A DNA stretch of 64,000 nt from Asticcacaulis benevestitus DSM 16100 = ATCC BAA-896 (lineage in GTDB: Bacteria; Pseudomonadota; Alphaproteobacteria; Caulobacterales; Caulobacteraceae). The stretch covers positions 1-64,000 of the forward strand of contig NZ_AQWM01000015.1 in NCBI RefSeq assembly GCF_000376105.1. The letters run 5' to 3'. Positions 1-64,000 of the stretch are shown here, in pieces. Every line of letters begins with the position of its first letter. The first letter of the stretch is position 1. The notes under the pieces are model-generated. The model made no database searches. It was not told where the DNA came from and saw only the letters and a program-made list of their open reading frames with translations. A program made the translations under genes and the position numbers.

Positions 1-422
1 CACCGTCGTTGCTGCAACGTAATCCCGACCACGCGCCCATCTCGGCCAAGGCGCTGGCACGGGAGCTGCCGCCCGAGGCCTGGAAAACGGTCTGCTGGCG
101 AGAAGGTACGAATGTGGACCTGAGTTCACGCTTTACAGCTCTTTGGCTGCACCCGGCCTCCCGCGACTATAACCTGACAGAACCCCGCCCTGAGGAATGG
201 CTGCTGATCGAATGGCCTGAAGGCGATGAAGCGCCGCTCAAATACTGGCTTGCCACCCTGCCAGCCGACACGTCACTTGAAGATCTGGTCAGCATCGCCA
301 AATTGCGGTGGCGAATTGAGCGAGATTATCAGGAACTCAAGCAGGAACTCGGCCTTGGCCTTACGAAGGCAGAGGTCAGAGGTTGGAATCCTCTTGGGTC
401 CTCCATATTTTCAATGACTTAG
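1..422 (+). pseudogene. IS701-type DDE transposase, C-terminal part, frameshifted and cut by the window edge
   Basis: The frame is open from the window edge and reads through a DDE transposase C-terminus: a segment 'YWLATLP' followed by 'WRIERDYQELKQELGL', the block around the last catalytic Glu that is typical of IS701-like transposases (DDE_5 superfamily). In intact members this block runs directly into a YEGRGW-like motif. Here that motif (YEGRG) is found at about 362-376 but in another frame, so one base has been gained or lost between about 352 and 362. The original frame ends at 422 and the shifted frame stays open to about 562. The 5' part lies outside the window. I read it as a dead insertion-sequence remnant; no terminal repeat could be identified. 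The family call is from motif recall, not alignment. Confidence 0.7.
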
Positions 423-939
423 CGTTGGTGCGGGAAGTCGTACGGAAAAAATACGGAACACATATTGCGGCAGTTCACTTTCTGTTTCTGAATGAGAAGA
501 GTGGCATAGAAGACGGGTGCCGTCTCGCAACGCCCCGACACCGGAAGTTTTTGACAGGCTAATAAATGCATGGCTGCCGCGATTTAGGCCTTTAGAACCG
601 GCTTTTGGAGCTGGCGGCCCTAGCGAATCAGGCAGACGAATTTCAGGTTAAAGTCGCTTTGAGGTCCCTCGTGCGCTGATGCGTGGCGCGTGAGACTTGA
701 CCGCCTCGGCTAGGGGCCTTTCGCCGTGAAGGCGGCGACGGATCCTTTTCATGGACACCTCAGGACACCTCAGGGCAAAACAGAAACTTGCGGCATCCAC
801 CTATCTCGGCCCGCTGCGTGTTAAAACGAACTGATCCAACTCTCCCTACCGACCGTAATCACAGCGACGTTACCATCGAGCCAATTTGGAATAATCCGCG
901 AAGCAACTTAGATCTAGTTTTCGCAGGAAAATCAAAAAT
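423..939. other. gene-poor stretch after transposase remnant
   Basis: This stretch holds the out-of-frame tail of the transposase remnant (to about 562) and then roughly 375 bases in which I see no credible gene, RNA or repeat. Short ORFs here lack ribosome binding sites and recognisable protein features. The bases just before 940 carry the ribosome binding site of the following regulator. Confidence 0.5.
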
Positions 940-1206
940 ATGCCCATACCCGATACAGCCTCTTACCGCATCATTATAACCAGTCTTGTGTGTGCCCGAA
1001 AAAAAATCGGTATGACTCAAACAGAACTGGCGCAAATATGGGGAAAAACCCAATCTGCGATAACCAAAATTGAGAATATGGATCGCCGACTCGATGTCCA
1101 AGACTTTCTCGATATTTGCCTGATTTTAAGTATAAATCCGTCGGACATCATCAAAGATGCCCATAACGAACTAAAAAGGCAGGCTGTAAAAAAATCTAAC
1201 CTATAA
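940..1206 (+). CDS. small XRE-family helix-turn-helix regulator
   Basis: An 88-residue protein that is essentially one HTH_3/XRE domain: residues about 12-70 contain the pattern ARKKIGMTQTELAQ..GKTQSAITKIEN...LDVQDFLDIC, with the recognition helix around SAITKIE. It ends in a short basic tail. Such single-domain proteins bind operator DNA as dimers and are common in phage, plasmid and toxin-antitoxin settings. The ATG is preceded by AGGAAA at a normal distance. It runs tail-to-tail into the gene on the opposite strand, overlapping it by 11 bases. The base composition is clearly more AT-rich than the sugar loci, and with the transposase remnant next door this suggests acquired DNA. Target and partner are unknown. 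Confidence 0.75.
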   Translation: MPIPDTASYRIIITSLVCARKKIGMTQTELAQIWGKTQSAITKIENMDRRLDVQDFLDICLILSINPSDIIKDAHNELKRQAVKKSNL

Positions 1207-1543
1207 GGAATTTTAATTCTTTAATTTCAGACTCAGTTATTTTCCGGAGATTTTTATACGTAAGAAGTTCCGACAACACTCGCCATTTGTTATCAATAAT
1301 ATCTAGAATTTTTAGTCTGTCTAAAGCTTGTTGTGTGGCAATTAAAATAATGAATTCTTTAGACGTATTGCCCTCTGATTGGTAGGTTAAGAAGAAATCC
1401 GAATTTACTATGACATAGTCATTTTCATGTATTTCTGCTTGTAGATAATTTAAAGTTTTTTCTAGACGTAAGTCCTTCTCTTCACCTTCAAGTAGCAAAA
1501 AGGCGACAATATATTTCTCTACGTTTTTTTCGTTATTCTGCAT
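1196..1543 (-). CDS. hypothetical protein, orphan
   Basis: I do not recognise this 115-residue protein. It is acidic, rich in Leu, Ile, Glu and Lys, has no signal peptide or membrane segment, and is predicted by eye to be mixed alpha/beta (a strand-rich middle VIVNSDFFLTYQ followed by two Leu-rich helices). The start is uncertain: an in-frame GTG at 1591 would give 131 residues but has no ribosome binding site, while the ATG at 1543 has only a weak GGA upstream. It is AT-rich and converges on the XRE regulator with an 11-base overlap of the ends. The pairing of a small regulator and an unknown small protein could be an accessory module, but nothing in the sequence proves a link. Confidence 0.45.
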   Translation of the reverse strand: MQNNEKNVEKYIVAFLLLEGEEKDLRLEKTLNYLQAEIHENDYVIVNSDFFLTYQSEGNTSKEFIILIATQQALDRLKILDIIDNKWRVLSELLTYKNLRKITESEIKELKFLIG

Positions 1544-2246
1544 GGGGCTATATCCGAATATTTTTCCTCCCAAATATATTGCTGACGTCACAATGGAGGA
1601 GGGGCATCACAAAGAGTCTCTCATTTCTCGCTTTGGTGTGTAGGGCGCGCGCGCATTTGCTCAAAATACATTCTGCCATTGTACGAATAAAATCCATTTT
1701 AGAATAATTTTTCGCGCAAAGCAGGCTGCCGATATGCTGGAAGTGTTAGATCTGTCGGGCGAGCTAGATTTGAGATCTTATATTCAGCCGTACTTGCGGA
1801 GGCGCGAAACTCGAAATGCTTTTGAATTTGTTGGATTTTTGGAATGTATATTCTTGCGCTAGAATTCATTTAAATGTTCTTTGGGGAGGTAATTTAATTA
1901 AACTTTAAGCCAAAGCGATATGTCTTTGGTCGATAATTTATATTAACTCTGGGCATAAATAATAATCAAATGTTGCGCATTCTTATTATTTCACAACACA
2001 GTGCAGCCGCAGGCTTTAAAAATAGTCCATTTTAGAATATAGTTAACACTTTGTTTACCACCAAATTGTACCGTATTAGAAGTACGTAGCAATATTCAAG
2101 TTCGCTTCCTGGTCGGAAACAGCAGTAAATTTGGGCGCAACAGCATATTTGCAATATTAAATTGTTCAAAATGTCTGCTGCATTAATATTGTGAGAATTA
2201 ATAGTTGTAATTACTGGTTACATGAATTGTATTTGAGGATTCAGCA
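1544..2246. other. long AT-rich intergenic region upstream of the chemosensory operon
   Basis: About 700 bases of AT-rich DNA with no credible gene. It contains a 14-base direct repeat, TCCATTTTAGAATA, at 1693-1706 and again at 2026-2039. The promoter of the chemosensory operon must lie in its right-hand part; I cannot assign -35/-10 boxes with confidence. Confidence 0.4.
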
Positions 2247-4175
2247 ATGGCGCTAGCTAAGAAACATAGTATACAATCTTCCGCTCACAAATACGAGGCT
2301 GATGACGTTGTCCGCAGTAGCGGCGGCGGAAATCTGGCCGCAGACGCGCAAAAGCGTCGTGCGCGCACGTTTGCGCGGCAGCAAAAGGCCGCGGAGCGGA
2401 TAGCCACGGCGACGGCGGAGTTGTCCAGCGGTATCGCCGAGGCTGCTTCGGCTGCAGAGGAGTTACGCAAGGCTACAGAACAGATTGCTGTTGGCGCCGA
2501 AGAGGCTGCCAATGCATCACAGCAGTCGTTGAAGGCTGTGGACCATGGTCGCGGCTTGATTCAGGCTGCCAAAGATCTAGCGGATGCGTCCTTGGTCAAG
2601 ACGCAGGCCTTGCAGGGCATGATCGCCGATGTGGCGGGGCACATTGCCGCTTCGATAGATGCCATTGGCCGGGCTTCTGATCGTCAGGTCGCCTCGGTTA
2701 AGTTGGTGGAAGAACTTGATGTCCAGGCTGCGAATATTGGTGAAGTCGTAAAGGCTGTGGCTCACATTGCGGATCAGACCAACTTGCTGGCACTTAACGC
2801 GGCGATTGAAGCTGCGCGCGCCGGCCAACACGGCAAGGGTTTTGCGGTTGTCGCTGATGAAGTGCGCACCTTGGCGGAGACCAGTGAAAAATCGGCTCGT
2901 GATATTCAAGATCTGGTTGCCCAAATCCAGAAGGACGTAAAGATCATTGCGGAGGGGATCAATAACTCTGCGAGTGCCGCTCGTGGCGATGTCGAAAATG
3001 GCATGCAGGTCACCACGCGTCTGGAGCAGGTTCGCGTCGACATGCTGACGGTCATTAAGGGCAGCCAAGAAATTTCGGTTGCCAACATCCAATCTCTTAC
3101 TGCTGCCGTCGAAGCTCAGAAGGGGGCAGAAGTGATAGCTGCTGCCGCCGAAGAGCAGGGCGCCGCCTGCGAAGAGGCGCAAAAAACCATTGAACAGCAA
3201 ACCGCTGCTCTCACCCAGAGCGACCAGGCAGCGCAAGAGCTTGCTGAGCTCAGTGAAGAGCTAAAGAACAGCGCCAACATCGGCAAGAGTGCGGAAGAGG
3301 TCGCTTCTGCGGGAGAAGAGCTGTCCAGCGCCATCGAAGAAATAAACCGGGCTTCGGCTCAAATTATGACTGCGCTGGAACAGATTAGCAAAGGGGCGCA
3401 ACAGCAAGGTGCGGCCACCCAGCAATCTTCTGCAGCGATAAGTCAGATTGAAAAGGGAGCGCTTCTTTCGCAAAACCGGGCTCAGGAGGCGCTGGATCGT
3501 GGCAATACGATTTCCGCGCTCTTGGAGGAAAATAAGACTGGCGTCGACAATCTGATTCAAGGCGTTCACAACTCGGTGGAGGCCGGGCGTGCCACGCGCG
3601 AGCAGGTGGCTGCCTTGGAGCAGGTCAGCCGTCGTATCGATAAGATCGTTGATGTGATTACGACTGTGTCGATACAGACCAACATGCTGGCCGTTAACGG
3701 CTCGGTGGAGGCCGCGCGGGCCGGTGAATTTGGCAAGGGCTTTGCTGTTGTGTCGACCGATATCCGTAACCTGGCCCGCGACAGCGCTGAAAATGCCGAG
3801 CGGATCAAAGATACGGTCAAATCGATCCAGGACATGATCGTGGTTGTGCGCCGTGATCTTCTGGAAATTGGGGATGCGGCAGCCGCTGAAATTGAAAAGA
3901 ATCGCCGGATTTCGACCCATCTGGAGGCCATTGCCACCGACATGGGGGAGGTTTTGACTGCTAACAAAGAGGTGCTGGCGGGAACTGACGACATCATCCG
4001 CGTGGTCCGTGAAGTGCAAACGGGTGTTGAACAGGTATCGGCCGCAGCCCAACAGGCTACGCGTGCTTCGGGTGAAGCGACGAATGCGGCGCGCGAGCAA
4101 TCCAAGGGAGCGGAGCAATTGGCGGCCGCTGTTGAGGAAATCGCATCTCTGGCTGATGAATTACAGGCTGGATAA
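2247..4175 (+). CDS. soluble methyl-accepting chemotaxis protein with two signalling hairpins
   Basis: A 642-residue chemoreceptor with no membrane segment and no recognisable ligand-binding domain, hence cytoplasmic. It carries two copies of the kinase-control hairpin: the first around residues 172-215 ([17 protein letters not shown] then [12 protein letters not shown]), the second around residues 470-510 ([17 protein letters not shown] then [12 protein letters not shown]). The rest is Ala/Glu/Gln-rich coiled coil, with a Gln/Ala-rich segment between the two hairpins. A normal receptor has one tip per chain, so this chain could contact CheA/CheW at two places. The second tip is the more divergent (VNGSVE for LNAAIE). 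ATG at 2247 has GAGGAT upstream. It is the first gene of the chemosensory operon; the triple-CheW gene starts 28 bases after its stop. How it senses anything is not visible. Confidence 0.88.
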
Positions 4176-4203
4176 ACTTCTAAACTGAAAGGGGACGTTT
4201 ATC

Positions 4204-5793
4204 ATGTCTGTGGTCGCTAAAGCTATGGAGACGCTTGAGGAAGAATTTGCCGTCAAGTCGACCCAGGAGAGTGTGGAAAATGCTTCCGCAGCCGAACTCC
4301 ATCAATTTGTAATTTTTCACGTCGAAGGGGAACGCTTTGCTGTTTCCTTGTCCGAGGTTCAGGAAATCATCCGCGTTCCGGATGTCGTTCACATGCCGCT
4401 CAGCCCAGCCTCGCTCGAAGGTCTGGCTAATTTGCGGGGAAGCGTATTGCCTGTCCTCAATCTGAGGCAGGTGTTCCGTTTCCCGCAAGCCCTTCATGAT
4501 GACTCGACTCGCGTCGTGGTTCTTGATCATGGCCGTCCGATTGGACTTATTGTCGACCGAATGGCCAACGTCGTCACAGTCGGTTCAGAGCAGATTGAGC
4601 CGGCCAGCACGATCAGCAGTTCGATCAATGTCGACTTCGTTACAGGCATAATTAAGGAGAAGGATGGTCACTCCATGGTGGTTATCCTTGATGCTCGTCT
4701 TATTGTGGAACGGGAATTCCAGGACCTGTTAAACGCGGATACGCTCAAGGTGGTAAGAGCGACCGAAGCCACCGTGTCAGAAGCGTTGAAGGCGGAGAGC
4801 GCCGTCGTAGAAGAGGATCAATTGGTCAGTTTTGAGGTGGCTGGCCAAGAATATGCTTTCCCCATCGAGAAGGTGAAAGAAATCGTACAACTGCCTGAGC
4901 ATGTTTCAGACGTCCCAAACACGGCCAGCCATGTCCTGGGGGTCATCACCCTCCGTAATCGGTTGTTGCCATTGGTATCCCTGCGGGAGCTCTTTGGCTT
5001 GCCAAGGATGCAGATGACTGACGCCAACAAGGTGGCGGTGATTTCCCCTGATGGCAATAGTGAGACCTCTGTTGGGGTCGTTATGGATAGCGTGCGAGAA
5101 GTCTTGCGTGTCAGGCGCGATGAAATGGAAGAGGTGCCCGATCTGTTAAGGGGCATTGGGCCGGGAAATAATATCGCCTCGATATGTCGTTTGCAGGGCG
5201 GCCGTCGTCTGGTGTCCGTTCTGGCTGCGGAAAACATGTTTGATCAAGCTGAGTTGGATCACTTGCATAATTCAGGGGAAGATGAAATGGCGAGATCTCA
5301 GGCTGATTCCGTCGCCACGTCTTCATCGGAGGCTGTTGATGACGAGCAATTCGTCCTGTTCATATTAAAGGGCGAAGAATACGGCGTGCACATTGACTGT
5401 GTGCAGGAAATTGTTCGCGTACCTTCTGAGTTAACCCGTATCCCCAAGTGTCCGGACTTCATCGAGGGTGTCATTAATCTGCGTGGCGTTGTCTTGCCGG
5501 TCGTGGATCAGCGCCGACGCTTCCAGTTAGAGAGCATCGATCGCAATGACCGCCAACGCATCATGGTTTTTATCATCGGCGGTGTTCGCACCGGTTTCAT
5601 CGTCGATCTCGTAACGGAGGTGCGGCGTATCCCGCTGAACACCATCGCCGCGGCGCCGGAACTCTCTGTAGAACAAAAGCGCATTATACGCAGGGTTGCC
5701 AATCTTGAGGGTGAAAAACGTATAATAATGTTGCTTGATGTGTTGCAGCTTTTGAATTCTGATGAAATGTCAACAATAAGCAATAAGTTTTAG
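4204..5793 (+). CDS. triple-domain CheW-type scaffold protein
   Basis: A 529-residue protein made of three CheW (SH3-like) domains in tandem: about residues 34-175, 198-340 and 380-520. Each begins with a strand pattern such as QFVIFHVEGERFAVSLSEV, continues with a loop motif of the type EIIRVP, and then GLANLRGSVLPVLNL or a variant of it. CheW domains couple receptors to the CheA kinase; three on one chain suggest a protein that bridges several receptors or kinases in an array. It follows the double-hairpin receptor directly (28-base gap, with GGGGA before the ATG), which makes a matched multivalent pair plausible. About 150 bases of AT-rich DNA separate it from cheB. No enzymatic residues are expected. 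Confidence 0.9.
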   Translation: MSVVAKAMETLEEEFAVKSTQESVENASAAELHQFVIFHVEGERFAVSLSEVQEIIRVPDVVHMPLSPASLEGLANLRGSVLPVLNLRQVFRFPQALHDDSTRVVVLDHGRPIGLIVDRMANVVTVGSEQIEPASTISSSINVDFVTGIIKEKDGHSMVVILDARLIVEREFQDLLNADTLKVVRATEATVSEALKAESAVVEEDQLVSFEVAGQEYAFPIEKVKEIVQLPEHVSDVPNTASHVLGVITLRNRLLPLVSLRELFGLPRMQMTDANKVAVISPDGNSETSVGVVMDSVREVLRVRRDEMEEVPDLLRGIGPGNNIASICRLQGGRRLVSVLAAENMFDQAELDHLHNSGEDEMARSQADSVATSSSEAVDDEQFVLFILKGEEYGVHIDCVQEIVRVPSELTRIPKCPDFIEGVINLRGVVLPVVDQRRRFQLESIDRNDRQRIMVFIIGGVRTGFIVDLVTEVRRIPLNTIAAAPELSVEQKRIIRRVANLEGEKRIIMLLDVLQLLNSDEMSTISNKF

Positions 5794-5942
5794 CGAAAAC
5801 TAATTCCTTTGTGGAAATGCTTATAGCTAAAAATATTGAAGTATATTCAATGTAGTTCTTTGTTTAATTGTTCATGAAATGCAGCTATGCGCAAAATGAT
5901 TGCCTTTTGTGGAAATTTATTCAAGTATGGGTCGTATTGGAA

Positions 5943-7061
5943 ATGATTAGAGTGTTAATCGTAGACGATTCTGCATTGATGCGAAAGCACCTCACGGGGC
6001 TTCTGGAATCGGCAGGTGATTTTACCACACGCGCCGTACGTAACGGTGCCGAAGCACTAGCCGTTCTTGAGGAGGATGAATTTGATGTTGTCACCCTCGA
6101 TATCAATATGCCGGTTATGGATGGGTTGACCTGCCTTTCGCGGATTATGGCCACCAATCCGAAGCCGGTTGTGATGGTATCTTCGCTGACACAAGAGGGG
6201 GCCGAAGCCACATTGGAAGCGCTTAATCTTGGAGCGGTTGATTATGTGCAAAAGCCCGATGGTACGATTTCATTGTCTATCGATAAGATCGAACGAGAAC
6301 TTGTGACCAAAATTCGCATGGCTTCACGTGCTCGAATTCGCCGCAGTCTTGGTTTGACTAACCGCATCATTAATACGCACAAACGAATAGAAACATCGAC
6401 AAAGCGCGCATCTATACCTACGCCTACGCGTGGTCCTGACAGGCATGGGCGGGCGGGACTTGTCCTTGTCGGAGTTTCTACAGGGGGGCCTGGCACGTTA
6501 GAGCAAATTCTGCCTTATCTGGAGAAGGGTTTTCCATGGCCCGTATTAATCGCGCAGCATATGCCGGGTAGTTTCACAGGTGTTTTTGCGCGTCGGCTGA
6601 ACGGAATCTGCCAAATGCCGGTCGTCGAGGTGGAACGTCAAATGCCGATTGAGCCCTCGACGATATACATCGCTAAGGGGGATGCGGACCTCATCGTTAC
6701 ACGACGCGGTACAGGGTATTCGGCGACACCTGTCCCCGCCAGCCGTGATCACCTGTGGCATCCAAGCGTTGAGCGAATGGTGCAGAGCGCTTTGGACATC
6801 TTTCCAGCGGATAGGCTTATAGGGGTTCAACTCACCGGCATGGGAGATGATGGCGCCAGTGCCATGGCGCAGATACAAAAACGTGGTGGACTGACAATCG
6901 CCCAGAATGAAGATACGTGCGTTGTCTTTGGCATGCCCAATGAATTAATCAAACGCGGCGGCGCATCTATCGTCCTGCCAAGTCATAAAATCGCCGGTCA
7001 GCTCAACACATGGCTGAACGCAAGGGGAGAGCGAATGGGAGAGCGCAGCTATGTTAGTTAA
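5943..7061 (+). CDS. cheB: CheB-type receptor methylesterase with receiver domain
   Basis: A 372-residue response regulator/methylesterase. The N-terminal receiver domain (about residues 1-120) shows the acidic pocket VDDSALMR, the phospho-acceptor in TLDINMPVMDG and the lysine in VQKPDG. After a basic linker, the CheB_methylest domain (about 175-365) shows the catalytic triad: Ser in GVSTGGPG, His in AQHMPGSF and Asp in GMGDDGASAM. It removes methyl groups from receptor glutamates and may deamidate glutamines, resetting signalling. I chose the ATG at 5943, because the protein then begins MIRVLIVDDS as the family does; the longer frame from 5868 adds 25 residues with no domain match. The next gene overlaps its end by 11 bases, indicating translational coupling. 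Confidence 0.93.
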   Translation: MIRVLIVDDSALMRKHLTGLLESAGDFTTRAVRNGAEALAVLEEDEFDVVTLDINMPVMDGLTCLSRIMATNPKPVVMVSSLTQEGAEATLEALNLGAVDYVQKPDGTISLSIDKIERELVTKIRMASRARIRRSLGLTNRIINTHKRIETSTKRASIPTPTRGPDRHGRAGLVLVGVSTGGPGTLEQILPYLEKGFPWPVLIAQHMPGSFTGVFARRLNGICQMPVVEVERQMPIEPSTIYIAKGDADLIVTRRGTGYSATPVPASRDHLWHPSVERMVQSALDIFPADRLIGVQLTGMGDDGASAMAQIQKRGGLTIAQNEDTCVVFGMPNELIKRGGASIVLPSHKIAGQLNTWLNARGERMGERSYVS

Positions 7062-7695
7062 ACCATCAATACCAAACCCTGTTGAGACTCTGGCTGCCAC
7101 TGATTTTGTAGGTCCAGCAGAACTTTTAGCCGATCTGCTAGGCGGGGGATCAACCGCCCTGCGGCGGCAAGCGGCGCACAATCTGCGTGACTATCCAGAA
7201 TGTGGTCCTCAGCTTTGTGATATTTTGGCAGAAGAGCCCCGGGCCAGCGTGCGGGCGGCCATCTTGAACACGCTTATCCGGCTAAGGTCCGCGGATGTTA
7301 TTCGCGGTCTTGTCGAGCATTTGCGCAGCGAAAACGCAACGCTCCGTAATGAGGTGATTGAAGTCTTGCAGGACATGCCGGACGAAGCCATGCCTATACT
7401 TGAACAGCTACTCACGGACTGGGATAGTGATGTGCGTATTTTTACCGCCAATATTCTAAGTGAAACAAAGCACCCGCGAACGCCTGATGTACTGATAGGC
7501 GTTATTAAAAGTGATCCTCATGTAAACGTCTGTATGGCAGCTCTAGACGGACTATTGGAGATCGGCGATGAATCCATGATTGACTCAATTCAACAACTCG
7601 GTGAGCGCTTTCCCGAGGCCCCTTTCGTCAAGTTTGCCGTTTCCCTTGCCATCAAAAGGCTACAGGGGGTAGATTATGCGAGAGGCACTACGTAA
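7051..7695 (+). CDS. HEAT-repeat protein embedded in chemosensory operon
   Basis: A 214-residue all-helical protein of repeated HEAT-like helix pairs, visible as recurring patterns such as LRRQAAHNLRDYPECGPQL, VRAAILNTLIRLRSADVI and VRIFTANILSETKHPRTPDVL, each followed by another helix. HEAT repeats are protein-binding scaffolds; no catalytic motif is seen. It lies between cheB and cheR and overlaps both (11 bases at its start, 20 at its end), so it is almost certainly translated with them. HEAT proteins of this kind occur in some alternative chemosensory clusters, where they may tune the adaptation enzymes; that role is inference here. Confidence 0.85.
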   Translation: MLVKPSIPNPVETLAATDFVGPAELLADLLGGGSTALRRQAAHNLRDYPECGPQLCDILAEEPRASVRAAILNTLIRLRSADVIRGLVEHLRSENATLRNEVIEVLQDMPDEAMPILEQLLTDWDSDVRIFTANILSETKHPRTPDVLIGVIKSDPHVNVCMAALDGLLEIGDESMIDSIQQLGERFPEAPFVKFAVSLAIKRLQGVDYARGTT

Positions 7696-8539
7696 GTCGA
7701 ACGAACATCATGTTACAATTACATCCGAAGATTACGCGAAATTTTGTGAATTTTTCTACAAAAAAACTGGAATTGTCTTCACTGATAAGAAGGGCTACTT
7801 TGTAGAGCGGCGATTACAAGAAAGAATTGAGAAAACAAAATCTGAAAGTTTTCGTGATTATTTCTCGCTTCTGCGGTTTCAGATGTCCGGTGATGAGTGG
7901 CAGGAACTCATCAACAACATGACGGTCAATGAGACCTACTTCCTACGTGAAGATTATCAGTTCGATGCTATGAGCAATGGCATGTTGCCTGAAATCGCGC
8001 AGGAACGTCCGGCAGGGCGCTCCGTCAAGATCTGGTCGCTGCCTTGCTCGACCGGTGAAGAGCCCTATTCCATCGCGATCCATATATTGGAGAAATGGGC
8101 TCTGGCGGATAGTTATGCGATTGAGATCTGTGCGTCAGATATTGATACACGCGTGGTCACTCAGGCGCGACGTGGCGTCTATGGCGAAAGGTCATTACAA
8201 CGGTTATCGCCTGAGCTGCGAAGAAAATATTTCTCGAAGACGGGTGTCGATCAGTACTTGATCCGTGAAGAGTTGCGTGAATCGATTGATTTTTCGGTAA
8301 CTAATATTATCGATCCACTGCATATGTCGCGCTATAGATCCGTTGATATTATTTTTTGCCGCAACCTTTTGATCTATTTTGACGATATATCAAGAAGAGG
8401 GGCGGTTGAGCTTATGTATGAATGCTTAAGCCCTGGCGGTTTCATCTGCCTTGGCCATTCTGAAAGCATGAGCCGAATTTCATCTTTATTTAAACCTCGA
8501 AAATTTGGCGAGACGGTCGTCTATCAGAAAGCCGGCTAA
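7676..8539 (+). CDS. cheR: CheR-type receptor methyltransferase
   Basis: A 287-residue S-adenosylmethionine-dependent methyltransferase that methylates receptor glutamates. The N-terminal helical domain (about residues 12-85, with the pattern FCEFFYKKTGIVF) precedes the catalytic domain, in which the SAM loop IWSLPCSTGEEPYS (around residue 120), the ICASDIDTRV segment and IIFCRNLLIYFD are typical of CheR. The C-terminus, HSESMSRISSLFKP, also matches the family. No C-terminal TPR extension is present. It starts inside the HEAT gene (20-base overlap) with a GGGGG-type ribosome binding site. It opposes CheB in adaptation. Confidence 0.94.
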   Translation: MREALRKSNEHHVTITSEDYAKFCEFFYKKTGIVFTDKKGYFVERRLQERIEKTKSESFRDYFSLLRFQMSGDEWQELINNMTVNETYFLREDYQFDAMSNGMLPEIAQERPAGRSVKIWSLPCSTGEEPYSIAIHILEKWALADSYAIEICASDIDTRVVTQARRGVYGERSLQRLSPELRRKYFSKTGVDQYLIREELRESIDFSVTNIIDPLHMSRYRSVDIIFCRNLLIYFDDISRRGAVELMYECLSPGGFICLGHSESMSRISSLFKPRKFGETVVYQKAG

Positions 8540-8544
8540 GGAGC

Positions 8545-8922
8545 ATGATCGTGAAAAAGGTTCTAGTCGTAGAAGATAGTGTGACAACGCGAATGTTCTA
8601 TCGAAGCACACTTGAAGATGCTGGATTCGAGGTTGCCGAGGCTTCCAATGGCCTGGAAGGTCTTGAGATGGCTATGATGTCACACTTTGATCTGGTCGTG
8701 GTCGACATCAATATGCCAAAGATGGATGGCTATGAAATGATCCGCGAATTACGCCGCAACCCTGATTTGGTATCGCTTCCGGTCATTACCATCAGCACGG
8801 AGTCCGGCCGGTCGGATGAACGTATGGCCTTCAAATGCGGGGCTAATTATTACATCGTCAAACCAGCAGATCCAACCGATCTGGCGCTGACAGCCAATAT
8901 GCTGACGGGGGTACGGGTATGA
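8545..8922 (+). CDS. cheY: CheY-like single-domain response regulator
   Basis: A 125-residue receiver domain with the acidic pair E10-D11, the phosphorylated D54 in VVVDINMPKMDG, the Ser/Thr switch in ITISTES and the lysine in YYIVKPADP. No output domain is attached, so it must act by binding a partner. The ATG at 8545 sits very close to AAGGAG; the GTG six bases further on has a better spacing, so the mature start may be two residues later. It overlaps cheA by four bases (ATGA). A second CheY is encoded downstream, so one may be the output and the other a phosphate sink. Confidence 0.92.
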   Translation: MIVKKVLVVEDSVTTRMFYRSTLEDAGFEVAEASNGLEGLEMAMMSHFDLVVVDINMPKMDGYEMIRELRRNPDLVSLPVITISTESGRSDERMAFKCGANYYIVKPADPTDLALTANMLTGVRV

Positions 8923-11537
8923 AATCCCTGCTCGCGCGTTTCATTCCGGAAGCGCGAGATCTGATTGAATCCTCTTCTTCAGGCCTATTGAAGCTGGAGA
9001 AAACCCCGAACGACATTTCTGTCGTAAATGAGGTTTTTCGCGCCGTTCATACGCTGAAAGGATCATCAGGTCTCTTCGATGTGCCGGCTTTGACACGCCT
9101 GGTTCACGTGGCGGAAGATCTGCTCGGGGCCGTTCGCGCCGAAGAGTTGAACATCGATCCGCAACTGGTTGATCATCTTCTCAGTACCCTGGATCAGGTT
9201 GGGGTTTGGATCAATCATCTGGAGACTGAGGCGACCCTGCCTGAGGATGCCGACCGCATTTCTCAATCAATGTCGACCGTATTGAAGCAAGCATTCTCCA
9301 AATCCGGAGAGACTGCCGTTGATGGCAAATCAGGGGCCGATGCGGAACCGGAATTTCGACGTCTGGCGGCCAGTGCGCTAGATGGCTGCGATCCTGACGA
9401 TCGGTTCGAGGCTTTTGCACAGCTCGTTTCCGGGCTTTCCGTTCAGTGTGTTGAATATCAGCCTGCTGATGATTGTTTCTTCAATGGAACCGATCCTTTG
9501 GCGATGATGTTGTCATTGCCGGGCCTGATCAGCCTGACCGCCTTTCCTGTCGCGTCTTTCGCCGCCATCACCGAGCTTGATCCCTATCGTTGCAACCTGC
9601 GTTTTCAGGCACTATCCGTAGCGCCTAAATCTGACATCGAACATCATCTGCGCTACGAACTGGACCACGTCGTCCTCACGGAGGTCTACGCTGAAGACCT
9701 GATCGTTGTGTCGGGTTTGCCCTCGGACTTAGCGGTGTTCGGAGACTTTTATAACGAAGCTGTTGAACTGCTGGCCCGTGACGCCTTTGCGCAGATTGCC
9801 CGCAGTGCGAAAGCGCTTGGCGCCGTTACAGGGCCAGATTTGGCCTCCACGAAGGCCTTGCTCTGGCTGGCAAGTGCCTTGGAAGCTTCGACGCCTGACA
9901 AGTCCCTCGTTGCGGCCCTGATCGAAGCTGTTCTAACGGGGACGTTTAGACGGCCGCAGGTGCACGCGACGCCTGCTGTTCCTTCGGCGCTCAGGCGTCC
10001 GTTTAAGCGCGCCCTAGATATTATCTCAAGCCAAATGCGCGGGTTGCAAGAGATCCCGTTTGAGCCGTCAGTGCTGACCGGGCCTAAGGCGACTGTCAGC
10101 AACCTGCTAAGGTCGCTTGATCGTGATGAGCTTCTCGATAGCGTAGAGACCGCTGGCGAACAGTGTGTGGAGGCGGGGAGCTTTGATCCCTTCCTTCATC
10201 TTCTGGAAAAGCTGGTTGCAGATATACCATCGTTTGCGGGGGCCGAAAATGGCGCTCCAAGCCTATCGAAAGCAGCCGTTGAACAGCCTTTAAAAGTAGA
10301 CGAGGCGGACAAAGGAAGCGCCCAGGATGAGCGCGATGCCAGTATAAGGGCCGATCCAAAGCAGGCGCCATCTCGCATACTGAAGGTCGATCAGGGCAAG
10401 ATTGATGCCTTGATGAATTTGATCGGGGAACTGGTGGTTTCAAAAAACAGCCTGCCATTCCTGGCCAGGCGCGCCGAAGAGGTGCACGGCTCACGTGAAA
10501 TGTCCCGTGAAATAAAGGAACAGTATGCGATCATTGATCGTCTTGCCCAGGAAATGCAGGCGGCGATCATGCAGGTGCGGATGCTGCCTATCGCCGATGT
10601 ATTTGATCGCTTCCCGCGCCTGGTGCGTGATCTTTCGCGCAAACTGGCCAAGGACATCAGCCTGGTTATAGAAGGCGGGGACACAGCTGCCGATAAGAAT
10701 ATCATAGAAGCCCTCAATGACCCCTTACTGCACATTGTGCGTAATTCTCTCGATCATGGTGTCGAACCACCGGCTGAACGTGTGGCCGCGGGCAAACCGC
10801 AGTGCGCAACGATCGGGCTAAAGGCGTACCAGGAAGCGGATTATGTGGTGATCGAAGTCAACGACGATGGGCGCGGTATGGATCCGGCTAAGATCCGGGC
10901 TTCCGCCGTCAAAAAAGGTGTCATCACGCCGGACGAGGCCGGCCGCCTCTCAGATCAGGAAGCCATCAACCTCATCTTCCGACCGGGCTTTTCCACAGCG
11001 GAGAAAATCTCCGATCTGTCTGGCCGGGGCGTCGGCATGGATGTGGTGCGCACGGCCATCGAAAAGCTGGGTGGACGCGTCAGCGTCACATCGCGGATCG
11101 GGGAAGGCTCCAATACCAAGCTGATGCTACCTTTGAGCATGGCCGTCACACGCGTCATGATCATTGAAGCCGCTAGTGATCTTTTTGGCGTGCCCATGGA
11201 TTTGATTGTTGAGACCGTTCGGGTTGAAACCAAGCGGATTCACAAGATCAAACAAGCAGAAGCCTTTGTCCTGCGCGACCAGTTGATTCCTTTGGTGCGT
11301 ATGGCGGATCTTCTGTCCCTGCCTGCCCGGCCTTTGGTCGATGATGCGGAAGCTGTTCTCGTTTGCCGCATAGATGGGCGCCTGGTGGGGCTCGTGATCG
11401 ATGATTTCCGCGTCGGCATGGATGTCATCGTCAAGCCGCTGGAGGGTATCGTCGCGGGGATACCCGGGTTCTCAGGCACAACCTTACTCGGCGATGGTCG
11501 GGTGCTACTCGTCCTTGACCTGAAGGAGCTTGTCTGA
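8919..11537 (+). CDS. cheA: CheA-type chemosensory histidine kinase
   Basis: An 872-residue kinase. Order of parts: a single Hpt (P1) domain at about 1-105 with the phosphorylated His in AVHTLKGSSG; a long middle region (about 140-470) that includes a ferredoxin-like, P2-like segment (around FNGTDPLAMMLSLPGLISL); the dimerisation helix pair (KVDQGKIDALMNLIGELVV, about 490-560); the ATP-binding domain with N-box HIVRNSLDHGVE, G1 VNDDGRGMD and G2 DLSGRGVGMDVV; and a C-terminal CheW-like P5 domain ending at LVLDLKELV. It should autophosphorylate in trans under receptor control and pass phosphate to the two CheY proteins and CheB. ATGA overlap with cheY; its stop overlaps the next start (TGATG). 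Confidence 0.94.
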   Translation: MKSLLARFIPEARDLIESSSSGLLKLEKTPNDISVVNEVFRAVHTLKGSSGLFDVPALTRLVHVAEDLLGAVRAEELNIDPQLVDHLLSTLDQVGVWINHLETEATLPEDADRISQSMSTVLKQAFSKSGETAVDGKSGADAEPEFRRLAASALDGCDPDDRFEAFAQLVSGLSVQCVEYQPADDCFFNGTDPLAMMLSLPGLISLTAFPVASFAAITELDPYRCNLRFQALSVAPKSDIEHHLRYELDHVVLTEVYAEDLIVVSGLPSDLAVFGDFYNEAVELLARDAFAQIARSAKALGAVTGPDLASTKALLWLASALEASTPDKSLVAALIEAVLTGTFRRPQVHATPAVPSALRRPFKRALDIISSQMRGLQEIPFEPSVLTGPKATVSNLLRSLDRDELLDSVETAGEQCVEAGSFDPFLHLLEKLVADIPSFAGAENGAPSLSKAAVEQPLKVDEADKGSAQDERDASIRADPKQAPSRILKVDQGKIDALMNLIGELVVSKNSLPFLARRAEEVHGSREMSREIKEQYAIIDRLAQEMQAAIMQVRMLPIADVFDRFPRLVRDLSRKLAKDISLVIEGGDTAADKNIIEALNDPLLHIVRNSLDHGVEPPAERVAAGKPQCATIGLKAYQEADYVVIEVNDDGRGMDPAKIRASAVKKGVITPDEAGRLSDQEAINLIFRPGFSTAEKISDLSGRGVGMDVVRTAIEKLGGRVSVTSRIGEGSNTKLMLPLSMAVTRVMIIEAASDLFGVPMDLIVETVRVETKRIHKIKQAEAFVLRDQLIPLVRMADLLSLPARPLVDDAEAVLVCRIDGRLVGLVIDDFRVGMDVIVKPLEGIVAGIPGFSGTTLLGDGRVLLVLDLKELV

Positions 11538-11779
11538 TGCCGCTTGTCTTTGAAGGTAATGTAATCCGCTTTGATGGTCACTGCACGGTTGAAGAAGCCT
11601 TGACGTTGGCGCAGGCGCTTGTTGACATCAAGGATGTCGAAATTGTCCTGTCTTCATGCGAATCCATGCACACTGCGCTGCTGCAAACCCTTATCGCCGG
11701 GCAGCCGAAAATAACGGGCGTGCCACAATCCAAAGATCTGGCAAGCCTGATCCGCACGCTGGTTCGGAGCGAAGGATGA
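11537..11779 (+). CDS. small STAS-like protein
   Basis: An 80-residue protein that looks like a minimal STAS (anti-sigma-factor-antagonist) domain: a first strand pair MPLVFEGNVIRFDG, a helix TVEEALTLAQALVD, the strand VEIVLSSCESMHTALLQTLI that would hold the usual Ser/Asp loop, and a C-terminal helix. The normal Asp-Ser-Gly of phosphorylated STAS domains is replaced by SSCESMHT, so a phospho-switch at that place is doubtful. It is coupled at both ends by overlaps: TGATG with cheA and ATGA with the ParA gene. Its position between kinase and ParA suggests a linker between array and positioning system, which is inference. Confidence 0.6.
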   Translation: MPLVFEGNVIRFDGHCTVEEALTLAQALVDIKDVEIVLSSCESMHTALLQTLIAGQPKITGVPQSKDLASLIRTLVRSEG

Positions 11780-12564
11780 CCAGGGTTCTGGCGATCTGCA
11801 ACCGCAAAGGGGGGTGCGGCAAGACGACGACGGCAGTTAACCTCGCCTGCGAATGGGGATTACGCGGCCAGAGAATCTTGCTGATTGATCTCGATAGCCA
11901 GGGACATGCCGGGATTGGTCTTGGGGTGGTCGCTCGTCGTGATGAGCCAACGGCACATACGATTTTTAACCCACAATCCGGCATGTTCAGCGAGGCCATT
12001 CGTCGGACAAGTTTCAAAAATGTCAGCGTAATCCCTGCCGACAGGACGTTTGAAGGGGCATGGCGCGGGCTTGGTCGGGGAGAAACCAACGAACTTGACG
12101 TGCGTTTGCTGGATCGGCAGTTAGCGTCCGACGATGTCAAACAACAGTTTGACATCGTCATCCTTGATACGCCGCCCTCGCTTGATCCTTCGTTGCTGAA
12201 CGCGTTGGCTGCGGCTGACGCAGCCTTGGTGCCGATGGTGCCCCATGCCTTGTCGGCAGAGGGCATACGCCAATTCATACGGTTGTTCTATCGGGTTACA
12301 ACCACGATCAAGCCAGACTTAATGCTGCTTGGCATACTGCCGGTCATGATCAATGACCGGATCAATCATCAGCGTCAGATTTTGAGCGACGTAGGTCGCG
12401 AGCTTGGTGTCAAATATATTTTGGATGGGATCAGAACCGATATTCGGTTAGCTGAAGCCTTCTCAGCTCAAGAGCCAATATCTGTATATTCTCCGCAAAG
12501 CAGAGGCGCGAAGGATTATAGAATACTTACATCACAACTAAGCCGTTTGTGGAATATTGATTAA
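11776..12564 (+). CDS. ParA/MinD-type ATPase, probable chemosensory array positioning protein
   Basis: A 262-residue ParA family ATPase. The deviant Walker A motif is in NRKGGCGKTTT (about residues 8-18), Walker A' in LLIDLDSQGHAGIGLG and the switch II/Walker B in VILDTPPSLDPSLL. No N-terminal DNA-binding extension is present, as in the small ParA proteins that place cargo. In other bacteria ParA homologues in che operons (ParC, PpfA) distribute receptor clusters between daughter cells, and I infer that role here from the operon position. I chose the ATG at 11776, since the protein then starts MTRVLAICNRKGG; the longer frame from 11656 would run inside the STAS-like gene. ATGA overlap with that gene. 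Confidence 0.88.
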   Translation: MTRVLAICNRKGGCGKTTTAVNLACEWGLRGQRILLIDLDSQGHAGIGLGVVARRDEPTAHTIFNPQSGMFSEAIRRTSFKNVSVIPADRTFEGAWRGLGRGETNELDVRLLDRQLASDDVKQQFDIVILDTPPSLDPSLLNALAAADAALVPMVPHALSAEGIRQFIRLFYRVTTTIKPDLMLLGILPVMINDRINHQRQILSDVGRELGVKYILDGIRTDIRLAEAFSAQEPISVYSPQSRGAKDYRILTSQLSRLWNID

Positions 12565-12602
12565 AACATTTCACATTAAACTTTTAAATAAAGGCATCCA
12601 CC

Positions 12603-12977
12603 ATGGCGAATGCGATTCTTATTGTTGACGACTCTCCAACCATGCTTATGAGCATGGAAAACATGCTCATAAAGATTGGTGTTAGAGTTGAAAAGGCCTC
12701 CAGTGGTGAAGAGGCCTTGAGCAAATTGCAGTCTGGACTGAAGATTAGAATGATGATCACCGATCTCAATATGGGCGCGATGAATGGCATCGAACTCATT
12801 CGAGCGGTTCGCAAATTACCAGGCATGTCCTTCGTGCCGATTCTGATGTTGACCACTGAATCCCAGCAGGACAAGCGCAATGAAGCCAAGTCTGCCGGCG
12901 CGACGGGATGGATGGTCAAACCTGTTCAGCCTCAAGCCATGATGCAGATCGTACGACAACTTGTGCCAGGAGTCTGA
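12603..12977 (+). CDS. second CheY-like response regulator
   Basis: A 124-residue receiver domain with D9-D10 in the acidic pocket, phospho-acceptor D54 in MITDLNMGAMNG, Thr in MLTTESQQ and the lysine in WMVKPVQP. The loop after D54 lacks the usual Pro (NMGAMNG for NMPxMDG), a small departure from the family norm. It is a single domain. It lies 38 bases after the ParA gene and 3 bases before the membrane receptor gene. With the CheY before cheA, the operon has two free receivers, the classic arrangement for output plus phosphate sink; which is which cannot be told from sequence. Confidence 0.9.
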   Translation: MANAILIVDDSPTMLMSMENMLIKIGVRVEKASSGEEALSKLQSGLKIRMMITDLNMGAMNGIELIRAVRKLPGMSFVPILMLTTESQQDKRNEAKSAGATGWMVKPVQPQAMMQIVRQLVPGV

Positions 12978-12980
12978 CAT

Positions 12981-14231
12981 ATGAGGCCGCGTTTTGGGAT
13001 CATAACACTTGTAGGGTGCATAGTCCTGGCTGTCCTTTTGACGGCTGCATTGGGTTATAGTTTGGGCTTGGAGACAAGCCTCTCCGCGGTCGGCCTGAGA
13101 CTTATCCTGACTACGCTGGTCACGGCAACGACACTGGTCGTAGCTGGGTATTTAGGTCGCGTCGCCGAGCCCCGGGCTGTGGCCTCCAAGGGTCTCGGCC
13201 CAGTCGCTTCAGACACCAAAGCATCAGTTGAATTGCCGCCGCCGTTAGATGACGCCCCCCCGACTTTGGCCCTTCACGCCATCATGAGCCGTCTGGCGGA
13301 AGAATTACCCGCCTGCAATCCGATCATTCAAACCCTGTGCGGCCATATTCAGAGTGTCGTCGTAGATACGGAAGATGTGGCGGCCAACATCATCGCGCAG
13401 CTACGCAAGGTGGATCATTCCGTCATGACCTTGATAGAATTTCTTGAATACAGTTCGCATGACAAAATCATGAAGATCATTGAGCAGACGGAAGATCACC
13501 TGAATACCAACCGCGAGATATTGGCAGAGTTTCTTGACCGCCGCACGCGGGCGATGGACGATAGCCGCGATCGGCTCACCAAGATTGGAAAATCGGCCGA
13601 GCAACTTGATAAAATAGTTTTGACAATTCGTGCCATCTCTACACAAACCAACTTGCTGGCGCTCAACGCTACCATTGAGGCGGCGCGGGCCGGAGATTTC
13701 GGTAAAGGGTTCTCCGTCGTGGCATCTGAGGTCAAGATTTTGTCACGTCAAACTGACCTGGCGGCCAAGGATATAGGAGACGGGCTGAGGGCCTTGCAAG
13801 GGGACATTTCAGCCAACTTCGATATTATGGTTGGGCAGCAGGATCGTGAAGAACGCAAGGATTTAGACGCCATAGTTGCGGCGATAAACGAGTTGGGTCG
13901 CAACATGGAGCGTCTCGTGGATCAGCAACGCGCCATCATGTCCAGGGTGCAGGTCGAGAGTGAACAGATTGCCCAACCAGTCGTCGAACTCATAGGGTCG
14001 ATCCAGTTCCAGGATGTCACACGCCAGAGGCTGAACAGTGTCACGGAAGTTCTCAACAATATTTCCCACCATTCCGAAAGCCTGACAGAAGCCCTCATAT
14101 CGTCAAATTCTACCGTCCAAAGTTTCGAAAAACATTCTCTGGATCGCAGAGCAGCGCGTGAAAATATGACGAAGGCAAGTCACATGTCGCATATTACGTC
14201 GGCGGAGAATGCCATTATTGAGTTGTTTTGA
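12981..14231 (+). CDS. membrane-anchored MCP-like receptor without a periplasmic domain
   Basis: A 416-residue protein with two N-terminal membrane segments (about residues 7-27 and 36-58) that leave only a few residues outside. After a Pro/Ala-rich linker comes a helical region (about 95-200) and then an MCP signalling hairpin (about 205-275: [45 protein letters not shown]). It therefore lacks an extracellular ligand domain and may sense the membrane or cytoplasm. The region after the hairpin contains [17 protein letters not shown], a pattern frequent in MCP-like proteins of this build and in CheZ-like phosphatase helices (the Q-F-Q-D-x-T-R-Q motif), so a phosphatase-like function on CheY is possible. 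Last gene of the operon. Confidence 0.85.
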
Positions 14232-14234
14232 TGT

Positions 14235-14562
14235 CGGTCTCAAATAACCGAAATGGCTATTGTCCACCTATATTAAATAGGCTTTAGCAGGTTTTGTCTA
14301 TTGGGATTTAGTTGCTTTAGTAGGAGTAGCGTCGTATTTGATAAGGGTTTTGAATCGCAAAGAATAGTTTCTCTCAACGAAGCCGAAAATTTGGACACTG
14401 AGCCTGAAATGGTTTTCGACAACTTGACGCGCTTGGCGGCAGATCTTTTCGATATGGTCGTGACGCATCGCATTTTTACACTATTGAATGCATTTTAGCT
14501 CTGGCCACATTTCGGGTTGATCAGGAAGCAGGAACGTCATCGCTATTTTTACGAAAGACGGG
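14235..14562. other. decayed intergenic region after the chemosensory operon
   Basis: About 330 bases between the last chemosensory gene and the SnoaL-like gene. The only recognisable content is the GAF-domain remnant listed separately at 14341-14498. I see no convincing terminator after 14231. Confidence 0.45.
14341..14498 (+). pseudogene. remnant of a GAF-domain signalling protein N-terminus
   Basis: In one frame this stretch reads SLNEAENLDTEPEMVFDNLTRLAADLFD. It matches the start of GAF-domain sensor proteins (often attached to GGDEF or kinase domains), whose usual form is L..LGILDTxPExxFDxITRLAxxLF followed by a hydrophobic strand. Here the match ends abruptly at LFDM: the next residues do not form the expected strand and the frame stops at 14498. 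No clear start codon with ribosome binding site precedes it. I read it as a leftover of a longer gene deleted in this lineage. The identification is from pattern recall and needs alignment. Confidence 0.5.
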
Positions 14563-14904
14563 ATGACATTGGTTCCAGAACTTATGGACAATGCCACCCT
14601 GAAGGCCAATGTTCTTCCAGCCCCGGTCAGGGGGCGGGACGAAATAGAGAAAATATTGACAGCACTCGAAACCCTCTATGTCTCGCTTGAAGACATCCAC
14701 CGTACGAGTACGTCTGAACGAGAATTCATCTTCAGCCAGGCCCGCTTGCTGTCAGGCGAGAAAATTACCATTAATATCGTTGGTGTCCGCGATAAGAGTG
14801 GCTGGATAGCAAACGTAATCATGAATCACGCGCCCGATGCTGCAATGCATTCCCTATCAATACAGCTTTCCGAAATCCTGCACCCTGGGAGTCGTGCCGC
14901 GTAA
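14563..14904 (+). CDS. SnoaL-like / NTF2-fold protein, possibly N-terminally shortened
   Basis: A 113-residue protein with the pattern of SnoaL-like (NTF2-fold) proteins: APVRGRDEIEKIL, then a long helix with a Tyr-x-x-Leu-Glu stretch, EFIFSQARLLSGEKITINIVGVRDKSGWI, and a final hydrophobic strand. These small cone-shaped domains bind or convert small hydrophobic molecules, but the family is so varied that no substrate can be named. Typical members are 20-30 residues longer at the N-terminus; the frame is open upstream to 14521 without a usable start, so the gene may be clipped. It stands alone beside the GAF remnant and may itself be decaying. Confidence 0.5.
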   Translation: MTLVPELMDNATLKANVLPAPVRGRDEIEKILTALETLYVSLEDIHRTSTSEREFIFSQARLLSGEKITINIVGVRDKSGWIANVIMNHAPDAAMHSLSIQLSEILHPGSRAA

Positions 14905-15061
14905 CACCTGCGAGTAACTAGGGTTTTTTCGCTTTGGATTCTAATGGGAACGATCTGTGATCGGTGGCCATGGTTTACGTACCTTAGTTCATTTCTAGTA
15001 GCCGCTAGGGAAAATCCCAGCAGGCGCGGATGCCTTAAGTTGGCTCGTGACCGGGCAAGGC

Positions 15062-17872
15062 TTAGAACCTGTAGCTTACGCCCAGCTTGTAAGAGGCGCC
15101 ATAACGGTTATAGCCCTGCGGCAACAACGGATTGCCGTTGATGCTGTAGGTATTGGCTTCATCGAGCAGGTTTTGCCCTTCGAGTGATATGTCGAGACTA
15201 TCGTTAACCTTGTAGGACGCGTGGGCTGTAACCCAGGTGATTGGGTCAGACTGTTCATTGTAGCCCGCGCCCAACACATTAATCGCGGTCACGAAGCCAT
15301 CGGTATGATCGCCGGTAAGGCTCAGCGACACCTTACCGTGATCATAAAACACACCAAGCGAATACACGGACGGTGCTATGCCTTCGAGCGGACGTTCTTC
15401 ATCGCCGACCCAGCTTTTGGACCAGTTTCGGGTATACTGCGCGCGCACGCCTAAACCGTTGTCAAGGAAGTGTTGCAGGCCGATTTCTATACCCTTGACC
15501 TTGGCGTAGTCACCGTTGATCGGGCGGCTGATATTAAACAGATGACCCGGCACACCGATGTCCTGACCCGGCTCCCAGCTCCTGGTGATCTGATCTTCGA
15601 TGTGCTTGCTGAAGGCCGCAAAGTTGAGTATCGAATTCTTGCTGAAGTACCATTCCAAGGAGGCGTCGAACTGATCAGCCGAGTAAGGCTTCAAAGCGGC
15701 GTTACCGCCATAGATCTGAGTAAATTCGCCCCAGGAAATGCTCTCAGTCGTGTTGGTCGGAGCCAGCGTCTCGACCGACGGACGCGCCATGGTCCTGGCG
15801 GCGCCAAGGCGCAGGCGCAGCTCGTCTGTGATGCGGTAGTTGAGATTGGCCGACGGCAGGATGTAGGTATACTTGTTGTCTTGTTGCACCGAAGTTGGGT
15901 CGGCATAGACGGCTATAAAGTTGAAGGCGCCGTTTTCAATGATGTCGAGGATCTTAGCGTCCCAGGCCTGAGCGGTCGTGTTGGTTTGTACAACGCGCAC
16001 GCCGACATTGCCGCTCCAGCGCTCACCTTCAAGATTGGCCTGGACATAGCCCGACCAAGTCTTTTCCCCAACGCGGTAGCTTTGCAGTGGATTCCAAACG
16101 GGCGCGGCGGCTGCGTAGTCGTAAGGTTCGCCGTCCAGTCGCAGGTTGCCATCATAGCCGGCGAGGGCTTTTTGATAGCTGGCGATATCGAAGGCCAGGA
16201 AGGTCCGCGGGAAATTGCCGCTCACCTCACTCATGAAATTCGGCAGGCTGAAACTGTGCGAAATGACATCGGCGTTGAGATCGCCGACATTGATAGCATT
16301 ATCTCCGGAGTAATAGTCGGCGCCGCCGGTCAGGGAGTTGTTGACGAGGTCGCGTGACTTTTTCCGGTCGGTGTAGTTGAGACCAAATTGCAGGCTGTCA
16401 AACCAGGATTTGCCGACCTGCCACTTGCCAGAGAAGGCGGCGCCGTTGATTTCGTCGTCAATATTATCACCCGCCAGCGAGAAGTAGTGGGTGTTGAAAT
16501 CGGAGTCGGTGAATTGGCCCTTTGCCAGACCGCTGGCGAGATCGCGGCCGTCATCAAAGTTGACTGTGACGTTCGGCACATAGGCGCCGGTCAGTTCGAT
16601 ATGGGCCGTATTGGCCTGGTTCATGCGCAGCACGACATAGCTGTCCTGGCCACCAGAATGGCGCGAGGAGGTCGAGCGATAAAGATCGCCGGTCAGGGTC
16701 AGGCTATCCGAGACGTTCCATGCCGCGTTGACGCCATAAAGGCTGGTATCGACGACGCGATACGAGGTTTGATTGAGCAGTTCCGGATTGAGGCGCATTT
16801 CCGGATCGGGATTGTCCATATCGAAACTCGTGACGATGCCGTTCTGGATCTGCATGTTGGACCAGCGGCCGGGCGCATAGAGCGGATAGAAGGACTGCTG
16901 ATAGCCGACTTGAGGCGAGTCGAGCTTGGTCGTCAGACCGTCCACGACCAGTCGGAAATTATCGCTAGGGCGCCATTCCAGCTTCGCCGTATAGGCGCTG
17001 CGCTTCTTCTGTTCGAGGATCGAGCCGACGCGGAATTGCCCGGGCGCGATCAGGCCATATTCGTCTTCGTCCAGTTTACCATTGTTGTTGGGATCGATAT
17101 TGCCGCCCCAGGCATTGCCGTACCAGTCGGTGTCCGGCACCGGATTGCGCGTCCAGCCGCCGTCATTGCCAGCTATATCTGTTCGGTCGTCGCGTTCTTC
17201 GAGGACGACGCCAAGCAACACGCCAAACTTGTCGTCGGCAAAGGTGGTGCTGTAAACGCCCGACAGCTTCTTACCATCAAGGTCCGACATCTGGTTGCGG
17301 TCGCCTTCAATGCGGACGATGCCGTGCGGGCCACGCTTGTCGAAGGGGCTTGCCGAGCGCAGATTGATCAGACCGCCGATGGCGCCTTCGGTGTTGGCGG
17401 CTTCCGCGCCCTTGATGACGTCAGCGCCGCTGATCACGTCAGAGGGCAGCACGTCGTAGGCGAAATCGCGGCCGGCGCCGTCGGTGGCCAGAATGCGGCC
17501 GTTGAAGGTCGACAGCGTGTATTCGGGGCCAAGACCACGCACGCTGACCTTCTGGCCTTCGCCGCCCGCCGTGCGCGAGATGGATACCCCAGTGATGTGG
17601 CTGAGAGAGTCGGCGACGTTGTCGTCAGGGAACATGCCGAGTTCCAGGGCGCTGATCGAGTCCTGAACCGTGGTGGCGTCGCGCTTCAGTTTGACGGCGC
17701 GGGCGACGCTGCCGCGCACCCCTACGACGACCACCTCCTGTATCGGCTCATCGCTTGCCGGTTCAGGGGCGGGGGCTGTCTCTTGGGCCTGGCTGAGGGA
17801 GGCTGCGAAACTGAGGGCCATGACGGCCGCACTGGATATGAGCCATTTTTGATATCGGGACGTGGTCAGCAT
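15062..17872 (-). CDS. TonB-dependent outer-membrane receptor (Xanthomonas/Caulobacter type)
   Basis: A 936-residue receptor that would take up an oligosaccharide across the outer membrane with TonB energy. A Sec signal peptide (about 1-29, cleaved after SQA) is followed by a TonB-box-like stretch IQEVVVVGVRGS, a plug domain (about 60-170: DNVADSLSHITGVSISR and SVRGLGPEYTLSTFNGR) and a 22-strand barrel ending in YKLGVSYRF with the C-terminal Phe needed for barrel insertion. It belongs to the large TonB receptors common in Caulobacter and Xanthomonas carbohydrate loci. The start has AAGGAGA eight bases upstream. It is divergent from the AgaR-like regulator, and two TTCGTTTT motifs lie in the shared gap, so it probably imports galactosamine-containing oligomers for the genes downstream. 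Confidence 0.92.
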   Translation of the reverse strand: MLTTSRYQKWLISSAAVMALSFAASLSQAQETAPAPEPASDEPIQEVVVVGVRGSVARAVKLKRDATTVQDSISALELGMFPDDNVADSLSHITGVSISRTAGGEGQKVSVRGLGPEYTLSTFNGRILATDGAGRDFAYDVLPSDVISGADVIKGAEAANTEGAIGGLINLRSASPFDKRGPHGIVRIEGDRNQMSDLDGKKLSGVYSTTFADDKFGVLLGVVLEERDDRTDIAGNDGGWTRNPVPDTDWYGNAWGGNIDPNNNGKLDEDEYGLIAPGQFRVGSILEQKKRSAYTAKLEWRPSDNFRLVVDGLTTKLDSPQVGYQQSFYPLYAPGRWSNMQIQNGIVTSFDMDNPDPEMRLNPELLNQTSYRVVDTSLYGVNAAWNVSDSLTLTGDLYRSTSSRHSGGQDSYVVLRMNQANTAHIELTGAYVPNVTVNFDDGRDLASGLAKGQFTDSDFNTHYFSLAGDNIDDEINGAAFSGKWQVGKSWFDSLQFGLNYTDRKKSRDLVNNSLTGGADYYSGDNAINVGDLNADVISHSFSLPNFMSEVSGNFPRTFLAFDIASYQKALAGYDGNLRLDGEPYDYAAAAPVWNPLQSYRVGEKTWSGYVQANLEGERWSGNVGVRVVQTNTTAQAWDAKILDIIENGAFNFIAVYADPTSVQQDNKYTYILPSANLNYRITDELRLRLGAARTMARPSVETLAPTNTTESISWGEFTQIYGGNAALKPYSADQFDASLEWYFSKNSILNFAAFSKHIEDQITRSWEPGQDIGVPGHLFNISRPINGDYAKVKGIEIGLQHFLDNGLGVRAQYTRNWSKSWVGDEERPLEGIAPSVYSLGVFYDHGKVSLSLTGDHTDGFVTAINVLGAGYNEQSDPITWVTAHASYKVNDSLDISLEGQNLLDEANTYSINGNPLLPQGYNRYGASYKLGVSYRF

Positions 17873-17962
17873 GCGTGTGTCTCCTTGTGTCGCAAATGGG
17901 CGGGCTGGCGCCTTCCCTTATGTTGCGATTTATGTACGGTTTCGTCTGCATGTCTAGATTAT

Positions 17963-17998
17963 CTTTCGTTTTATATGTCATTCGAAACAAAAACGAAG
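17963..17998. promoter_or_regulatory. candidate AgaR operator pair between TonB receptor and agaR
   Basis: Two opposed copies of a TTCGTTTT motif: CTTTCGTTTTATATGTC on the plus strand at 17963-17979 and CTTCGTTTTTGTTTCGAATG on the minus strand (17979-17998). The same core occurs at 22111-22135 and 25387-25407. As I recall, AgaR-type DeoR regulators use a TTTCRTTTY-rich site, which fits. The pair lies 90-125 bases upstream of the receptor start and 135-170 before the regulator start, so it could control both. Confidence 0.6.
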
Positions 17999-18133
17999 CA
18001 AAATTGACACATTTTTCGTATCTGATCCTATTCTGGCCGCGTTGGGAATGGCGGCGAGGTTGAAATTCCTCCACAATTGAGTGATAAGCGAAACCTCAGG
18101 CGCGCCGGGGTGCGTCTTACGAAGGTTAAGACT

Positions 18134-18928
18134 ATGGCGGAAGATTCCGTAAGACTGACGCGCGACACCTCCGAGCGTCGGCGTGACATCACATCCATGC
18201 TCAAGTCGCGCGGCAGCGTTCAGGTGGTGGCGCTGTCAGAGCAATTCGGCGTATCGATGCAGACGATCCGCAAAGACCTGCATTATCTTGAGGAGCACGG
18301 AATCGCCACGCGCGCTTATGGCGGCGCGATTTCCTCAGAAGTGGTGACGGTCAATGCCGAGCCGCCGATCGAGACCAAGCGCGTGATCCACACCGAGGAA
18401 AAGGAGCGGATCGGGCAATTGGCCGCCGGCATGGTGCAGCCGGGTGATTCGATCATGCTCGATTCCGGCACCACGGCACTGCAGATCGCCCGCTTTCTGC
18501 CGGATGATGAGGATATCACCGTTGTCACCAATGATTTCGGTGTCTTGTCAGCCTTGGCGCAGAAACGAAAGATAAAGATCATCATGCTGGGCGGCGAGCT
18601 GCGCCGCAAGAACATGGCCTTCTATGGCGCGCAGACCGTGGCGGCGCTCGATGAGCTGCTGCTCGACAAGCTGTTCTTGGGTGTCGATGGTTTCGACGTC
18701 GAGCGGGGTATCACCACGCACCATGAACCGGAAGCGCAACTGAACCGCAAGATGGTCGAGACGGCGCGTCAGGTCATCGCTGTTACCGACTCGTCGAAGT
18801 TCGGCAAGATATGCCTTCACCGCATCATCGATATCAGTGAAATCGACGTTCTGATCACCGACGCCGATGCGCCCGAGTTTATTCAGGAGGCGGCGGAAAA
18901 GCTTGGGTTCAAGCTACATCTAGCGTAA
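18134..18928 (+). CDS. agaR: DeoR-family regulator, AgaR-like
   Basis: A 264-residue DeoR-family repressor. The N-terminal winged helix (about residues 14-68) reads RRDITSMLKSRGSVQVVALSEQFGVSMQTIRKDLHYLE, and the C-terminal sugar-phosphate sensor (DeoRC, about 85-245) includes MLDSGTTALQIARFLP, VVTNDF, LGGELRRKN and TDSSKFGK. I use the ATG at 18134, preceded by AAGG, since the frame upstream from the TTG at 18077 adds only an unstructured basic segment. Family members sense a phosphorylated sugar such as tagatose-6-phosphate or galactosamine-6-phosphate. Its place beside AgaZ, AgaS and kinase genes and the repeated TTTCGTTTT sites supports an AgaR role. It is divergent from the TonB receptor and convergent with the GH27 gene. 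Confidence 0.82.
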   Translation: MAEDSVRLTRDTSERRRDITSMLKSRGSVQVVALSEQFGVSMQTIRKDLHYLEEHGIATRAYGGAISSEVVTVNAEPPIETKRVIHTEEKERIGQLAAGMVQPGDSIMLDSGTTALQIARFLPDDEDITVVTNDFGVLSALAQKRKIKIIMLGGELRRKNMAFYGAQTVAALDELLLDKLFLGVDGFDVERGITTHHEPEAQLNRKMVETARQVIAVTDSSKFGKICLHRIIDISEIDVLITDADAPEFIQEAAEKLGFKLHLA

Positions 18929-19075
18929 TAGATCGGACGCATACCTGAGAAGCATCACGTCGATAAAGCCGCGGTTCGTAAACACGTAATATTGGAGTGT
19001 TGATTGCGTCGACATATCTCCAAAATGTGTAGATGAGCCTTGGGGCATGGCAAGCTGATCGGCCGTACGATGACC

Positions 19076-20998
19076 TTACTTTTTCAGCGCCGCATCGGCC
19101 CAGGTGACAACCAGCGGCAGGTCGCTGGATTGGGCGGTGTTGCGCACAACCAGTTCAACGATCTTCACATCGACAAGGTCGGCTTTTAAAGGTTGCGCTT
19201 CCTGCCCATAAGCAGCCGTCGCTTCGGTCAGCAGACGGCCGTCGCCGAAGACCTGAAACACCACCTTGTCTTTCAGGTTGCGCGTGCTGTCATCGATGCC
19301 GACCTTCGCCTCAAAGCGCGTGTAACCCGTGGCCCTCACCTCCAGGCGAGAATTGGCCAGGATACCGATGCCCGACAAAAACGCCTGCCCATTGATCTTC
19401 AAGGCCTGGTCGTAGGGCGTGGCATCGGCCTGGGCGCCGCCCCAGCCGGTGTAGGTCGGGCGTTCGCCGCCATTGATCGTGGCGCCCCACGGATTGCTCA
19501 TGCGGTGGACGATCGGATCGGGCTCCGGCGCGACGATGCCGTCACGAGCCACATTGAGGGCGCCGGGTATCTCCGACAGGTAGAAGCCATCAGGGAGTTG
19601 TCGCTTGCCCCTGGCCTCAAAGACACGGGATTCGCGCGGCTGCAGGGTGATTTTCAGTTCGCCTTTCAGCGTCAGCGCCGCCTTTGACCACAGGTCGGTG
19701 AGAGCGACGTCGCCGATCATCTTCATCTGCTCAGGTGTCAAGGTGACATCCGCTGGCGCCAGTCCGCGATTGAACAGCAGCACGCCCTTGGTGCCGGAAT
19801 CACTCAGCGTCTTGACGAAGATCTGCACGTCGTCGGAATCGTACGCCAGCACGGCCTGATGGCCGCCGCTGTCCTGATTGAGGCGGATGATATCCTTATT
19901 GGCCCAGATGTTCATCAGTTCCGGCGGGGCGTTGCGCAGGTCATAGCCGATCATCAGCGGGGCATTGATCATGGCCCACAGTGAGAAGTGGGTATGTGCC
20001 TCGGTCAGATGCTTTTCGTCGAAATCGCCATGACCTACGAACAGCATGTCGGGGTCGTTCCAGTGACCCGGGCCGGCATAGAGGGCGCGCGTTGAGGCGC
20101 TGTCGAAGGTGTGCAGCATGCGCGTCCATTGCGGTGTGATATCGCCGCTGGTCCGCCACAGATTACCGACCTCCTTGCCCCATGACCGCACATCAGCGGA
20201 GCCCCAGGCACAGATCGAGAAAATGTAATCGCCGTCCGGATTACTGCTGGCCAGGGCATCCGCGACCTCCTGATAGAGGGCGCGCACGGCCGGAATATTG
20301 GTGCGGTTGATGCTGGTCTGATCGATCAGCGGCGGAAAGCCGTTATACTTGTACTGCTTAACCACAGCGCTATCCGGCGCATAGACATTGAGGCCGCAGG
20401 CATCGACCTTGATATAATCGAAACCCCAGTCCCCAAAGTACAGCTTGATATCCTGCTGGACATGACCGAGCAGGCCGACCTGACGTTCTGCGGTCGTGCC
20501 TTCGGGCAGGTTGGGCGAATGCAGGTCATAGGCCTGTGAGCAGGCATTGCCGCCGATATCGCTGTAGATGCCGGCCTTCAGACCCATGCTATGCAGGGTG
20601 TCGGTGAAGGGGCGGAAGCTTGACGTCTCGCTGCCCTTGATCTTGGCCGACGGGAAGATCTGGGTACGCACCTGCATGCGGTTATCGCTGGTCCGGCGTT
20701 TCAGCCACCAGCCGTCGTCGATATTGACATAGGTGTAGCCGAGGTCGCGCAGGCCACTATCGACCAGCACCTTGGCTGTGCCCATCACCTTGGCTTCGTC
20801 GATCTCGGTGTGGAAAGCGTTCCACGAATTCCAGCCCATTGGCGGGGTAGGGCTGCGTCCCGCCGTGGCGCCGGTCCAGCGACCGGCGGGGGCCAGCGGA
20901 TCAATGGACGCTTGTGCAGCGGTTGCCTGCGCCATGGCGGTTTGAGGGAGCGTAGGCGCTGTCAGCAGGGTGAAGGCGAGGAGGGTGGCCTTGAGCAT
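19076..20998 (-). CDS. GH27 alpha-galactosidase / alpha-N-acetylgalactosaminidase, exported
   Basis: A 640-residue enzyme with a Sec signal peptide (about 1-23, after AMA). The GH27 barrel starts at PPMGWNSWNAF (about residue 53), continues with YVNIDDGWW, the nucleophile Asp in DYIKVDACG (about 197) and the acid/base Asp in GHWNDPDML (about 313). A beta-sandwich follows, and the last 150 residues form an NPCBM-like module (GGERPTYTGWGGAQADATPYDQ, then GIGILANSRLEV). GH27 enzymes remove terminal alpha-galactose or alpha-GalNAc by a retaining mechanism; the two cannot be separated from sequence by eye, but a GalNAc/galactosamine locus favours the latter or both. Its start lies 7 bases after the amidohydrolase stop, so the two are one operon. 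Confidence 0.88.
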   Translation of the reverse strand: MLKATLLAFTLLTAPTLPQTAMAQATAAQASIDPLAPAGRWTGATAGRSPTPPMGWNSWNAFHTEIDEAKVMGTAKVLVDSGLRDLGYTYVNIDDGWWLKRRTSDNRMQVRTQIFPSAKIKGSETSSFRPFTDTLHSMGLKAGIYSDIGGNACSQAYDLHSPNLPEGTTAERQVGLLGHVQQDIKLYFGDWGFDYIKVDACGLNVYAPDSAVVKQYKYNGFPPLIDQTSINRTNIPAVRALYQEVADALASSNPDGDYIFSICAWGSADVRSWGKEVGNLWRTSGDITPQWTRMLHTFDSASTRALYAGPGHWNDPDMLFVGHGDFDEKHLTEAHTHFSLWAMINAPLMIGYDLRNAPPELMNIWANKDIIRLNQDSGGHQAVLAYDSDDVQIFVKTLSDSGTKGVLLFNRGLAPADVTLTPEQMKMIGDVALTDLWSKAALTLKGELKITLQPRESRVFEARGKRQLPDGFYLSEIPGALNVARDGIVAPEPDPIVHRMSNPWGATINGGERPTYTGWGGAQADATPYDQALKINGQAFLSGIGILANSRLEVRATGYTRFEAKVGIDDSTRNLKDKVVFQVFGDGRLLTEATAAYGQEAQPLKADLVDVKIVELVVRNTAQSSDLPLVVTWADAALKK

Positions 20999-21005
20999 GA
21001 TGATC

Positions 21006-22091
21006 CTACTTACGGATAAATTCGCGGCGGGCGTTGGCGTAGTAGATCTTGTCGATTACGCTTTTTGGCAGGGCCAGGCCTTTCGGATCGGCGTCTATAT
21101 CATCGACGTGCTGCGTTTCGGGCGTGGCCAGATAGGTCCAGTCGCCCAGCCAGTAAGCGTGCGCCGTCGTCTTGAAGGCGACCGTGTCCTCGCCCGGATT
21201 GAGCGTCAGGTCGGTGCCGTACATGATGCGGTCCTGGTAGGTGATGAAGAAGGTGCGCACCTTGTCGTAATCGCGCACCGACTGATACTGGATCTGCGTC
21301 ATGCGCGCCGCCAGCTCGATATTGGCATTGGGGTGGGCATCGAGGAATTTGGCCGCCTCATCGACGCTCCATTCCAGACTGCCGACGTGGGCGCCAACAA
21401 AGGCAAGGTCGGGGTGGCGCGTCACGAAGCGATCGCGCGCCGCCATCAGGAATTCGTAGGTCGGCATCTCCGGATGGAGATACATGTAATACTCAGGATG
21501 GTGGCTGAAATATTCGCGGTCATTATTGGTTGTCATCTGGTCCATCGGCAGCCAGCAGTTCTTGGGCTCGGCCTGGTGGGCGATCAGGGGTTTCTTCGCG
21601 GCGATGATATGGGCGATGACCGGATCGAAGCGCGGATCATCAAGGAAGATCAGCTTGCTGTCGGCATCGCGCTCGATCATGCCGATATTCTTCCAGATCT
21701 TGACGGCGACAGCCCCCTGCTTGAACTCTGAATCGAGATGAGCGTTGGTGGTCTTGACCCAGTCCGCGCCGGTGAAGCCCTTCATGGTGAAGGTAGTGGC
21801 ATAATGGAAGTGTTTCGGATCGGCGGTGTGGAATTTGTGCGCGGCGGCCGCCTGATCCTCGATCGACGGAAAGGCCGGATAGTCGACGTTGATCGACAGG
21901 ATCTCGAAACCGTCGGCCCTGGCTTGATCGACAAAGGCGGGATCGGTGACATTGACGTGGACGTGGGCGTCGAACTTCTTCACGGCCGCAAAATCTGCCA
22001 CGCTGTAACTGGCCTCGGTGGCGCAGGCGCCGGTGGCCATCAGGGCCGAGGTGGTGAGAAGGCTTATCAACAGACGGCGCTTGCGGATCAT
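21006..22091 (-). CDS. exported amidohydrolase-2 family lipoprotein
   Basis: A 361-residue metal-dependent hydrolase of the amidohydrolase_2 (PF04909-type) TIM barrel. Visible metal-ligand motifs are FDAHVHVN near the N-terminus, GAHVGSLEW in the C-terminal half and MYGTDLTL near the end. The N-terminus MIRKRRLLISLLTTSALMAT is followed by GAC, a good lipobox, so it should be anchored in the periplasm or outer membrane. I chose the ATG at 22091 with GGGAG eight bases upstream; longer in-frame starts lack a signal. The substrate is unknown: the family covers decarboxylases, lactonases and deaminating or deacylating hydrolases. Operon with the GH27 gene and divergent from GH36 over a gap with TTTCGTTTT motifs, which ties it to the amino-sugar regulon. 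Confidence 0.75.
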   Translation of the reverse strand: MIRKRRLLISLLTTSALMATGACATEASYSVADFAAVKKFDAHVHVNVTDPAFVDQARADGFEILSINVDYPAFPSIEDQAAAAHKFHTADPKHFHYATTFTMKGFTGADWVKTTNAHLDSEFKQGAVAVKIWKNIGMIERDADSKLIFLDDPRFDPVIAHIIAAKKPLIAHQAEPKNCWLPMDQMTTNNDREYFSHHPEYYMYLHPEMPTYEFLMAARDRFVTRHPDLAFVGAHVGSLEWSVDEAAKFLDAHPNANIELAARMTQIQYQSVRDYDKVRTFFITYQDRIMYGTDLTLNPGEDTVAFKTTAHAYWLGDWTYLATPETQHVDDIDADPKGLALPKSVIDKIYYANARREFIRK

Positions 22092-22110
22092 CAGTCGGCT
22101 CCCAATTGGC

Positions 22111-22158
22111 ATGAAAACAAATAAAACGAAATTTAATGTTGCGTTTTCGTGTCTTTTT
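22111..22158. promoter_or_regulatory. candidate AgaR operators in divergent promoter of amidohydrolase and GH36
   Basis: On the minus strand 22115-22134 reads AAATTTCGTTTTATTTGTTT, sharing TTTCGTTTTATnTGT with the site at 17963 and nearly the whole site at 25387. On the plus strand 22142-22158 reads CGTTTTCGTGTCTTTTT, a weaker second copy. The pair sits in the 146-base gap between the two divergent genes, 20-65 bases from the amidohydrolase start, well placed for repression of both transcripts. Confidence 0.6.
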
Positions 22159-22237
22159 GTTTGCCTTTTTAATTTGACATATGCAAGATTAAAAATGAAC
22201 CCTGCTGCAGATGACGGCCAACACGGAGGACAAACGC

Positions 22238-24322
22238 ATGAAACCTCAAGGACTGACCTCTGGCGGCCTTCACAGGCGCGGACTGCTTTTGCTTCTGTCC
22301 GGTACGGTGATCGCCTCCGGCCTGATGGCACGTTCCGGCTTCGCACAATCGGCGGCCGTGGCCAGCTTTGGCGATGAGGTTATCACGCTCGATTTTGATC
22401 TGGGTCTCAACAGCCGCGTCAGCTTGCGCACCAAGGGCGCGGCGCGGGCCCTGACCGATTTTGCGCCATCGGAAACACTTACCCTGGTCGATGGCAAGAG
22501 CATCGACCGCTTTACATACAAGGATAAGGCGCAAAAACCGGTCAAGGATGCGCATGGCAAGGGCAGGGCGTTTACGATACGCGGCGTTTCGGCCGAAGGT
22601 GTCGAAAAGACCGTCCAGATCACCCTCTATGACAGCTATCCCGGTTTCGCCGTCACCCGCGTCACCTATCGCAACACCAAGTCCACGCCTCTCGATATCG
22701 CAAGCTGGACCAGCCACTCTCATATCCTTAAAGCCAGCGGCGCCGGCTTCTGGTCGTTCTCCGGTTCGTCACATGACGATCGCCGCGACTGGGTGCAGCC
22801 GGTCAAGGCCGGTTTCGACCAGCCCAATTTCATGGGCATGAATGCCTCCGATTATGGCAGCGGCACGCCTGTGGTCGATGTCTGGCGGCCGGATGCCGGT
22901 CTGGCGGTCGGCCATATCGAAACCACCCCGAAACTGATTTCCCTGCCTTTGATCGCCACGCCGGCCGGCGCGGGCGTCGCCATCCGTTACGACCATGCGG
23001 TGAAACTGGCCAGCGGCGACAGTCTGACAACGCTCGATACCTTTGTCACCGTGCACACACGCGATTACTTCTCCACGCTCGACACCTACCGCAAGGTCAT
23101 GGCCGATCGCGGTCTGGCGGCGCCGAAACCGCCGGCCTCATCCTATGAGCCGGTTTGGTGCGCATGGGGGTATCAGCGCAATTTCACGGTCGAGGAGATT
23201 GAGGGCACTCTGGCCAAGGCCAGGGATGTGGGCTTAAAATGGGCGGTGCTCGACGACGGCTGGCAGACCTCCGAGGGCGACTGGCATCTCGACACCAAGA
23301 AGTTCCCGCGCAAGGATGCCGACATGATCGCCTTCGTGCAGTCGATCAAGGCGGCGGGCCTGCGGCCGCGCCTGTGGCTGGCGCCACTGGCCACCGATCC
23401 GGGCACGGACTTGCTGCACGATCACACCGACATGCTGCTGCTCAATCAGGACGGCGCGGTGCAAAACGTCACCTGGTGGAATGCCTTCTATCTGTGCCCG
23501 GCCTATCAGCCGACGAAGGATTACCACAAAGCGCTGATCAGGAAGATCATCGGCGAGTGGGGCTATGAGGGCTTGAAGCTCGATGGCCAGCATATGAATG
23601 GCGTCGCGCCCTGCTACAATCCGGCGCATAACCACGCGCGCCCGGAAGAGTCGGTCGAGCAGTTGCAGGATTTCTGGAAGCTGATCTACGATACGGCGCG
23701 CGAGGCCAATCCCGCAGCCGTCGTCGAATTCTGTCCGTGCGGCACATCTTACGCTTTCCACAATCTGCCCTATACCAACCATGTGCCGGCCTCCGATCCC
23801 TTGTCCTCGTGGCAGGTCCGCCTGAAGGGCAAATCGCTAAAGGCCCTGATGGGCGGGGACGCCGCCTATGCCGGCGATCACGTCGAGCTTTCCGATGGCG
23901 GTAACGATTTCGCCTCGACCGTCGGGATCGGCGGCATCGTCTCGACCAAGTTCGCCTGGCCCGGTCCGGGGCACGAAAAGGGCCAGAACTACCAACTCAC
24001 GCCGGAGCGCGAAGTGGTGTGGCGCAAGTGGATTGGGCTCTATAACGACAAGCAGCTTGCCACCGGCCAGTATCGTGGCGAACTCTACGATATCGGCTTT
24101 GACAAGCCCGAAGCCCATGCGGTCGAGAAGAACGGCAAGCTCTACTATGCCTTCTATGCCGACACATGGACCGGCGAGGTCGAGCTGCGTGGCCTTACCC
24201 AAAAGCGCTACAAGCTGGTCGACTATTTTAACGACAAGGCGATGGGCGAGGTGACGCCGGTCGCCAACCGTCTACCGGCTCGTTTCGAGCGCTTCCTGCT
24301 GATCGAAGCCACACCAGTTTAA
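22238..24322 (+). CDS. GH36-type alpha-galactosidase / alpha-N-acetylgalactosaminidase, exported
   Basis: A 694-residue enzyme with an N-terminal signal (RRGLLLLLSGTVIASG, twin Arg but not a full Tat motif). Residues about 40-300 are the beta-sandwich; the barrel begins near EPVWCAWGYQRNFT and shows WAVLDDGWQ, the nucleophile Asp in GLKLDGQHMNG (about 448) and the likely acid/base Asp in PASDPLSSW (about 518). The motifs place it in clan GH-D, family GH36, in a branch unlike the classic RafA enzymes. A retaining alpha-galactosidase or alpha-N-acetylgalactosaminidase is expected. The ATG at 22238 has GGAGGA seven bases upstream and is preferred to the ATG at 22211. The EamA carrier gene begins 13 bases after its stop. 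Confidence 0.82.
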   Translation: MKPQGLTSGGLHRRGLLLLLSGTVIASGLMARSGFAQSAAVASFGDEVITLDFDLGLNSRVSLRTKGAARALTDFAPSETLTLVDGKSIDRFTYKDKAQKPVKDAHGKGRAFTIRGVSAEGVEKTVQITLYDSYPGFAVTRVTYRNTKSTPLDIASWTSHSHILKASGAGFWSFSGSSHDDRRDWVQPVKAGFDQPNFMGMNASDYGSGTPVVDVWRPDAGLAVGHIETTPKLISLPLIATPAGAGVAIRYDHAVKLASGDSLTTLDTFVTVHTRDYFSTLDTYRKVMADRGLAAPKPPASSYEPVWCAWGYQRNFTVEEIEGTLAKARDVGLKWAVLDDGWQTSEGDWHLDTKKFPRKDADMIAFVQSIKAAGLRPRLWLAPLATDPGTDLLHDHTDMLLLNQDGAVQNVTWWNAFYLCPAYQPTKDYHKALIRKIIGEWGYEGLKLDGQHMNGVAPCYNPAHNHARPEESVEQLQDFWKLIYDTAREANPAAVVEFCPCGTSYAFHNLPYTNHVPASDPLSSWQVRLKGKSLKALMGGDAAYAGDHVELSDGGNDFASTVGIGGIVSTKFAWPGPGHEKGQNYQLTPEREVVWRKWIGLYNDKQLATGQYRGELYDIGFDKPEAHAVEKNGKLYYAFYADTWTGEVELRGLTQKRYKLVDYFNDKAMGEVTPVANRLPARFERFLLIEATPV

Positions 24323-24335
24323 TCGAGGGAACACC

Positions 24336-25256
24336 ATGAACGAGCCCATGCCGGAAGGCGCACCGTCCGCGCTACCTGTCAGCAGCCATGGCAAGCGCTG
24401 GCTGATCTATGCTCTCGGCGTGGTGGGTTTGTGGGGCGTCTGGGGCGCCTTCACCGGCATTTCTGCGCAACGCGGCTTCCCGGAAACCCTGACCTACTGC
24501 GTCTGGGCTCTGACCATGATCCTGCCGGCGCTCTACGTGTTGTGGAAGGCCGGCTGGAAGCTCGATCATAACCCGCGCGCCATCCTCTACGGCCTTGTTA
24601 TCGGGCTTTTGGGCGCCGGCGGCCAGATGGTGTTGTTCTATGCCGTCAATACGGGGCCGGCCTATCTGATCTTCCCGGTGATATCGCTGTCGCCGCTCGT
24701 CACCATCCTGATGTCGGCCCTGTTCCTCAAAGAGCGGACAACGAAACTGGGCCTGCTCGGTGTCGTGCTGGCCCTGATCGCGCTGCCCATGTTCGACTTT
24801 TCGCCGGATAAGGGCTTTTCCTTCATGAATGGCGGGGTGTGGTTTCCGCTCGCCCTGATTATCATGGCGTGCTGGGGCGTGCAGGCCTATTTCATGAAGC
24901 TGGCCAACAACTCCATGACTGGCGAGAGCATCTTCTTCTACATGATGCTGACCGGCCTGATGCTGATTCCGGTCGCGCTTATGATGACGGACGTCTCCAA
25001 GCCGATCAATTTCGGCCTCGACGGCCCATGGCTGGCGGCGGGTATCCAGGTTCTCAATGCCATCGGCGCGCTCTGCCTTGTCTTTGCCTTTCGCTATGGC
25101 AAGGCCATAGTGGTGGCGCCGCTGACCAATGCCGGCGGCCCGTTGGTGACCGCGGTCATTTCGCTCATCGTCGCCAATATCATTCCCGGGGAACTGAAGA
25201 TCGTCGGTCTTGTTCTGGCGGTGATCGCCTCGGCCCTGCTGGCTCTGGCGGCCTGA
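24336..25256 (+). CDS. EamA/DMT-superfamily permease, candidate amino-sugar carrier
   Basis: A 306-residue integral membrane protein with about ten hydrophobic segments in two EamA halves (first half about 25-160, second about 175-305), no signal peptide and no soluble domain. DMT carriers move small metabolites across the inner membrane; the rhamnose and glucose-uptake relatives show that sugar import is possible in the superfamily. The gene is translated right after GH36 (GAGGGA before the ATG) and no other inner-membrane sugar transporter is found in the amino-sugar locus, so I infer transport of GalNAc, galactosamine or galactose. The substrate is not visible in the sequence. A terminator follows at 25282-25308. 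Confidence 0.8.
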   Translation: MNEPMPEGAPSALPVSSHGKRWLIYALGVVGLWGVWGAFTGISAQRGFPETLTYCVWALTMILPALYVLWKAGWKLDHNPRAILYGLVIGLLGAGGQMVLFYAVNTGPAYLIFPVISLSPLVTILMSALFLKERTTKLGLLGVVLALIALPMFDFSPDKGFSFMNGGVWFPLALIIMACWGVQAYFMKLANNSMTGESIFFYMMLTGLMLIPVALMMTDVSKPINFGLDGPWLAAGIQVLNAIGALCLVFAFRYGKAIVVAPLTNAGGPLVTAVISLIVANIIPGELKIVGLVLAVIASALLALAA

Positions 25257-25281
25257 GCCATTTCCTTTCTGTGCCGCGCTC

Positions 25282-25316
25282 GGCCGGTCTTGTTCCCCAA
25301 GGCTGGCCTTTTGTGT
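25282..25316 (+). terminator. rho-independent terminator after the EamA gene
   Basis: GGCCGGTCTT at 25282-25291 pairs fully with AAGGCTGGCC at 25299-25308 (two G-U pairs) across a seven-base loop, and is followed by TTTTGTGTCTGTTATTTCTTTTT-like T-rich sequence (from 25309). It separates the GH36-EamA transcript from agaZ, which has its own candidate operator. Confidence 0.75.
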
Positions 25317-25386
25317 CTGTTATTTCTTTTTGTAACCTTTCTCACGGGGCGCAAAGGCAGTTTTCGGCAGAATGATCATTTTACAT

Positions 25387-25407
25387 GTTTCGTTTTCATT
25401 GTTTTGG
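25387..25407 (+). promoter_or_regulatory. candidate AgaR operator upstream of agaZ
   Basis: GTTTCGTTTTCATTGTTTTG (from 25387) matches the minus-strand site at 22115-22134 in most positions and shares TTTCGTTTT with the site at 17963. It lies about 70 bases before the agaZ start and after the terminator at 25282-25308, where an operator for a separate agaZ-agaS-kinase-GH114 transcript would be expected. Confidence 0.6.
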
Positions 25408-25472
25408 TTGCGTTGTCGTCGTCAAAGCGCTAGGGTTGGCGCAACATCCATTCCTCTTCGTAAGGAAATCCC

Positions 25473-26783
25473 ATGAAGGCCATGCTCGATCTGGTCGCCA
25501 GGCATAAGGCTGGCAAGGCCGCTGGCATAACGTCGGTATGTTCGGCCCATCCGCTTGTCGTTGAGGCGACCTTTGCCCATGCGCTCAAGGTCGGCGCCGA
25601 TATCACCCTGATCGAAGCGACCTGCAACCAGGTCAATCAGGACGGCGGCTACACTGGCATGCAGCCGGCCGATTTCGTCGCCTTCGTCTACGCCATAGCC
25701 GATCGCGTCGGCCTGTCGCGTGACCGTATCGTGCTGGGCGGCGATCATCTGGGGCCGAACCCGTGGACCCACCTGTCTGCCGACGAGGCCATGCTCAAGG
25801 CCGAGGTTTTGATTGAGGCCTATGTCGCCGCCGGTTTCCGCAAGATCCACGCTGATTGCTCGATGTCATGCGCCGATGATCTGGTGCCGCTTCCGGAAGA
25901 TACGATCGCCCGTCGTGCGGCACGGCTCATCGCCATTGCCGAAACAACCCACCAGCGCGTCGGTGGCGAAGCCCCCGTCTATGTGATCGGAACTGAAGTA
26001 CCGGTGCCCGGTGGCGCACACGAAGACCTGCCGGAGCTGGAGGTCACCACGCCGGAAGCGGCGCTCGTCACGATCAACGCCCACAAGGCCATTTTCGCTG
26101 AACTCGGCCTCAATCAGGCCTGGCCGCGTGTCATCGCCACAGTTGTCCAGCCGGGTGTCGAGTTCGATCACCATAAGGTCATCGACTATAACCGCGCGAA
26201 GGCCGTCAAGCTCAGCCATGCGCTCGATAATCTCGATACGCTCGTTTTCGAGGCCCATTCGACCGATTACCAGACGCCGAAGGCGCTGAAGCAACTGGTT
26301 GAGGACCATTTCGCCGTTCTGAAGGTGGGGCCCGGTGTTACCTTCGCTTTGCGTGAAGCCCTGTGGGCGCTCGATGCGATCGAGCGCGAGTGGATCGCGC
26401 CTGCGCTTCAGTCCGGCTTCCGCGATGTCGTTGTCGAGCGCATGAAGGCCGAGCCAAAGAACTGGATCAAGTATTATCACGCCACCGGTGCTGATCTGCA
26501 GTTCGACCTGCAATATAGCCTGTCGGACCGCATCCGCTATTACTGGCCGGACGGCCAGATCACCGCCGCGCAAGAGGTGATGTTCAAAAACCTGACGCGC
26601 GGCGCGCCACCCTTGGCATTGGTCAGTCAGTATTTGCCCGATGCCTATGCTATTATCCGCGAAGGCGGGCTGAAGCTGACACCGGAAAATCTGGTCATCG
26701 CGCATATCGGCGCCACGCTTGATGCCTATTACGCTGCTTGTACCCCTGAAACTGTAAGTGCCCTGGAGTTGATTTATGCCTGA
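25473..26783 (+). CDS. agaZ: AgaZ/KbaZ/GatZ family protein (tagatose-6-P kinase or tagatose-bisphosphate aldolase subunit)
   Basis: A 436-residue protein of the GatZ/KbaZ-like family, close to the usual 420-430 residues. Typical segments include GITSVCSAHPLVVEATF near the N-terminus, IEATCNQVNQDGGYTGM, VLGGDHLGPNPW, HADCSMSC and FEAHSTDYQTP. In enterobacteria KbaZ/GatZ assists the tagatose-1,6-bisphosphate aldolase; comparative work on GalNAc pathways has proposed AgaZ as the tagatose-6-phosphate kinase. No KbaY/GatY-type catalytic aldolase is encoded in this window, so one must lie elsewhere if the pathway is complete. AAGGAAA precedes the ATG. It overlaps agaS by eight bases (ATGCCTGA), showing tight coupling. 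Confidence 0.88.
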   Translation: MKAMLDLVARHKAGKAAGITSVCSAHPLVVEATFAHALKVGADITLIEATCNQVNQDGGYTGMQPADFVAFVYAIADRVGLSRDRIVLGGDHLGPNPWTHLSADEAMLKAEVLIEAYVAAGFRKIHADCSMSCADDLVPLPEDTIARRAARLIAIAETTHQRVGGEAPVYVIGTEVPVPGGAHEDLPELEVTTPEAALVTINAHKAIFAELGLNQAWPRVIATVVQPGVEFDHHKVIDYNRAKAVKLSHALDNLDTLVFEAHSTDYQTPKALKQLVEDHFAVLKVGPGVTFALREALWALDAIEREWIAPALQSGFRDVVVERMKAEPKNWIKYYHATGADLQFDLQYSLSDRIRYYWPDGQITAAQEVMFKNLTRGAPPLALVSQYLPDAYAIIREGGLKLTPENLVIAHIGATLDAYYAACTPETVSALELIYA

Positions 26784-27939
26784 GACAGTCGCCCGTTTGG
26801 GCCTGGATGAAACCACTCTGGAAAAGTTGGGTGGCCTGTGGACGGCGCGTGAGATCGAACAACAGCCGGAGATGTTGCGCCAGACACAAAGCCTGCTGGT
26901 GGCGCAGCAAAAAGAGATCGACGCCTTCCTCGCCCCCTTGCTGGCGCGCAAGGTCCGCATCGTCCTGACCGGCGCCGGCACCTCAGCCTTTATCGGCGAC
27001 TGCCTGGCCCCCGCGCTGTCGGCAAAGCTGAGGCAGCGCGTCGAGGCGATCCCGACGACCGATTTTTCCTGCGCGCCGCAGCTTTATTTCGAGAGCGATA
27101 CGCCGACGCTTCTGGTTTCCTTCGGCCGTTCGGGCAATAGCCCCGAAAGTGTCGCCGCTGTCGAACTGGCCGATCGTTTCGTCACCGACCTGCATCACCT
27201 CGTCATCACCTGCAATGCCGACGGCGCGCTCGCCGGCTATGGCAAGGGTTCAAAAGGCCTGACCATCCTGCTGCCCGACGCCACCCACGATCGCAGCTTC
27301 GCCATGACGTCGAGCTTCTCCTGCATGATGTATGCGGGCCTGGCCGTCTTCTCTGGCATCGAAGCTATGCAGGGCCGTATTGACAGCATCGCAACGGCCA
27401 CGCAGGGCGCGCTCAACGACTATACCACCATGATGAAGACGGCGGCCTCGCAGGGCTATGAGCGCATCGTCTATCTCGGCAGTCATATTTTCCAGGGGTT
27501 GGCGCGTGAATCCGGCCTTAAGCTGCTGGAGCTGACCAATGGCGCGCGCGTCACGATGTTCGACTCGCCGCTCGGTTTCCGCCATGGACCGAAGACGATC
27601 GTCAATGCCAAGACCCTCGTTGTCGTGTTCTTTTCCAACAACGCCTATACGCGCTGTTACGATTCCGACCTGCTCGACGAACTGCGCAAGGACAATGACG
27701 CCGCTCGCGTCATCGCCATCACAGCGCAGGACGGTGTCGGCGTCGAGGCCGCCGATACGGTGCGCATCCATGGCTTGGAAACGGCGGACGATACGGATCT
27801 GCTTTTCCCCTATATCATCGGGCCGCAGATCTTCGCCTTCCAGGAGGCCCTAAACCACAAGCTGACGCCGGATAAGCCCAATACGTCGGGCACGGTCAAT
27901 CGCGTGGTGCAGGGCGTGCGGATTCACGAACTGGGGTAG
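26776..27939 (+). CDS. agaS: AgaS-type galactosamine-6-phosphate deaminase/isomerase (SIS domains)
   Basis: A 387-residue protein with two SIS (sugar isomerase) domains, about 45-200 and 215-360. The first has VRIVLTGAGTSAFIGD, LVSFGRSGNSPESVAAVELAD and ITCNADGALAGY; the second has ERIVYLGSHIFQGLARES, KLLELTNGARVTMFDSPLGFRHGPK and the strand VVVFFSNN. This is the pattern of AgaS, which converts galactosamine-6-phosphate to tagatose-6-phosphate plus ammonia, rather than of GlmS, since no glutaminase domain is present. It starts within the end of agaZ and is followed after eight bases by the kinase gene. Together they make the cytoplasmic amino-sugar branch. Confidence 0.9.
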   Translation: MPETVARLGLDETTLEKLGGLWTAREIEQQPEMLRQTQSLLVAQQKEIDAFLAPLLARKVRIVLTGAGTSAFIGDCLAPALSAKLRQRVEAIPTTDFSCAPQLYFESDTPTLLVSFGRSGNSPESVAAVELADRFVTDLHHLVITCNADGALAGYGKGSKGLTILLPDATHDRSFAMTSSFSCMMYAGLAVFSGIEAMQGRIDSIATATQGALNDYTTMMKTAASQGYERIVYLGSHIFQGLARESGLKLLELTNGARVTMFDSPLGFRHGPKTIVNAKTLVVVFFSNNAYTRCYDSDLLDELRKDNDAARVIAITAQDGVGVEAADTVRIHGLETADDTDLLFPYIIGPQIFAFQEALNHKLTPDKPNTSGTVNRVVQGVRIHELG

Positions 27940-27947
27940 TGTAGGAT

Positions 27948-28931
27948 ATGGGCTATCTTCTCGGCGTTGATGGTGGTGGCACCAAGACCGAATTCGTTCT
28001 GGTCGATCAGGGTGGGCGTGTCGTCGCCAGCCATCAGACCGGCACAAGCTACTATATCCAGATCGGCTTTGATGGCTTGCACGAGCTCTTGTCACAGGGC
28101 GTTCATGCCGTGCTTGAGCAAGTGGGCACCACGGCCGCCGACGTCGATCATGCCTTTTTCGGCCTGCCGGCCTATGGCGAGGATTCGACCGCGGAGGCCA
28201 TGCTCGATGTGGTGCCCGAAGCCGTTCTCGGCCATCGCCGTTACACCTGTGGCAATGACATGATCTGTGGCTGGGCGGGTTCGCTCGGCGGCGCCGATGG
28301 CATCAATATCGTTGCAGGCACCGGCTCGATCGGTTATGGCGAACGACAGGGCTTGTCAGCGCGCGGTGGCGGCTGGGGCGAGGTTTTCTCGGACGAGGGT
28401 TCGGCGCACTGGATCGCGATTTCGGGCTTAAACGCCTTTTCGCGCATGGGCGATGGCCGCCTGACCAAAGGGCCGCTCTACGATATTTTCATGCAGGCCA
28501 TGGATCTGAAAAATGATCTCGACATCTGCGGTCATGTCTTTGGCCGCGAAACACCTTCGCGCGACCGCATAGCCGCCATGTCGAAACTCGTGGCCGAGGC
28601 GGCGGAGCAGGGCGACCGCGTGGCGTTGCGCATCTTCGATTCCGCCGGTTACGAACTGGCCGCCATTGTCGACGCCATCCGGCTTAATCTCCACTATGGC
28701 GCCGATGAGCCTGTGGCCCTGTCCTATTCGGGCGGTGTTTTTCGCTGCGGTGCGCTTATTCTGGAGCCCTTCCGCAGGCACCTCAACAGCTTCTCTATGA
28801 TGTACGATGTGCGGGCGCCTTTGTATTCGCCGGCGATCGGGTCGGTGATCTTCGCGGCGAGGAAGTCGTTGGGCGAGGTGCGACCGGAGTTTCTCGAAGC
28901 TCTGGCCAAGCCAGTGCCGGCTTCGTCATGA
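27948..28931 (+). CDS. agaK: BadF/BadG-type amino-sugar kinase, AgaK-like
   Basis: A 327-residue kinase of the BadF/BadG/BcrA/BcrD ATPase family (actin-like fold), the group that includes N-acetylglucosamine kinase and the GalNAc kinase of Shewanella. The phosphate-1 loop is LLGVDGGGTKTEFVLVD at the N-terminus, the adenosine/phosphate-2 region is NIVAGTGSIGYG, followed by GGGWGEVFSDEGSAHWI, a pattern of these sugar kinases. It should phosphorylate GalNAc, galactosamine or GlcNAc at C6; the context favours galactosamine-type sugars. The gene sits between agaS (eight-base gap) and the GH114 gene (four-base ATGA overlap). No GalNAc-6-phosphate deacetylase (AgaA/NagA) gene is in this operon. Confidence 0.83.
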   Translation: MGYLLGVDGGGTKTEFVLVDQGGRVVASHQTGTSYYIQIGFDGLHELLSQGVHAVLEQVGTTAADVDHAFFGLPAYGEDSTAEAMLDVVPEAVLGHRRYTCGNDMICGWAGSLGGADGINIVAGTGSIGYGERQGLSARGGGWGEVFSDEGSAHWIAISGLNAFSRMGDGRLTKGPLYDIFMQAMDLKNDLDICGHVFGRETPSRDRIAAMSKLVAEAAEQGDRVALRIFDSAGYELAAIVDAIRLNLHYGADEPVALSYSGGVFRCGALILEPFRRHLNSFSMMYDVRAPLYSPAIGSVIFAARKSLGEVRPEFLEALAKPVPASS

Positions 28932-29785
28932 CGCTGAAGGCCGCTTTTCCACCGATGTTTGTCGCTGTTACATGCCTCGCCGTCATTTTTACAGGATGCG
29001 GCGGCGGTGGCAGCAGCACGGGCGGAGGTGGGGCATCCTCCTCGTCATCGTCTTCATCAGCGGTTTCATGGTGGCAGCCTGATTTGAGCGCGACATGGCA
29101 ATGGCAACTGACCGGCACGTTCAACACGAGCTACAATGTCGGCGTCTACGATATCGACCTGTTCGACACGCCTGCGGCCACCATCACCAGTCTGAAAGCC
29201 GCCGGCCGCAAGGTGGTGTGTTATTTTTCCGCCGGTAGTTCGGAAAACTGGCGCTCGGATTTCAGCCAGTTCACGGCCGCCGATCAGGGCACTCCACTTG
29301 ACGGCTGGGCCGGTGAAAAGTGGCTGGATATCCGTTCCTCAAACGTCCGCACCATCATGGCGGCGCGACTTGATCTGGCGCGGGCTAAGGGTTGCAACGG
29401 TGTCGAGCCCGATAATGTCGATGGCTACGCCAACACGACCGGCTTGCCCCTGACGGCCGCTGATCAGATCACTTACAATAGCTGGCTCGCCGATGAAGCC
29501 CATGCTCGCGGGCTGGCGATCGGTCTGAAGAATGATGTTGGACAGCTGGTCGGAAAGTTCGATTTCGCCGTCAATGAGCAGTGCCATTTCTACAATGAAT
29601 GCGGCGATTACCGCCTCTTCATCACGGCGAAAAAACCTGTCTTCAATGCCGAGTACGATACGCCTTACGTCACAAATGCCGGCGGGGCGCGCGATACCCT
29701 GTGTACCGCCGCCCGCACGGCGGGCTTGCGCACCTTGGTGCTGCCGCTCAGCCTAGACGACAGTTTCAGATATAGCTGCGACTGA
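28928..29785 (+). CDS. GH114 endo-alpha-1,4-polygalactosaminidase-like lipoprotein
   Basis: A 285-residue lipoprotein. The signal ends at the lipobox VIFTGC (Cys at about residue 23), followed by a Gly/Ser-rich flexible linker (to about residue 46) and a single TIM-barrel domain of the GH114 type: WQWQLTGTFNTSYNVGVYDIDLFD, GRKVVCYFSAGSSENWRSD, the acidic segment GCNGVEPDNVDGY (about 158-170), GLKNDVGQL and FAVNEQCHFYNECG. GH114 members cleave alpha-1,4-linked galactosamine polymers, including the fungal galactosaminogalactan. It overlaps the kinase gene by four bases, so polymer cleavage at the surface and cytoplasmic phosphorylation are co-translated. It ends exactly where the convergent GH3 gene ends. 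Confidence 0.85.
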   Translation: MTLKAAFPPMFVAVTCLAVIFTGCGGGGSSTGGGGASSSSSSSSAVSWWQPDLSATWQWQLTGTFNTSYNVGVYDIDLFDTPAATITSLKAAGRKVVCYFSAGSSENWRSDFSQFTAADQGTPLDGWAGEKWLDIRSSNVRTIMAARLDLARAKGCNGVEPDNVDGYANTTGLPLTAADQITYNSWLADEAHARGLAIGLKNDVGQLVGKFDFAVNEQCHFYNECGDYRLFITAKKPVFNAEYDTPYVTNAGGARDTLCTAARTAGLRTLVLPLSLDDSFRYSCD

Positions 29786-32500
29786 TTATCTCGGCAGCTT
29801 GGTTTCGCCGTCGATCGAAAACTCAGCCGACACCGCCTTGATATCATCGGGCTGGCCACCGCCAAGATAGACGACATAACGACCGGGCATGACTTTGCGC
29901 GCGCCGGCGCTATCGACTTGCGACAGGGCGCGGGCGTCGAGATCGAGCGTCACGCTTTGGGAGGCGCCAGCTTTCAGGTGGATACGCGAGAAGCCTGCCA
30001 GAACGGGACGTGCCGTATCGCCCGGCTTGGCGACATAGAGCTGCACCACCTCATCGCCATCACGTTGCCCCGTATTGCGCACCGTCACCGTAGCCTTGAC
30101 GCTGTCGCCGGCCTTGATCGCGTTCCCGGACAGGGCCGGCCTATCGTAACCGAACGTCGTGTAGCTCAGGCCGTGGCCGAAAGCGTACATGACCGGCCCC
30201 TTAAAATAGCGATAGGTGCGGTGGCTCATCGCGTAGTCTTCGAAAGGCGGCAGATCGGCGACATCACGGTGGATGGTGTAGGGCAGGCGGCCGCCCGGAT
30301 TGTTCTTGCCAAGCAGGGTATGGGCGATGGCCTCGCCGCCGGCCTGACCGGGATACCAGGCCTGCAGCACGGCATCGGCGTTTTGCTCAACCCACGGATC
30401 GGAGACCGGCCCCCCGGTCATGTAGACCACGACCAGCTTTTTGCCCGTCGCCTTGACGGCTTCGAGCATCGTTTTCTGCGCGGCCGGCAGGGCCAGACTG
30501 GTGCGGTCACCGCCGGAGAAACCGGGATAGTTGACCGCCATCTCTTCGCCTTCGAGATCGGGCGACAGGCCGACAAAGGCGACCACGACATCGCTGGCCT
30601 TGGCCGCCTCGACCGCGGCGGTAACCAGTGGCGCGGTGGGGGCTATCCAGTCTAGCGACAGGGCGCGGTCCTCGACGGCGCGGACGTAATCGATACGGAT
30701 GTCATGCGGTTTGGTGTCGGTGAAGGTGATATCGACCGGCGCCATCGGTGGCTTGGCGCAGGCGTCGCCGCAGAAGGCTTGCTCCTTGCCGGCGGCTTGA
30801 GACAGCTCGGGTGTCACCACTAGCTTGCCGTCCACCCACACCTTGACGTTGGGCAGGGGCTGGCCCTGACGCGGTGCCGACATGCGGAAGCCGAGCTTAT
30901 AATCGCCCGCCACCGGAGGCGTGATGACGCCGGTCCAGCGGATCGAGAAGCCGAGCGGCCTCATGCCTTCGGGCGCTGTGCGATAGAAGTCGAAATTGAT
31001 GACCGGATCGATGCGGCTTATCTTCGCCGCGCCATCAAAGCTCGTGTTGTCGAAATACTCGCCCTTTAAGCCATGCGCTGAGCTATCGGCCGTCGGTTTC
31101 AGGAAGGTTTCCGGTACAGGCATCCGCATGCCGTCGATCAGCGGTGCGCCGGCGGCATAGGCCACCTTGTCCGCGCCGAAAGCCTGGCGCAGGGCGCGGA
31201 GCGGGAAGGACGGATCGACCGGCGCGCCGGTATAGTTGCCTTCAAGGCTTTGCAGCAGATCGGCATTGGGCCCGATGACGGCGATGCGCTCCGAGCCTTT
31301 GAGCGGAAGCACGCCCTTCGGGTTGCTTAAAAGCACCATGGCCTTTTCGGCGGCTTCGAGCGCCAGCGCCCTATGCGCCGTTGAATTGATGGCGCTGGCC
31401 GGGATCTGATCATAGACGCCACCGTCGATCAGGCCCATGCGGATGCGTCCTGCCATCAGGCGTTCCAGCGAACGGTCCATATCGGCTTCCGTCAACAAAC
31501 CGCGCTTCACGGCGTCGGGCAGGGCCTGATAGGTCGGGCCGCAGTCAAGATCGGAACCGGCCTTGACCGCTGCGGCTGAAGCGGCCGCCGCATCGGGATA
31601 GAGCTTGTGGCCGGTGAACATATCATCGATGGAATCGCAGTCGGTGACGACGAAGCCCTTGAAGCCCCAGTCGTCGCGCAGCAGGTTTTGCAGCAAGGGG
31701 CTGCCGCAGGCCGGCGCGCCGTCGATGGCGTTATAGGCGCACATCAGCGAGTCCGCCTTGGCGTCCACGATCGCGGCGCGGAAGGCGGGCGTATAGGTGT
31801 CTTCGAGATCAAACGGCGACACATCGACATTAAAGCCGTGGCGCAAGGGCTCCGGTCCAGAATGGACGACGAAGTGCTTCGGCGTGGCGATGCCCTTGTA
31901 ATAGAGCGGGTCGTCGCCCTGGATGCCGTGGATGAAGCGGGTCGCCATATGGCCGGTCAGGTAGGGGTCTTCGCCATAGGTTTCCTGGCCCCGGCCCCAG
32001 CGCGGATCACGGAAGATATTGATGTTTGGCGACCAGTAGTTGACGCCGTAATAGCGGTCGGTGCCGGAAGGATCGCGTTTTAGAGCGGCGTTGTGATTGG
32101 CGCGGCCTTCGGTGGCGATGGCGTCGCCGATGCGGTCCATCAGAGGTGCATCCCAGGTGGCGGCCAGGCCAATGGCTTGCGGATAGACGGTGGCGGATCC
32201 GGCGCGGGCCAGACCATGCAGCACCTCGTTCCACCAGCCGTAACGCTTCAGGCCAAGGCGCGGAATGGCCGGGGCGTTATCCTGCATCTGCGCCGCTTTT
32301 TCCTCAAGCGTCATGCGCTTGACGAGATCGCGGGCGCGAGCTTCCGGCGTCAGGTTTTTGTCGAGAAAGGCGCAAGATGCGCTGGCGCAGGCGTCTGGCG
32401 TCGCGGCAGTAGCGGCCATCGGCGACAGCATGACGGCCAGGCAGAGGGCGAGAGGTGCGGTGGTCATCAACAGGCGGTTTAGCGTGGGGGATGACAACAT
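29786..32500 (-). CDS. GH3 glycosidase with PA14 insert, beta-xylosidase-type
   Basis: A 904-residue GH3 enzyme with a signal peptide ending near ATA. Domain order: (beta/alpha)8 domain with KHFVVHSGPEP and the nucleophile Asp in FVVTDCDSIDDM (about 285), alpha/beta sandwich domain, a PA14 module inserted at about 475-620 (GEYFDNTSF, INFDFYRTAP) and a C-terminal FnIII-like domain. The VVTDCD pattern and the later SDLDCGPTY are those of GH3 beta-xylosidases rather than of NagZ-type hexosaminidases, which have KHFPGHG. I set the start at 32500, since AGGAA lies about ten bases before that ATG. In an N-glycan locus a beta-1,2-xylosidase or beta-glycosidase role is possible. It points away from the other N-glycan genes, toward GH114. 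Confidence 0.87.
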   Translation of the reverse strand: MLSSPTLNRLLMTTAPLALCLAVMLSPMAATAATPDACASASCAFLDKNLTPEARARDLVKRMTLEEKAAQMQDNAPAIPRLGLKRYGWWNEVLHGLARAGSATVYPQAIGLAATWDAPLMDRIGDAIATEGRANHNAALKRDPSGTDRYYGVNYWSPNINIFRDPRWGRGQETYGEDPYLTGHMATRFIHGIQGDDPLYYKGIATPKHFVVHSGPEPLRHGFNVDVSPFDLEDTYTPAFRAAIVDAKADSLMCAYNAIDGAPACGSPLLQNLLRDDWGFKGFVVTDCDSIDDMFTGHKLYPDAAAASAAAVKAGSDLDCGPTYQALPDAVKRGLLTEADMDRSLERLMAGRIRMGLIDGGVYDQIPASAINSTAHRALALEAAEKAMVLLSNPKGVLPLKGSERIAVIGPNADLLQSLEGNYTGAPVDPSFPLRALRQAFGADKVAYAAGAPLIDGMRMPVPETFLKPTADSSAHGLKGEYFDNTSFDGAAKISRIDPVINFDFYRTAPEGMRPLGFSIRWTGVITPPVAGDYKLGFRMSAPRQGQPLPNVKVWVDGKLVVTPELSQAAGKEQAFCGDACAKPPMAPVDITFTDTKPHDIRIDYVRAVEDRALSLDWIAPTAPLVTAAVEAAKASDVVVAFVGLSPDLEGEEMAVNYPGFSGGDRTSLALPAAQKTMLEAVKATGKKLVVVYMTGGPVSDPWVEQNADAVLQAWYPGQAGGEAIAHTLLGKNNPGGRLPYTIHRDVADLPPFEDYAMSHRTYRYFKGPVMYAFGHGLSYTTFGYDRPALSGNAIKAGDSVKATVTVRNTGQRDGDEVVQLYVAKPGDTARPVLAGFSRIHLKAGASQSVTLDLDARALSQVDSAGARKVMPGRYVVYLGGGQPDDIKAVSAEFSIDGETKLPR

Positions 32501-33301
32501 AAAGAGCACTTCCTGTGTAAGCTCGCGCCTCTGGGTGCGCCGTTATGTTAGCGGTATCATCGAAAGGCGGCGGCCGTCAAGACGATCTGCCGCGCATCTG
32601 GTCAGTTCGCTTCGAAGTCGATCGGATCGAGGATCAGCGCTCAGGAACTGGCTTTCCGCATTGGGGCCTGGCAGGTCGATGGCGGCGGTCGCTGATCCCC
32701 CGACGTTCACGCAGGTGAGGCGTGCGCGAAACTGTACCGAAAGGCTTTGGCCGACCTGACAGATGGAGATGGTCGCCTTTAACCGTTTCTGCAACAAACC
32801 TTTAAATTCAGGACGCCCTCTCAAGGCAAGATCGTGAATGTGTCATTACCTTTCGAGCCATCAGATTGCTTTGACAGAGGTTATTATCTCAAAGTGTGAA
32901 AATCATGGCTTTCTGCAAATTTTGTATCGCTGAAAATGTGATGGAAAAGCAACATGCACATGGCGAAATGCAGGCTCGAAGCGCGGACTTAGCGGCGCGA
33001 TAATTCGGTTACGATTCAATCACTTTTTCTGTAAAAGCTTGAATCCAAATGTCATTGCGAAATCGTGATATGGCTAAAATGGTTATGACAACGCTAGGTT
33101 TTGGTTTTCTCGAATCTAGAAATATGACAGGATGACCAAACTAGGATTTGACGTATATCTTGTTTTATATGTAAGAATTGTTTCACCAGTGGCCGTGTAC
33201 CGGGGAATTTTGGTATCAAAATGGTATTGGCAAAGGCTTTGACGGGTCCTGTGCACATGTATTGAAGCATTTCTGCCATGCGGGAAGATGGAGAATAGGG
33301 A
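32501..33301. other. long intergenic region with candidate operator and promoter of lost receptor gene
   Basis: About 800 bases with no credible gene. ORFs here have no domain pattern or start signals. It should hold the promoter of the GH3 gene at the left and of the receptor remnant at the right. A perfect inverted repeat, listed separately, lies at 33207-33222. The left 300 bases are GC-rich like coding DNA, the right part is AT-rich. Confidence 0.4.
33207..33222. promoter_or_regulatory. inverted repeat, candidate operator upstream of the receptor remnant
   Basis: ATTTTG-GTAT-CAAAAT is a perfect six-base inverted repeat about 80 bases before the remnant start at 33302, immediately followed by a second TGGTATTGG. 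The TTGGTAT core also occurs at 62822-62828, in front of a GntR-family gene. It may be a binding site for one of the two GntR regulators at the right end. Confidence 0.4.
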
Positions 33302-33442
33302 ATGAAGTTAAAATCTAATGCTTTGATGACCGCGTCTCTTACAGGCGTCCTGCAGCCTCCTTATACGACGGATGTCTTCCCGCTGTCGTGGAACAGTTGC
33401 GGCACGCGCCTTACCTTCGGCGTGACGTACATGATGCAGTAA
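33302..33442 (+). pseudogene. internally deleted TonB-dependent receptor, start and end only
   Basis: A 46-residue reading frame with a good ribosome binding site (TAGGGA directly upstream). Its first 17 residues, MKLKSNALMTASLTGVL, look like the start of a TonB-receptor signal peptide, and its end, CGTRLTFGVTYMM, looks like the last beta-strand of an outer-membrane barrel. Between them nothing of the plug and barrel is left, only about 15 residues. A strong terminator follows at 33451-33482. The simplest reading is a receptor gene that lost nearly all of its coding part by an in-frame deletion while keeping promoter, start, end and terminator. A true small exported peptide is the alternative. 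Confidence 0.5.
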
Positions 33443-33450
33443 AGCCTACC

Positions 33451-33490
33451 CTCTCCGCGCCGTGATGTCACGGCGTGGGGAGGTTTCTAC
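33451..33490 (+). terminator. strong hairpin terminator after receptor remnant
   Basis: CTCTCCGCGCCGTGA at 33451-33465 pairs with TCACGGCGTGGGGAG at 33468-33482 along 15 positions (two of them G-U or mismatched-pyrimidine pairs) with a two-base spacer, followed by TTTCTACC. It ends transcription coming from the remnant and isolates the GH29 operon. Confidence 0.7.
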
Positions 33491-33868
33491 CTGTGTTCTC
33501 TGGCCAGCGCGCTGTTTGCGCGTCTTGCCAGCGGGCGGCTTCTCACGATAGCTCTCCTCCCTGACTATCCCTTGATGAACCGCCTGAGATATCGATAAAA
33601 TGTGTGTGTGGGTCGATATCATGAAGGCGCATTTGCGCTGGCCTTGAGAACATTGTGCGTTGCATTCGGCGGAGAACTTTCCCTGATTCCGCCGAATGCA
33701 CGCTTCCTTTTGTAAGCGTTTATTTGACCGCAACCGACGCACACATCCTTGCTTTGCGAGCCCTTTACGGGCTTTGGTACAGCGCCTCATAAAACGAGAC
33801 GCTGGTCTTTCTTTGCAAGGGTCAAGGCGTCTGTCCTGCCACCTTTGTTTGCCTGCCGGAGACTGCCC
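33483..33868. other. leader region of the N-glycan operon
   Basis: About 385 bases between the terminator and the GH29 start. It contains the perfect hairpin at 33661-33700, listed separately, and presumably the promoter of the long operon 33869-49657. I see no gene in it. Confidence 0.45.
33661..33700 (+). other. perfect 13-bp hairpin in the leader of the GH29 operon
   Basis: TGCATTCGGCGGA (33661-33673) is exactly repeated in inverted form as TCCGCCGAATGCA (33688-33700) around a 14-base loop; it is followed by CGCTTCCTTTTGTAAGCG, itself a small hairpin. It lies about 170 bases before the GH29 start. It could be an attenuator-like leader structure, a terminator with a poor T-run, or a remnant repeat. 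No ORF is associated with it. Confidence 0.5.
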
Positions 33869-35500
33869 ATGAAGCCCGTCGATCACCACACGATGTCGCG
33901 CCGTAATCTGTTAGGAGGGGCTCTAGGGATAGGGGTTTTGGCCGGGCTCGGTGTGCCCGCTCTGGCGCTGGCGGCCTCCAACGACAACACGACCCCGGTC
34001 GAGCGCGATCAGCAGTGGCTGAAGGCGACGCAGAAATATGCGCCTGAACGCAAGCGCTGGCTGGCCGAGGTCGACAAGGGTGATAACAACGGCCCGTTCC
34101 GACCGGACTGGGCGGCGCTGCAAGCCTATCAGACGCCGAAATGGTATGCCGACGCCAAGTTCGGCATCTTCGTGCACTGGGGGCTCTATTCCATCCCGGC
34201 CTTTGGCGGCGAATGGTATTCGCGCAATATGTATATCAAGGATAGCGCCGCCTACGAGCACCACATCAAGACCTACGGTCCACACACCCAGTTCGGCTAC
34301 AAGGATTTTATCCCGCAGTTCAAGGCGGAAGCCTTTGACGCCAGCGTCTGGGCGAGGCTGTTCAGCGATGCCGGCGCGCGCTATGTCGTGCCGGTCGCCG
34401 AGCATCACGACGGGTTCTCGATGTATGACAGCCATCTGTCCGACTACACCGCCGTCAAGATGGGCCCGAAGCGCGACCTGCTGGCGGAAATTTCCAAGGC
34501 CGTGAAGGCGCAAGGCCTGCATTTTGCCCTGTCATCGCACCGCGCCGAGCATGACTGGTTCTTCGATGAGGGCCGCAAGTTCCCGTCGGACGTCTCCGAT
34601 CCCGCCAATGCCGGCCTCTATGGCCCGGCCCAAAGCCGCCTCATCGGCGCCGGCGGTGATGTCGATCTCTTTGGCGACTACACCTATGTCTCGCAAGACT
34701 GGCTCGATGACTGGCTGGCGCGTCAGGCCGAGCTGGTCGAACGCTACGATCCGGAACTGGTCTATTTCGACTGGTGGATCGGCCAGCCCTCCTTCCGCAA
34801 CACCCTGCCGAAATTCCTCGCCTGGTACTATAACAAGGCGGCGAAAGACGGCGGCTCGGCCATCGTCAACTACAAGCTCGGCGAATTCGCCGATGGCGCG
34901 GGCGTGCTTGATATCGAACGCGGTCAGGCGCCCGGCATCCGCAAGGACGTGTGGCAGACCTGTACCTCGATCAGCGACAAGTCGTGGGGCTATATCGAAA
35001 ACGACACCTACAAGTCGCCGGAACAGCTTATCCACCTGATGGCCGATGTGGTGTCGAAGAACGGCAATCTGCTGCTCAATGTCGGGCCGCACGCCGATGG
35101 CCGCATCCCGGATGGCGCCAAAGATACGCTCCTGAAAATGGGCGCCTGGCTGAAGGCCAACGGCGAGGCCATCTATGGTTCGCGCCCTTGGGTCACCTTC
35201 GGCGAAGGTCCGACCGAGACGGCGTCGGGCACTTTCGCCGAGAGCAAGAGCCGGCCTTACACCGCGCAGGATTTCCGCTTCACGGTGAAGGACGACGTGC
35301 TCTACGCCATCGAGATGACGCGGCCGGCGGGAGAGGTGACCATCACCTCGATCCGCAGCGATTACCCGGTGAAAAGCGTGCGCCTCCTGGGCACCGACGC
35401 GGCCGTGGCTTTCCGCCAGACGGCAGAGGGCCTGACCCTGACCTTCCCGGTCAACGCGCCGGAGCAACTCGCCTACGTCTATCGTATCGAGACCCACTAA
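33869..35500 (+). CDS. GH29 alpha-L-fucosidase, Tat-exported
   Basis: A 543-residue alpha-L-fucosidase. The N-terminus has a Tat motif (SRRNLLGGAL) and a signal cleaved near ALA. The GH29 barrel shows WYADAKFGIFVHWGLYSIP, AEHHDGFSMYDSHLSDYT, and the nucleophile Asp in ELVYFDWWIGQ (about 300), followed by GNLLLNVGPHADGRIPD and a C-terminal beta-sandwich. It should release alpha-linked fucose by a retaining mechanism. The architecture (single catalytic domain plus sandwich) differs from the second GH29 at 59710, suggesting different linkages. I chose the ATG at 33869, with CGGAGA upstream; the longer frame from 33749 is leader. First gene of the N-glycan operon; the beta-mannosidase gene starts 52 bases after it. 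Confidence 0.9.
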   Translation: MKPVDHHTMSRRNLLGGALGIGVLAGLGVPALALAASNDNTTPVERDQQWLKATQKYAPERKRWLAEVDKGDNNGPFRPDWAALQAYQTPKWYADAKFGIFVHWGLYSIPAFGGEWYSRNMYIKDSAAYEHHIKTYGPHTQFGYKDFIPQFKAEAFDASVWARLFSDAGARYVVPVAEHHDGFSMYDSHLSDYTAVKMGPKRDLLAEISKAVKAQGLHFALSSHRAEHDWFFDEGRKFPSDVSDPANAGLYGPAQSRLIGAGGDVDLFGDYTYVSQDWLDDWLARQAELVERYDPELVYFDWWIGQPSFRNTLPKFLAWYYNKAAKDGGSAIVNYKLGEFADGAGVLDIERGQAPGIRKDVWQTCTSISDKSWGYIENDTYKSPEQLIHLMADVVSKNGNLLLNVGPHADGRIPDGAKDTLLKMGAWLKANGEAIYGSRPWVTFGEGPTETASGTFAESKSRPYTAQDFRFTVKDDVLYAIEMTRPAGEVTITSIRSDYPVKSVRLLGTDAAVAFRQTAEGLTLTFPVNAPEQLAYVYRIETH

Positions 35501-35552
35501 GCGCAGCTTTGCGCCAACGCTCTAAAAAATGACATCAAAAGAGGAAGCCTCC

Positions 35553-38192
35553 ATGCTCAAAACCGCCAAATTCGGTCTTATTTCGCTGTCGGTTTTGTGG
35601 ATGGCGACAGGTGTGCTGGCCGCACCGCCGCAGGTTCAGGTGATCGATACGGGCTGGAATTTCCGCATGGCGCCGGGTGATGAGGCCTTAAAGGCGCATC
35701 CGGACATGGCCGGCTGGCTCAAGGCGACCGTGCCCGGCACGACGCAGAGCGATCTGCTGGCCCTGAAAAAGCTGCCGGACCCCTACGTCTCGGATAACGA
35801 GGGCAAGGTGCAGTGGGTTGGTCTGTCGGACTGGCAGTACCAGACCGAGATCACCGTCACGGAAGCAACGCTCCAGCGCGATCACCTCGACCTGATTTTC
35901 GAGGGGCTGGATACCTTTGCGCAGGTCTCGGTCAATGGCCAGAAGGTGCTGGCCTCGGACAACATGTTCCGCACCTGGCGCGTGCCGGTGAAGGGCGTGC
36001 TGAAGGCCGGCGTCAATGTCATTACCGTCGATCTGGCTTCGCCGCTGAAGAAGATGAAGCCGCTGGTCGCCGACATGCCCTATGTCATGCCGGGCGCCTA
36101 TGACTCGGTTTGGGGCGATGAACCGCTCGGTCGCAATTCCTCGACCTATGTGCGCAAGGCCGGTTATCACTATGGCTGGGACTGGGGTCCGCGCATTGTC
36201 GCGCTTGGTATCTGGAAGCCGGTGAAGCTGGAAGCCTGGGATGACGCGCGTCTGGCCGATTTCCATGTCGCGCAAGTTCATCTCGATGATCAGGTGGCCG
36301 CGTTAGAGGCATCGTTCGATATCCAGTCCGACAAGGTCCAGACCGTTACGGTCAGCGCCGATATCACCGCGCCGGATGGCACGGTCCAGACCGTCAAACA
36401 AGAGGTGTCGCTGTTCGCCGGCCTCAATCCGATCAGCGTGCCTGTGCAGGTGAAAAACCCGCAGCGCTGGTGGCCGGTCGGTTACGGCAAGGCCAATCTC
36501 TACACGGTCAAGGCAACAGTAACGCAAGGTGCGGACGTCATCGGACAGTCGACACGCAAGATTGGTCTGCGCACCACGGAAATCCGGCGCGAAAAAGATC
36601 AGTGGGGCAAGAGCTTCGAGATCGTGATCAACGGCGTGCCGGTCTTTGCCAAGGGCGCCAACCTGATCCCGTTCGACATGATCCCGACGCGCGTTACGGC
36701 GGCTGAGCAGGACCGGATGCTGCAATCGGCGGTCGACGCCAATATGAACATCCTGCGCATCTGGGGCGGCGGCACTTATCAGGATGACGACGTCTATGAC
36801 AAGGCCGATGAACTGGGCCTGATGATCTGGCAGGACTTTATGTTTGGTGGCGCCATCATCCCCTATGACCGTGATTTCCGCGAAAGCACACGGGTTGAAG
36901 CGGTCGAGCAGGTCAAGCGCCTGCGTAATCACCCCTCGATCATCCTCTGGGCGGGCAATAACGAGGTTCAGACCGATTGGGAGAACTGGGGCGGCGGCAC
37001 GGCCGATCTGAAAAAGAGCGTCTCGCCGGAAGAGCGCGATCGACTCGTCACCGGCATGGTGCGGATGTTTGATCAGGTGTTGCGCGGCGCGGTCGATCAG
37101 AATGCACCCGGCACTCCCTACTGGGCATCATCACCTTCCACCGACTATGACGGTGCGGCGGATCAGGACACGGACGGCGATCGTCACTACTGGAGCGTCT
37201 GGGGCGGCAAACCGGTCGAGGAATATCTCAAGGTCACGCCGCGTTTCATGAGCGAATACGGCCTGCAATCCTTCCCGGTCATGGCCACCATCAAGGCCTT
37301 TGCCTCGGACAAGGACATGCAACCGGAAGCACCGGTCATGCGCGCCCACCAGAAGTACGACAAGGGCAATGGCAACAAGCGCCTGATGCTCTATATCCGC
37401 AATAATTATGGTGAGCCGAAGACCTTTGGCGATTTCGTCTATCTCAGCCAGTTGATGCAGGCCGATGGCATCGAACTTGCGGCATCGCACCATCGCGCCA
37501 GCCGGCCGCAGACCATGGGCTCGATGTACTGGCAGCTAAACGACGTCTGGCCGGGCGCGTCCTGGGCCAGTGTCGACTATTACGGTCGCTGGAAGGCGCT
37601 GCAATTCCGCACGAGGCATTTTTATGCGCCGCTCACCGTCAGCCTTCTGCGCAAGGACGGCGTGACCGACGCCCATATCCTCTCCGATCTGACGACAGAA
37701 ATGGCCCTGACCTGGCGCCTGCGCACGCTCGATTTCTCCGGCAAGCTGCTCAACGAAAAGACGGGTTCGACCACGGTGGCCGCCCTGTCCAGTCCTCTGG
37801 TTGGCAGCTATAGCGATGCCGAGCTTCTCTCAGGCGGCGACGCCAAAACGACCCAAGTCGTGTTTGAGCTTCTGGATGGCGATAAGGTGGTCGCGAAAAC
37901 GTTTGGCTACACCGCCGCGACCAAGGCGCTCGACTGGATCGATCCGAAACTGGCAACCGCGATCAAACCGGCCGCGGGCGGCTTCGACATCACCGTGACC
38001 TCCAAAGCGGCGGCGCGCGGCGTCTGGCTCGATATCGGCGATCTCAAGGCCGACCTGTCCGACAATAGCTTCGATATGACCGGCGCAGAGACGTTGACGG
38101 TTCATGTCAAGACCGACGTATCCCTGGCCACCCTGAAGAAGACGCTGAAAGTCCGTTCCTATTACGGTTCGGCCGGTCCGGTGGCGAACTGA
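35553..38192 (+). CDS. GH2 beta-mannosidase, exported
   Basis: An 879-residue GH2 enzyme with a Sec signal peptide (cleaved after VLA). The N-terminal sandwich has WLKATVPGTTQSDLLALKKLPDPY, typical of beta-mannosidases, then GWDWGPRIV and the barrel with KGANLIPFDMIPTR. The acid/base Glu is in WAGNNEVQTDWENW (about 470), the nucleophile Glu in FMSEYGLQSFP (about 567), and MGSMYWQLNDVWPGASWAS is the usual C-terminal barrel motif. It should cleave the beta-1,4-linked mannose of the N-glycan core (Man-beta-1,4-GlcNAc) after alpha-mannose removal. I set the start at 35553, preceded by AGAGGAAG. Its stop overlaps the next start (TGATG). Confidence 0.92.
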   Translation: MLKTAKFGLISLSVLWMATGVLAAPPQVQVIDTGWNFRMAPGDEALKAHPDMAGWLKATVPGTTQSDLLALKKLPDPYVSDNEGKVQWVGLSDWQYQTEITVTEATLQRDHLDLIFEGLDTFAQVSVNGQKVLASDNMFRTWRVPVKGVLKAGVNVITVDLASPLKKMKPLVADMPYVMPGAYDSVWGDEPLGRNSSTYVRKAGYHYGWDWGPRIVALGIWKPVKLEAWDDARLADFHVAQVHLDDQVAALEASFDIQSDKVQTVTVSADITAPDGTVQTVKQEVSLFAGLNPISVPVQVKNPQRWWPVGYGKANLYTVKATVTQGADVIGQSTRKIGLRTTEIRREKDQWGKSFEIVINGVPVFAKGANLIPFDMIPTRVTAAEQDRMLQSAVDANMNILRIWGGGTYQDDDVYDKADELGLMIWQDFMFGGAIIPYDRDFRESTRVEAVEQVKRLRNHPSIILWAGNNEVQTDWENWGGGTADLKKSVSPEERDRLVTGMVRMFDQVLRGAVDQNAPGTPYWASSPSTDYDGAADQDTDGDRHYWSVWGGKPVEEYLKVTPRFMSEYGLQSFPVMATIKAFASDKDMQPEAPVMRAHQKYDKGNGNKRLMLYIRNNYGEPKTFGDFVYLSQLMQADGIELAASHHRASRPQTMGSMYWQLNDVWPGASWASVDYYGRWKALQFRTRHFYAPLTVSLLRKDGVTDAHILSDLTTEMALTWRLRTLDFSGKLLNEKTGSTTVAALSSPLVGSYSDAELLSGGDAKTTQVVFELLDGDKVVAKTFGYTAATKALDWIDPKLATAIKPAAGGFDITVTSKAAARGVWLDIGDLKADLSDNSFDMTGAETLTVHVKTDVSLATLKKTLKVRSYYGSAGPVAN

Positions 38193-40774
38193 TGCGTGCG
38201 CTTTCCATCTCCCTCCTGCTGACGGCTGCGTATATCCCCGCCGCTGTCGTGGCGAAACCGGCGGCGAAGCCCAGCTTGCCGCCGGTGGTCGCTCAGATGA
38301 CGCTCGATGAAAAGGTCAGCCAGCTCCAGGCGGCCGCACCGGCCATCCCGCGTCTCGGCGTTACCGGCTATAACTGGTGGAACGAAGGCCTGCACGGTGT
38401 CGCCCGTGCCGGCGAAGCCACCGTCTTCCCGCAGGCTATCGGCCTTGCGGCGACCTGGGACATCGATCTGATGCACAGTGTCGGCGATGTGGTGGCCACC
38501 GAGGCACGCGCCAAGTTCAACACGGTGGGGCCTGACAAGGACCATGGCCGCTATCTTGGCCTGACCATCTGGTCGCCCAATATCAATATCTTCCGCGACC
38601 CACGCTGGGGCCGTGGTCAGGAAACCTATGGCGAAGATCCGCACCTGACCGGCGCGCTCGGCACTGCCTTTGTGCAGGGCCTGCAAGGGTCCGATCCACT
38701 GCATCCGAAAACCATCGCCTCGGTCAAGCACTTTGCTGTCCATTCGGGACCGGAAGCCGGCCGTCACGGTTTCGACGTCGATTCCTCGCCCTATGATCGC
38801 GAGGCCACCTACCTGCCGGCCTTCCGTCAGGTGGTAACCGAAGGTAAGGCGCAGTCGGTGATGTGCGCCTACAATTCGCTGCACGGTGTTCCGGCCTGCG
38901 CTTCGGATGACCTGCTCAATATCCGGCTGCGCAAGGACTGGAAGTTCAACGGCTATGTCGTGACCGACTGCGATGCGGTCGAGGACATGTACGCTTTCCA
39001 CTTCTACCGCGAAACGCCAGAAGAGAACGCCGCCGAAGCCCTCAAGGCCGGCACCGATCTCAACTGCGGCACCTATTACAAGCACCTGAAAACCGCCGTC
39101 GAAAAGAAGCTGGTAACGCAAGGCCAGCTCGATACCGCCGTGACGCGTTTATGGGATGCGCGCACCAAGCTCGGTCTTGATGGTGTCGTCAGCCCTTACA
39201 ACACGATCGGCGCGGATCAGATTCATACGCAAGCCGCCGCTGATCTGGCGCTGAAGGCGGCGCGTGAATCGATCGTGCTGCTGAAAAACGACGGCGTCCT
39301 GCCGCTCAAATCCAGCGCAAAAATCGCCGTGGTCGGCCCCAATGCCGATACGCTGGAGATTCTTCAAGCCAATTATCACGGCACTGCCATCGATCCGGTG
39401 ACGCCGCTGAAGGGCCTGCGCACGGCGCTGGGCGCCGACAGGGTCGCTTATGCGCAAGGTGCCAATATCGCCGAGGGCGTGGCGATACCCGTTCCCGAAA
39501 CCGCGCTCTCCACGGGTAAGGACGCGGGCCTTATTGGCGAATATTTCGACAATCCGGACTTTGCCGGCCAGCCGGTGCTGACGCGCATCGACAAGACGAT
39601 CAATCTCGACCTCTACAATGTCGTGCCGGTCAAAGGCTTTGAAAACAAGCCTTACGGCGTGCGCTGGAGCGGTTACCTGGCCCCGCCGGCCGCCGGTGAT
39701 TACCAGCTTAAACTCTATACCGAGCGCTGCTGGGAATGCGACAACCAGCACGATGCGCTCACGCTCTACATCGACGACAAGCCGGTGATCAGCGACAAAG
39801 GCGACGGCAAATCCTTGAGCGCGGATGTGCGTTTTGACGACACCAAACCCCACAAGATCCGGCTGGAGTTTAAACACACCGGTCAGGACTGGGGCGTACG
39901 TCTGCAATGGCAGGCCCCCGCTGACGCGCAGATTGCCGAAGCCATCAAGGCGGCGCAAACCGCCGACGCCGTGGTGGCCTTTGTCGGCTTGTCACCCGAT
40001 ATCGAGGGCGAAGAACTGTCGATCCTGGTGCCCGGATTTGATCGCGGCGACCGCACCGACCTGGCCCTGCCGGCGCGTCAGGAAGCCTTGTTGAAAGCTC
40101 TGAAAGCCACCGGCAAGCCGCTGATCGTCGTCAATCTGTCCGGCGGCGCGGTGGCGCTCAATTGGGCCAAGGACAATGCCGACGCGCTTCTGCAAGGCTG
40201 GTATCCGGGCGAATCCGGCGGCACCGCTATCGCGGAAACCCTGCTGGGCCAAAGCAACCCGTCGGGCCGCCTGCCGGTCACGTTTTATAAGTCGGTGCAG
40301 GATCTGCCGCCCTTTATCGACTATCGCATGGACGGTCGCACCTATCGCTATTTCAAGGGTGAGGCCCTCTATGGCTTCGGTTACGGCCTGAGCTACACCA
40401 CCTTTAGCTACAGCGATATCCGCCTGTCGAGCGCGTCGGTGGCGGCAGGGCAGGGCGTGACGGTCACCGCCACGGTCACCAATACGGGCAAGGTGGAAGG
40501 CGATGAGGTGGCGCAGATTTATCTGACGCCGCCGGCCGACGCGCAGGGTTTGAACCACAGTCTGGTCGGTTTCACGCGCGTTCACTTGAAGCCGGGTGAA
40601 AGCCGTCAGGTGACCTTTGACCTGACACCGCGCGACCTAAGCACGGTCGATCGGCGTGGTAAGCGCGCCGAGACGGCCGGCACCTATGGCCTGTTCGTCG
40701 GTGGCGGACAGCCAAAGCCATCTGACACCCAAGACAAACTGACCCTTACGGGTTCTCAAGCCTTGCCGAAGTAG
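38192..40774 (+). CDS. second GH3 glycosidase with PA14 insert, beta-xylosidase-type
   Basis: An 860-residue GH3 enzyme with a Sec signal peptide (about 1-22). It has the same build as the GH3 protein at 29786: barrel with KHFAVHSGPEAGRHGF and nucleophile Asp in YVVTDCDAVEDM (about 259), the segment GTDLNCGTYYKH, a PA14 module at about 443-575, and a C-terminal FnIII-like domain. The motifs are beta-xylosidase/beta-glucosidase-like. Since plant N-glycans carry a beta-1,2-xylose on the core mannose, removal of this xylose is a reasonable role; sequence alone does not decide it. It is translated directly from the GH2 gene (one-base overlap), and GH35 follows 11 bases after its stop. Confidence 0.88.
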   Translation: MRALSISLLLTAAYIPAAVVAKPAAKPSLPPVVAQMTLDEKVSQLQAAAPAIPRLGVTGYNWWNEGLHGVARAGEATVFPQAIGLAATWDIDLMHSVGDVVATEARAKFNTVGPDKDHGRYLGLTIWSPNINIFRDPRWGRGQETYGEDPHLTGALGTAFVQGLQGSDPLHPKTIASVKHFAVHSGPEAGRHGFDVDSSPYDREATYLPAFRQVVTEGKAQSVMCAYNSLHGVPACASDDLLNIRLRKDWKFNGYVVTDCDAVEDMYAFHFYRETPEENAAEALKAGTDLNCGTYYKHLKTAVEKKLVTQGQLDTAVTRLWDARTKLGLDGVVSPYNTIGADQIHTQAAADLALKAARESIVLLKNDGVLPLKSSAKIAVVGPNADTLEILQANYHGTAIDPVTPLKGLRTALGADRVAYAQGANIAEGVAIPVPETALSTGKDAGLIGEYFDNPDFAGQPVLTRIDKTINLDLYNVVPVKGFENKPYGVRWSGYLAPPAAGDYQLKLYTERCWECDNQHDALTLYIDDKPVISDKGDGKSLSADVRFDDTKPHKIRLEFKHTGQDWGVRLQWQAPADAQIAEAIKAAQTADAVVAFVGLSPDIEGEELSILVPGFDRGDRTDLALPARQEALLKALKATGKPLIVVNLSGGAVALNWAKDNADALLQGWYPGESGGTAIAETLLGQSNPSGRLPVTFYKSVQDLPPFIDYRMDGRTYRYFKGEALYGFGYGLSYTTFSYSDIRLSSASVAAGQGVTVTATVTNTGKVEGDEVAQIYLTPPADAQGLNHSLVGFTRVHLKPGESRQVTFDLTPRDLSTVDRRGKRAETAGTYGLFVGGGQPKPSDTQDKLTLTGSQALPK

Positions 40775-40785
40775 AGAGTTCGATC

Positions 40786-42633
40786 ATGACGACCCGCAGA
40801 GATTTCCTGGCGGCCCTAAGCGCCACCGCGGCCATGGGGGGGCTGATTCCGGCCGGTGCGGCGCTGGCCGCCAATGCCCGTTTCGGCATCGCCGGCGATG
40901 ACTTTGTGCTCGATGGCAAGCCGATCCATCTGATGGCCGGCGAAATGCACTATCCGCGCATCCCGCGTGAGCTGTGGCGTGATCGCCTGAAGAAGCTGAA
41001 GGCGCTTGGCCTCAACATGCTTTGTACCTACGTCTTTTGGAATGCGCATGAGCGCCGCAAGGGTGAATACGACTTCTCCGGCAATCTCGATCTGGCGGCC
41101 TGGATCAAGACGGCGCAGGAAGAAGGCCTGTGGGTGTTGTTGCGTCCCGGTCCCTATATCTGCGGCGAATGGGACAGCGGCGGCTATCCCGGTTGGTTCC
41201 TCAACGATCCGGACATCAAGCCGCGTTCGCTCGATCCGCGCTACATGCAGCCGTCCGGCGAATGGATGAAACGGATCGGTCAGGAGGTCGCCCACCTCGA
41301 AATCGACAAGGGCGGGCCGATCCTGATGACCCAGGTCGAGAACGAATACGGCTCCTATGGCAACGACCTCGTCTATATGCGCGCGGTCAAGGATCAGGTG
41401 CGCGCCGCGGGGTTTGACGGCATGCTCTATACCGTCGATGGTGCAGCTGTGCTGCAGAACGGCGCCCTGCCGGAACTCTTCAATGGCATCAATTTCGGCA
41501 CACACGACAAGGCGAAGAACGAGTTTGCCGCTTACGATACATTCAAGACCGGCGGTCCGCGCATGTGCACCGAGCTGTGGGGCGGCTGGTTTGACCATTA
41601 CGGCGAGATGCACTCGTCCATGCCGATCCCGCCGCTGATCGAGAGCCTGCAATGGATGCTCGACAACAAGATCTCCATCAGCTTCTACATGCTGCACGGC
41701 GGCACCTCGTTCGGCTTCGACGCCGGCGCCAATTTCGACAAGAACAGCAAGACCTACCAGCCGGATATTTCGAGCTACGATTATGACGCCATGCTCGATG
41801 AGGCTGGCCGTCCGACGCCGAAGTACGAGGCGGCCAAGGCCTTATTCCAGAAATATCTGCCGGCCGAGCGTTTCACCGCCATGCCGGAACCGGAAAAGGC
41901 CATCGATATCAAGCGTTTCCGCCTGAGCGAGGCCGCACCCTTAAGCCAGCTTCTTGGCAAGCCGGTGAGCGCGGCACAGCCCCGCACGCTGGAGCAACTC
42001 GATCAGCCTCATGGCATTATGATTTATCGTCACAAGGCCACGACCGCGCTTAAAGGGGCCCTCAGTTTTGGGGAGGTGCGCGATTATGCCATGGTATCGG
42101 TCGGCGGGGCGCCGGCGGGTACGCTCGACCGCCGTTATCATGAAACCAGCCTCGATATCAGCGCCCGAAAGGGCGACGTCGTTGAGGTGCTGGTCGATAC
42201 CATGGGCCGCATCAACTATGGCGACCAGATCGGTAAGGATCAAAAGGGCCTTATCGGTGAGGTCAGGCTCGGTGGCAAGACCCTGAACGGCTGGGCGCAT
42301 TACAGCCTGCCGCTCGATGATGTGGGCGCGCTTACATTCGCCAGGGGCCATGTCGATGGACCGGCCTTCTATCGCGGCCATTTTGAGGTCACGGAGGTCG
42401 GTTACAGCTTCCTCGACCTGCGCGGCTGGGGCAAGGGCTATGTCTGGGTCAATGGCCATAATCTGGGCCGGCACTGGTCGGTCGGACCGCAGCACGCCGT
42501 GTTCGTGCCGGCGCCCTATCTCAAGGCGGGTTTGAACGAGGTCATCGTGCTCGATCTGCACGAAGGTGCTGAGCGGTCCCTGGCCGGGACTAAGAACCAG
42601 ATCTGGGATCGTCCCGGTCTGGTGGCATTATAG
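40786..42633 (+). CDS. GH35 beta-galactosidase, Tat-exported
   Basis: A 615-residue GH35 enzyme. The N-terminus has a Tat motif (TTRRDFLAAL) and cleavage near ALA. The barrel shows GEMHYPRIPRELWRDRL, TYVFWNAHE, the signature GPYICGEWDSGGYPGW, the acid/base Glu in VENEYGSYG (about 188) and the nucleophile Glu in CTELWGGWFDHYG (about 263). C-terminal beta domains include GWGKGYVWVNGHNLGRHW. Such enzymes release terminal beta-1,3- or beta-1,4-galactose; the galactose of plant Lewis-a type antennae or of complex glycans would be the target here. The gene lies 11 bases after GH3 and 9 bases before GH125. Confidence 0.93.
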   Translation: MTTRRDFLAALSATAAMGGLIPAGAALAANARFGIAGDDFVLDGKPIHLMAGEMHYPRIPRELWRDRLKKLKALGLNMLCTYVFWNAHERRKGEYDFSGNLDLAAWIKTAQEEGLWVLLRPGPYICGEWDSGGYPGWFLNDPDIKPRSLDPRYMQPSGEWMKRIGQEVAHLEIDKGGPILMTQVENEYGSYGNDLVYMRAVKDQVRAAGFDGMLYTVDGAAVLQNGALPELFNGINFGTHDKAKNEFAAYDTFKTGGPRMCTELWGGWFDHYGEMHSSMPIPPLIESLQWMLDNKISISFYMLHGGTSFGFDAGANFDKNSKTYQPDISSYDYDAMLDEAGRPTPKYEAAKALFQKYLPAERFTAMPEPEKAIDIKRFRLSEAAPLSQLLGKPVSAAQPRTLEQLDQPHGIMIYRHKATTALKGALSFGEVRDYAMVSVGGAPAGTLDRRYHETSLDISARKGDVVEVLVDTMGRINYGDQIGKDQKGLIGEVRLGGKTLNGWAHYSLPLDDVGALTFARGHVDGPAFYRGHFEVTEVGYSFLDLRGWGKGYVWVNGHNLGRHWSVGPQHAVFVPAPYLKAGLNEVIVLDLHEGAERSLAGTKNQIWDRPGLVAL

Positions 42634-42642
42634 GAGTAAGGC

Positions 42643-44073
42643 ATGCAGCGCAGGCAACTGATCTTGGGCGGTGCGGCGATCGCAGCCCTGGCCGCGTCAC
42701 GGGCGCTGGCGGATATACCGACCATGTCGCCGATTGTGGCGGATGGCGTGCGGCCGCCGGCGGGGGTGCGAAAGTTCAAAAGCGCGGCCGTCGAGGCGGT
42801 CATCAAAAAGACCACCAAGGCCCTGAAAGACCCGGAACTGGCGCGCCTGTTCACCAACTGCTACCCCAATACGCTCGATACGACGGTCGAGACCGGCGTG
42901 GTAGACGGCAAACCCGACAGCTTCGTCATCACCGGCGATATCAAGGCGTTGTGGCTGCGCGATTCCTCGGCGCAGGTTTCGCCCTATCTGCCGCTGTCGA
43001 TCAACGACAAACCCTTACGCACCCTTTATCAGGGTCTGATCCAGCGGCAGGCGCGCTGCATCCTGATCGATCCTTACGCCAACGCCTATATGCATGATCC
43101 CAAGGCCATGACCGATCTGTCGTGGTCGCAGACCGACCAGACCGATATGAAACCGGGCGTGGCCGAGCGCAAATGGGAGATCGACAGCCTGTGTTACCCG
43201 ATCCGTCTGGCTCATGGCTATCTGGTAGCTACCAAGGACGTGTCACCGTTCGATGACACCTGGCGCGCTGCCATGCGCACGATCGTTCAGACCTTCCGCG
43301 ATCAGCAACGTAAAGAGGGCGACGGGCCTTACAAGTTCAATCGCACCGCGTCCGAGCCGACCGAAACTCTGGCGCATGGCTATGGCTGGCCGACCCGCGT
43401 CACCGGCATGATCCATTCCGGCTTCCGGCCGTCGGACGACGCCTGCACCTATCCCTACTTCATCCCCGGCAACGCCTTTGCCGTTGTTTCCTTGCGCCAG
43501 CTCGCCGATATCTCCGAGATGACTGGTCTGGGCGCGGCGTTCAAGGCCGACTGTCTGGCGCTGGCCGCCGAGGTCGAGACCGCGATGCACGCCCACGGCA
43601 AGATGAAGGATGCTGAGGGCAATGACATCTGGGCCTATGAGGTCGATGGCTATGGCAATGCGCTTTTCATGGACGATGCCAATGTGCCGAGCCTGTTGAG
43701 CCTGCCCTATCTTGGTTTCTGCGCCAAGGACGATCCGCTCTATGTGCGCACCCGCGCGGCGGTCTTGAGCGCACGCAATCCCTATTACTATGCCGGCAAG
43801 GTGCTCAAGGGCGTCGGCAGTCCGCACTCGGGCCTGAACACGGTCTGGCCGATCGCGCTGATGATGCAGGCCCTGACCAGCACGGACGACGCCGAGATCA
43901 AGGCCTGTCTGGCCGAGTTGAAAGCCGCCGCCGCGCCCCGTGGGTTCATGAATGAATCGGTTGGCAAGGATGACGCGGCGATCTTCACGCGCTCGTGGTT
44001 TGCCTGGGCCAACAGCCTCTTTGGTGAACTGATTTTGACCTTGCTGGCTGAAAAGCCGGCCCTACTGAGTTAA
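42643..44073 (+). CDS. GH125 exo-alpha-1,6-mannosidase, Tat-exported
   Basis: A 476-residue protein of the GH125 family (formerly DUF1237), (alpha/alpha)6 fold. The N-terminus MQRRQLILGGAAIAALAAS is a Tat-type signal. Family motifs: LWLRDSSAQVSPYLPL, DLSWSQTDQTDMKPGVAERKWEIDSLCYPIRL, GWPTRVTGMIHSGFRPSDD, AYEVDGYGNALFMDDAN and SPHSGLNTVWPIALMMQAL. Known members cleave non-reducing alpha-1,6-mannose by inversion, and act together with GH92 on N-glycans. The acid (Asp) and base (Glu) cannot be pinned to residues without a structure alignment. It lies between GH35 and GH92, with gaps of 9 and 4 bases. Confidence 0.93.
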   Translation: MQRRQLILGGAAIAALAASRALADIPTMSPIVADGVRPPAGVRKFKSAAVEAVIKKTTKALKDPELARLFTNCYPNTLDTTVETGVVDGKPDSFVITGDIKALWLRDSSAQVSPYLPLSINDKPLRTLYQGLIQRQARCILIDPYANAYMHDPKAMTDLSWSQTDQTDMKPGVAERKWEIDSLCYPIRLAHGYLVATKDVSPFDDTWRAAMRTIVQTFRDQQRKEGDGPYKFNRTASEPTETLAHGYGWPTRVTGMIHSGFRPSDDACTYPYFIPGNAFAVVSLRQLADISEMTGLGAAFKADCLALAAEVETAMHAHGKMKDAEGNDIWAYEVDGYGNALFMDDANVPSLLSLPYLGFCAKDDPLYVRTRAAVLSARNPYYYAGKVLKGVGSPHSGLNTVWPIALMMQALTSTDDAEIKACLAELKAAAAPRGFMNESVGKDDAAIFTRSWFAWANSLFGELILTLLAEKPALLS

Positions 44074-44077
44074 GGAC

Positions 44078-46375
44078 ATGGCCATGATTTCCCGACGTCA
44101 GGTCCTGGCAGGCAGTGCTGCGATCAGCGTTCTGCCCTATACCGGTTTCGCCGCTTCAGGCTCCCTGTGCGATCATGTCGATCCCTTTATTGGTACCGGC
44201 GGGCACGGTCACCTCTATCCCGGCGCCACCATGCCGTTCGGCATGGTGCAGCTTTCGCCCGATACCAGCAATCAGGGCTGGGATTCCTGCTCTGGCTATC
44301 ACCAGAACGACGGCTCGATCATGGGCTTTTCGCACACCCACTTAAGCGGCACCGGCTGTCCTGACATGCTCGATGTTCTGCTGGTGCCGGCCACGGGTGA
44401 GGTCAAACTGACGCCGGGTCCGCTCAGTGATCCCGACGCCGGCTACCGTTCGCGCTATGACCGCACGTCTGAGACGGCCGCGCCCGGCTATTACTGCGTC
44501 GATCTGACCGATAGCCGCGTCAAGGCCGAACTGACGGCGACGACGCGGGTCGGCCTGCACCGTTACACCTTCCCGCAAGGAGAGGGCGGGCACGTCATGC
44601 TCGATCTGGCACACGGCGCGATAAGTTGGTGGGGTGAACGCGAGCTCATCCTCGACAATCTGTCGCTAAAGCTCATCGGCAACGATACGATCGTTGGCGG
44701 TCGTCAGGTGTTCCAGTGGGCCAAGGGGCGCTGGATCTTCTTCGCGCTCAAACTGTCGCGGCCGTTTGCACGCGCCGATCTCTATAGCGATGACCAGCCC
44801 GCGAGCGGCACGGCGTTAACGGGAAAGAATCTCAAGGCCGCCCTGCATTTTCCCGATGCCGGAAACGCGCCCTTGCTCATCAAGGTGGGTATCTCCTCGG
44901 TCGATATCGACGGTGCGCTGAAGAACCTTGATGCAGAATTGCCTGACTTCGATTTCGAGCGTGTCCGCGGCTCTGCGCATGCCGCCTGGGAGCGTGAACT
45001 GTCGAGGGTGCGCGTCGATATGGCGAGTGAGGCCGACAAAAAAATCTTCTACACCGCGCACTACCATACGCTTCTGGCGCCGACGATCTTCCAGGATGTC
45101 GACGGCCGTTATCGCGGCATGGATAATGCGGTCCACACCCTGAAAACCGGCGAGGCCAGCTATTCGACCTACAGCCTGTGGGACACCTATCGCGCCGTCC
45201 ACCCGTTCTTCACGATCACGCAGAAAGAGCGCTTGCCGGGCATGATCGGCGCGCTGGTACGCATGGGTGAGCAAAGCCCCGACGGTGTGCCGATCTGGCC
45301 GCTGCAGGGGCGCGAAACCGACACCATGATCGGTTATCATTGCGCCTCGGTGCTGGCCGAAGCCGCCGCCAAGGGCGTGAAGGGCGTCGATTACAAGGCC
45401 GGTTACGCCGTGCTGGCCAAACGCGCGTTTGTCGATGATGTGCATGGGCTTGGGCTCTATCGCCGCATGGGCTATATCCCGGCCGATACGGTCGATGAGG
45501 CGGTGTCGCGCACACTCGAATATGCCTATTCGGACTGGTGCACGTCAAAACTGGCGGCCTATGTCGGCGAAGGGAAGGCGGCGAAAACGCTGAAAGCGCG
45601 TTCGCAAAACTACCGCAATGTCTTTGACACCACAGTCGGCTTTGTGCGCGGCAAGCAGCTGGATGGCAAGTGGGTCACCCCCTACAACCCCCATTCGCTC
45701 GGTCACGACCAGAGCAAGTGGCGCGACTATACCGAGACCAATGGCTGGCAGGCCACCTTCCTGAACCAGCACGACATCTATAACTATGCCAACCTCTTCG
45801 GCGGCCTGAAAGCCTACGAGGCCAAGATCGACGCCCTGTTCAGCGAAAAGTCTGACGCCAATGAGAAGAGCCTCGACGATATCACCGGCCTGGTCGGGCA
45901 ATATGCCCACGGCAATGAGCCGAGCCACCACGTCGCCTACCTCTATGCCTACACCGGCGCGCCCTGGAAGACGCAAAGCCGCGTTCGCGAACTGATGCGT
46001 GACATGTACCGCGCCGCACCCGACGGCATGGAGGGCAATGAAGATTGCGGTCAGATGAGTGCCTGGTATCTGATGAGCGCGCTTGGCTTCTATGCCGTCG
46101 ATCCGGTCAGCACGAACTATATTTTCGGCTCGCCTTTGGTGAAACACGCGGAGATCGCCATAGGTGGCGGCCGTAAGCTGATCATTGACGCGCCGGCCAA
46201 CAGCGCTGGCAATATCTATGTGCAAGGGGTGCGCTGGAACGGCAAACCCTATACAAAAAGCTGGATAGCCCATGCCGATCTGATGCGCGGCGGCCGGCTC
46301 ACCTTCGACATGGGGCCACAACCCAATCCCGACTTCGGCGCCAAGATCACCGATCGTCCGCCTTCCTTTATCTGA
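44078..46375 (+). CDS. GH92 alpha-1,2/1,3-mannosidase, Tat-exported
   Basis: A 765-residue GH92 enzyme, calcium-dependent and inverting. The N-terminus has ISRRQVLAGSAAIS, a Tat-type signal. Motifs include DPFIGTGGHGHLYPGATMPF, GFSHTHLSGTGC, YSTYSLWDTYRAVHPFFT, HGNEPSHHVAYLYAYTGAPWKTQ and GNEDCGQMSAWYLMSALGFY (about 648-667), which holds the catalytic acid Glu. It should remove alpha-1,2- and/or alpha-1,3-mannose from high-mannose or core N-glycans; the exact linkage is not readable by eye. Two ATGs lie six bases apart at 44078 and 44084; AAGGA favours the first. It follows GH125 by four bases, and the glycosylasparaginase gene comes 11 bases after it. Confidence 0.94.
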   Translation: MAMISRRQVLAGSAAISVLPYTGFAASGSLCDHVDPFIGTGGHGHLYPGATMPFGMVQLSPDTSNQGWDSCSGYHQNDGSIMGFSHTHLSGTGCPDMLDVLLVPATGEVKLTPGPLSDPDAGYRSRYDRTSETAAPGYYCVDLTDSRVKAELTATTRVGLHRYTFPQGEGGHVMLDLAHGAISWWGERELILDNLSLKLIGNDTIVGGRQVFQWAKGRWIFFALKLSRPFARADLYSDDQPASGTALTGKNLKAALHFPDAGNAPLLIKVGISSVDIDGALKNLDAELPDFDFERVRGSAHAAWERELSRVRVDMASEADKKIFYTAHYHTLLAPTIFQDVDGRYRGMDNAVHTLKTGEASYSTYSLWDTYRAVHPFFTITQKERLPGMIGALVRMGEQSPDGVPIWPLQGRETDTMIGYHCASVLAEAAAKGVKGVDYKAGYAVLAKRAFVDDVHGLGLYRRMGYIPADTVDEAVSRTLEYAYSDWCTSKLAAYVGEGKAAKTLKARSQNYRNVFDTTVGFVRGKQLDGKWVTPYNPHSLGHDQSKWRDYTETNGWQATFLNQHDIYNYANLFGGLKAYEAKIDALFSEKSDANEKSLDDITGLVGQYAHGNEPSHHVAYLYAYTGAPWKTQSRVRELMRDMYRAAPDGMEGNEDCGQMSAWYLMSALGFYAVDPVSTNYIFGSPLVKHAEIAIGGGRKLIIDAPANSAGNIYVQGVRWNGKPYTKSWIAHADLMRGGRLTFDMGPQPNPDFGAKITDRPPSFI

Positions 46376-46386
46376 GAGACACCGTC

Positions 46387-47400
46387 ATGACCCATCGCCG
46401 CGACTTTTTCAAAACTACCCTGGCTGTCTCGTCCCTGCTCGGCATCGCCGGCACAGCGTCGGCCGCGTCATCGTCAAAGCCCATCGTCGTCTCGACCTGG
46501 GATTTCGGTGTGGCGGCCAATCAGGCGGCGTGGGAGGTCATCAAAACCGGCGGTCATGCGCTCGATGCGGTCGAGGCCGGCGCGCGCATTCCCGAAGTCG
46601 ATATGAAGAACCACAGCGTCGGTCGCGCCGGCTATCCGGATCGTGACGGCCATGTTTCGCTCGATGCCAGCATCATGGACGAGCGCTGGCGCTGCGGTGC
46701 GGTGGCGGCGCTGGAGCATATCGCCCACCCGATCTCGGTGGCGCGCCGCGTCATGGAAAAGACACCGCACGTCCTGCTGGTCGGGGCTGGGGCCCTGCAA
46801 TTCGCCATAGAACAGGGTTTCCAGCCGGAAGAACTTCTCACGCCGGAATCCGAAGCGGCCTGGAAGGACTGGCTGAAGGAAGCCCGTTACGCGCCGGTCG
46901 CCAACAGCGAGATGTCGACCTATGGCCATGCGCCGGGCAGCGTCGTGCCGGGCGACGTGCATAACCACGATACGCTGGGCATTCTGGCGCTGGATGCGCA
47001 AGGACGCCTGTCGGGCGCCTGCACCACCAGCGGCATGGCGTGGAAACTGCGCGGCCGCGTCGGCGACAGCCCGATCATCGGCGCAGGCCTCTATGTCGAT
47101 GGCGAAATTGGCGCCGCCACCTCGACCGGCGTGGGCGAAGAGGTCATCCGCAATGCCGGAAGCTTCCTCGTCGTCGAACTGATGCGTCAGGGTCGTACGC
47201 CGCAACAGGCCTGCGAAGAGGCCGTCATGCGGATCGTCAAGCGTCGCCCTGAAGCGGTAAAGACCCTGCAGGTTGGCTTCCTGGCCCTCAATACCAAGGG
47301 CGATGTCGGCGCCTTCGCCATTCAGAAGGGCTTTGTCTACGCGCAATGCGACGCCGCGAAAACCGATCTGGTGGTGCCGGCGAAAAGCGTGTTTGGCTAG
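46387..47400 (+). CDS. glycosylasparaginase (N4-(beta-N-acetylglucosaminyl)-L-asparaginase), Tat-exported
   Basis: A 337-residue N-terminal-nucleophile hydrolase. The precursor has a Tat motif (HRRDFFKTTLAV) and a signal cleaved near ASA. The autocleavage site is in HNHDTLGILALD (Thr at about 196), where a Thr becomes the nucleophile of the beta chain; GRVGDSPIIGAGLYVDGEIGAATSTG is the matching glycine-rich loop. It hydrolyses the GlcNAc-Asn bond left after glycan trimming, freeing aspartate and glucosamine-type sugar. This bond exists only in N-glycoproteins, which makes it the strongest pointer to the function of the whole operon. Export of the folded precursor by Tat is in line with autocatalysis needing folding. 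The next gene starts four bases after its stop. Confidence 0.93.
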   Translation: MTHRRDFFKTTLAVSSLLGIAGTASAASSSKPIVVSTWDFGVAANQAAWEVIKTGGHALDAVEAGARIPEVDMKNHSVGRAGYPDRDGHVSLDASIMDERWRCGAVAALEHIAHPISVARRVMEKTPHVLLVGAGALQFAIEQGFQPEELLTPESEAAWKDWLKEARYAPVANSEMSTYGHAPGSVVPGDVHNHDTLGILALDAQGRLSGACTTSGMAWKLRGRVGDSPIIGAGLYVDGEIGAATSTGVGEEVIRNAGSFLVVELMRQGRTPQQACEEAVMRIVKRRPEAVKTLQVGFLALNTKGDVGAFAIQKGFVYAQCDAAKTDLVVPAKSVFG

Positions 47401-47404
47401 GCGG

Positions 47405-49657
47405 ATGTGGCGTGGTCTGATCCTGCTTGTGTTGCTGCTGGCCCAGCCAGCTCTGGCGCGCGAAAATGGGGTGATCACCGCGCCGCACGCAACATCGCAG
47501 GCTCTGGCGGCGGTGACGCTGCTGGAGGCGCGTCAAGTTTATGGTTCGGTTGTGGTCGCGCGCCGTGATGAGGTGGCCGGTTTACTGTCTGGCGCCGATA
47601 AGGCGCTGTGGCACACAAGGCTTAAAGCCCTGCCGCCGCTGACGCCCGAAGCCTACACGGTCATGCGCATCGGTGACCGTCTGATCGTGGCCGGTGATGA
47701 CGATCGCGGCATCCTTTTCGGCGTTGGTTACATGCTCCGCAAAGGGCCTGCGGCGCCTGAGACCCATGCCGCGCCGCAGATGGCTTTTAGAGCGCATCAG
47801 ATCGGCTACCGCTTCAAGAACAATAGCTACGATGCTTTCACGCTCGCGATGTTCGAGCAGCAGGTTCGCGATCTGGCCGTTTTCGGCGCCAACGGCGTCC
47901 AGTGGATCGCGCCGGTGTCGGACGATGCCTCGGCAAGCCCGTTATTTACCACAGCCCCGCTGGACATGGCGATCGGCGTGTCGGGCCTGATGAAGACATA
48001 CGGCCTCGATTTTGATCTCTACTATCCCCAGATGGGCGATGACTACACGAAGCCCGCCACTCGCGCTGTTGAACTGGCGCGCTTTGAAGACCTGGTGAAG
48101 CGCCTGCCCAAGGTCGATGCGCTTTATATTCCCGGCGGCGATCCCGGCCATACCCAACCCGATGTGCTGTTTCCCCTGGTGGCGGCCGAAGTGGCTATTC
48201 TTCACCGCTATCATCCCAAAGCGACGGTCTGGCTGTCAGCGCAAGGGTTTGACAAGGCGCAGTATGAGCGGTTTTACGCGCTCCTAGCCAAGGAACCTGA
48301 CTGGCTGACCGGCGTTTTTTTCGGACCGCAATCGCGCGATCCTCTGCCGGTGCAGCGGGCGCGTATCCCGGCGCGCTACAAGCTTATCTTCTACCCCGAC
48401 ATCGCCCATACGATGCACGCGCAGTTTCCGGTGCCCCAGTGGGACCCGGCGTTCGCCCTGACCGAAGGCCGCGAACCGGTCAATCCGCAGCCGCGCGCCC
48501 AGAGCCATATTGTTCGCCATTTCGCCGGCGATATCGATGGCTTCGTCACCTATTCCGAAGGGGTGAATGATGATGTCAACAAGATGGTGTGGTCACAACT
48601 GGGTTGGCATGCCAACACCGACAGCGATGCCATCCTGGCCGATTATGGCCGCTACTTTCTTGGCGATCCGGGGTTTGCCGAGGCGCTGACGGCGCTGGAG
48701 CGAAACTGGGACGGACCGGTGGCCGGGAATGACGGTATCGAACCGACCCTGGCGCTTTTCGAGCACATGGCACCCGCCCATCCGGACAACTGGCGGTTTG
48801 AGATGGCGTGGTATCGCGCCACCTATGACGCCTATGTCCGCCGCCGCGTCATGGCGGAGCGGGTGCGTGAGGCGCAGGCCTATGCGGCCCTCAGAACAGG
48901 CGACATGCCCGCGGCACGTCTGGCGCTGGCGGCGACCGATACAGCCGATATTACCGCCTTGCGGACCAGGCTTTTTGAGCTGGCGGGCAAGCTTTACAGC
49001 CATATCGGCCTGCAGCTCAGCGTCAAGCTCTATGGCGCGTCGGCGATTGAGCGCGGCGCTAATCTCGATCGGGTCGATGTGTCGCTGAATGACCGCGTGT
49101 GGCTGACGCGGCAGATGGATGAGATCGAGGCGCTCAAAGCCCCCTTGCAAAGGTCGGTGCGCCTCAAAGCCCTCGCAGGCGGTGACGTCACGCCGCCGGG
49201 TGGTTTCTATGATGATCTCGGCGATCCGGGCCATGAACCGCATCTGGTGCGCGGGCCCGGGTTTGCCAGCGATCCGGAAATGTATGAAAGCGCCATCGAT
49301 GGCATAGCCGATATGACGCCCGATGACGGCTGGCGCAAGGCCTGGGTGACCTATGCCGAAACCCTTTACGAAGTGCCGATCACCCTGCGCTATGACCGGC
49401 TCGATCCTGAAACCGCCTACCGCCTGAAAATCGTCTATGCCGGCGAAGGCTATGCCCTGCCGATCCGGCTTACCGCGAACGGCGTGGTGCTGCGCGATTT
49501 CAGTGAACGCACGTCCAATCCGATGACCGTCGAACTGGATGTGCCGCAAGCCCTGACACGCCATGGCGAGCTGACCCTTGAATGGACCCGGCCCGACGGT
49601 CTGGGTGGCAGCGGTCGCGGGCATCAGGTGGCGCAGGTCTGGCTGTTGCCGCGTTAG
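47405..49657 (+). CDS. secreted glycosidase of unassigned family (GH20/GH67-like N-terminal domain)
   Basis: A 750-residue exported protein (signal MWRGLILLVLLLAQPALA). The N-terminal 130 residues resemble the small alpha/beta domain found before GH20 and GH67 barrels (VIVAGDDDRGILFGVGYMLRKG). The next 330 residues look like a TIM barrel: FRAHQIGYRFKNNSYDAFTL, LAVFGANGVQWI, DALYIPGGDPGHTQP, VWLSAQGFDKAQY and FVTYSEGVNDDVNKMVW, with acidic residues at strand ends. The last part is helical and then beta-rich. I do not recognise a named family: it lacks the GH84 and GH20 catalytic motifs. Since the operon has no other hexosaminidase except GH3, a GlcNAc or similar release is the leading guess. 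The start at 47405 gives a clean signal. Its stop TAG lies inside the repeat at 49654. Confidence 0.7.
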   Translation: MWRGLILLVLLLAQPALARENGVITAPHATSQALAAVTLLEARQVYGSVVVARRDEVAGLLSGADKALWHTRLKALPPLTPEAYTVMRIGDRLIVAGDDDRGILFGVGYMLRKGPAAPETHAAPQMAFRAHQIGYRFKNNSYDAFTLAMFEQQVRDLAVFGANGVQWIAPVSDDASASPLFTTAPLDMAIGVSGLMKTYGLDFDLYYPQMGDDYTKPATRAVELARFEDLVKRLPKVDALYIPGGDPGHTQPDVLFPLVAAEVAILHRYHPKATVWLSAQGFDKAQYERFYALLAKEPDWLTGVFFGPQSRDPLPVQRARIPARYKLIFYPDIAHTMHAQFPVPQWDPAFALTEGREPVNPQPRAQSHIVRHFAGDIDGFVTYSEGVNDDVNKMVWSQLGWHANTDSDAILADYGRYFLGDPGFAEALTALERNWDGPVAGNDGIEPTLALFEHMAPAHPDNWRFEMAWYRATYDAYVRRRVMAERVREAQAYAALRTGDMPAARLALAATDTADITALRTRLFELAGKLYSHIGLQLSVKLYGASAIERGANLDRVDVSLNDRVWLTRQMDEIEALKAPLQRSVRLKALAGGDVTPPGGFYDDLGDPGHEPHLVRGPGFASDPEMYESAIDGIADMTPDDGWRKAWVTYAETLYEVPITLRYDRLDPETAYRLKIVYAGEGYALPIRLTANGVVLRDFSERTSNPMTVELDVPQALTRHGELTLEWTRPDGLGGSGRGHQVAQVWLLPR

Positions 49658-49758
49658 AGCGCTTTTTCGAAAAGTGTGACGCACTTTTCGAATAAAAAAG
49701 CGCGTCAAAACAAAAAATTAGAGCCAATCTGATCCAATCAGATCGGAACACGCTCTAA
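49654..49758. repeat. palindromic repeat element (MITE/REP-like) with terminal inverted repeats
   Basis: A 105-base element with termini TTAGAGCG and CGCTCTAA. It contains a perfect hairpin TTCGAAAAGTG / CACTTTTCGAA (about 49667-49692) and a second, ATCTGAT-CCA-ATCAGAT (49727-49743). The same overall design, with a TAGAGCG...CGCTCTA frame and these two hairpins, is widespread in alphaproteobacterial genomes as a short dispersed repeat. No ORF inside. Its left end overlaps the stop codon of the preceding gene. The rest of the gap to 49949 (about 190 bases) holds no gene I can see, only the upstream region of the antiporter gene. Confidence 0.8.
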
Positions 49759-49949
49759 GCTGAAGATCGCGCGCCGTGGCCAGCACCAAGACCAAAAGCC
49801 ATCAGATCAACGAAACTGTGAATATAAAGCGCCTGTTCCTGGGTTGACATCAAGAGTTGTGACCCGAACTATAAGGGTAATCCGCTTTATACGCCTTGTA
49901 TAGTCGTAATGTTGCGGGCCTTTTCTGTCAAAAACTCTAAAGGCGGCTT

Positions 49950-51668
49950 ATGGAACATCATAATATATCTCTCATTACGACGCTGGCGTCCGGTTTTGGA
50001 CTGGCGCTTGTGTTTGGCTTTCTCGCCGAAAAAATCAAACTACCCGCGCTGATCGGTTATCTCTTCGCAGGTATACTGATAGGCCCGGCCACGCCCGGCT
50101 TTGTCGCCGATACCAATATCGCTGCGCAGTTGTCCGAGATTGGCGTCATGCTGCTGATGTTCGGCGTGGGCCTGCACTTCTCGCTGGCGGATTTGATGTC
50201 GGTCAAGCGTATCGCCCTGCCGGGCGCCATCGTGCAGATGTCACTTGCGACATTGCTCGGCATGGCGCTGGCGATGTGGGGGTGGGGGTGGAATTTCGGC
50301 GCGGCGCTTGTGTTCGGTGTGTCCCTGTCCTGCGCCTCGACGGTTGTGCTGCTAAAGGCTCTGGAGGCGCGCAAGGCGGTTGATAGCATAAACGGTCGGA
50401 TCGCCGTTGGCTGGCTGGTCGTCGAAGATCTGGTGACGGTTCTGGTGCTGGTCTTGCTGCCGCCGCTGGCGCAGCTTTTAGGGGCCACCGGCGGGACGGG
50501 CCAGGCTTTCACTGGCAATCTGTGGGTGGAAATCGGTAAGACGCTTTTGAGCGTCGGCGCGTTTATTGCCCTGATGCTGCTGGTGGGCCGCCGCGCTTTG
50601 CCATGGATTCTTTTGCAGGTCGCACGTACCGGCACGCGCGAACTCTTCACCCTGGCGGTCATCGCCGCCGCGATCACCATAGCCTGGTGCGCGTCTGAAA
50701 TGTTCAGCGTGTCGTTCGCGCTTGGCGCCTTCTTCGCCGGTATGGTGATGCGGGAATCGAAGTTCAGCCATCGTGCGGCCGAGGAATCGCTGCCGTTGCG
50801 CGACGCCTTCTCGGTGCTGTTTTTTGTCTCGGTGGGGATGCTGTTCAATCCCATGGTGCTGGTCGAAAAGCCGCTTGAGGTGCTGGCGGTCGTCGGCATC
50901 ATCATTTTCGGCAAGGGCGTAGCCGCGGCGGCCTTGGCACTTATCCTGCGCTATCCGCTCAATACGGCCCTGACCGTGGCAGCCGGTCTGGCGCAGATCG
51001 GCGAGTTTTCCTTCATCCTCGGCGGACTGGGCGTCAGTCTGGGCGTTCTGCCGCAGGAGGGCATGAACCTGCTGCTGGCTGGCGCGCTGATTTCCATTGC
51101 GCTCAATCCCTTCGTCTTCAAGGCGATCGAACCTGCCAGTGCCTGGGTGCTGAAACATTCTTCGCTGGCGCGCGCTCACGAACGCAGTGACGACGTGCTG
51201 GCGGTCCTGCCGGATACGACGGCCGATAAATATCTCAGTGGCCAGGTGATCGTGGTGGGCTTCGGCCGTGTCGGCAAATGGCTGGCCGAGTCGCTCGATG
51301 CGCAAGGCATCGCCTATGTCGTCGTGGAGGAAAGCCGCGATCGTGTCGAGGAACTGCGCGCGCAGGGCAAGGCGGCTGTTTTTGGCAACGCCACGCAGTC
51401 GGATGTTCTGATACAGGCCCATATCGCCACGGCGGCCATGCTCGTCGTCGCCACGCCTGATCTAATCAATATCAGCCAGATGGTCGATACGGCGCGGCGC
51501 ATCAATCCAGCGGTTGAGGTCGTGTTGCGAACGCATAGCCAGGACGAGGTGGACTTCCTGCGCCGCGAAAAGATGGGCGAGGTGTTCTTCGGAGAAGAAG
51601 AACTGGCGAAGAACATCCTTGATCATATCCGGAAACGTTTCGATACGCCGGTCATGGCCCATGCGTGA
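49950..51668 (+). CDS. YbaL/KefB-type cation:proton antiporter with TrkA-N domain
   Basis: A 572-residue inner-membrane protein. About 12 hydrophobic segments form the CPA2 Na+/H+ exchanger domain (about residues 5-385, with GYLFAGILIGP, MLLMFGVGLHFSLADL, SLSCASTVVLLKALE). A C-terminal RCK/TrkA-N nucleotide-binding domain (about 430-550) shows VIVVGFGRVGKWLAESL and VVEESRDRVEELRAQGKAAVFGNATQ. It resembles the YbaL group, which lacks the C-terminal TrkA-C seen in other KefB-like proteins. Such proteins move K+ or Na+ against H+ under nucleotide control. It is a housekeeping gene unlinked in function to the neighbouring sugar genes. AAAGG precedes the ATG. Confidence 0.88.
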   Translation: MEHHNISLITTLASGFGLALVFGFLAEKIKLPALIGYLFAGILIGPATPGFVADTNIAAQLSEIGVMLLMFGVGLHFSLADLMSVKRIALPGAIVQMSLATLLGMALAMWGWGWNFGAALVFGVSLSCASTVVLLKALEARKAVDSINGRIAVGWLVVEDLVTVLVLVLLPPLAQLLGATGGTGQAFTGNLWVEIGKTLLSVGAFIALMLLVGRRALPWILLQVARTGTRELFTLAVIAAAITIAWCASEMFSVSFALGAFFAGMVMRESKFSHRAAEESLPLRDAFSVLFFVSVGMLFNPMVLVEKPLEVLAVVGIIIFGKGVAAAALALILRYPLNTALTVAAGLAQIGEFSFILGGLGVSLGVLPQEGMNLLLAGALISIALNPFVFKAIEPASAWVLKHSSLARAHERSDDVLAVLPDTTADKYLSGQVIVVGFGRVGKWLAESLDAQGIAYVVVEESRDRVEELRAQGKAAVFGNATQSDVLIQAHIATAAMLVVATPDLINISQMVDTARRINPAVEVVLRTHSQDEVDFLRREKMGEVFFGEEELAKNILDHIRKRFDTPVMAHA

Positions 51669-51716
51669 GGAAACGGGGCAATTTCAGATGAAAATCAACA
51701 GCGCTAAGCGACTTTA

Positions 51717-53264
51717 TTAGACAAACCCGAGATTCTGTTTGGAAAAATTACGTAGATTTGGAAAAATGGTATTGAGGTTAGTGCTATCGACACCGAACCA
51801 GCTTCCCAGAGTCGCGGCGTATTGGTCCACCGAGGTGGTGGGTATGAAGGATCCACCGCTCATATCTGGATTGCTAAAACCGCTTAACTCCATGCCGACG
51901 GTTGGGAACTGGCCATAAATGTCACCACCCCGGACGGCGCCCCCCATGATGAGATGGTGGCCACCCCAGGCATGGTCGGTACCGTCACCGTTCGTATTAA
52001 ATGTACGCGAAAAGTCGGAAGCGGTGAAGGTTGTCACGTTTCCACGCATATCCGATCCACCTATATCGGCAAGGGCACTGTCAAAATAGGCGAGGGCCTG
52101 CGCAAGCTTTGCCAAGCTATTCGCTTGGGCGACATTCTGATTGTCATGGTCGTCAAAGCTTCCCCCGTTGACGAAAAACACTTGTCGCTTCAGCCCAAAG
52201 GTGGGTCCTGTGGCGATCATACGCGCGACCGTTCTCAACTGAACGGCGACACTGTTCGTTTCTACACTTCCCTTTGCAGGATTGGTGTAGACGGGCGGGG
52301 CGGGGATAGCCGTGACGACGGGTTGAGTGAAAGCGGTGTTGATGACGCTGGCGGCGCCAACAGAACGTGCCGCTATAAGCCCATGATCATTGGCAAGGTC
52401 GCTCGTGGACGTCGTGTCCGTTATAATGGCTTTCAAAGCCGCTGGCGCCGTCTTTGAGCCATAAAGTGAGCTGGCGCTCGCGCCGGTGACTTTTAACGCA
52501 GGTTCATTTCCGCCGCTCAGTGGATATTGCACAATCGAATTTCCCGCGAGGAAAATAGCAGTACCCGAGGTCGTGATGGAGGTGAAGATAGTGTTTTGTC
52601 CGTTCATGCTGGCAAGAAGGTCGCCCATTTGCCCCCCCCATCCAAGCCTTGCCCCCTCAGCTGCTCCGGCTTGCCAGGTCGACTGCTGATCATTATGCGA
52701 AAAGAGACTCGCCGGTAATTTAACGCTCTTAGCGGCATATTGTGCTTTTGAGGTCGGCTCGATCAACGTGCCGACGTTGGCAAGGATGGCGAGGCGCCCA
52801 GCGTCGAACAAGGCCTTTGCCTGCCCCATCGCTGGATGCAAAGCAAAAGTACGATTGCTCGAAACCGTGCCGGCAGGAATGGCTTGGGTCGTGCGCGGAG
52901 TAACGGGTAGAACACCGCCCAGCGCTTCAGGCCTGCCAAGCGATGATGTGCGACCGGTAACCGAGGATACTTGGCCTACAGGAACAGCGGCGGTACCGAC
53001 AGGCATGAGGGCGATGGGATCTTCGCCTTGATTGCGTGCCGAAAAATAGCGCGTCCAACTATCTGTATCGGTCGCTAGCACCATATTGTTCGCGTCATTT
53101 CCACCATACAAGTAGATGCAGACGAGGGCTTTATAGTCGTTGGCCGTTGCCCCTGCCGCGGATCCCGCCGCGGCCAGTTGCAAACCAAAGGCACCGGCGC
53201 CGCCAAGACCGGCCATACCGGCACCGAAGCGGAGAAACTGTCGTCTGTCGAGTTGCGAGGTCAT
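51717..53264 (-). CDS. DUF1501 family protein, Tat-exported
   Basis: A 515-residue DUF1501 protein. The N-terminus MTSQLDRRQFLRFGAGMAG is a Tat motif, followed by a hydrophobic segment and the start of the domain, ALVCIYLYGGNDANNMVL. Further landmarks are FALHPAMGQAKALFDAGRLAILANVG, SLFSHNDQQSTWQ, VFFVNGGSFDDHDNQ, TFTASDFSRTFNTNGDGTDHAWGGHHL. The fold is alkaline-phosphatase-like (sulfatase clan), and the function is unknown. DUF1501 and DUF1800 genes occur side by side in very many bacteria, and the pairing here is typical: DUF1800 lies directly upstream with a four-base gap. The pair stands between the antiporter and the broken gene, away from the sugar operons. Confidence 0.9.
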   Translation of the reverse strand: MTSQLDRRQFLRFGAGMAGLGGAGAFGLQLAAAGSAAGATANDYKALVCIYLYGGNDANNMVLATDTDSWTRYFSARNQGEDPIALMPVGTAAVPVGQVSSVTGRTSSLGRPEALGGVLPVTPRTTQAIPAGTVSSNRTFALHPAMGQAKALFDAGRLAILANVGTLIEPTSKAQYAAKSVKLPASLFSHNDQQSTWQAGAAEGARLGWGGQMGDLLASMNGQNTIFTSITTSGTAIFLAGNSIVQYPLSGGNEPALKVTGASASSLYGSKTAPAALKAIITDTTSTSDLANDHGLIAARSVGAASVINTAFTQPVVTAIPAPPVYTNPAKGSVETNSVAVQLRTVARMIATGPTFGLKRQVFFVNGGSFDDHDNQNVAQANSLAKLAQALAYFDSALADIGGSDMRGNVTTFTASDFSRTFNTNGDGTDHAWGGHHLIMGGAVRGGDIYGQFPTVGMELSGFSNPDMSGGSFIPTTSVDQYAATLGSWFGVDSTNLNTIFPNLRNFSKQNLGFV

Positions 53265-53268
53265 GGGA

Positions 53269-55089
53269 TTATCTCTGGGCGATGTAGTCAGGGGAGGCCA
53301 TGGTCAGGAGTATGGCCAGGCGAACACGGTTTAACTTTGCCGTATCGATTGTATCCTGCGCAGCGCCGGCGGCAGGGATAGCAATACCGGTCACTGCGTC
53401 TGTAATGCGAGCACGAAGTGTCGCCGACATGCGGACGCCTAAAAGGAGATCAATGCGGTTGACGAGTGCGACGGGATCATTGGCTAGCGCCAGTTCCTTG
53501 CTATACGCGGCTTTTACATCCGAACTGGAACCGATCCCCTTCTCGATGGTTGTTTGCATAGTGTTGACATAGGCTGCAACCGACACTTCGTCCGTAATCT
53601 GTAGCTCGGGCGCCGCCTTGCCCTTATTGCCAATGATTGTGTTAGCCGGGACGTAGCCTGGCCGAAAGAAATTGAACACCGAAGGAGACGTCAACGGGGA
53701 TTGGTTCAATTGGCTTTGCGAACTTGTTGACGTGATCAGCCAATTCCCACTGTCCGAAGCGGCGTCGAAACTCCGCATCCAGTTACCAAGACGCACCACA
53801 GGTTCGCGTAATTTTCCATAACTTGCATCCGTCGACACCGTCCGTGCTTCGCTATCGATCAAGATCGCTTTGATGACAGCGCCCATGTCGCCGCGTACGC
53901 TCGATCCATTGTTATTAAAGGTCTGAGCACAGCGCTTAATGTAAGGTGCGGTTGGGTTCGAGGTCACGAGCCGCTGAATGAGCTGTCTGCACAAGAAGGG
54001 CCCAACGTTCGGATGGTTGTATAAGGTGTCAAGCGCCTTGCTGACCTCACCATTTCCGTCTGCCACTGTGGTCGCATAAATCGTAGAGCCTAAGAAGGCT
54101 TTAGCCGACGTGGAATGCGCACTATTATACATGATCATCGGTGTGGTGTAGGCTTCAACGTTCTTGCTACCGCCCCAAAAGGTCGAATTGTTTGGCGTTG
54201 GCGAATACCAACTGAGCCCGGTGAAAACCTTGGCAAGCCCTTTCACATCTTCCGTCGAATAGGTCGGGATCGGATTGCCTGTCATGTCGGTTTTGCGTGT
54301 ACCGTCCGTGTTCAGTTCCCACAAACCAATCGTCATAAGCTGCATGACTTCGCGGGCGTAATTTTCGTCCGGGTTCCTACCTGTCTTTGCATCCTCTTTT
54401 TGATTGCCCATATAGGTAAGATAGAGGCCCATAGCCGGATGGTAGGTGACATCCTGTAACAGGGTGCGAAAATTGCCAAAAGCATCTCGGCCCAGCATGT
54501 CATAGTAGGAGGCCAGGCCGCGCGGCGACTGTGATGCGCCGGTAAAAGACGTCACGAAAATTTCCGAGAGAGCAAATTTCACGCGCTGGCGCAATTGGTC
54601 GTCGCCTTTTGCGGCCTGCATCCAGAAGCTTTCGTAAAACTGGCTCGACGACACATTTGCCGTTGCATTGGCAGCGCGCAGGGCTGTCAACCGCTGATCC
54701 ATCCAGGTCAAGTGAGAGCTTCCCGGCGCTAGGGCGAGTTGTCCGTCCACCCACGCACTATAAGAGGAACGTGTGATAGCGGTAATATCCGCGTCCGTGG
54801 CGCCGAACGTCGCTTGCGCCAAAAGACGGCTTGCGTCTGCGGCAGTAGGCGCAACGATGACGGCTGCGGACGAAGACGTGGTGCCAGACGATGCCGGTGA
54901 CGAACCGCCCCCGCCACCACCCCCACAAGCCGTTGACGCGATAAGCGCTGCAACTGTAAGCAATTTCAGAAGGTCTTTGCCCCAACGGCGTGGGACTTTG
55001 TCAACCCACGAACGACTGGCGCCCGCAGCGAGCCCATTGGAGAACATATACATACGCAATACACTTTTCACGGAAAACTGTGGGGTCAT
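53269..55089 (-). CDS. DUF1800 family lipoprotein
   Basis: A DUF1800 protein of about 606 residues. The hydrophobic stretch LLKLLTVAALIAS runs into TACGGGGGGG, a lipobox followed by a Gly/Ser linker; the domain starts near ASRLLAQATFGATDADI. Landmarks: LRQRVKFALSEIFVTSF, YYDMLGRDAFGNFRTLLQDVTYHPAMGLYLTYMGN, RNPDENYAREVMQLMTIGLWELN and VRLGNWMRSFDA. The N-terminus is uncertain: an ATG at 55089 or GTG at 55113 would leave about 50 residues before the lipobox, which is unusually long, so the true start may be further in. Function unknown; it is co-transcribed with DUF1501. A role in an exported cell-surface or periplasmic process is likely for the pair. Confidence 0.85.
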   Translation of the reverse strand: MTPQFSVKSVLRMYMFSNGLAAGASRSWVDKVPRRWGKDLLKLLTVAALIASTACGGGGGGGSSPASSGTTSSSAAVIVAPTAADASRLLAQATFGATDADITAITRSSYSAWVDGQLALAPGSSHLTWMDQRLTALRAANATANVSSSQFYESFWMQAAKGDDQLRQRVKFALSEIFVTSFTGASQSPRGLASYYDMLGRDAFGNFRTLLQDVTYHPAMGLYLTYMGNQKEDAKTGRNPDENYAREVMQLMTIGLWELNTDGTRKTDMTGNPIPTYSTEDVKGLAKVFTGLSWYSPTPNNSTFWGGSKNVEAYTTPMIMYNSAHSTSAKAFLGSTIYATTVADGNGEVSKALDTLYNHPNVGPFLCRQLIQRLVTSNPTAPYIKRCAQTFNNNGSSVRGDMGAVIKAILIDSEARTVSTDASYGKLREPVVRLGNWMRSFDAASDSGNWLITSTSSQSQLNQSPLTSPSVFNFFRPGYVPANTIIGNKGKAAPELQITDEVSVAAYVNTMQTTIEKGIGSSSDVKAAYSKELALANDPVALVNRIDLLLGVRMSATLRARITDAVTGIAIPAAGAAQDTIDTAKLNRVRLAILLTMASPDYIAQR

Positions 55090-55749
55090 ATCGATGTTTC
55101 GAGCATGACACACTTAAGGTTTTCTATAAAAATGCTGTGAACGAAATGCTAATTTGTCTCTTAATACGTGTATTGCGCGAAAAAACTTTCACTTATTCTC
55201 AAGAAACGAGGCACATTTATCCACACTTCGCCACTCTTATCCTCTTTGCGATGTAGATTGGCGTGCAACATCTATCCCCGAATTGGGGTGATCGACGACT
55301 CGTCTAAAGGGAACCACGCTTTCCGAGATCTATGGGTCGACCACTTAGTTTTAGCAGGTGGGTCCAAGCTCGGGATGTGGATGGAACTCAGGTTTTGCGG
55401 GCTTTGGGCCGTGTTCTTGGTTTGAGCCGCATTCGGTATCATGTGCCCCTTTAAGGTTCGATGGCCATAACGCGAAGACATTTTAGGCCTATTCGCGCTG
55501 ACGCCGGTCGAGGCCAATGGATAAAGAAGGTTGCAGACATCTAAACCATCACATGCGTCTGACGCATTCGTGAGTTAATGTGGTTTGATCAAGATCTTTA
55601 GGGAAGGCACTATGTATATATCAGAGTTTAAGTGTTGATGTCATGACTTTAGCATTTGATTTTGTTTTTATGAGTTGCGTCATTCTTCTCATATTTTTTA
55701 TAGTCTTTAATAAAGTGAGGTGAAGGCGCTGAATTTCAGGAGTAGACAC
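55090..55749. other. intergenic region without recognised content
   Basis: About 660 bases between the DUF1800 gene and the broken gene, AT-rich at its right end. I see no convincing gene, RNA or repeat. It must contain the promoter of the DUF1800-DUF1501 pair near 55110-55250. Confidence 0.4.
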
Positions 55750-56300
55750 ATGATCGGCGCCTATGCCTATACACTTATTCACCCACCACTTTCGCTTGAT
55801 GCCCTCACGCCGCTGGAGCGGCTGATCTTAGGGGAAGTGATGGAGAGCAGAGTCCTGAAAAAGCGCCTTCATCTTTACGCCTTTGATGATCTGGCCCTGC
55901 CGTTTGATCTCTTTCTGCATGACGTGGGCGCCGCCCTTGAGGCCAGCCAGGACCGGGAGGATGGTCGGAATGTCTGGGTTTCAGGTCTTATAGAGGCCAC
56001 CAGCCACCATGACGACAGCATAGACTCGATCTGAGCCAGGGTGAGGTGTCGTTAGCGCACATCCTGCAGGATATTGTCAGGCGCTCGCCAACCATGACCC
56101 ATCTGGTCATGACCACAGGCTATGCCCGTTCAGGCCTCGAAGCCGGGGCGGCGGGGCCTTCGGTTACGGTCATCACGAATGGCGATGTTCAACATAAATG
56201 CACCACGGAAATTATTGACGCGCTTCTCGATGATGCTGGCCTGCTGCCCAATGCGACCTTGCCTTCGCGGGACGTGGGTTATTGCGTCAGGCGTTCATAG
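55750..56300 (+). pseudogene. hypothetical gene with a frameshift near 56020
   Basis: Two consecutive frames look like one gene. The first, from ATG 55750 (AGGAGT seven bases upstream), encodes 94 residues (LTPLERLILGEVMESRVLKKRLHLYAF, FDLFLHDVGAALEAS) and stops at 56034. The second, in the +2 frame relative to the first, is open from about 56013 to 56300 and reads SQGEVSLAHILQDIVRRSPTM, then TTGYARSGLEAGAAG and IIDALLDDAGLLPN, with normal coding quality from its beginning. A single indel around 56013-56034 would join them into a protein of about 180 residues. I do not recognise the family, and no membrane or signal segment is present. A coding pair with overlapping frames or a sequencing error are alternatives. 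It converges with rsgA. Confidence 0.45.
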
Positions 56301-56320
56301 GCCGGAAAGGCAAGGCGCAC

Positions 56321-57343
56321 TTACCTGTTCTTGCGCTGCAAGGTCCTGTTGCCACGCGGCCCGGTCTGGACCGGGGTATTGCTGACGTTCTCTTCGAGCA
56401 GTTTGCGCCAGCGCGCCACACGCTCTTCATCGAGTGCGCCGGACGCAACCGCGGCGCGCACCGCACAGCCTGGCTCGTGGGCGTGGCTGCAGTCGCTGAA
56501 CTTGCACAAGGGTGCCAGTTCGGTGATTTCGGCAAACAGGGTGTCGATACCATAGGCCACGTCACCGACGTGCAGATTGCGCATCCCCGGTGTGTCGATG
56601 ATCCATCCCCCGCCCGACATGGCATGGAGAGAGCGGGCGGTTGTGGTGTGGCGGCCTTTGGCATCCTGCTCGCGGATCCCGCCCGTCTGTTGTGGAGACT
56701 GGCCAGCGCCGGCCAGGGTATTGACGAGGGTCGATTTGCCCACGCCTGAGGAGCCCACGAGGGCTACAGTCTGGCCTTTTAGACACCAGGGCGCCAAGGC
56801 CGTCGCGGCCTCGTCCGACCGGGCATTGAGCGTAACTACGGGAAGGTCACGCTGTAAGCCAGCGGCCTGACGGGCATAGGTCTCGGCATCTGAGACTGTA
56901 TCGGCCTTGGTCAGGACGAGCACCGGCGTCGTGCCGGCTTCATTCGCCATCACCAGATAGCGCTCCAGACGCGCCGGGTTGAAGTCGGCATTGCATGAGG
57001 TCACGATAAACAGGGTATCGACATTGGCCGCGGCAAGCTGTTGCATGTGCTGGCCCTCGACATGCCGTTGCAGGACCGTTTTGCGATCGAGGCGCCGGTG
57101 CAGAAGGAGGGTGTCCGGTGTGACGAGCACCCAGTCGCCCACGGCATATTCGGCGGTGTTGGCGCGCGGCGGCAGGGTGAGCCGCAGAAGTCCGGTGTCC
57201 GAGATGACGCTCAAGCGGGCGCGATGCACCTCAGCGATGCGGTAAGGCCGATAGCCTTCGTCGTCCGCACCCATCTGATCGGCAAAGACTTCGGACCATC
57301 CCAGGTCGAGCATGAAGGGGAGATTGTCGATCGCGCTCTCCAC
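56321..57343 (-). CDS. rsgA: RsgA ribosome small-subunit-dependent GTPase
   Basis: A 340-residue GTPase with the circularly permuted order of motifs: G4 VLTKAD, G1 GSSGVGKSTLVNTLAG and G3 DTPGMRNL, after an N-terminal OB fold (about 40-105, with VGDWVLVTP). The C-terminal zinc knuckle is CKFSDCSHAHEPGCAV. RsgA helps to mature the 30S ribosomal subunit and is released by GTP hydrolysis on the 30S. The frame begins with GTG at 57343 and no strong ribosome binding site is seen; an ATG ten codons in is an alternative start. It is a housekeeping gene. Positioned between the broken gene and the GH85 gene, it interrupts the N-glycan region. Confidence 0.92.
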   Translation of the reverse strand: MESAIDNLPFMLDLGWSEVFADQMGADDEGYRPYRIAEVHRARLSVISDTGLLRLTLPPRANTAEYAVGDWVLVTPDTLLLHRRLDRKTVLQRHVEGQHMQQLAAANVDTLFIVTSCNADFNPARLERYLVMANEAGTTPVLVLTKADTVSDAETYARQAAGLQRDLPVVTLNARSDEAATALAPWCLKGQTVALVGSSGVGKSTLVNTLAGAGQSPQQTGGIREQDAKGRHTTTARSLHAMSGGGWIIDTPGMRNLHVGDVAYGIDTLFAEITELAPLCKFSDCSHAHEPGCAVRAAVASGALDEERVARWRKLLEENVSNTPVQTGPRGNRTLQRKNR

Positions 57344-57457
57344 TTACATTGGTTCCGAAGGCCACGACCTTGCGTTCAAGACAAACTCTCTGACTGTCAT
57401 CACGCCGTGATAGCAGATGTCTTGCTCAAGAGACATGTAATTCGCGTCTGCGACGCG

Positions 57458-59674
57458 TCACACCCAGTTAAAGGTCACGATCGCCGGTTTCCCATCGCCC
57501 GGCACCAGATGCAGGACGGTTTGGCCTGCGCCCTTTTCGCGCGGCAGGTCGCTGACATAGTAGGCGTCGCCGGTAATGCGGCCAAGCCAGGTCTTGCCCT
57601 TACCTGTCACGGCCAGGATATCATAATAGGGCACGCTGGCATCGAGGGTCCACTGAAGCTGCAGCTCGGCTGACTGACCGCCAGACTGAACGCGGCTTTG
57701 TGCGATTTTGAAGCCTTGCGGCTGAGCGGGGCTGACCCTTGTGACATCGGTCAGCGACAGCTCGCCGATATTGACGCGGTAGGCCGTGGTCTTGCCGGAG
57801 GAGGCGAAGCCCAGCGACACGACCGCCAGGGTGCGGCCCGCATACTTGGCGAGACTTTGCGCCCACTGTTTCCAGCTGGATGTGAGCGCCTTGCCGGCCT
57901 TGATGTTGATCCACTCGGTGACTTGGGGTGCGTCCTCGAAGACCAGGCCGGCCTTCATCAGACCGCGTGCGCCGCCCTTAAAAACGAGGCCAAGCGTGGT
58001 CTTGTTGTCGACCGCGATCTTCGTTTTATAGAGACGCACCTCCATGGCGTTCTCGGCGCCAAGCTTGCCAGTGATCGCCAGCGATGCGCCGCCATTATAA
58101 GCGTCGTCGAAATCGTAATCGACCTCCAGCAGGCCTTCGGCACCCGTATCGGCGTTGAGCGGACGGTCGAGCGGCTTGGTCCACCACGCCCAGGTCGGCA
58201 GCACGTCCTGAATGCCAAGGTTGAACCACGGCGTTTCGGCGACCTTGACGCCGTCAAGGAAGAAACGGTCGCCTTCGCCGGTATTGAACCGCGTCACGAA
58301 GGGCAGGGCACCTATCATCGAGCGCTCGGCGATGAAGTTGGCAACGCCATAGGTAATCGGCAGGCGCAACTGGTCGGTCGGTTTGCCGGGTGCTTCGTAG
58401 TCGGTATAGATCTTGCGCACATCGGCCGGACCGTAGATGACGGCTTCTGCGGCGGTCGGCGTATTGTTACGCGCCGGATTGCCCGACTTGCCCGACCAGA
58501 ACTGACGATGCAGGCGATACCAGGCCTTACGGGTGCGCTTCGGGTCGGTCAGATCAGCGAGGTCTTCGCGGTCCTGCGCCGACAGGCTGGTCGAGGCCTT
58601 GAGCTGATCAAGGCGGGCGCGACCGATCTTGCGCAGGCCGTCTTCGGCACTATAGACCTGCAAACCACCGGAGGCGGGGCCGCCATTGGGCGTCACGACA
58701 ACCGGCGCCATCAGGCCGAGATAGCCGGGCCCCGGATAGAGCTGTAGGCCATAATAGATATTGCGCGGATCGTATTGCGGCAGGGCGAGGGTCGAGACGT
58801 CCGGTATCGGATGGCCGGAACAGCATCCGCGCGTCAGGCCGTAATTGCTCCAGCCCTGATCGAGCATCATTGAATTGGCGCGGGGCGCATCGGCTTCGCG
58901 CGGACGGCCATCGACATGAGGCGAGCCCGGCCAGACGGCGGCCGCATCGGTATAGCCGTTATAATACTGGATGTGGAAGTCGCCAAGACCTTGTCTGGCG
59001 GCTTCGACCTGCATCAAACCAATCAGGTCTTGCACCGCGCGGGCGTCGTCGTCCGTATAGCTCTCGAAATTGACAAAATAACCGTCGAAACCGAAATAGG
59101 CGGCCAGGTTGACGAGCTTTTGGGCGACTTCGGCGCGTGGCAGGTCCGAGCCGTCGAACATGCGTTTGTCGGGCTGGAACATGGTGGCCAGGATGCGCGC
59201 GCCATTGCGGTGGGCGGCGTCGATCAGGGCGGCATTGGGCACATAGCCGGTCGTGTTCCAGGCGACGACGATATCCTGATACTGCCATGAGCGCTCGACA
59301 TGGACGCGGCTGCGCGCGCCGGTCTGGTAGCGCGTCCGGTTCAGATCCTCATCCGGCCCGGCCAGGGTCAGGTAGGCGGCCAGGAGCGTGCCGCCGGGCA
59401 CATCGGGATTTTGCGCCGGATGCGCTTGCGTGGCGGCAAAGGGCGCGATGCGCTTGGCGCGGCGGACATGCGACCGGAAGAAGGGCGCTGACGGGTTGGT
59501 GTCCGGATCGTAGGCCTTGAAGGCGTCCCACGGATCTGCGCCGGTCAGGGGATAGGCCGGGGCGATACTGACTATGTCCGTCGCGCGCGCCATGGCGGCC
59601 GGCAGGGTGAGCATGGCGGCTGTGGCGCCGGCAAGGGTCATGAACTGGCGGCGGGAAGCGTCAAGGCGGGTCAT
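57458..59674 (-). CDS. GH85 endo-beta-N-acetylglucosaminidase, Tat-exported
   Basis: A 738-residue GH85 enzyme with a Tat motif (SRRQFMTLAGAT). The barrel shows NPDVPGGTLLAAYLTLAG, ILATMFQPDKRMFDGSDLPRAEV, FGFDGYFVNFESYTDDDA, in which Asn and Glu of N-F-E (about residues 202-204) fit the catalytic Asn-X-Glu of the family, and IQYYNGYTDAAAVWPGS. The C-terminal half consists of beta-sandwich domains (RPLNADTGAEGLLEVDYDF and following). It should cleave between the two GlcNAc of the N-glycan core, releasing an oligosaccharide from the glycoprotein. Its substrate range (high-mannose or fucosylated core) is not visible. It follows the second GH29 gene by 35 bases and is probably co-transcribed with it. 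Confidence 0.88.
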   Translation of the reverse strand: MTRLDASRRQFMTLAGATAAMLTLPAAMARATDIVSIAPAYPLTGADPWDAFKAYDPDTNPSAPFFRSHVRRAKRIAPFAATQAHPAQNPDVPGGTLLAAYLTLAGPDEDLNRTRYQTGARSRVHVERSWQYQDIVVAWNTTGYVPNAALIDAAHRNGARILATMFQPDKRMFDGSDLPRAEVAQKLVNLAAYFGFDGYFVNFESYTDDDARAVQDLIGLMQVEAARQGLGDFHIQYYNGYTDAAAVWPGSPHVDGRPREADAPRANSMMLDQGWSNYGLTRGCCSGHPIPDVSTLALPQYDPRNIYYGLQLYPGPGYLGLMAPVVVTPNGGPASGGLQVYSAEDGLRKIGRARLDQLKASTSLSAQDREDLADLTDPKRTRKAWYRLHRQFWSGKSGNPARNNTPTAAEAVIYGPADVRKIYTDYEAPGKPTDQLRLPITYGVANFIAERSMIGALPFVTRFNTGEGDRFFLDGVKVAETPWFNLGIQDVLPTWAWWTKPLDRPLNADTGAEGLLEVDYDFDDAYNGGASLAITGKLGAENAMEVRLYKTKIAVDNKTTLGLVFKGGARGLMKAGLVFEDAPQVTEWINIKAGKALTSSWKQWAQSLAKYAGRTLAVVSLGFASSGKTTAYRVNIGELSLTDVTRVSPAQPQGFKIAQSRVQSGGQSAELQLQWTLDASVPYYDILAVTGKGKTWLGRITGDAYYVSDLPREKGAGQTVLHLVPGDGKPAIVTFNWV

Positions 59675-59709
59675 GGTATCTCTGATCTGTAGCGGGCGGT
59701 AACGGGCGT

Positions 59710-61809
59710 TTAGCGGGTGATGATGCCGAGGCTGCCGGTGACGATGATGGGCTTGTCCTGTACGGCGCGTGGCAGGCGCAGGCGCAGGTAACGGCCCTGA
59801 TGCGGGGCGGCAAAGCGGATCTTCTGTTCGGTGCGGCTGGCGGCGATGTTGGAGAATTCGCCGCTGGCGACCGGCTGGCCCCAGGTCTTGCCATCTTCGC
59901 TGACGAAGGCCTCGTACCCGGCGGGTGCGCCCATGCGGGCGACGATATCGACGCCTAAGAAGATATCATGGACGGCCGGGCGCAGGGTGAAGCCCTTCAG
60001 AGTATAACTCTTGGCGAGATCAAGGACGATATCGACCGGCTGGCCCTCCGTGCCGGCGAATGTGCCGCCTTTCAGCAGGTTCTCCGGCGCATCGCCATTG
60101 GCGGCCAGCACCTTCCAAAGAGTGGGTGACACGTCGAAGTCGCGTGTGATCGGCGCACTGGTCACGCCGGTCTCAGACCGTCGGGCGATCGCCGTCACGA
60201 TGCCGCCATCACTCAAAGCGAAGGGGGCGGTAAACAGGGGCGAGGCGGCGGTGGGTGTCGTACCGTCGAGGGTATAGTGCACTTCAAGGCCTTTTTCAGG
60301 CGCCGACAGGGTAACGATCCCTTGCTGATCACGGCTGATAGCGGGTTCTTCAAGCGTATCGGGCAGGCGGAACAGCCCAAAATTATTAATAACCGGCGAG
60401 GCGGCGGCGGTCAGGATGCGCACACGGACGCGCGTCGTTGTCACCGGCTGGCTGAGGCGGATGAGGCGTTCGTCGCCGATCGCGGTGTGTTGGGCAATCT
60501 CGGCCCAGGCGCCGTCTTTCCAGATGTCGACAGCATAGTCATGGACCCGCACGCCGAGCGTCAGGTCTTCCGACAGGCGGATCACGTCGAAGGTCGCAGG
60601 CTTTTGCAAGGCCACGTCAAGCCAAGCGCCTGCCGTATCGCGCTCGGCGGCGGCCCAGAAGCTCGTGGTGGAAAGCGCATTGTCTGCGGCGAGGGCGGTA
60701 TTGAAACGGCTGCTCGCCGTTACCTTGGCGCCCAGAGCCAGGTTTTTGGCAAAACCGGCATCGCGGATGGCCTTCCAGGCTTTCAGCGAGGCGACATCGG
60801 CATCGGGTATGCGCCCCCGGCGGTCGGGCGCCAGGTTGAGCAGCAGATTGGTGCCGCGGCCGACCGATTCAAAATAGATCTTGGTCAGGTTGGCGGCGGA
60901 ACGCGGCGCTTCGTCGGCGTGCCAGAACCAGCCGGGACGGATCGAGACGTTGGTTTCAGCCGGATCCCATATGGGGCCTCCGAGTACACCACTATTGGCC
61001 TTTTGCTGGCTGTAGGTCGAGGTGTCCCACGTTGGCCAGCACGGATCACCCGCGACGCCTTGCTCGTTGCCGACCCAGCGAATGTCCATGTGCTCGTCGG
61101 CGAACATGACGGCGTCGGGCTGGTTCTTGCGCACCAGGGCGCGCACCTTGTCCCACTGATAATAGGTCTGGTCGATCTTGCGACGTTCGCGTGCTCCGCC
61201 ATAGTAGCCGTCGCCGCCATTGGCGCCATCGAACCAGACCTCGAACAGTTTGCCATACTGCGTGGTCAGTTCTTCGAGCTGGTTATGGTAATACTCAACA
61301 TAGGCCGGGCGGCCATATTCGGCGTGATTGCGGTCCCACGGCGACAGATAGACGCCAAAGGCCAAGCCGTGACGGCGGCAAGCATCGGAGATCTCGCCGA
61401 CGATATCACCCTTGCCGTTTTTGTAGGGACTGTTTTTCACCGAATGTTCGGTATAGCGGCTGGGCCACAGGCAGAAACCGTCATGGTGTTTGGCGGTAAG
61501 GACAAGACCCGTCAGGCCACCGGACTTGGCGGCTTCGACGATCTGGTCGGCGCTGAAATCTGTCGGGTTGAACAGGGATTCCGACTCGTCGCCAAATCCC
61601 CATTCGCGATCGGTGAAGGTGTTGATGGTGAAGTGCATGAAGGCATAGGTGTTACGCTTATGCCAGGCCAGTTGGCGCGGTGAGGGCGTGGCGCCAAACG
61701 GTTTGGGACGCGCGGTCGAACCTGCGAAAGCGCTCGCCGCAGACAGGCTGGCGGCGGTGGCCGCGCCCATGATCAAAAGGTGGCGTCGTGTCGAAGTGGT
61801 CATGTCCAT
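59710..61809 (-). CDS. second GH29 alpha-L-fucosidase with accessory domains, Tat-exported
   Basis: A 699-residue alpha-L-fucosidase with a Tat motif (TRRHLLIMGAAT). The GH29 barrel shows AFMHFTINTFTDREWGFG, TAKHHDGFCLWPSRYTEHSVK, the nucleophile Asp in FEVWFDGANGG (about 193) and NLLLNLAPDRRGRIPD. It is followed by a discoidin-like (F5/8 type C) module (about 350-470), a chitobiase C-terminal-like beta domain (GLEVHYTLDGTTPTAASPLF) and another beta module. The extra modules and the different active-site surroundings separate it from the GH29 at 33869 and resemble alpha-1,3/1,4-fucosidases. I set the start at 61809; the ATG six bases further on is equally possible. A dre-like site at 61927-61942 lies upstream. 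Confidence 0.87.
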   Translation of the reverse strand: MDMTTSTRRHLLIMGAATAASLSAASAFAGSTARPKPFGATPSPRQLAWHKRNTYAFMHFTINTFTDREWGFGDESESLFNPTDFSADQIVEAAKSGGLTGLVLTAKHHDGFCLWPSRYTEHSVKNSPYKNGKGDIVGEISDACRRHGLAFGVYLSPWDRNHAEYGRPAYVEYYHNQLEELTTQYGKLFEVWFDGANGGDGYYGGARERRKIDQTYYQWDKVRALVRKNQPDAVMFADEHMDIRWVGNEQGVAGDPCWPTWDTSTYSQQKANSGVLGGPIWDPAETNVSIRPGWFWHADEAPRSAANLTKIYFESVGRGTNLLLNLAPDRRGRIPDADVASLKAWKAIRDAGFAKNLALGAKVTASSRFNTALAADNALSTTSFWAAAERDTAGAWLDVALQKPATFDVIRLSEDLTLGVRVHDYAVDIWKDGAWAEIAQHTAIGDERLIRLSQPVTTTRVRVRILTAAASPVINNFGLFRLPDTLEEPAISRDQQGIVTLSAPEKGLEVHYTLDGTTPTAASPLFTAPFALSDGGIVTAIARRSETGVTSAPITRDFDVSPTLWKVLAANGDAPENLLKGGTFAGTEGQPVDIVLDLAKSYTLKGFTLRPAVHDIFLGVDIVARMGAPAGYEAFVSEDGKTWGQPVASGEFSNIAASRTEQKIRFAAPHQGRYLRLRLPRAVQDKPIIVTGSLGIITR

Positions 61810-61926
61810 CCTTGCTTCCTGCCCTTGGATCAACGCTTCGTCCCCAACGATAAGGGGCGACAACATTTACTTAGGAGCGAAATACGGCGTCAGGCTATTG
61901 TGGATTCGCAGCCTGAACTGCCTCTT

Positions 61927-61942
61927 ATTGGTCATGACAACT
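61927..61942. promoter_or_regulatory. dre-like operator upstream of the GH29-GH85 operon
   Basis: ATTGGTCATGACAACT lies about 120 bases before the GH29 start. Its core TGGTCATGACAA matches nine of twelve positions of the DasR/NagR-type dre consensus TGGTCTAGACCA (consensus recalled, not searched). With two GntR/UTRA regulator genes just upstream, it is a likely operator responding to an amino-sugar phosphate. Confidence 0.5.
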
Positions 61943-61995
61943 CTACCGATGCCTTTGGGATTGGCAACGATAAAAATCGTTTCCCTGATAAAAAT

Positions 61996-62736
61996 TTATG
62001 GGTTGTAACTGAGCTCGGACATCAGGTCGTAGGCGTCGCCGCGATAATAGGACTGGGTGAACTCCGCCGGGCGGCCATCCGCGAGAAAGCCGCGGCGCTC
62101 GATCAAAAGGCCGGGTGAGCCCACCGGGATGCCGAGGAGACCGGCCTGTTCGGCATTGAAGGCGACGGCGCGCAGGCGTTGCAGGGCGCGGATCGGGCGT
62201 GTGCCGAACTGCTCCATAGCTTCATAAAGGGACTCGTTGACCGATTCGAGCGAGGGCAGGCAATCGCCGGGCACGGTGGAATAGTCGAGGCCCATGGACA
62301 CGCCATCGGCGAAGCGCATGCGATTGAAGCGATAAACCAGGCTGCCAGGCGACAGTCCCATGGTCATGGCCTCTTCCGGATTGACGCTGCCTGCCGATTT
62401 CGACAGCCACTTGCTGCTGGGCACGCGGCCTCGCGAGATCATGTCCTCGGTAAAGGAGGACATCTTGGAATAGCTCTTTTCGACGCGCGTGGCTACGAAG
62501 GTGCCGGCGCCCTGGCGGCGGGTCAAGAGGCCCTCATAAACCAGGCCATCCACCGCCTTGCGCACGGTGATGCGCGAGACATTGTAGGCTTCGGCCAGTT
62601 CACGCTCCGTGGGGATCGCGTCTTCGGGCGCCAGTTGGCGGCTGGTAATCTGTTGCCGCAGCGACTCCTGAAGCTGGAGGTATAGGGAGGCGGTCTTGAC
62701 GCTACCGTCTGAAGCAACACGTTTGGTCAACGTCAT
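61996..62736 (-). CDS. GntR/UTRA (HutC-type) regulator, NagR-like
   Basis: A 246-residue regulator. The N-terminal winged helix (about 15-80) contains the pattern YLQLQESLRQQITSRQLAPED, IPTERELAEAYNVSRITVRKAVDGLVYEGLLTRRQGAGTFVA. The C-terminal UTRA domain (about 95-240) binds a small effector; in NagR/DasR proteins it is GlcNAc-6-P or glucosamine-6-P, and here it is likely an amino-sugar phosphate from N-glycan breakdown. It lies upstream of the GH29-GH85 operon, about 185 bases from the GH29 start. A 12-base palindrome lies in front of it. A homologous regulator gene follows upstream, so the two may have split roles or form heterodimers. Confidence 0.88.
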   Translation of the reverse strand: MTLTKRVASDGSVKTASLYLQLQESLRQQITSRQLAPEDAIPTERELAEAYNVSRITVRKAVDGLVYEGLLTRRQGAGTFVATRVEKSYSKMSSFTEDMISRGRVPSSKWLSKSAGSVNPEEAMTMGLSPGSLVYRFNRMRFADGVSMGLDYSTVPGDCLPSLESVNESLYEAMEQFGTRPIRALQRLRAVAFNAEQAGLLGIPVGSPGLLIERRGFLADGRPAEFTQSYYRGDAYDLMSELSYNP

Positions 62737-62777
62737 CTATTCCTGCGGCCCCGGTTCAATTTTTATACAACAGGCTA

Positions 62778-62789
62778 TTGTTATAACAA
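62778..62789. promoter_or_regulatory. perfect 12-base palindrome upstream of the first GntR gene
   Basis: TTGTTATAACAA is a perfect palindrome about 45 bases before the regulator start at 62736. Its form (TTGT...ACAA) fits HutC/GntR-type operators. A nearby ATTGGTATTATAGGG (62821-62835) shares TTGGTAT with 33211-33217. Autoregulation is plausible. Confidence 0.45.
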
Positions 62790-62889
62790 CCGTCAGAGGG
62801 CTGCCTTTTTTATATATGACATTGGTATTATAGGGTCAATTTGAATTTCCGCATTATGCCCTGACCATAACGTGACGGTCTCGCGCGTC

Positions 62890-63675
62890 TCAGGCGGGAA
62901 CGAAAGGCGTGGCCTGGTCTTTCGACAGGTTGGTGGCGCCTTCGGTCAGGGAAATCTCGGCTATCACATCGGAGGCATCGCCGCGATACCAGGCGCGTGT
63001 CAGTTCGGCGGTCCGGCCGTCACGCAGGTAACCCTGGCGCTCTATGAACAGGCCGGGCGTGCCGGTCTCAACCTTCAGCAATTTGGCCTCCTCGGCCGCG
63101 AGCGCTATGGCGCGCAAGCGTTGCAGCGTACGGCTGGGGGCATTGCCAGCCTCCCTCAGGGCGCTGTAGAGCGACTCTTCGACGGTATGTTCCGATGGCA
63201 GGCAATACCACGGCACCAGAGATATCTCGGTGGCGATGGGGCTTAAGTCGACATAGCGAACGCGTTTGAAGCGGTAGACGCGGGCGCCCGGACCCAGGTC
63301 GAGGGCGATGGCGTCCTGCGGCGTCACCGTGTCGATGCTGCGGTCCGTCACGACGCTATGCGTGCTGCCTGCGCTGATGGCCATGTCTTCACCTAAGCCC
63401 TTAAGTCCGGACGTCTGGGTGATGGCGCGCGCCGTTGCGTAGGTGCCGGCGCCCTGACGACGCGTCAGGAGGCCCTTGCGCTGCAGATCGCCAAGGGCGC
63501 GGCGCACGGTCATGCGTGAGATGCCGTAGCGCTCGGCGAGGTCACGTTCGGTGGGCAAGGGGGCGCTGCTGCTCGTATCGCCGTCGAGAATAGCGTCGCG
63601 CAGGACGCGCTCCAACTGAAGATAGAGCGGTCCGCGCGTGGGTGCCAGGTCCGGCAATCTGTGCAAAAACGTCAT
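62890..63675 (-). CDS. second GntR/UTRA (HutC-type) regulator
   Basis: A 261-residue regulator built like its neighbour: a GntR winged helix at about 18-85 (YLQLERVLRDAILDG, LPTERDLAERYGISRMTVRRALGDLQRKGLLTRRQGAGTYATA) and a UTRA domain at about 100-245 (VYRFKRVRYVDLSPI, PGLFIERQGYLRDGRTAELTRAWYRG). By eye the two proteins share most motif residues and similar spacing, so they arose by tandem duplication and diverged; the effector pocket may differ. It lies between cutC (27 bases upstream) and the first regulator (153 bases downstream), and could be co-transcribed with cutC. The effector is not visible; an amino sugar or a sugar released from N-glycan is likely. Confidence 0.87.
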   Translation of the reverse strand: MTFLHRLPDLAPTRGPLYLQLERVLRDAILDGDTSSSAPLPTERDLAERYGISRMTVRRALGDLQRKGLLTRRQGAGTYATARAITQTSGLKGLGEDMAISAGSTHSVVTDRSIDTVTPQDAIALDLGPGARVYRFKRVRYVDLSPIATEISLVPWYCLPSEHTVEESLYSALREAGNAPSRTLQRLRAIALAAEEAKLLKVETGTPGLFIERQGYLRDGRTAELTRAWYRGDASDVIAEISLTEGATNLSKDQATPFVPA

Positions 63676-63702
63676 GTTACATCATCGCCGGCTTTTCGTC
63701 CG

Positions 63703-64000
63703 TCACTGGGCGGCGACGATATGGAAGGGCGCCAGGGCTTCACGCAGGTCTGTGACGCGCTGCCGGTCGGTACGGCGGTGATCGGCATAGCCAAAATCTG
63801 AGGCGCCTGACGTGACCGTCGCGGCCTTGCTGCAAGAACCATGGACCGCACGCACACCGGTGTTGCGGACGATCTCACCGACATTCTGCGCATGGATACC
63901 GACGCCAGCCATGATCTCGATGCGTGGCGTTGCGGGATGGCTTTGCAGATAGGTCATAAGCTTGGCGATGACGTCGACGCCCTCGATCGCCGATGGCGCG
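63703..64000 (-). CDS. cutC: CutC family protein, C-terminal part, cut by the window edge
   Basis: The visible C-terminal 98 residues have the CutC end pattern RIEIMAGVGIHAQNVGEIVR, then TGVRAVHGSCSKAA and a Tyr-x-x-x-Asp region near the end. The N-terminal part lies outside the window, so length and start cannot be judged. CutC is a TIM-barrel protein first linked with copper handling in E. coli; that role is disputed, and cutC is often found beside amino-sugar genes, as here with a GntR regulator 27 bases downstream. In this context a hydrolytic or sugar-related role is possible. No copper-related gene is in the window. Confidence 0.8.
   Translation of the reverse strand, partial: APSAIEGVDVIAKLMTYLQSHPATPRIEIMAGVGIHAQNVGEIVRNTGVRAVHGSCSKAATVTSGASDFGYADHRRTDRQRVTDLREALAPFHIVAAQ

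Follow-up and report, generated by a model that had tools for sequence, protein, structure and literature searches.

The locus spanning positions 15062-29785 of the window, that is the whole stretch of 64,000 nucleotides of Asticcacaulis benevestitus DNA analysed here, raises the question of what is degraded by a gene set that places a member of the GH114 endo-α-1,4-galactosaminidase family beside genes of the Aga pathway. The genes for GH27, GH36, AgaZ, AgaS, a kinase and GH114, from which an initial annotation derived a locus for utilization of fungal galactosaminogalactan, are all present, and the GH114 and kinase genes indeed overlap by four bases (28928-28931). The view of a catabolic locus that joins GH114 to the Aga pathway for use of α-linked galactosamine glycans stands, whereas the parts concerning GH36, GH27, the polymer and GH114 had to be revised. 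With a probability of roughly two in three, we read the region as a self-contained catabolic locus for α-linked galactosamine glycans, in which GH114 would extend to polymers a core that serves elsewhere for shorter α-GalN/GalNAc glycans.

This core was defined as eight genes, leaving out GH27 and GH114. Four of them had not been named initially: a TonB-dependent receptor of the TonB-Xanth-Caul type (15062-17872, minus strand; TIGR01782, 575 bits, cut-off 310; PF00593, PF07715), a DeoR-family regulator (18077-18928, plus strand; PF00455, E 8.2e-55; PF08220), an exported amidohydrolase and an EamA-family (DMT) transporter (24336-25256, plus strand; PF00892, E 1.2e-24). GH36, AgaZ, AgaS and the BadF-family kinase complete the set. 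A search of other genomes showed that distant bacteria also carry this gene set: 15 other loci hold between six and eight of the eight genes together, which exceeds what chance would produce. Including the window, 14 of 16 loci harbour the complete core; the L035 locus has six core genes before its stretch ends, and the B. arboris locus has six, lacking the receptor and the amidohydrolase. Relatives of EamA occur in all 16 loci, those of the receptor in 15 (with 36-40% identity in L101-L103) and those of DeoR also in 15, the L035 stretch ending before the respective position. The receptor is likely an outer-membrane importer of galactosamine oligosaccharides, EamA is proposed to import galactosamine across the inner membrane, and the DeoR protein may play an AgaR-like role.

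One enzyme that bears on the sugar released is GH36 (22211-24322, plus strand; PF02065, 42 bits, cut-off 27, E 6.6e-11). By sequence, its top chains are 8x1b (2.5e-74), 9awt (1.6e-72, residues 70-701) and 9ayu (2.8e-72), and the next chain outside this FpGalNase-type set, 6lcj, is far weaker (4.5e-11). Profile searches gave E-values of 9.5e-89, 8.3e-87 and 1.5e-86 for FpGalNase-type chains and 1.1e-14 for the next. The depositors of 8x1b named it an α-galactosidase. GH36 was initially considered, together with GH27, to remove α-Gal and α-GalNAc; instead, among solved structures it is far closer to FpGalNase, an α-galactosaminidase, than to the classic GH36 α-galactosidases. Seven of nine FpGalNase active-site residues (PMC11762096) are kept in the printed alignment, which has a two-residue gap next to the nucleophile, and an eighth after a shift by hand. 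That is, five residues of a first patch (W317, D346, D347, W387, K461, D463) are kept, while D463 is printed against Q460 and matches D458 solely when the K-x-D motif is shifted manually. In the specificity patch (Y464, C513, D532), C510 and D529 are kept in 16 of 16 rows and Tyr464 is not. As far as we have seen, the GalN specificity of this clade apparently rests on one characterised enzyme. We propose that GH36, which carries an RR-type signal (judged by eye), is a periplasmic exo-α-galactosaminidase.

A comparable arrangement is the FpGalNAcDeAc/FpGalNase pair of Flavonifractor plautii, with which the present locus shares a homologous α-galactosaminidase and possibly the logic of deacetylation followed by cleavage. 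Here, receptor, transporter and Aga genes accompany the enzymes, and the candidate deacetylase belongs to PF04909. This exported Amidohydro_2 metallohydrolase (21006-22091, minus strand; E 3e-12) was listed as an open reading frame of 21006-22346, and a signal-like N terminus suggests 22091 as its start. H43, H45, K131, H172, H235 and D294, which we take to be metal ligands (HxH, Lys, His, His, Asp), are identical in 15 of 15 rows. Most PF04909 members are not N-deacetylases; sequence and profile searches of the PDB gave no match, and the listed open reading frames surrounding remote relatives in genomes G821 and G915 provided no functional lead. Close relatives of the amidohydrolase (E < 1e-100) and of GH36 occur in the identical 4 of 398 genomes, and a role as glycan deacetylase is proposed.

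The initial annotation had further held that, among known polymers, none is a better match than fungal galactosaminogalactan. A locus specific for this polymer (α-1,4 Gal/GalNAc/GalN), in which GH27 takes the galactose and GH36 and GH114 the remainder, would agree with the closeness of GH114 to fungal Ega3 and with the position of GH27 (19076-20998, minus strand; exported, PF16499, E 6e-39, with an NPCBM domain, PF08305) within the block, flanked by the regulator and amidohydrolase genes; this spot is empty in the related locus L097. However, GH27 is absent from the fetched stretches of all 15 other loci, a single weak match in B. arboris lying inside its GH36 gene, and can be ruled out as a core enzyme. 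Of 249 genomes of the order, eight contain close relatives, and seven of these lack a close AgaZ. Moreover, its galactose specificity is unproven, since the Glu of the best-matching α-galactosidase 1uas, presumably the reader of C2, is Ala in GH27 and A, N, I, L or T in its relatives; the same variability permits no call on GH27 as an α-GalNAcase. In the present copy of the locus, GH27 is an accessory. A core conserved without a neighbouring α-galactosidase argues against galactose being essential, and no enzyme for the galactose part is conserved with the locus. The bacterial polymer Pel also contains GalNAc/GalN (PMC12054363). Fungal galactosaminogalactan is therefore one fitting substrate, and Pel-type and polygalactosamine chains fit the conserved genes equally well, making specificity for the fungal polymer unlikely. 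Our literature search returned no paper pairing galactosaminogalactan with 'utilization locus'.

GH114 itself (28928-29785, plus strand; PF03537, E 2.8e-87, 292 bits, cut-off 27) has the Ega3 structures 6oj1 and 6ojb as closest solved relatives (E about 4e-69). D162 and E217 align with the catalytic residues Asp189 and Glu247 of Ega3 (as given in PMC12054363), and a single numbering offset of 24 fits 6ojb. Its N terminus appears lipoprotein-like with a Gly/Ser linker (judged by eye). The sequence family and the catalytic Asp/Glu are shared with Ega3 and the partly characterised GH114 of Pseudomonas sp. 881; Ega3, however, sits in a polymer-synthesis cluster, whereas GH114 here lies in a catabolic locus. 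For the bacterial GH114 proteins chosen in PMC12054363, a usable soluble form was reportedly not obtained.

Is GH114 then an integral component? Genes for GH29, GH92, GH125, GH35 and GH85, that is glycoprotein-glycan genes, lie near the locus on its right. Together with the action of FpGalNase and its deacetylase partner on blood group A (PMC11762096), they would suit a core devoted to α-GalNAc of O-glycans or blood-group-like glycoproteins, which GH114 joined by chance. In line with this, a search for PF03537 in core-bearing genomes gave no match in four of them, so that GH114 is not an obligatory part. In 12 of 16 loci it is a neighbour of the core, in four arrangements; 10 of these 12, however, were located via a GH114 query, and among loci located via GH36 or AgaZ, it is present in one of five (B. 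arboris). Among the 36 GH114 loci flanked by more than 8 kb on each side, 27 are unlinked to the core. A single clade of all linked GH114 proteins including that of the window is disfavoured (p-AU 0.023), which speaks for the favoured reading; a clade of the 11 others, with the window excluded, is not rejected (p-AU 0.156), which speaks against it. Against a chance joiner speak the four-base overlap with the kinase gene and its occurrence next to this core in the Roseateles group and in B. arboris, at positions other than in the window. We regard a glycoprotein-directed core joined by GH114 through chance as improbable.

Could the locus instead handle GalNAc in the ordinary way, i.e. cleave α-GalNAc, import GalNAc, phosphorylate it and deacetylate it by the NagA of the genome? 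One nagA over cut-off exists, E. coli NagA is reported to stand in for AgaA in serving GalNAc-6-phosphate (PMC12118421), GH27 and GH36 would comply when read at family level, and the kinase (27948-28931, plus strand; PF01869, E 4.8e-48) resembles the MurNAc/GlcNAc kinase 8zo3 (E 6.8e-26). However, nagA is located on another contig among other amino-sugar genes (by eye), and using it as query detected no NagA/AgaA relative in the window and the 15 loci (E 0.01); three further stretches (L105, L119 and L120) were likewise negative at 1e-3. GH36 is FpGalNase-like and co-occurs with the exported amidohydrolase, which likewise disfavours this rather unlikely scenario. Occurrence of agaS without agaA has been taken as a mark of galactosamine use (PMC5583593). 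As GH36 is nearest to an α-galactosaminidase and the locus lacks a NagA/AgaA relative, the released sugar is probably galactosamine. Finally, turnover of the organism's own Pel-like matrix by GH114 and GH36, rather than feeding, is highly improbable: related hydrolases belong to Pel and galactosaminogalactan synthesis clusters (PMC12054363), but PelF, the one Pel gene sought, was not over cut-off in the genome (best 27 bits versus 100), which led us to reject GH114 as a self-matrix enzyme, and the locus harbours receptor, transporter and catabolic genes.

The Aga genes proper encode AgaZ (GatZ/KbaZ-like; 25473-26783, plus strand; TIGR02810, 620 bits, cut-off 569) and the probable galactosamine-6-phosphate deaminase/isomerase AgaS (26776-27939, plus strand; 3c3j, E 5.1e-93), whose TIGR02815 match is below cut-off (481 bits versus 529) yet nearly full length. 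AgaS, AgaZ and a DeoR regulator are shared with the E. coli Aga locus (PMC4694137), and kinase, permease and outer-membrane transporter replace the PTS as in Shewanella (PMC12118421). Unlike both, the present locus lacks AgaA, has EamA as the sole inner-membrane transporter in the block and adds the exported amidohydrolase, FpGalNase-like GH36 and GH114. AgaZ is described both as kinase and as aldolase subunit (PMC4694137, PMC12118421). No dedicated AgaY/KbaY tagatose-bisphosphate aldolase exceeded its cut-off in the whole genome (best 145 bits versus 443.55), and this step may fall to a general class II aldolase.

Regulation may involve the putative nine-base site TTTCGTTTT (17964-17972, plus strand) between the receptor and regulator genes. 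It occurs three times in 64 kb, always at the three promoter regions of the locus (0.48 expected), a count reached in 2 of 100 shuffles; the site was noticed first and the statistics were calculated afterwards. The other putative sites are TTTCGTTTTATTTGTTTT (22114-22131, minus strand) in the divergent amidohydrolase/GH36 promoter and TTTCGTTTTCATTGTTTT (25388-25405, plus strand) upstream of agaZ. The 18-base form was found only with two to four mismatches in L097, L102, L103 and L091, and likewise a single time in L027; allowing up to four mismatches, there was no match in L101, L007-L011, L013, L014, L029 and L035. Upstream of GH114 in L027, L029 and L035, a CGAAA-rich, palindrome-like element is visible by eye.

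According to the favoured reading of a galactosamine glycan locus, surface-tethered GH114 would cleave galactosamine-rich chains, pieces of which would be brought in by the TonB receptor. In the periplasm, the amidohydrolase may strip N-acetyl groups, upon which GH36 would free galactosamine from the chain ends. Having presumably entered the cell through EamA, galactosamine would be phosphorylated by the kinase to galactosamine-6-phosphate and converted by AgaS to tagatose-6-phosphate, with AgaZ and a general aldolase performing the final steps towards central metabolism and the DeoR regulator switching the locus. More tentatively, and possible rather than probable in our view, the PF04909 protein could be a glycan N-deacetylase of a new type that attacks α-GalNAc ends and EamA a galactosamine importer, which together with GH36 would form a mobile 'deacetylate before import' amino-sugar pathway that repeatedly gained GH114 to eat galactosamine polymers of fungal or bacterial biofilms.

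Fungal hyphae and bacterial biofilms are covered by galactosamine polymers, whose degrading enzymes are in demand as biofilm tools. A natural gene set for eating such polymers, if true, would point the way to endo- and exo-enzymes that match each other, to an importer of galactosamine and possibly to a new family of deacetylases, and would reveal recyclers of galactosamine polymers in soil and water.

At 15062-29785 of the window, which is part of contig C15 of a 4.99 Mb genome, the genes are ordered TonB receptor (-), DeoR regulator (+), GH27 with NPCBM (-), exported amidohydrolase (-), GH36 (+), EamA (+), AgaZ (+), AgaS (+), BadF kinase (+) and GH114 (+), and the four-base overlap of GH114 with the kinase gene claimed in the initial annotation was borne out. 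Searching other genomes for this gene set recovered a core of eight genes, that is all but GH27 and GH114, which is complete in 14 of 16 loci, window included. Locus L035, kept at its original stretch, shows six core genes and a Burkholderia arboris locus has six; the cores of L027 and L029 were completed after fetching a further stretch. The core lay within the fetched flanks of ten loci (L007-L011, L013, L014, L027, L029, L035) among the best 80 of 144 confirmed GH114 loci in a named genome collection, all ten labelled Sphaerotilaceae or Burkholderiaceae; 36 loci among these best 80 are flanked on each side by over 8 kb, nine of them core-linked and 27 unlinked. The B. arboris locus, obtained by a GH36-led plasmid protein search, carries GH36, GH114, EamA, AgaZ, AgaS, kinase and regulator, and its fetched 34 kb lack the amidohydrolase and the receptor.

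AgaZ-led and GH36-led searches (hits in 2/249 genomes of the order and 4/398 of the phylum, respectively) contributed four loci without GH114, namely L097, L101, L102 and L103, whose genomes gave no match to the GH114 domain PF03537. GH114 is thus present in one of the five loci found by other routes. Among 385 genomes of the class, searching for GH36 returned nothing beyond the window's own, and GH114 likewise turned up in a single genome of the order (1/249), that of the window. L101-L103 have receptors that share only 36-40% identity with the window's and may therefore be different ones. Genes flanking the core vary from locus to locus; ten sampled flanking proteins included no glycoside hydrolase by Pfam, and among them were an MFS transporter (L008), an additional TonB receptor (L101) and a porin immediately following GH114 in B. 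arboris. By eye, a reading frame at 460-1773 of L101 is GH1-like. GH27, previously counted among the enzymes of the locus, does not recur: the 15 other loci yielded no relative (thresholds 1e-15, 1e-10 or 1e-8 by locus batch), and at 1e-3 a single weak match fell within the B. arboris GH36 gene. Another GH27 of this type, 59% identical, lies at 6030-7943 of contig C39 in the window's genome.

GH114 follows the kinase in the window, lies between receptor and amidohydrolase in seven loci, past and facing GH36 in three, and directly after GH36 in B. arboris. In the core tree, for which the program flagged long branches including L103, the window pairs with L097 (100/99) and B. arboris groups with Roseateles (100/100). 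The tree of GH114 itself joins the B. arboris protein to an unlinked one from Pandoraea (100/97) and puts that of the window, with weak support (95/39), next to an unlinked one from Caldimonas. A single clade of all linked GH114 proteins plus the window gave p-AU 0.023, and one of the 11 linked proteins without the window was not rejected (p-AU 0.156). The alternative is a single ancient association followed by losses; the differing arrangements, the GH114 tree placements and the p-AU of 0.023 make it likely that GH114 joined the core in at least two associations.

The best PDB chains for the window GH36 were 8x1b (E 2.5e-74), 9awt (1.6e-72) and 9ayu (2.8e-72), followed only at 4.5e-11 by 6lcj, a ranking unchanged with a profile built from 10 GH36 relatives. 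Depositors name 8x1b an alpha-galactosidase and 9awt and 9ayu an A type blood alpha-D-galactosamine galactosaminidase; the aligned letters of 8x1b and 9awt are almost identical. These chains are probably the Flavonifractor plautii enzyme FpGalNase, judged by the name and by the fit to 9awt, at an offset of 26 by our own count, of all nine active-site residues given in PMC11762096 (W317, D346, D347, W387, K461, D463, Y464, C513, D532). Seven of them, all but D463 and Y464, are kept in the window GH36 as aligned. The nucleophile D463 stands opposite Q460, next to a two-residue gap, and falls on D458 only after a hand shift of the K-x-D motif; Tyr464 is not kept with or without the shift. The window residues at these positions are identical in 16/16 rows of our GH36 alignment.

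The HxH-Lys-His-His-Asp set of the amidohydrolase is present in 15/15 aligned rows, and neither sequence nor profile search found a PDB relative. Its close relatives (E < 1e-100) adjoin GH36 and occur in the same four of 398 genomes as the GH36 hits; two more genomes hold remote relatives only (4e-32, 4e-26). Random draw of the same four has a chance of ~1e-9, a figure that is no independent test because the genes are neighbours and the window's own genome is among the four. By eye, the N termini of GH36 and the amidohydrolase are signal-like, so deacetylation would precede import, provided that the amidohydrolase acts as deacetylase. Neither the window nor the 15 loci contain a relative of the genome's NagA (E 0.01), and three added stretches have none at 1e-3. 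The genome's one nagA over the cut-off is on contig C4, by eye near a further kinase, a permease-like protein and a SIS-type protein. PMC5583593 took agaS without agaA as a sign of galactosamine use. The core resembles a module for the catabolism of galactosamine glycans.

The element TTTCGTTTT, spotted first and evaluated statistically afterwards, has three copies in the 64 kb (0.48 expected; three reached in 2/100 shuffles), located in the gaps between receptor and regulator, between amidohydrolase and GH36, and between EamA and agaZ; its longer form is not common to most other loci. Between EamA and GH36 of B. arboris, a long inverted repeat of TTTCGATTTCTTTCG elements (15734-15783 of that locus, L091) is a possible operator. 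Next to the locus, a GH3 xylosidase-like gene (29786-32509, -) converges on GH114 with directly abutting stop codons. One GH3 protein neighbouring the locus shares 63.5% identity with a protein from an Asticcacaulis plasmid. Genes for GH29, a GH2 mannosidase-like protein, GH3, GH35, GH125, GH92 and asparaginase_2 at 33749-47400 (+) look like an N-glycan degradation cluster, to whose system a GntR/UTRA regulator, another GH29 and a GH85 endo-beta-N-acetylglucosaminidase (57458-62736, -) perhaps belong. The window also holds a 794-aa open reading frame (47273-49657, +) for which Pfam gave no hit at E 0.001, and a DUF1501/DUF1800 pair of no known function (51717-55113, -).

The closest solved structure to the window GH114 is fungal Ega3 (E about 4e-69), whose verified Asp189 and Glu247 align with D162 and E217 (offset of 24, by our own arithmetic). 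PMC12054363 describes one partly characterised Pseudomonas enzyme as the evidence for GH114 activity in bacteria, bacterial candidates not obtainable in usable soluble form, and a fungal GH114 that did not act on Pel. It also gives Pel as GalNAc/GalN and galactosaminogalactan as containing Gal as well; the earlier view that no polymer fits better than fungal galactosaminogalactan thus gives way to both being candidate substrates. Our literature search, which left most subscription papers outside, found nothing joining galactosaminogalactan with 'utilization locus'. Taken together, we favour, at a probability of about 0.66 (not 0.68, because the GH36 nucleophile match needs a hand shift), a catabolic locus for alpha-linked galactosamine glycans, in which GH114 would contribute polymer cutting and thereby extend the core to polymers.
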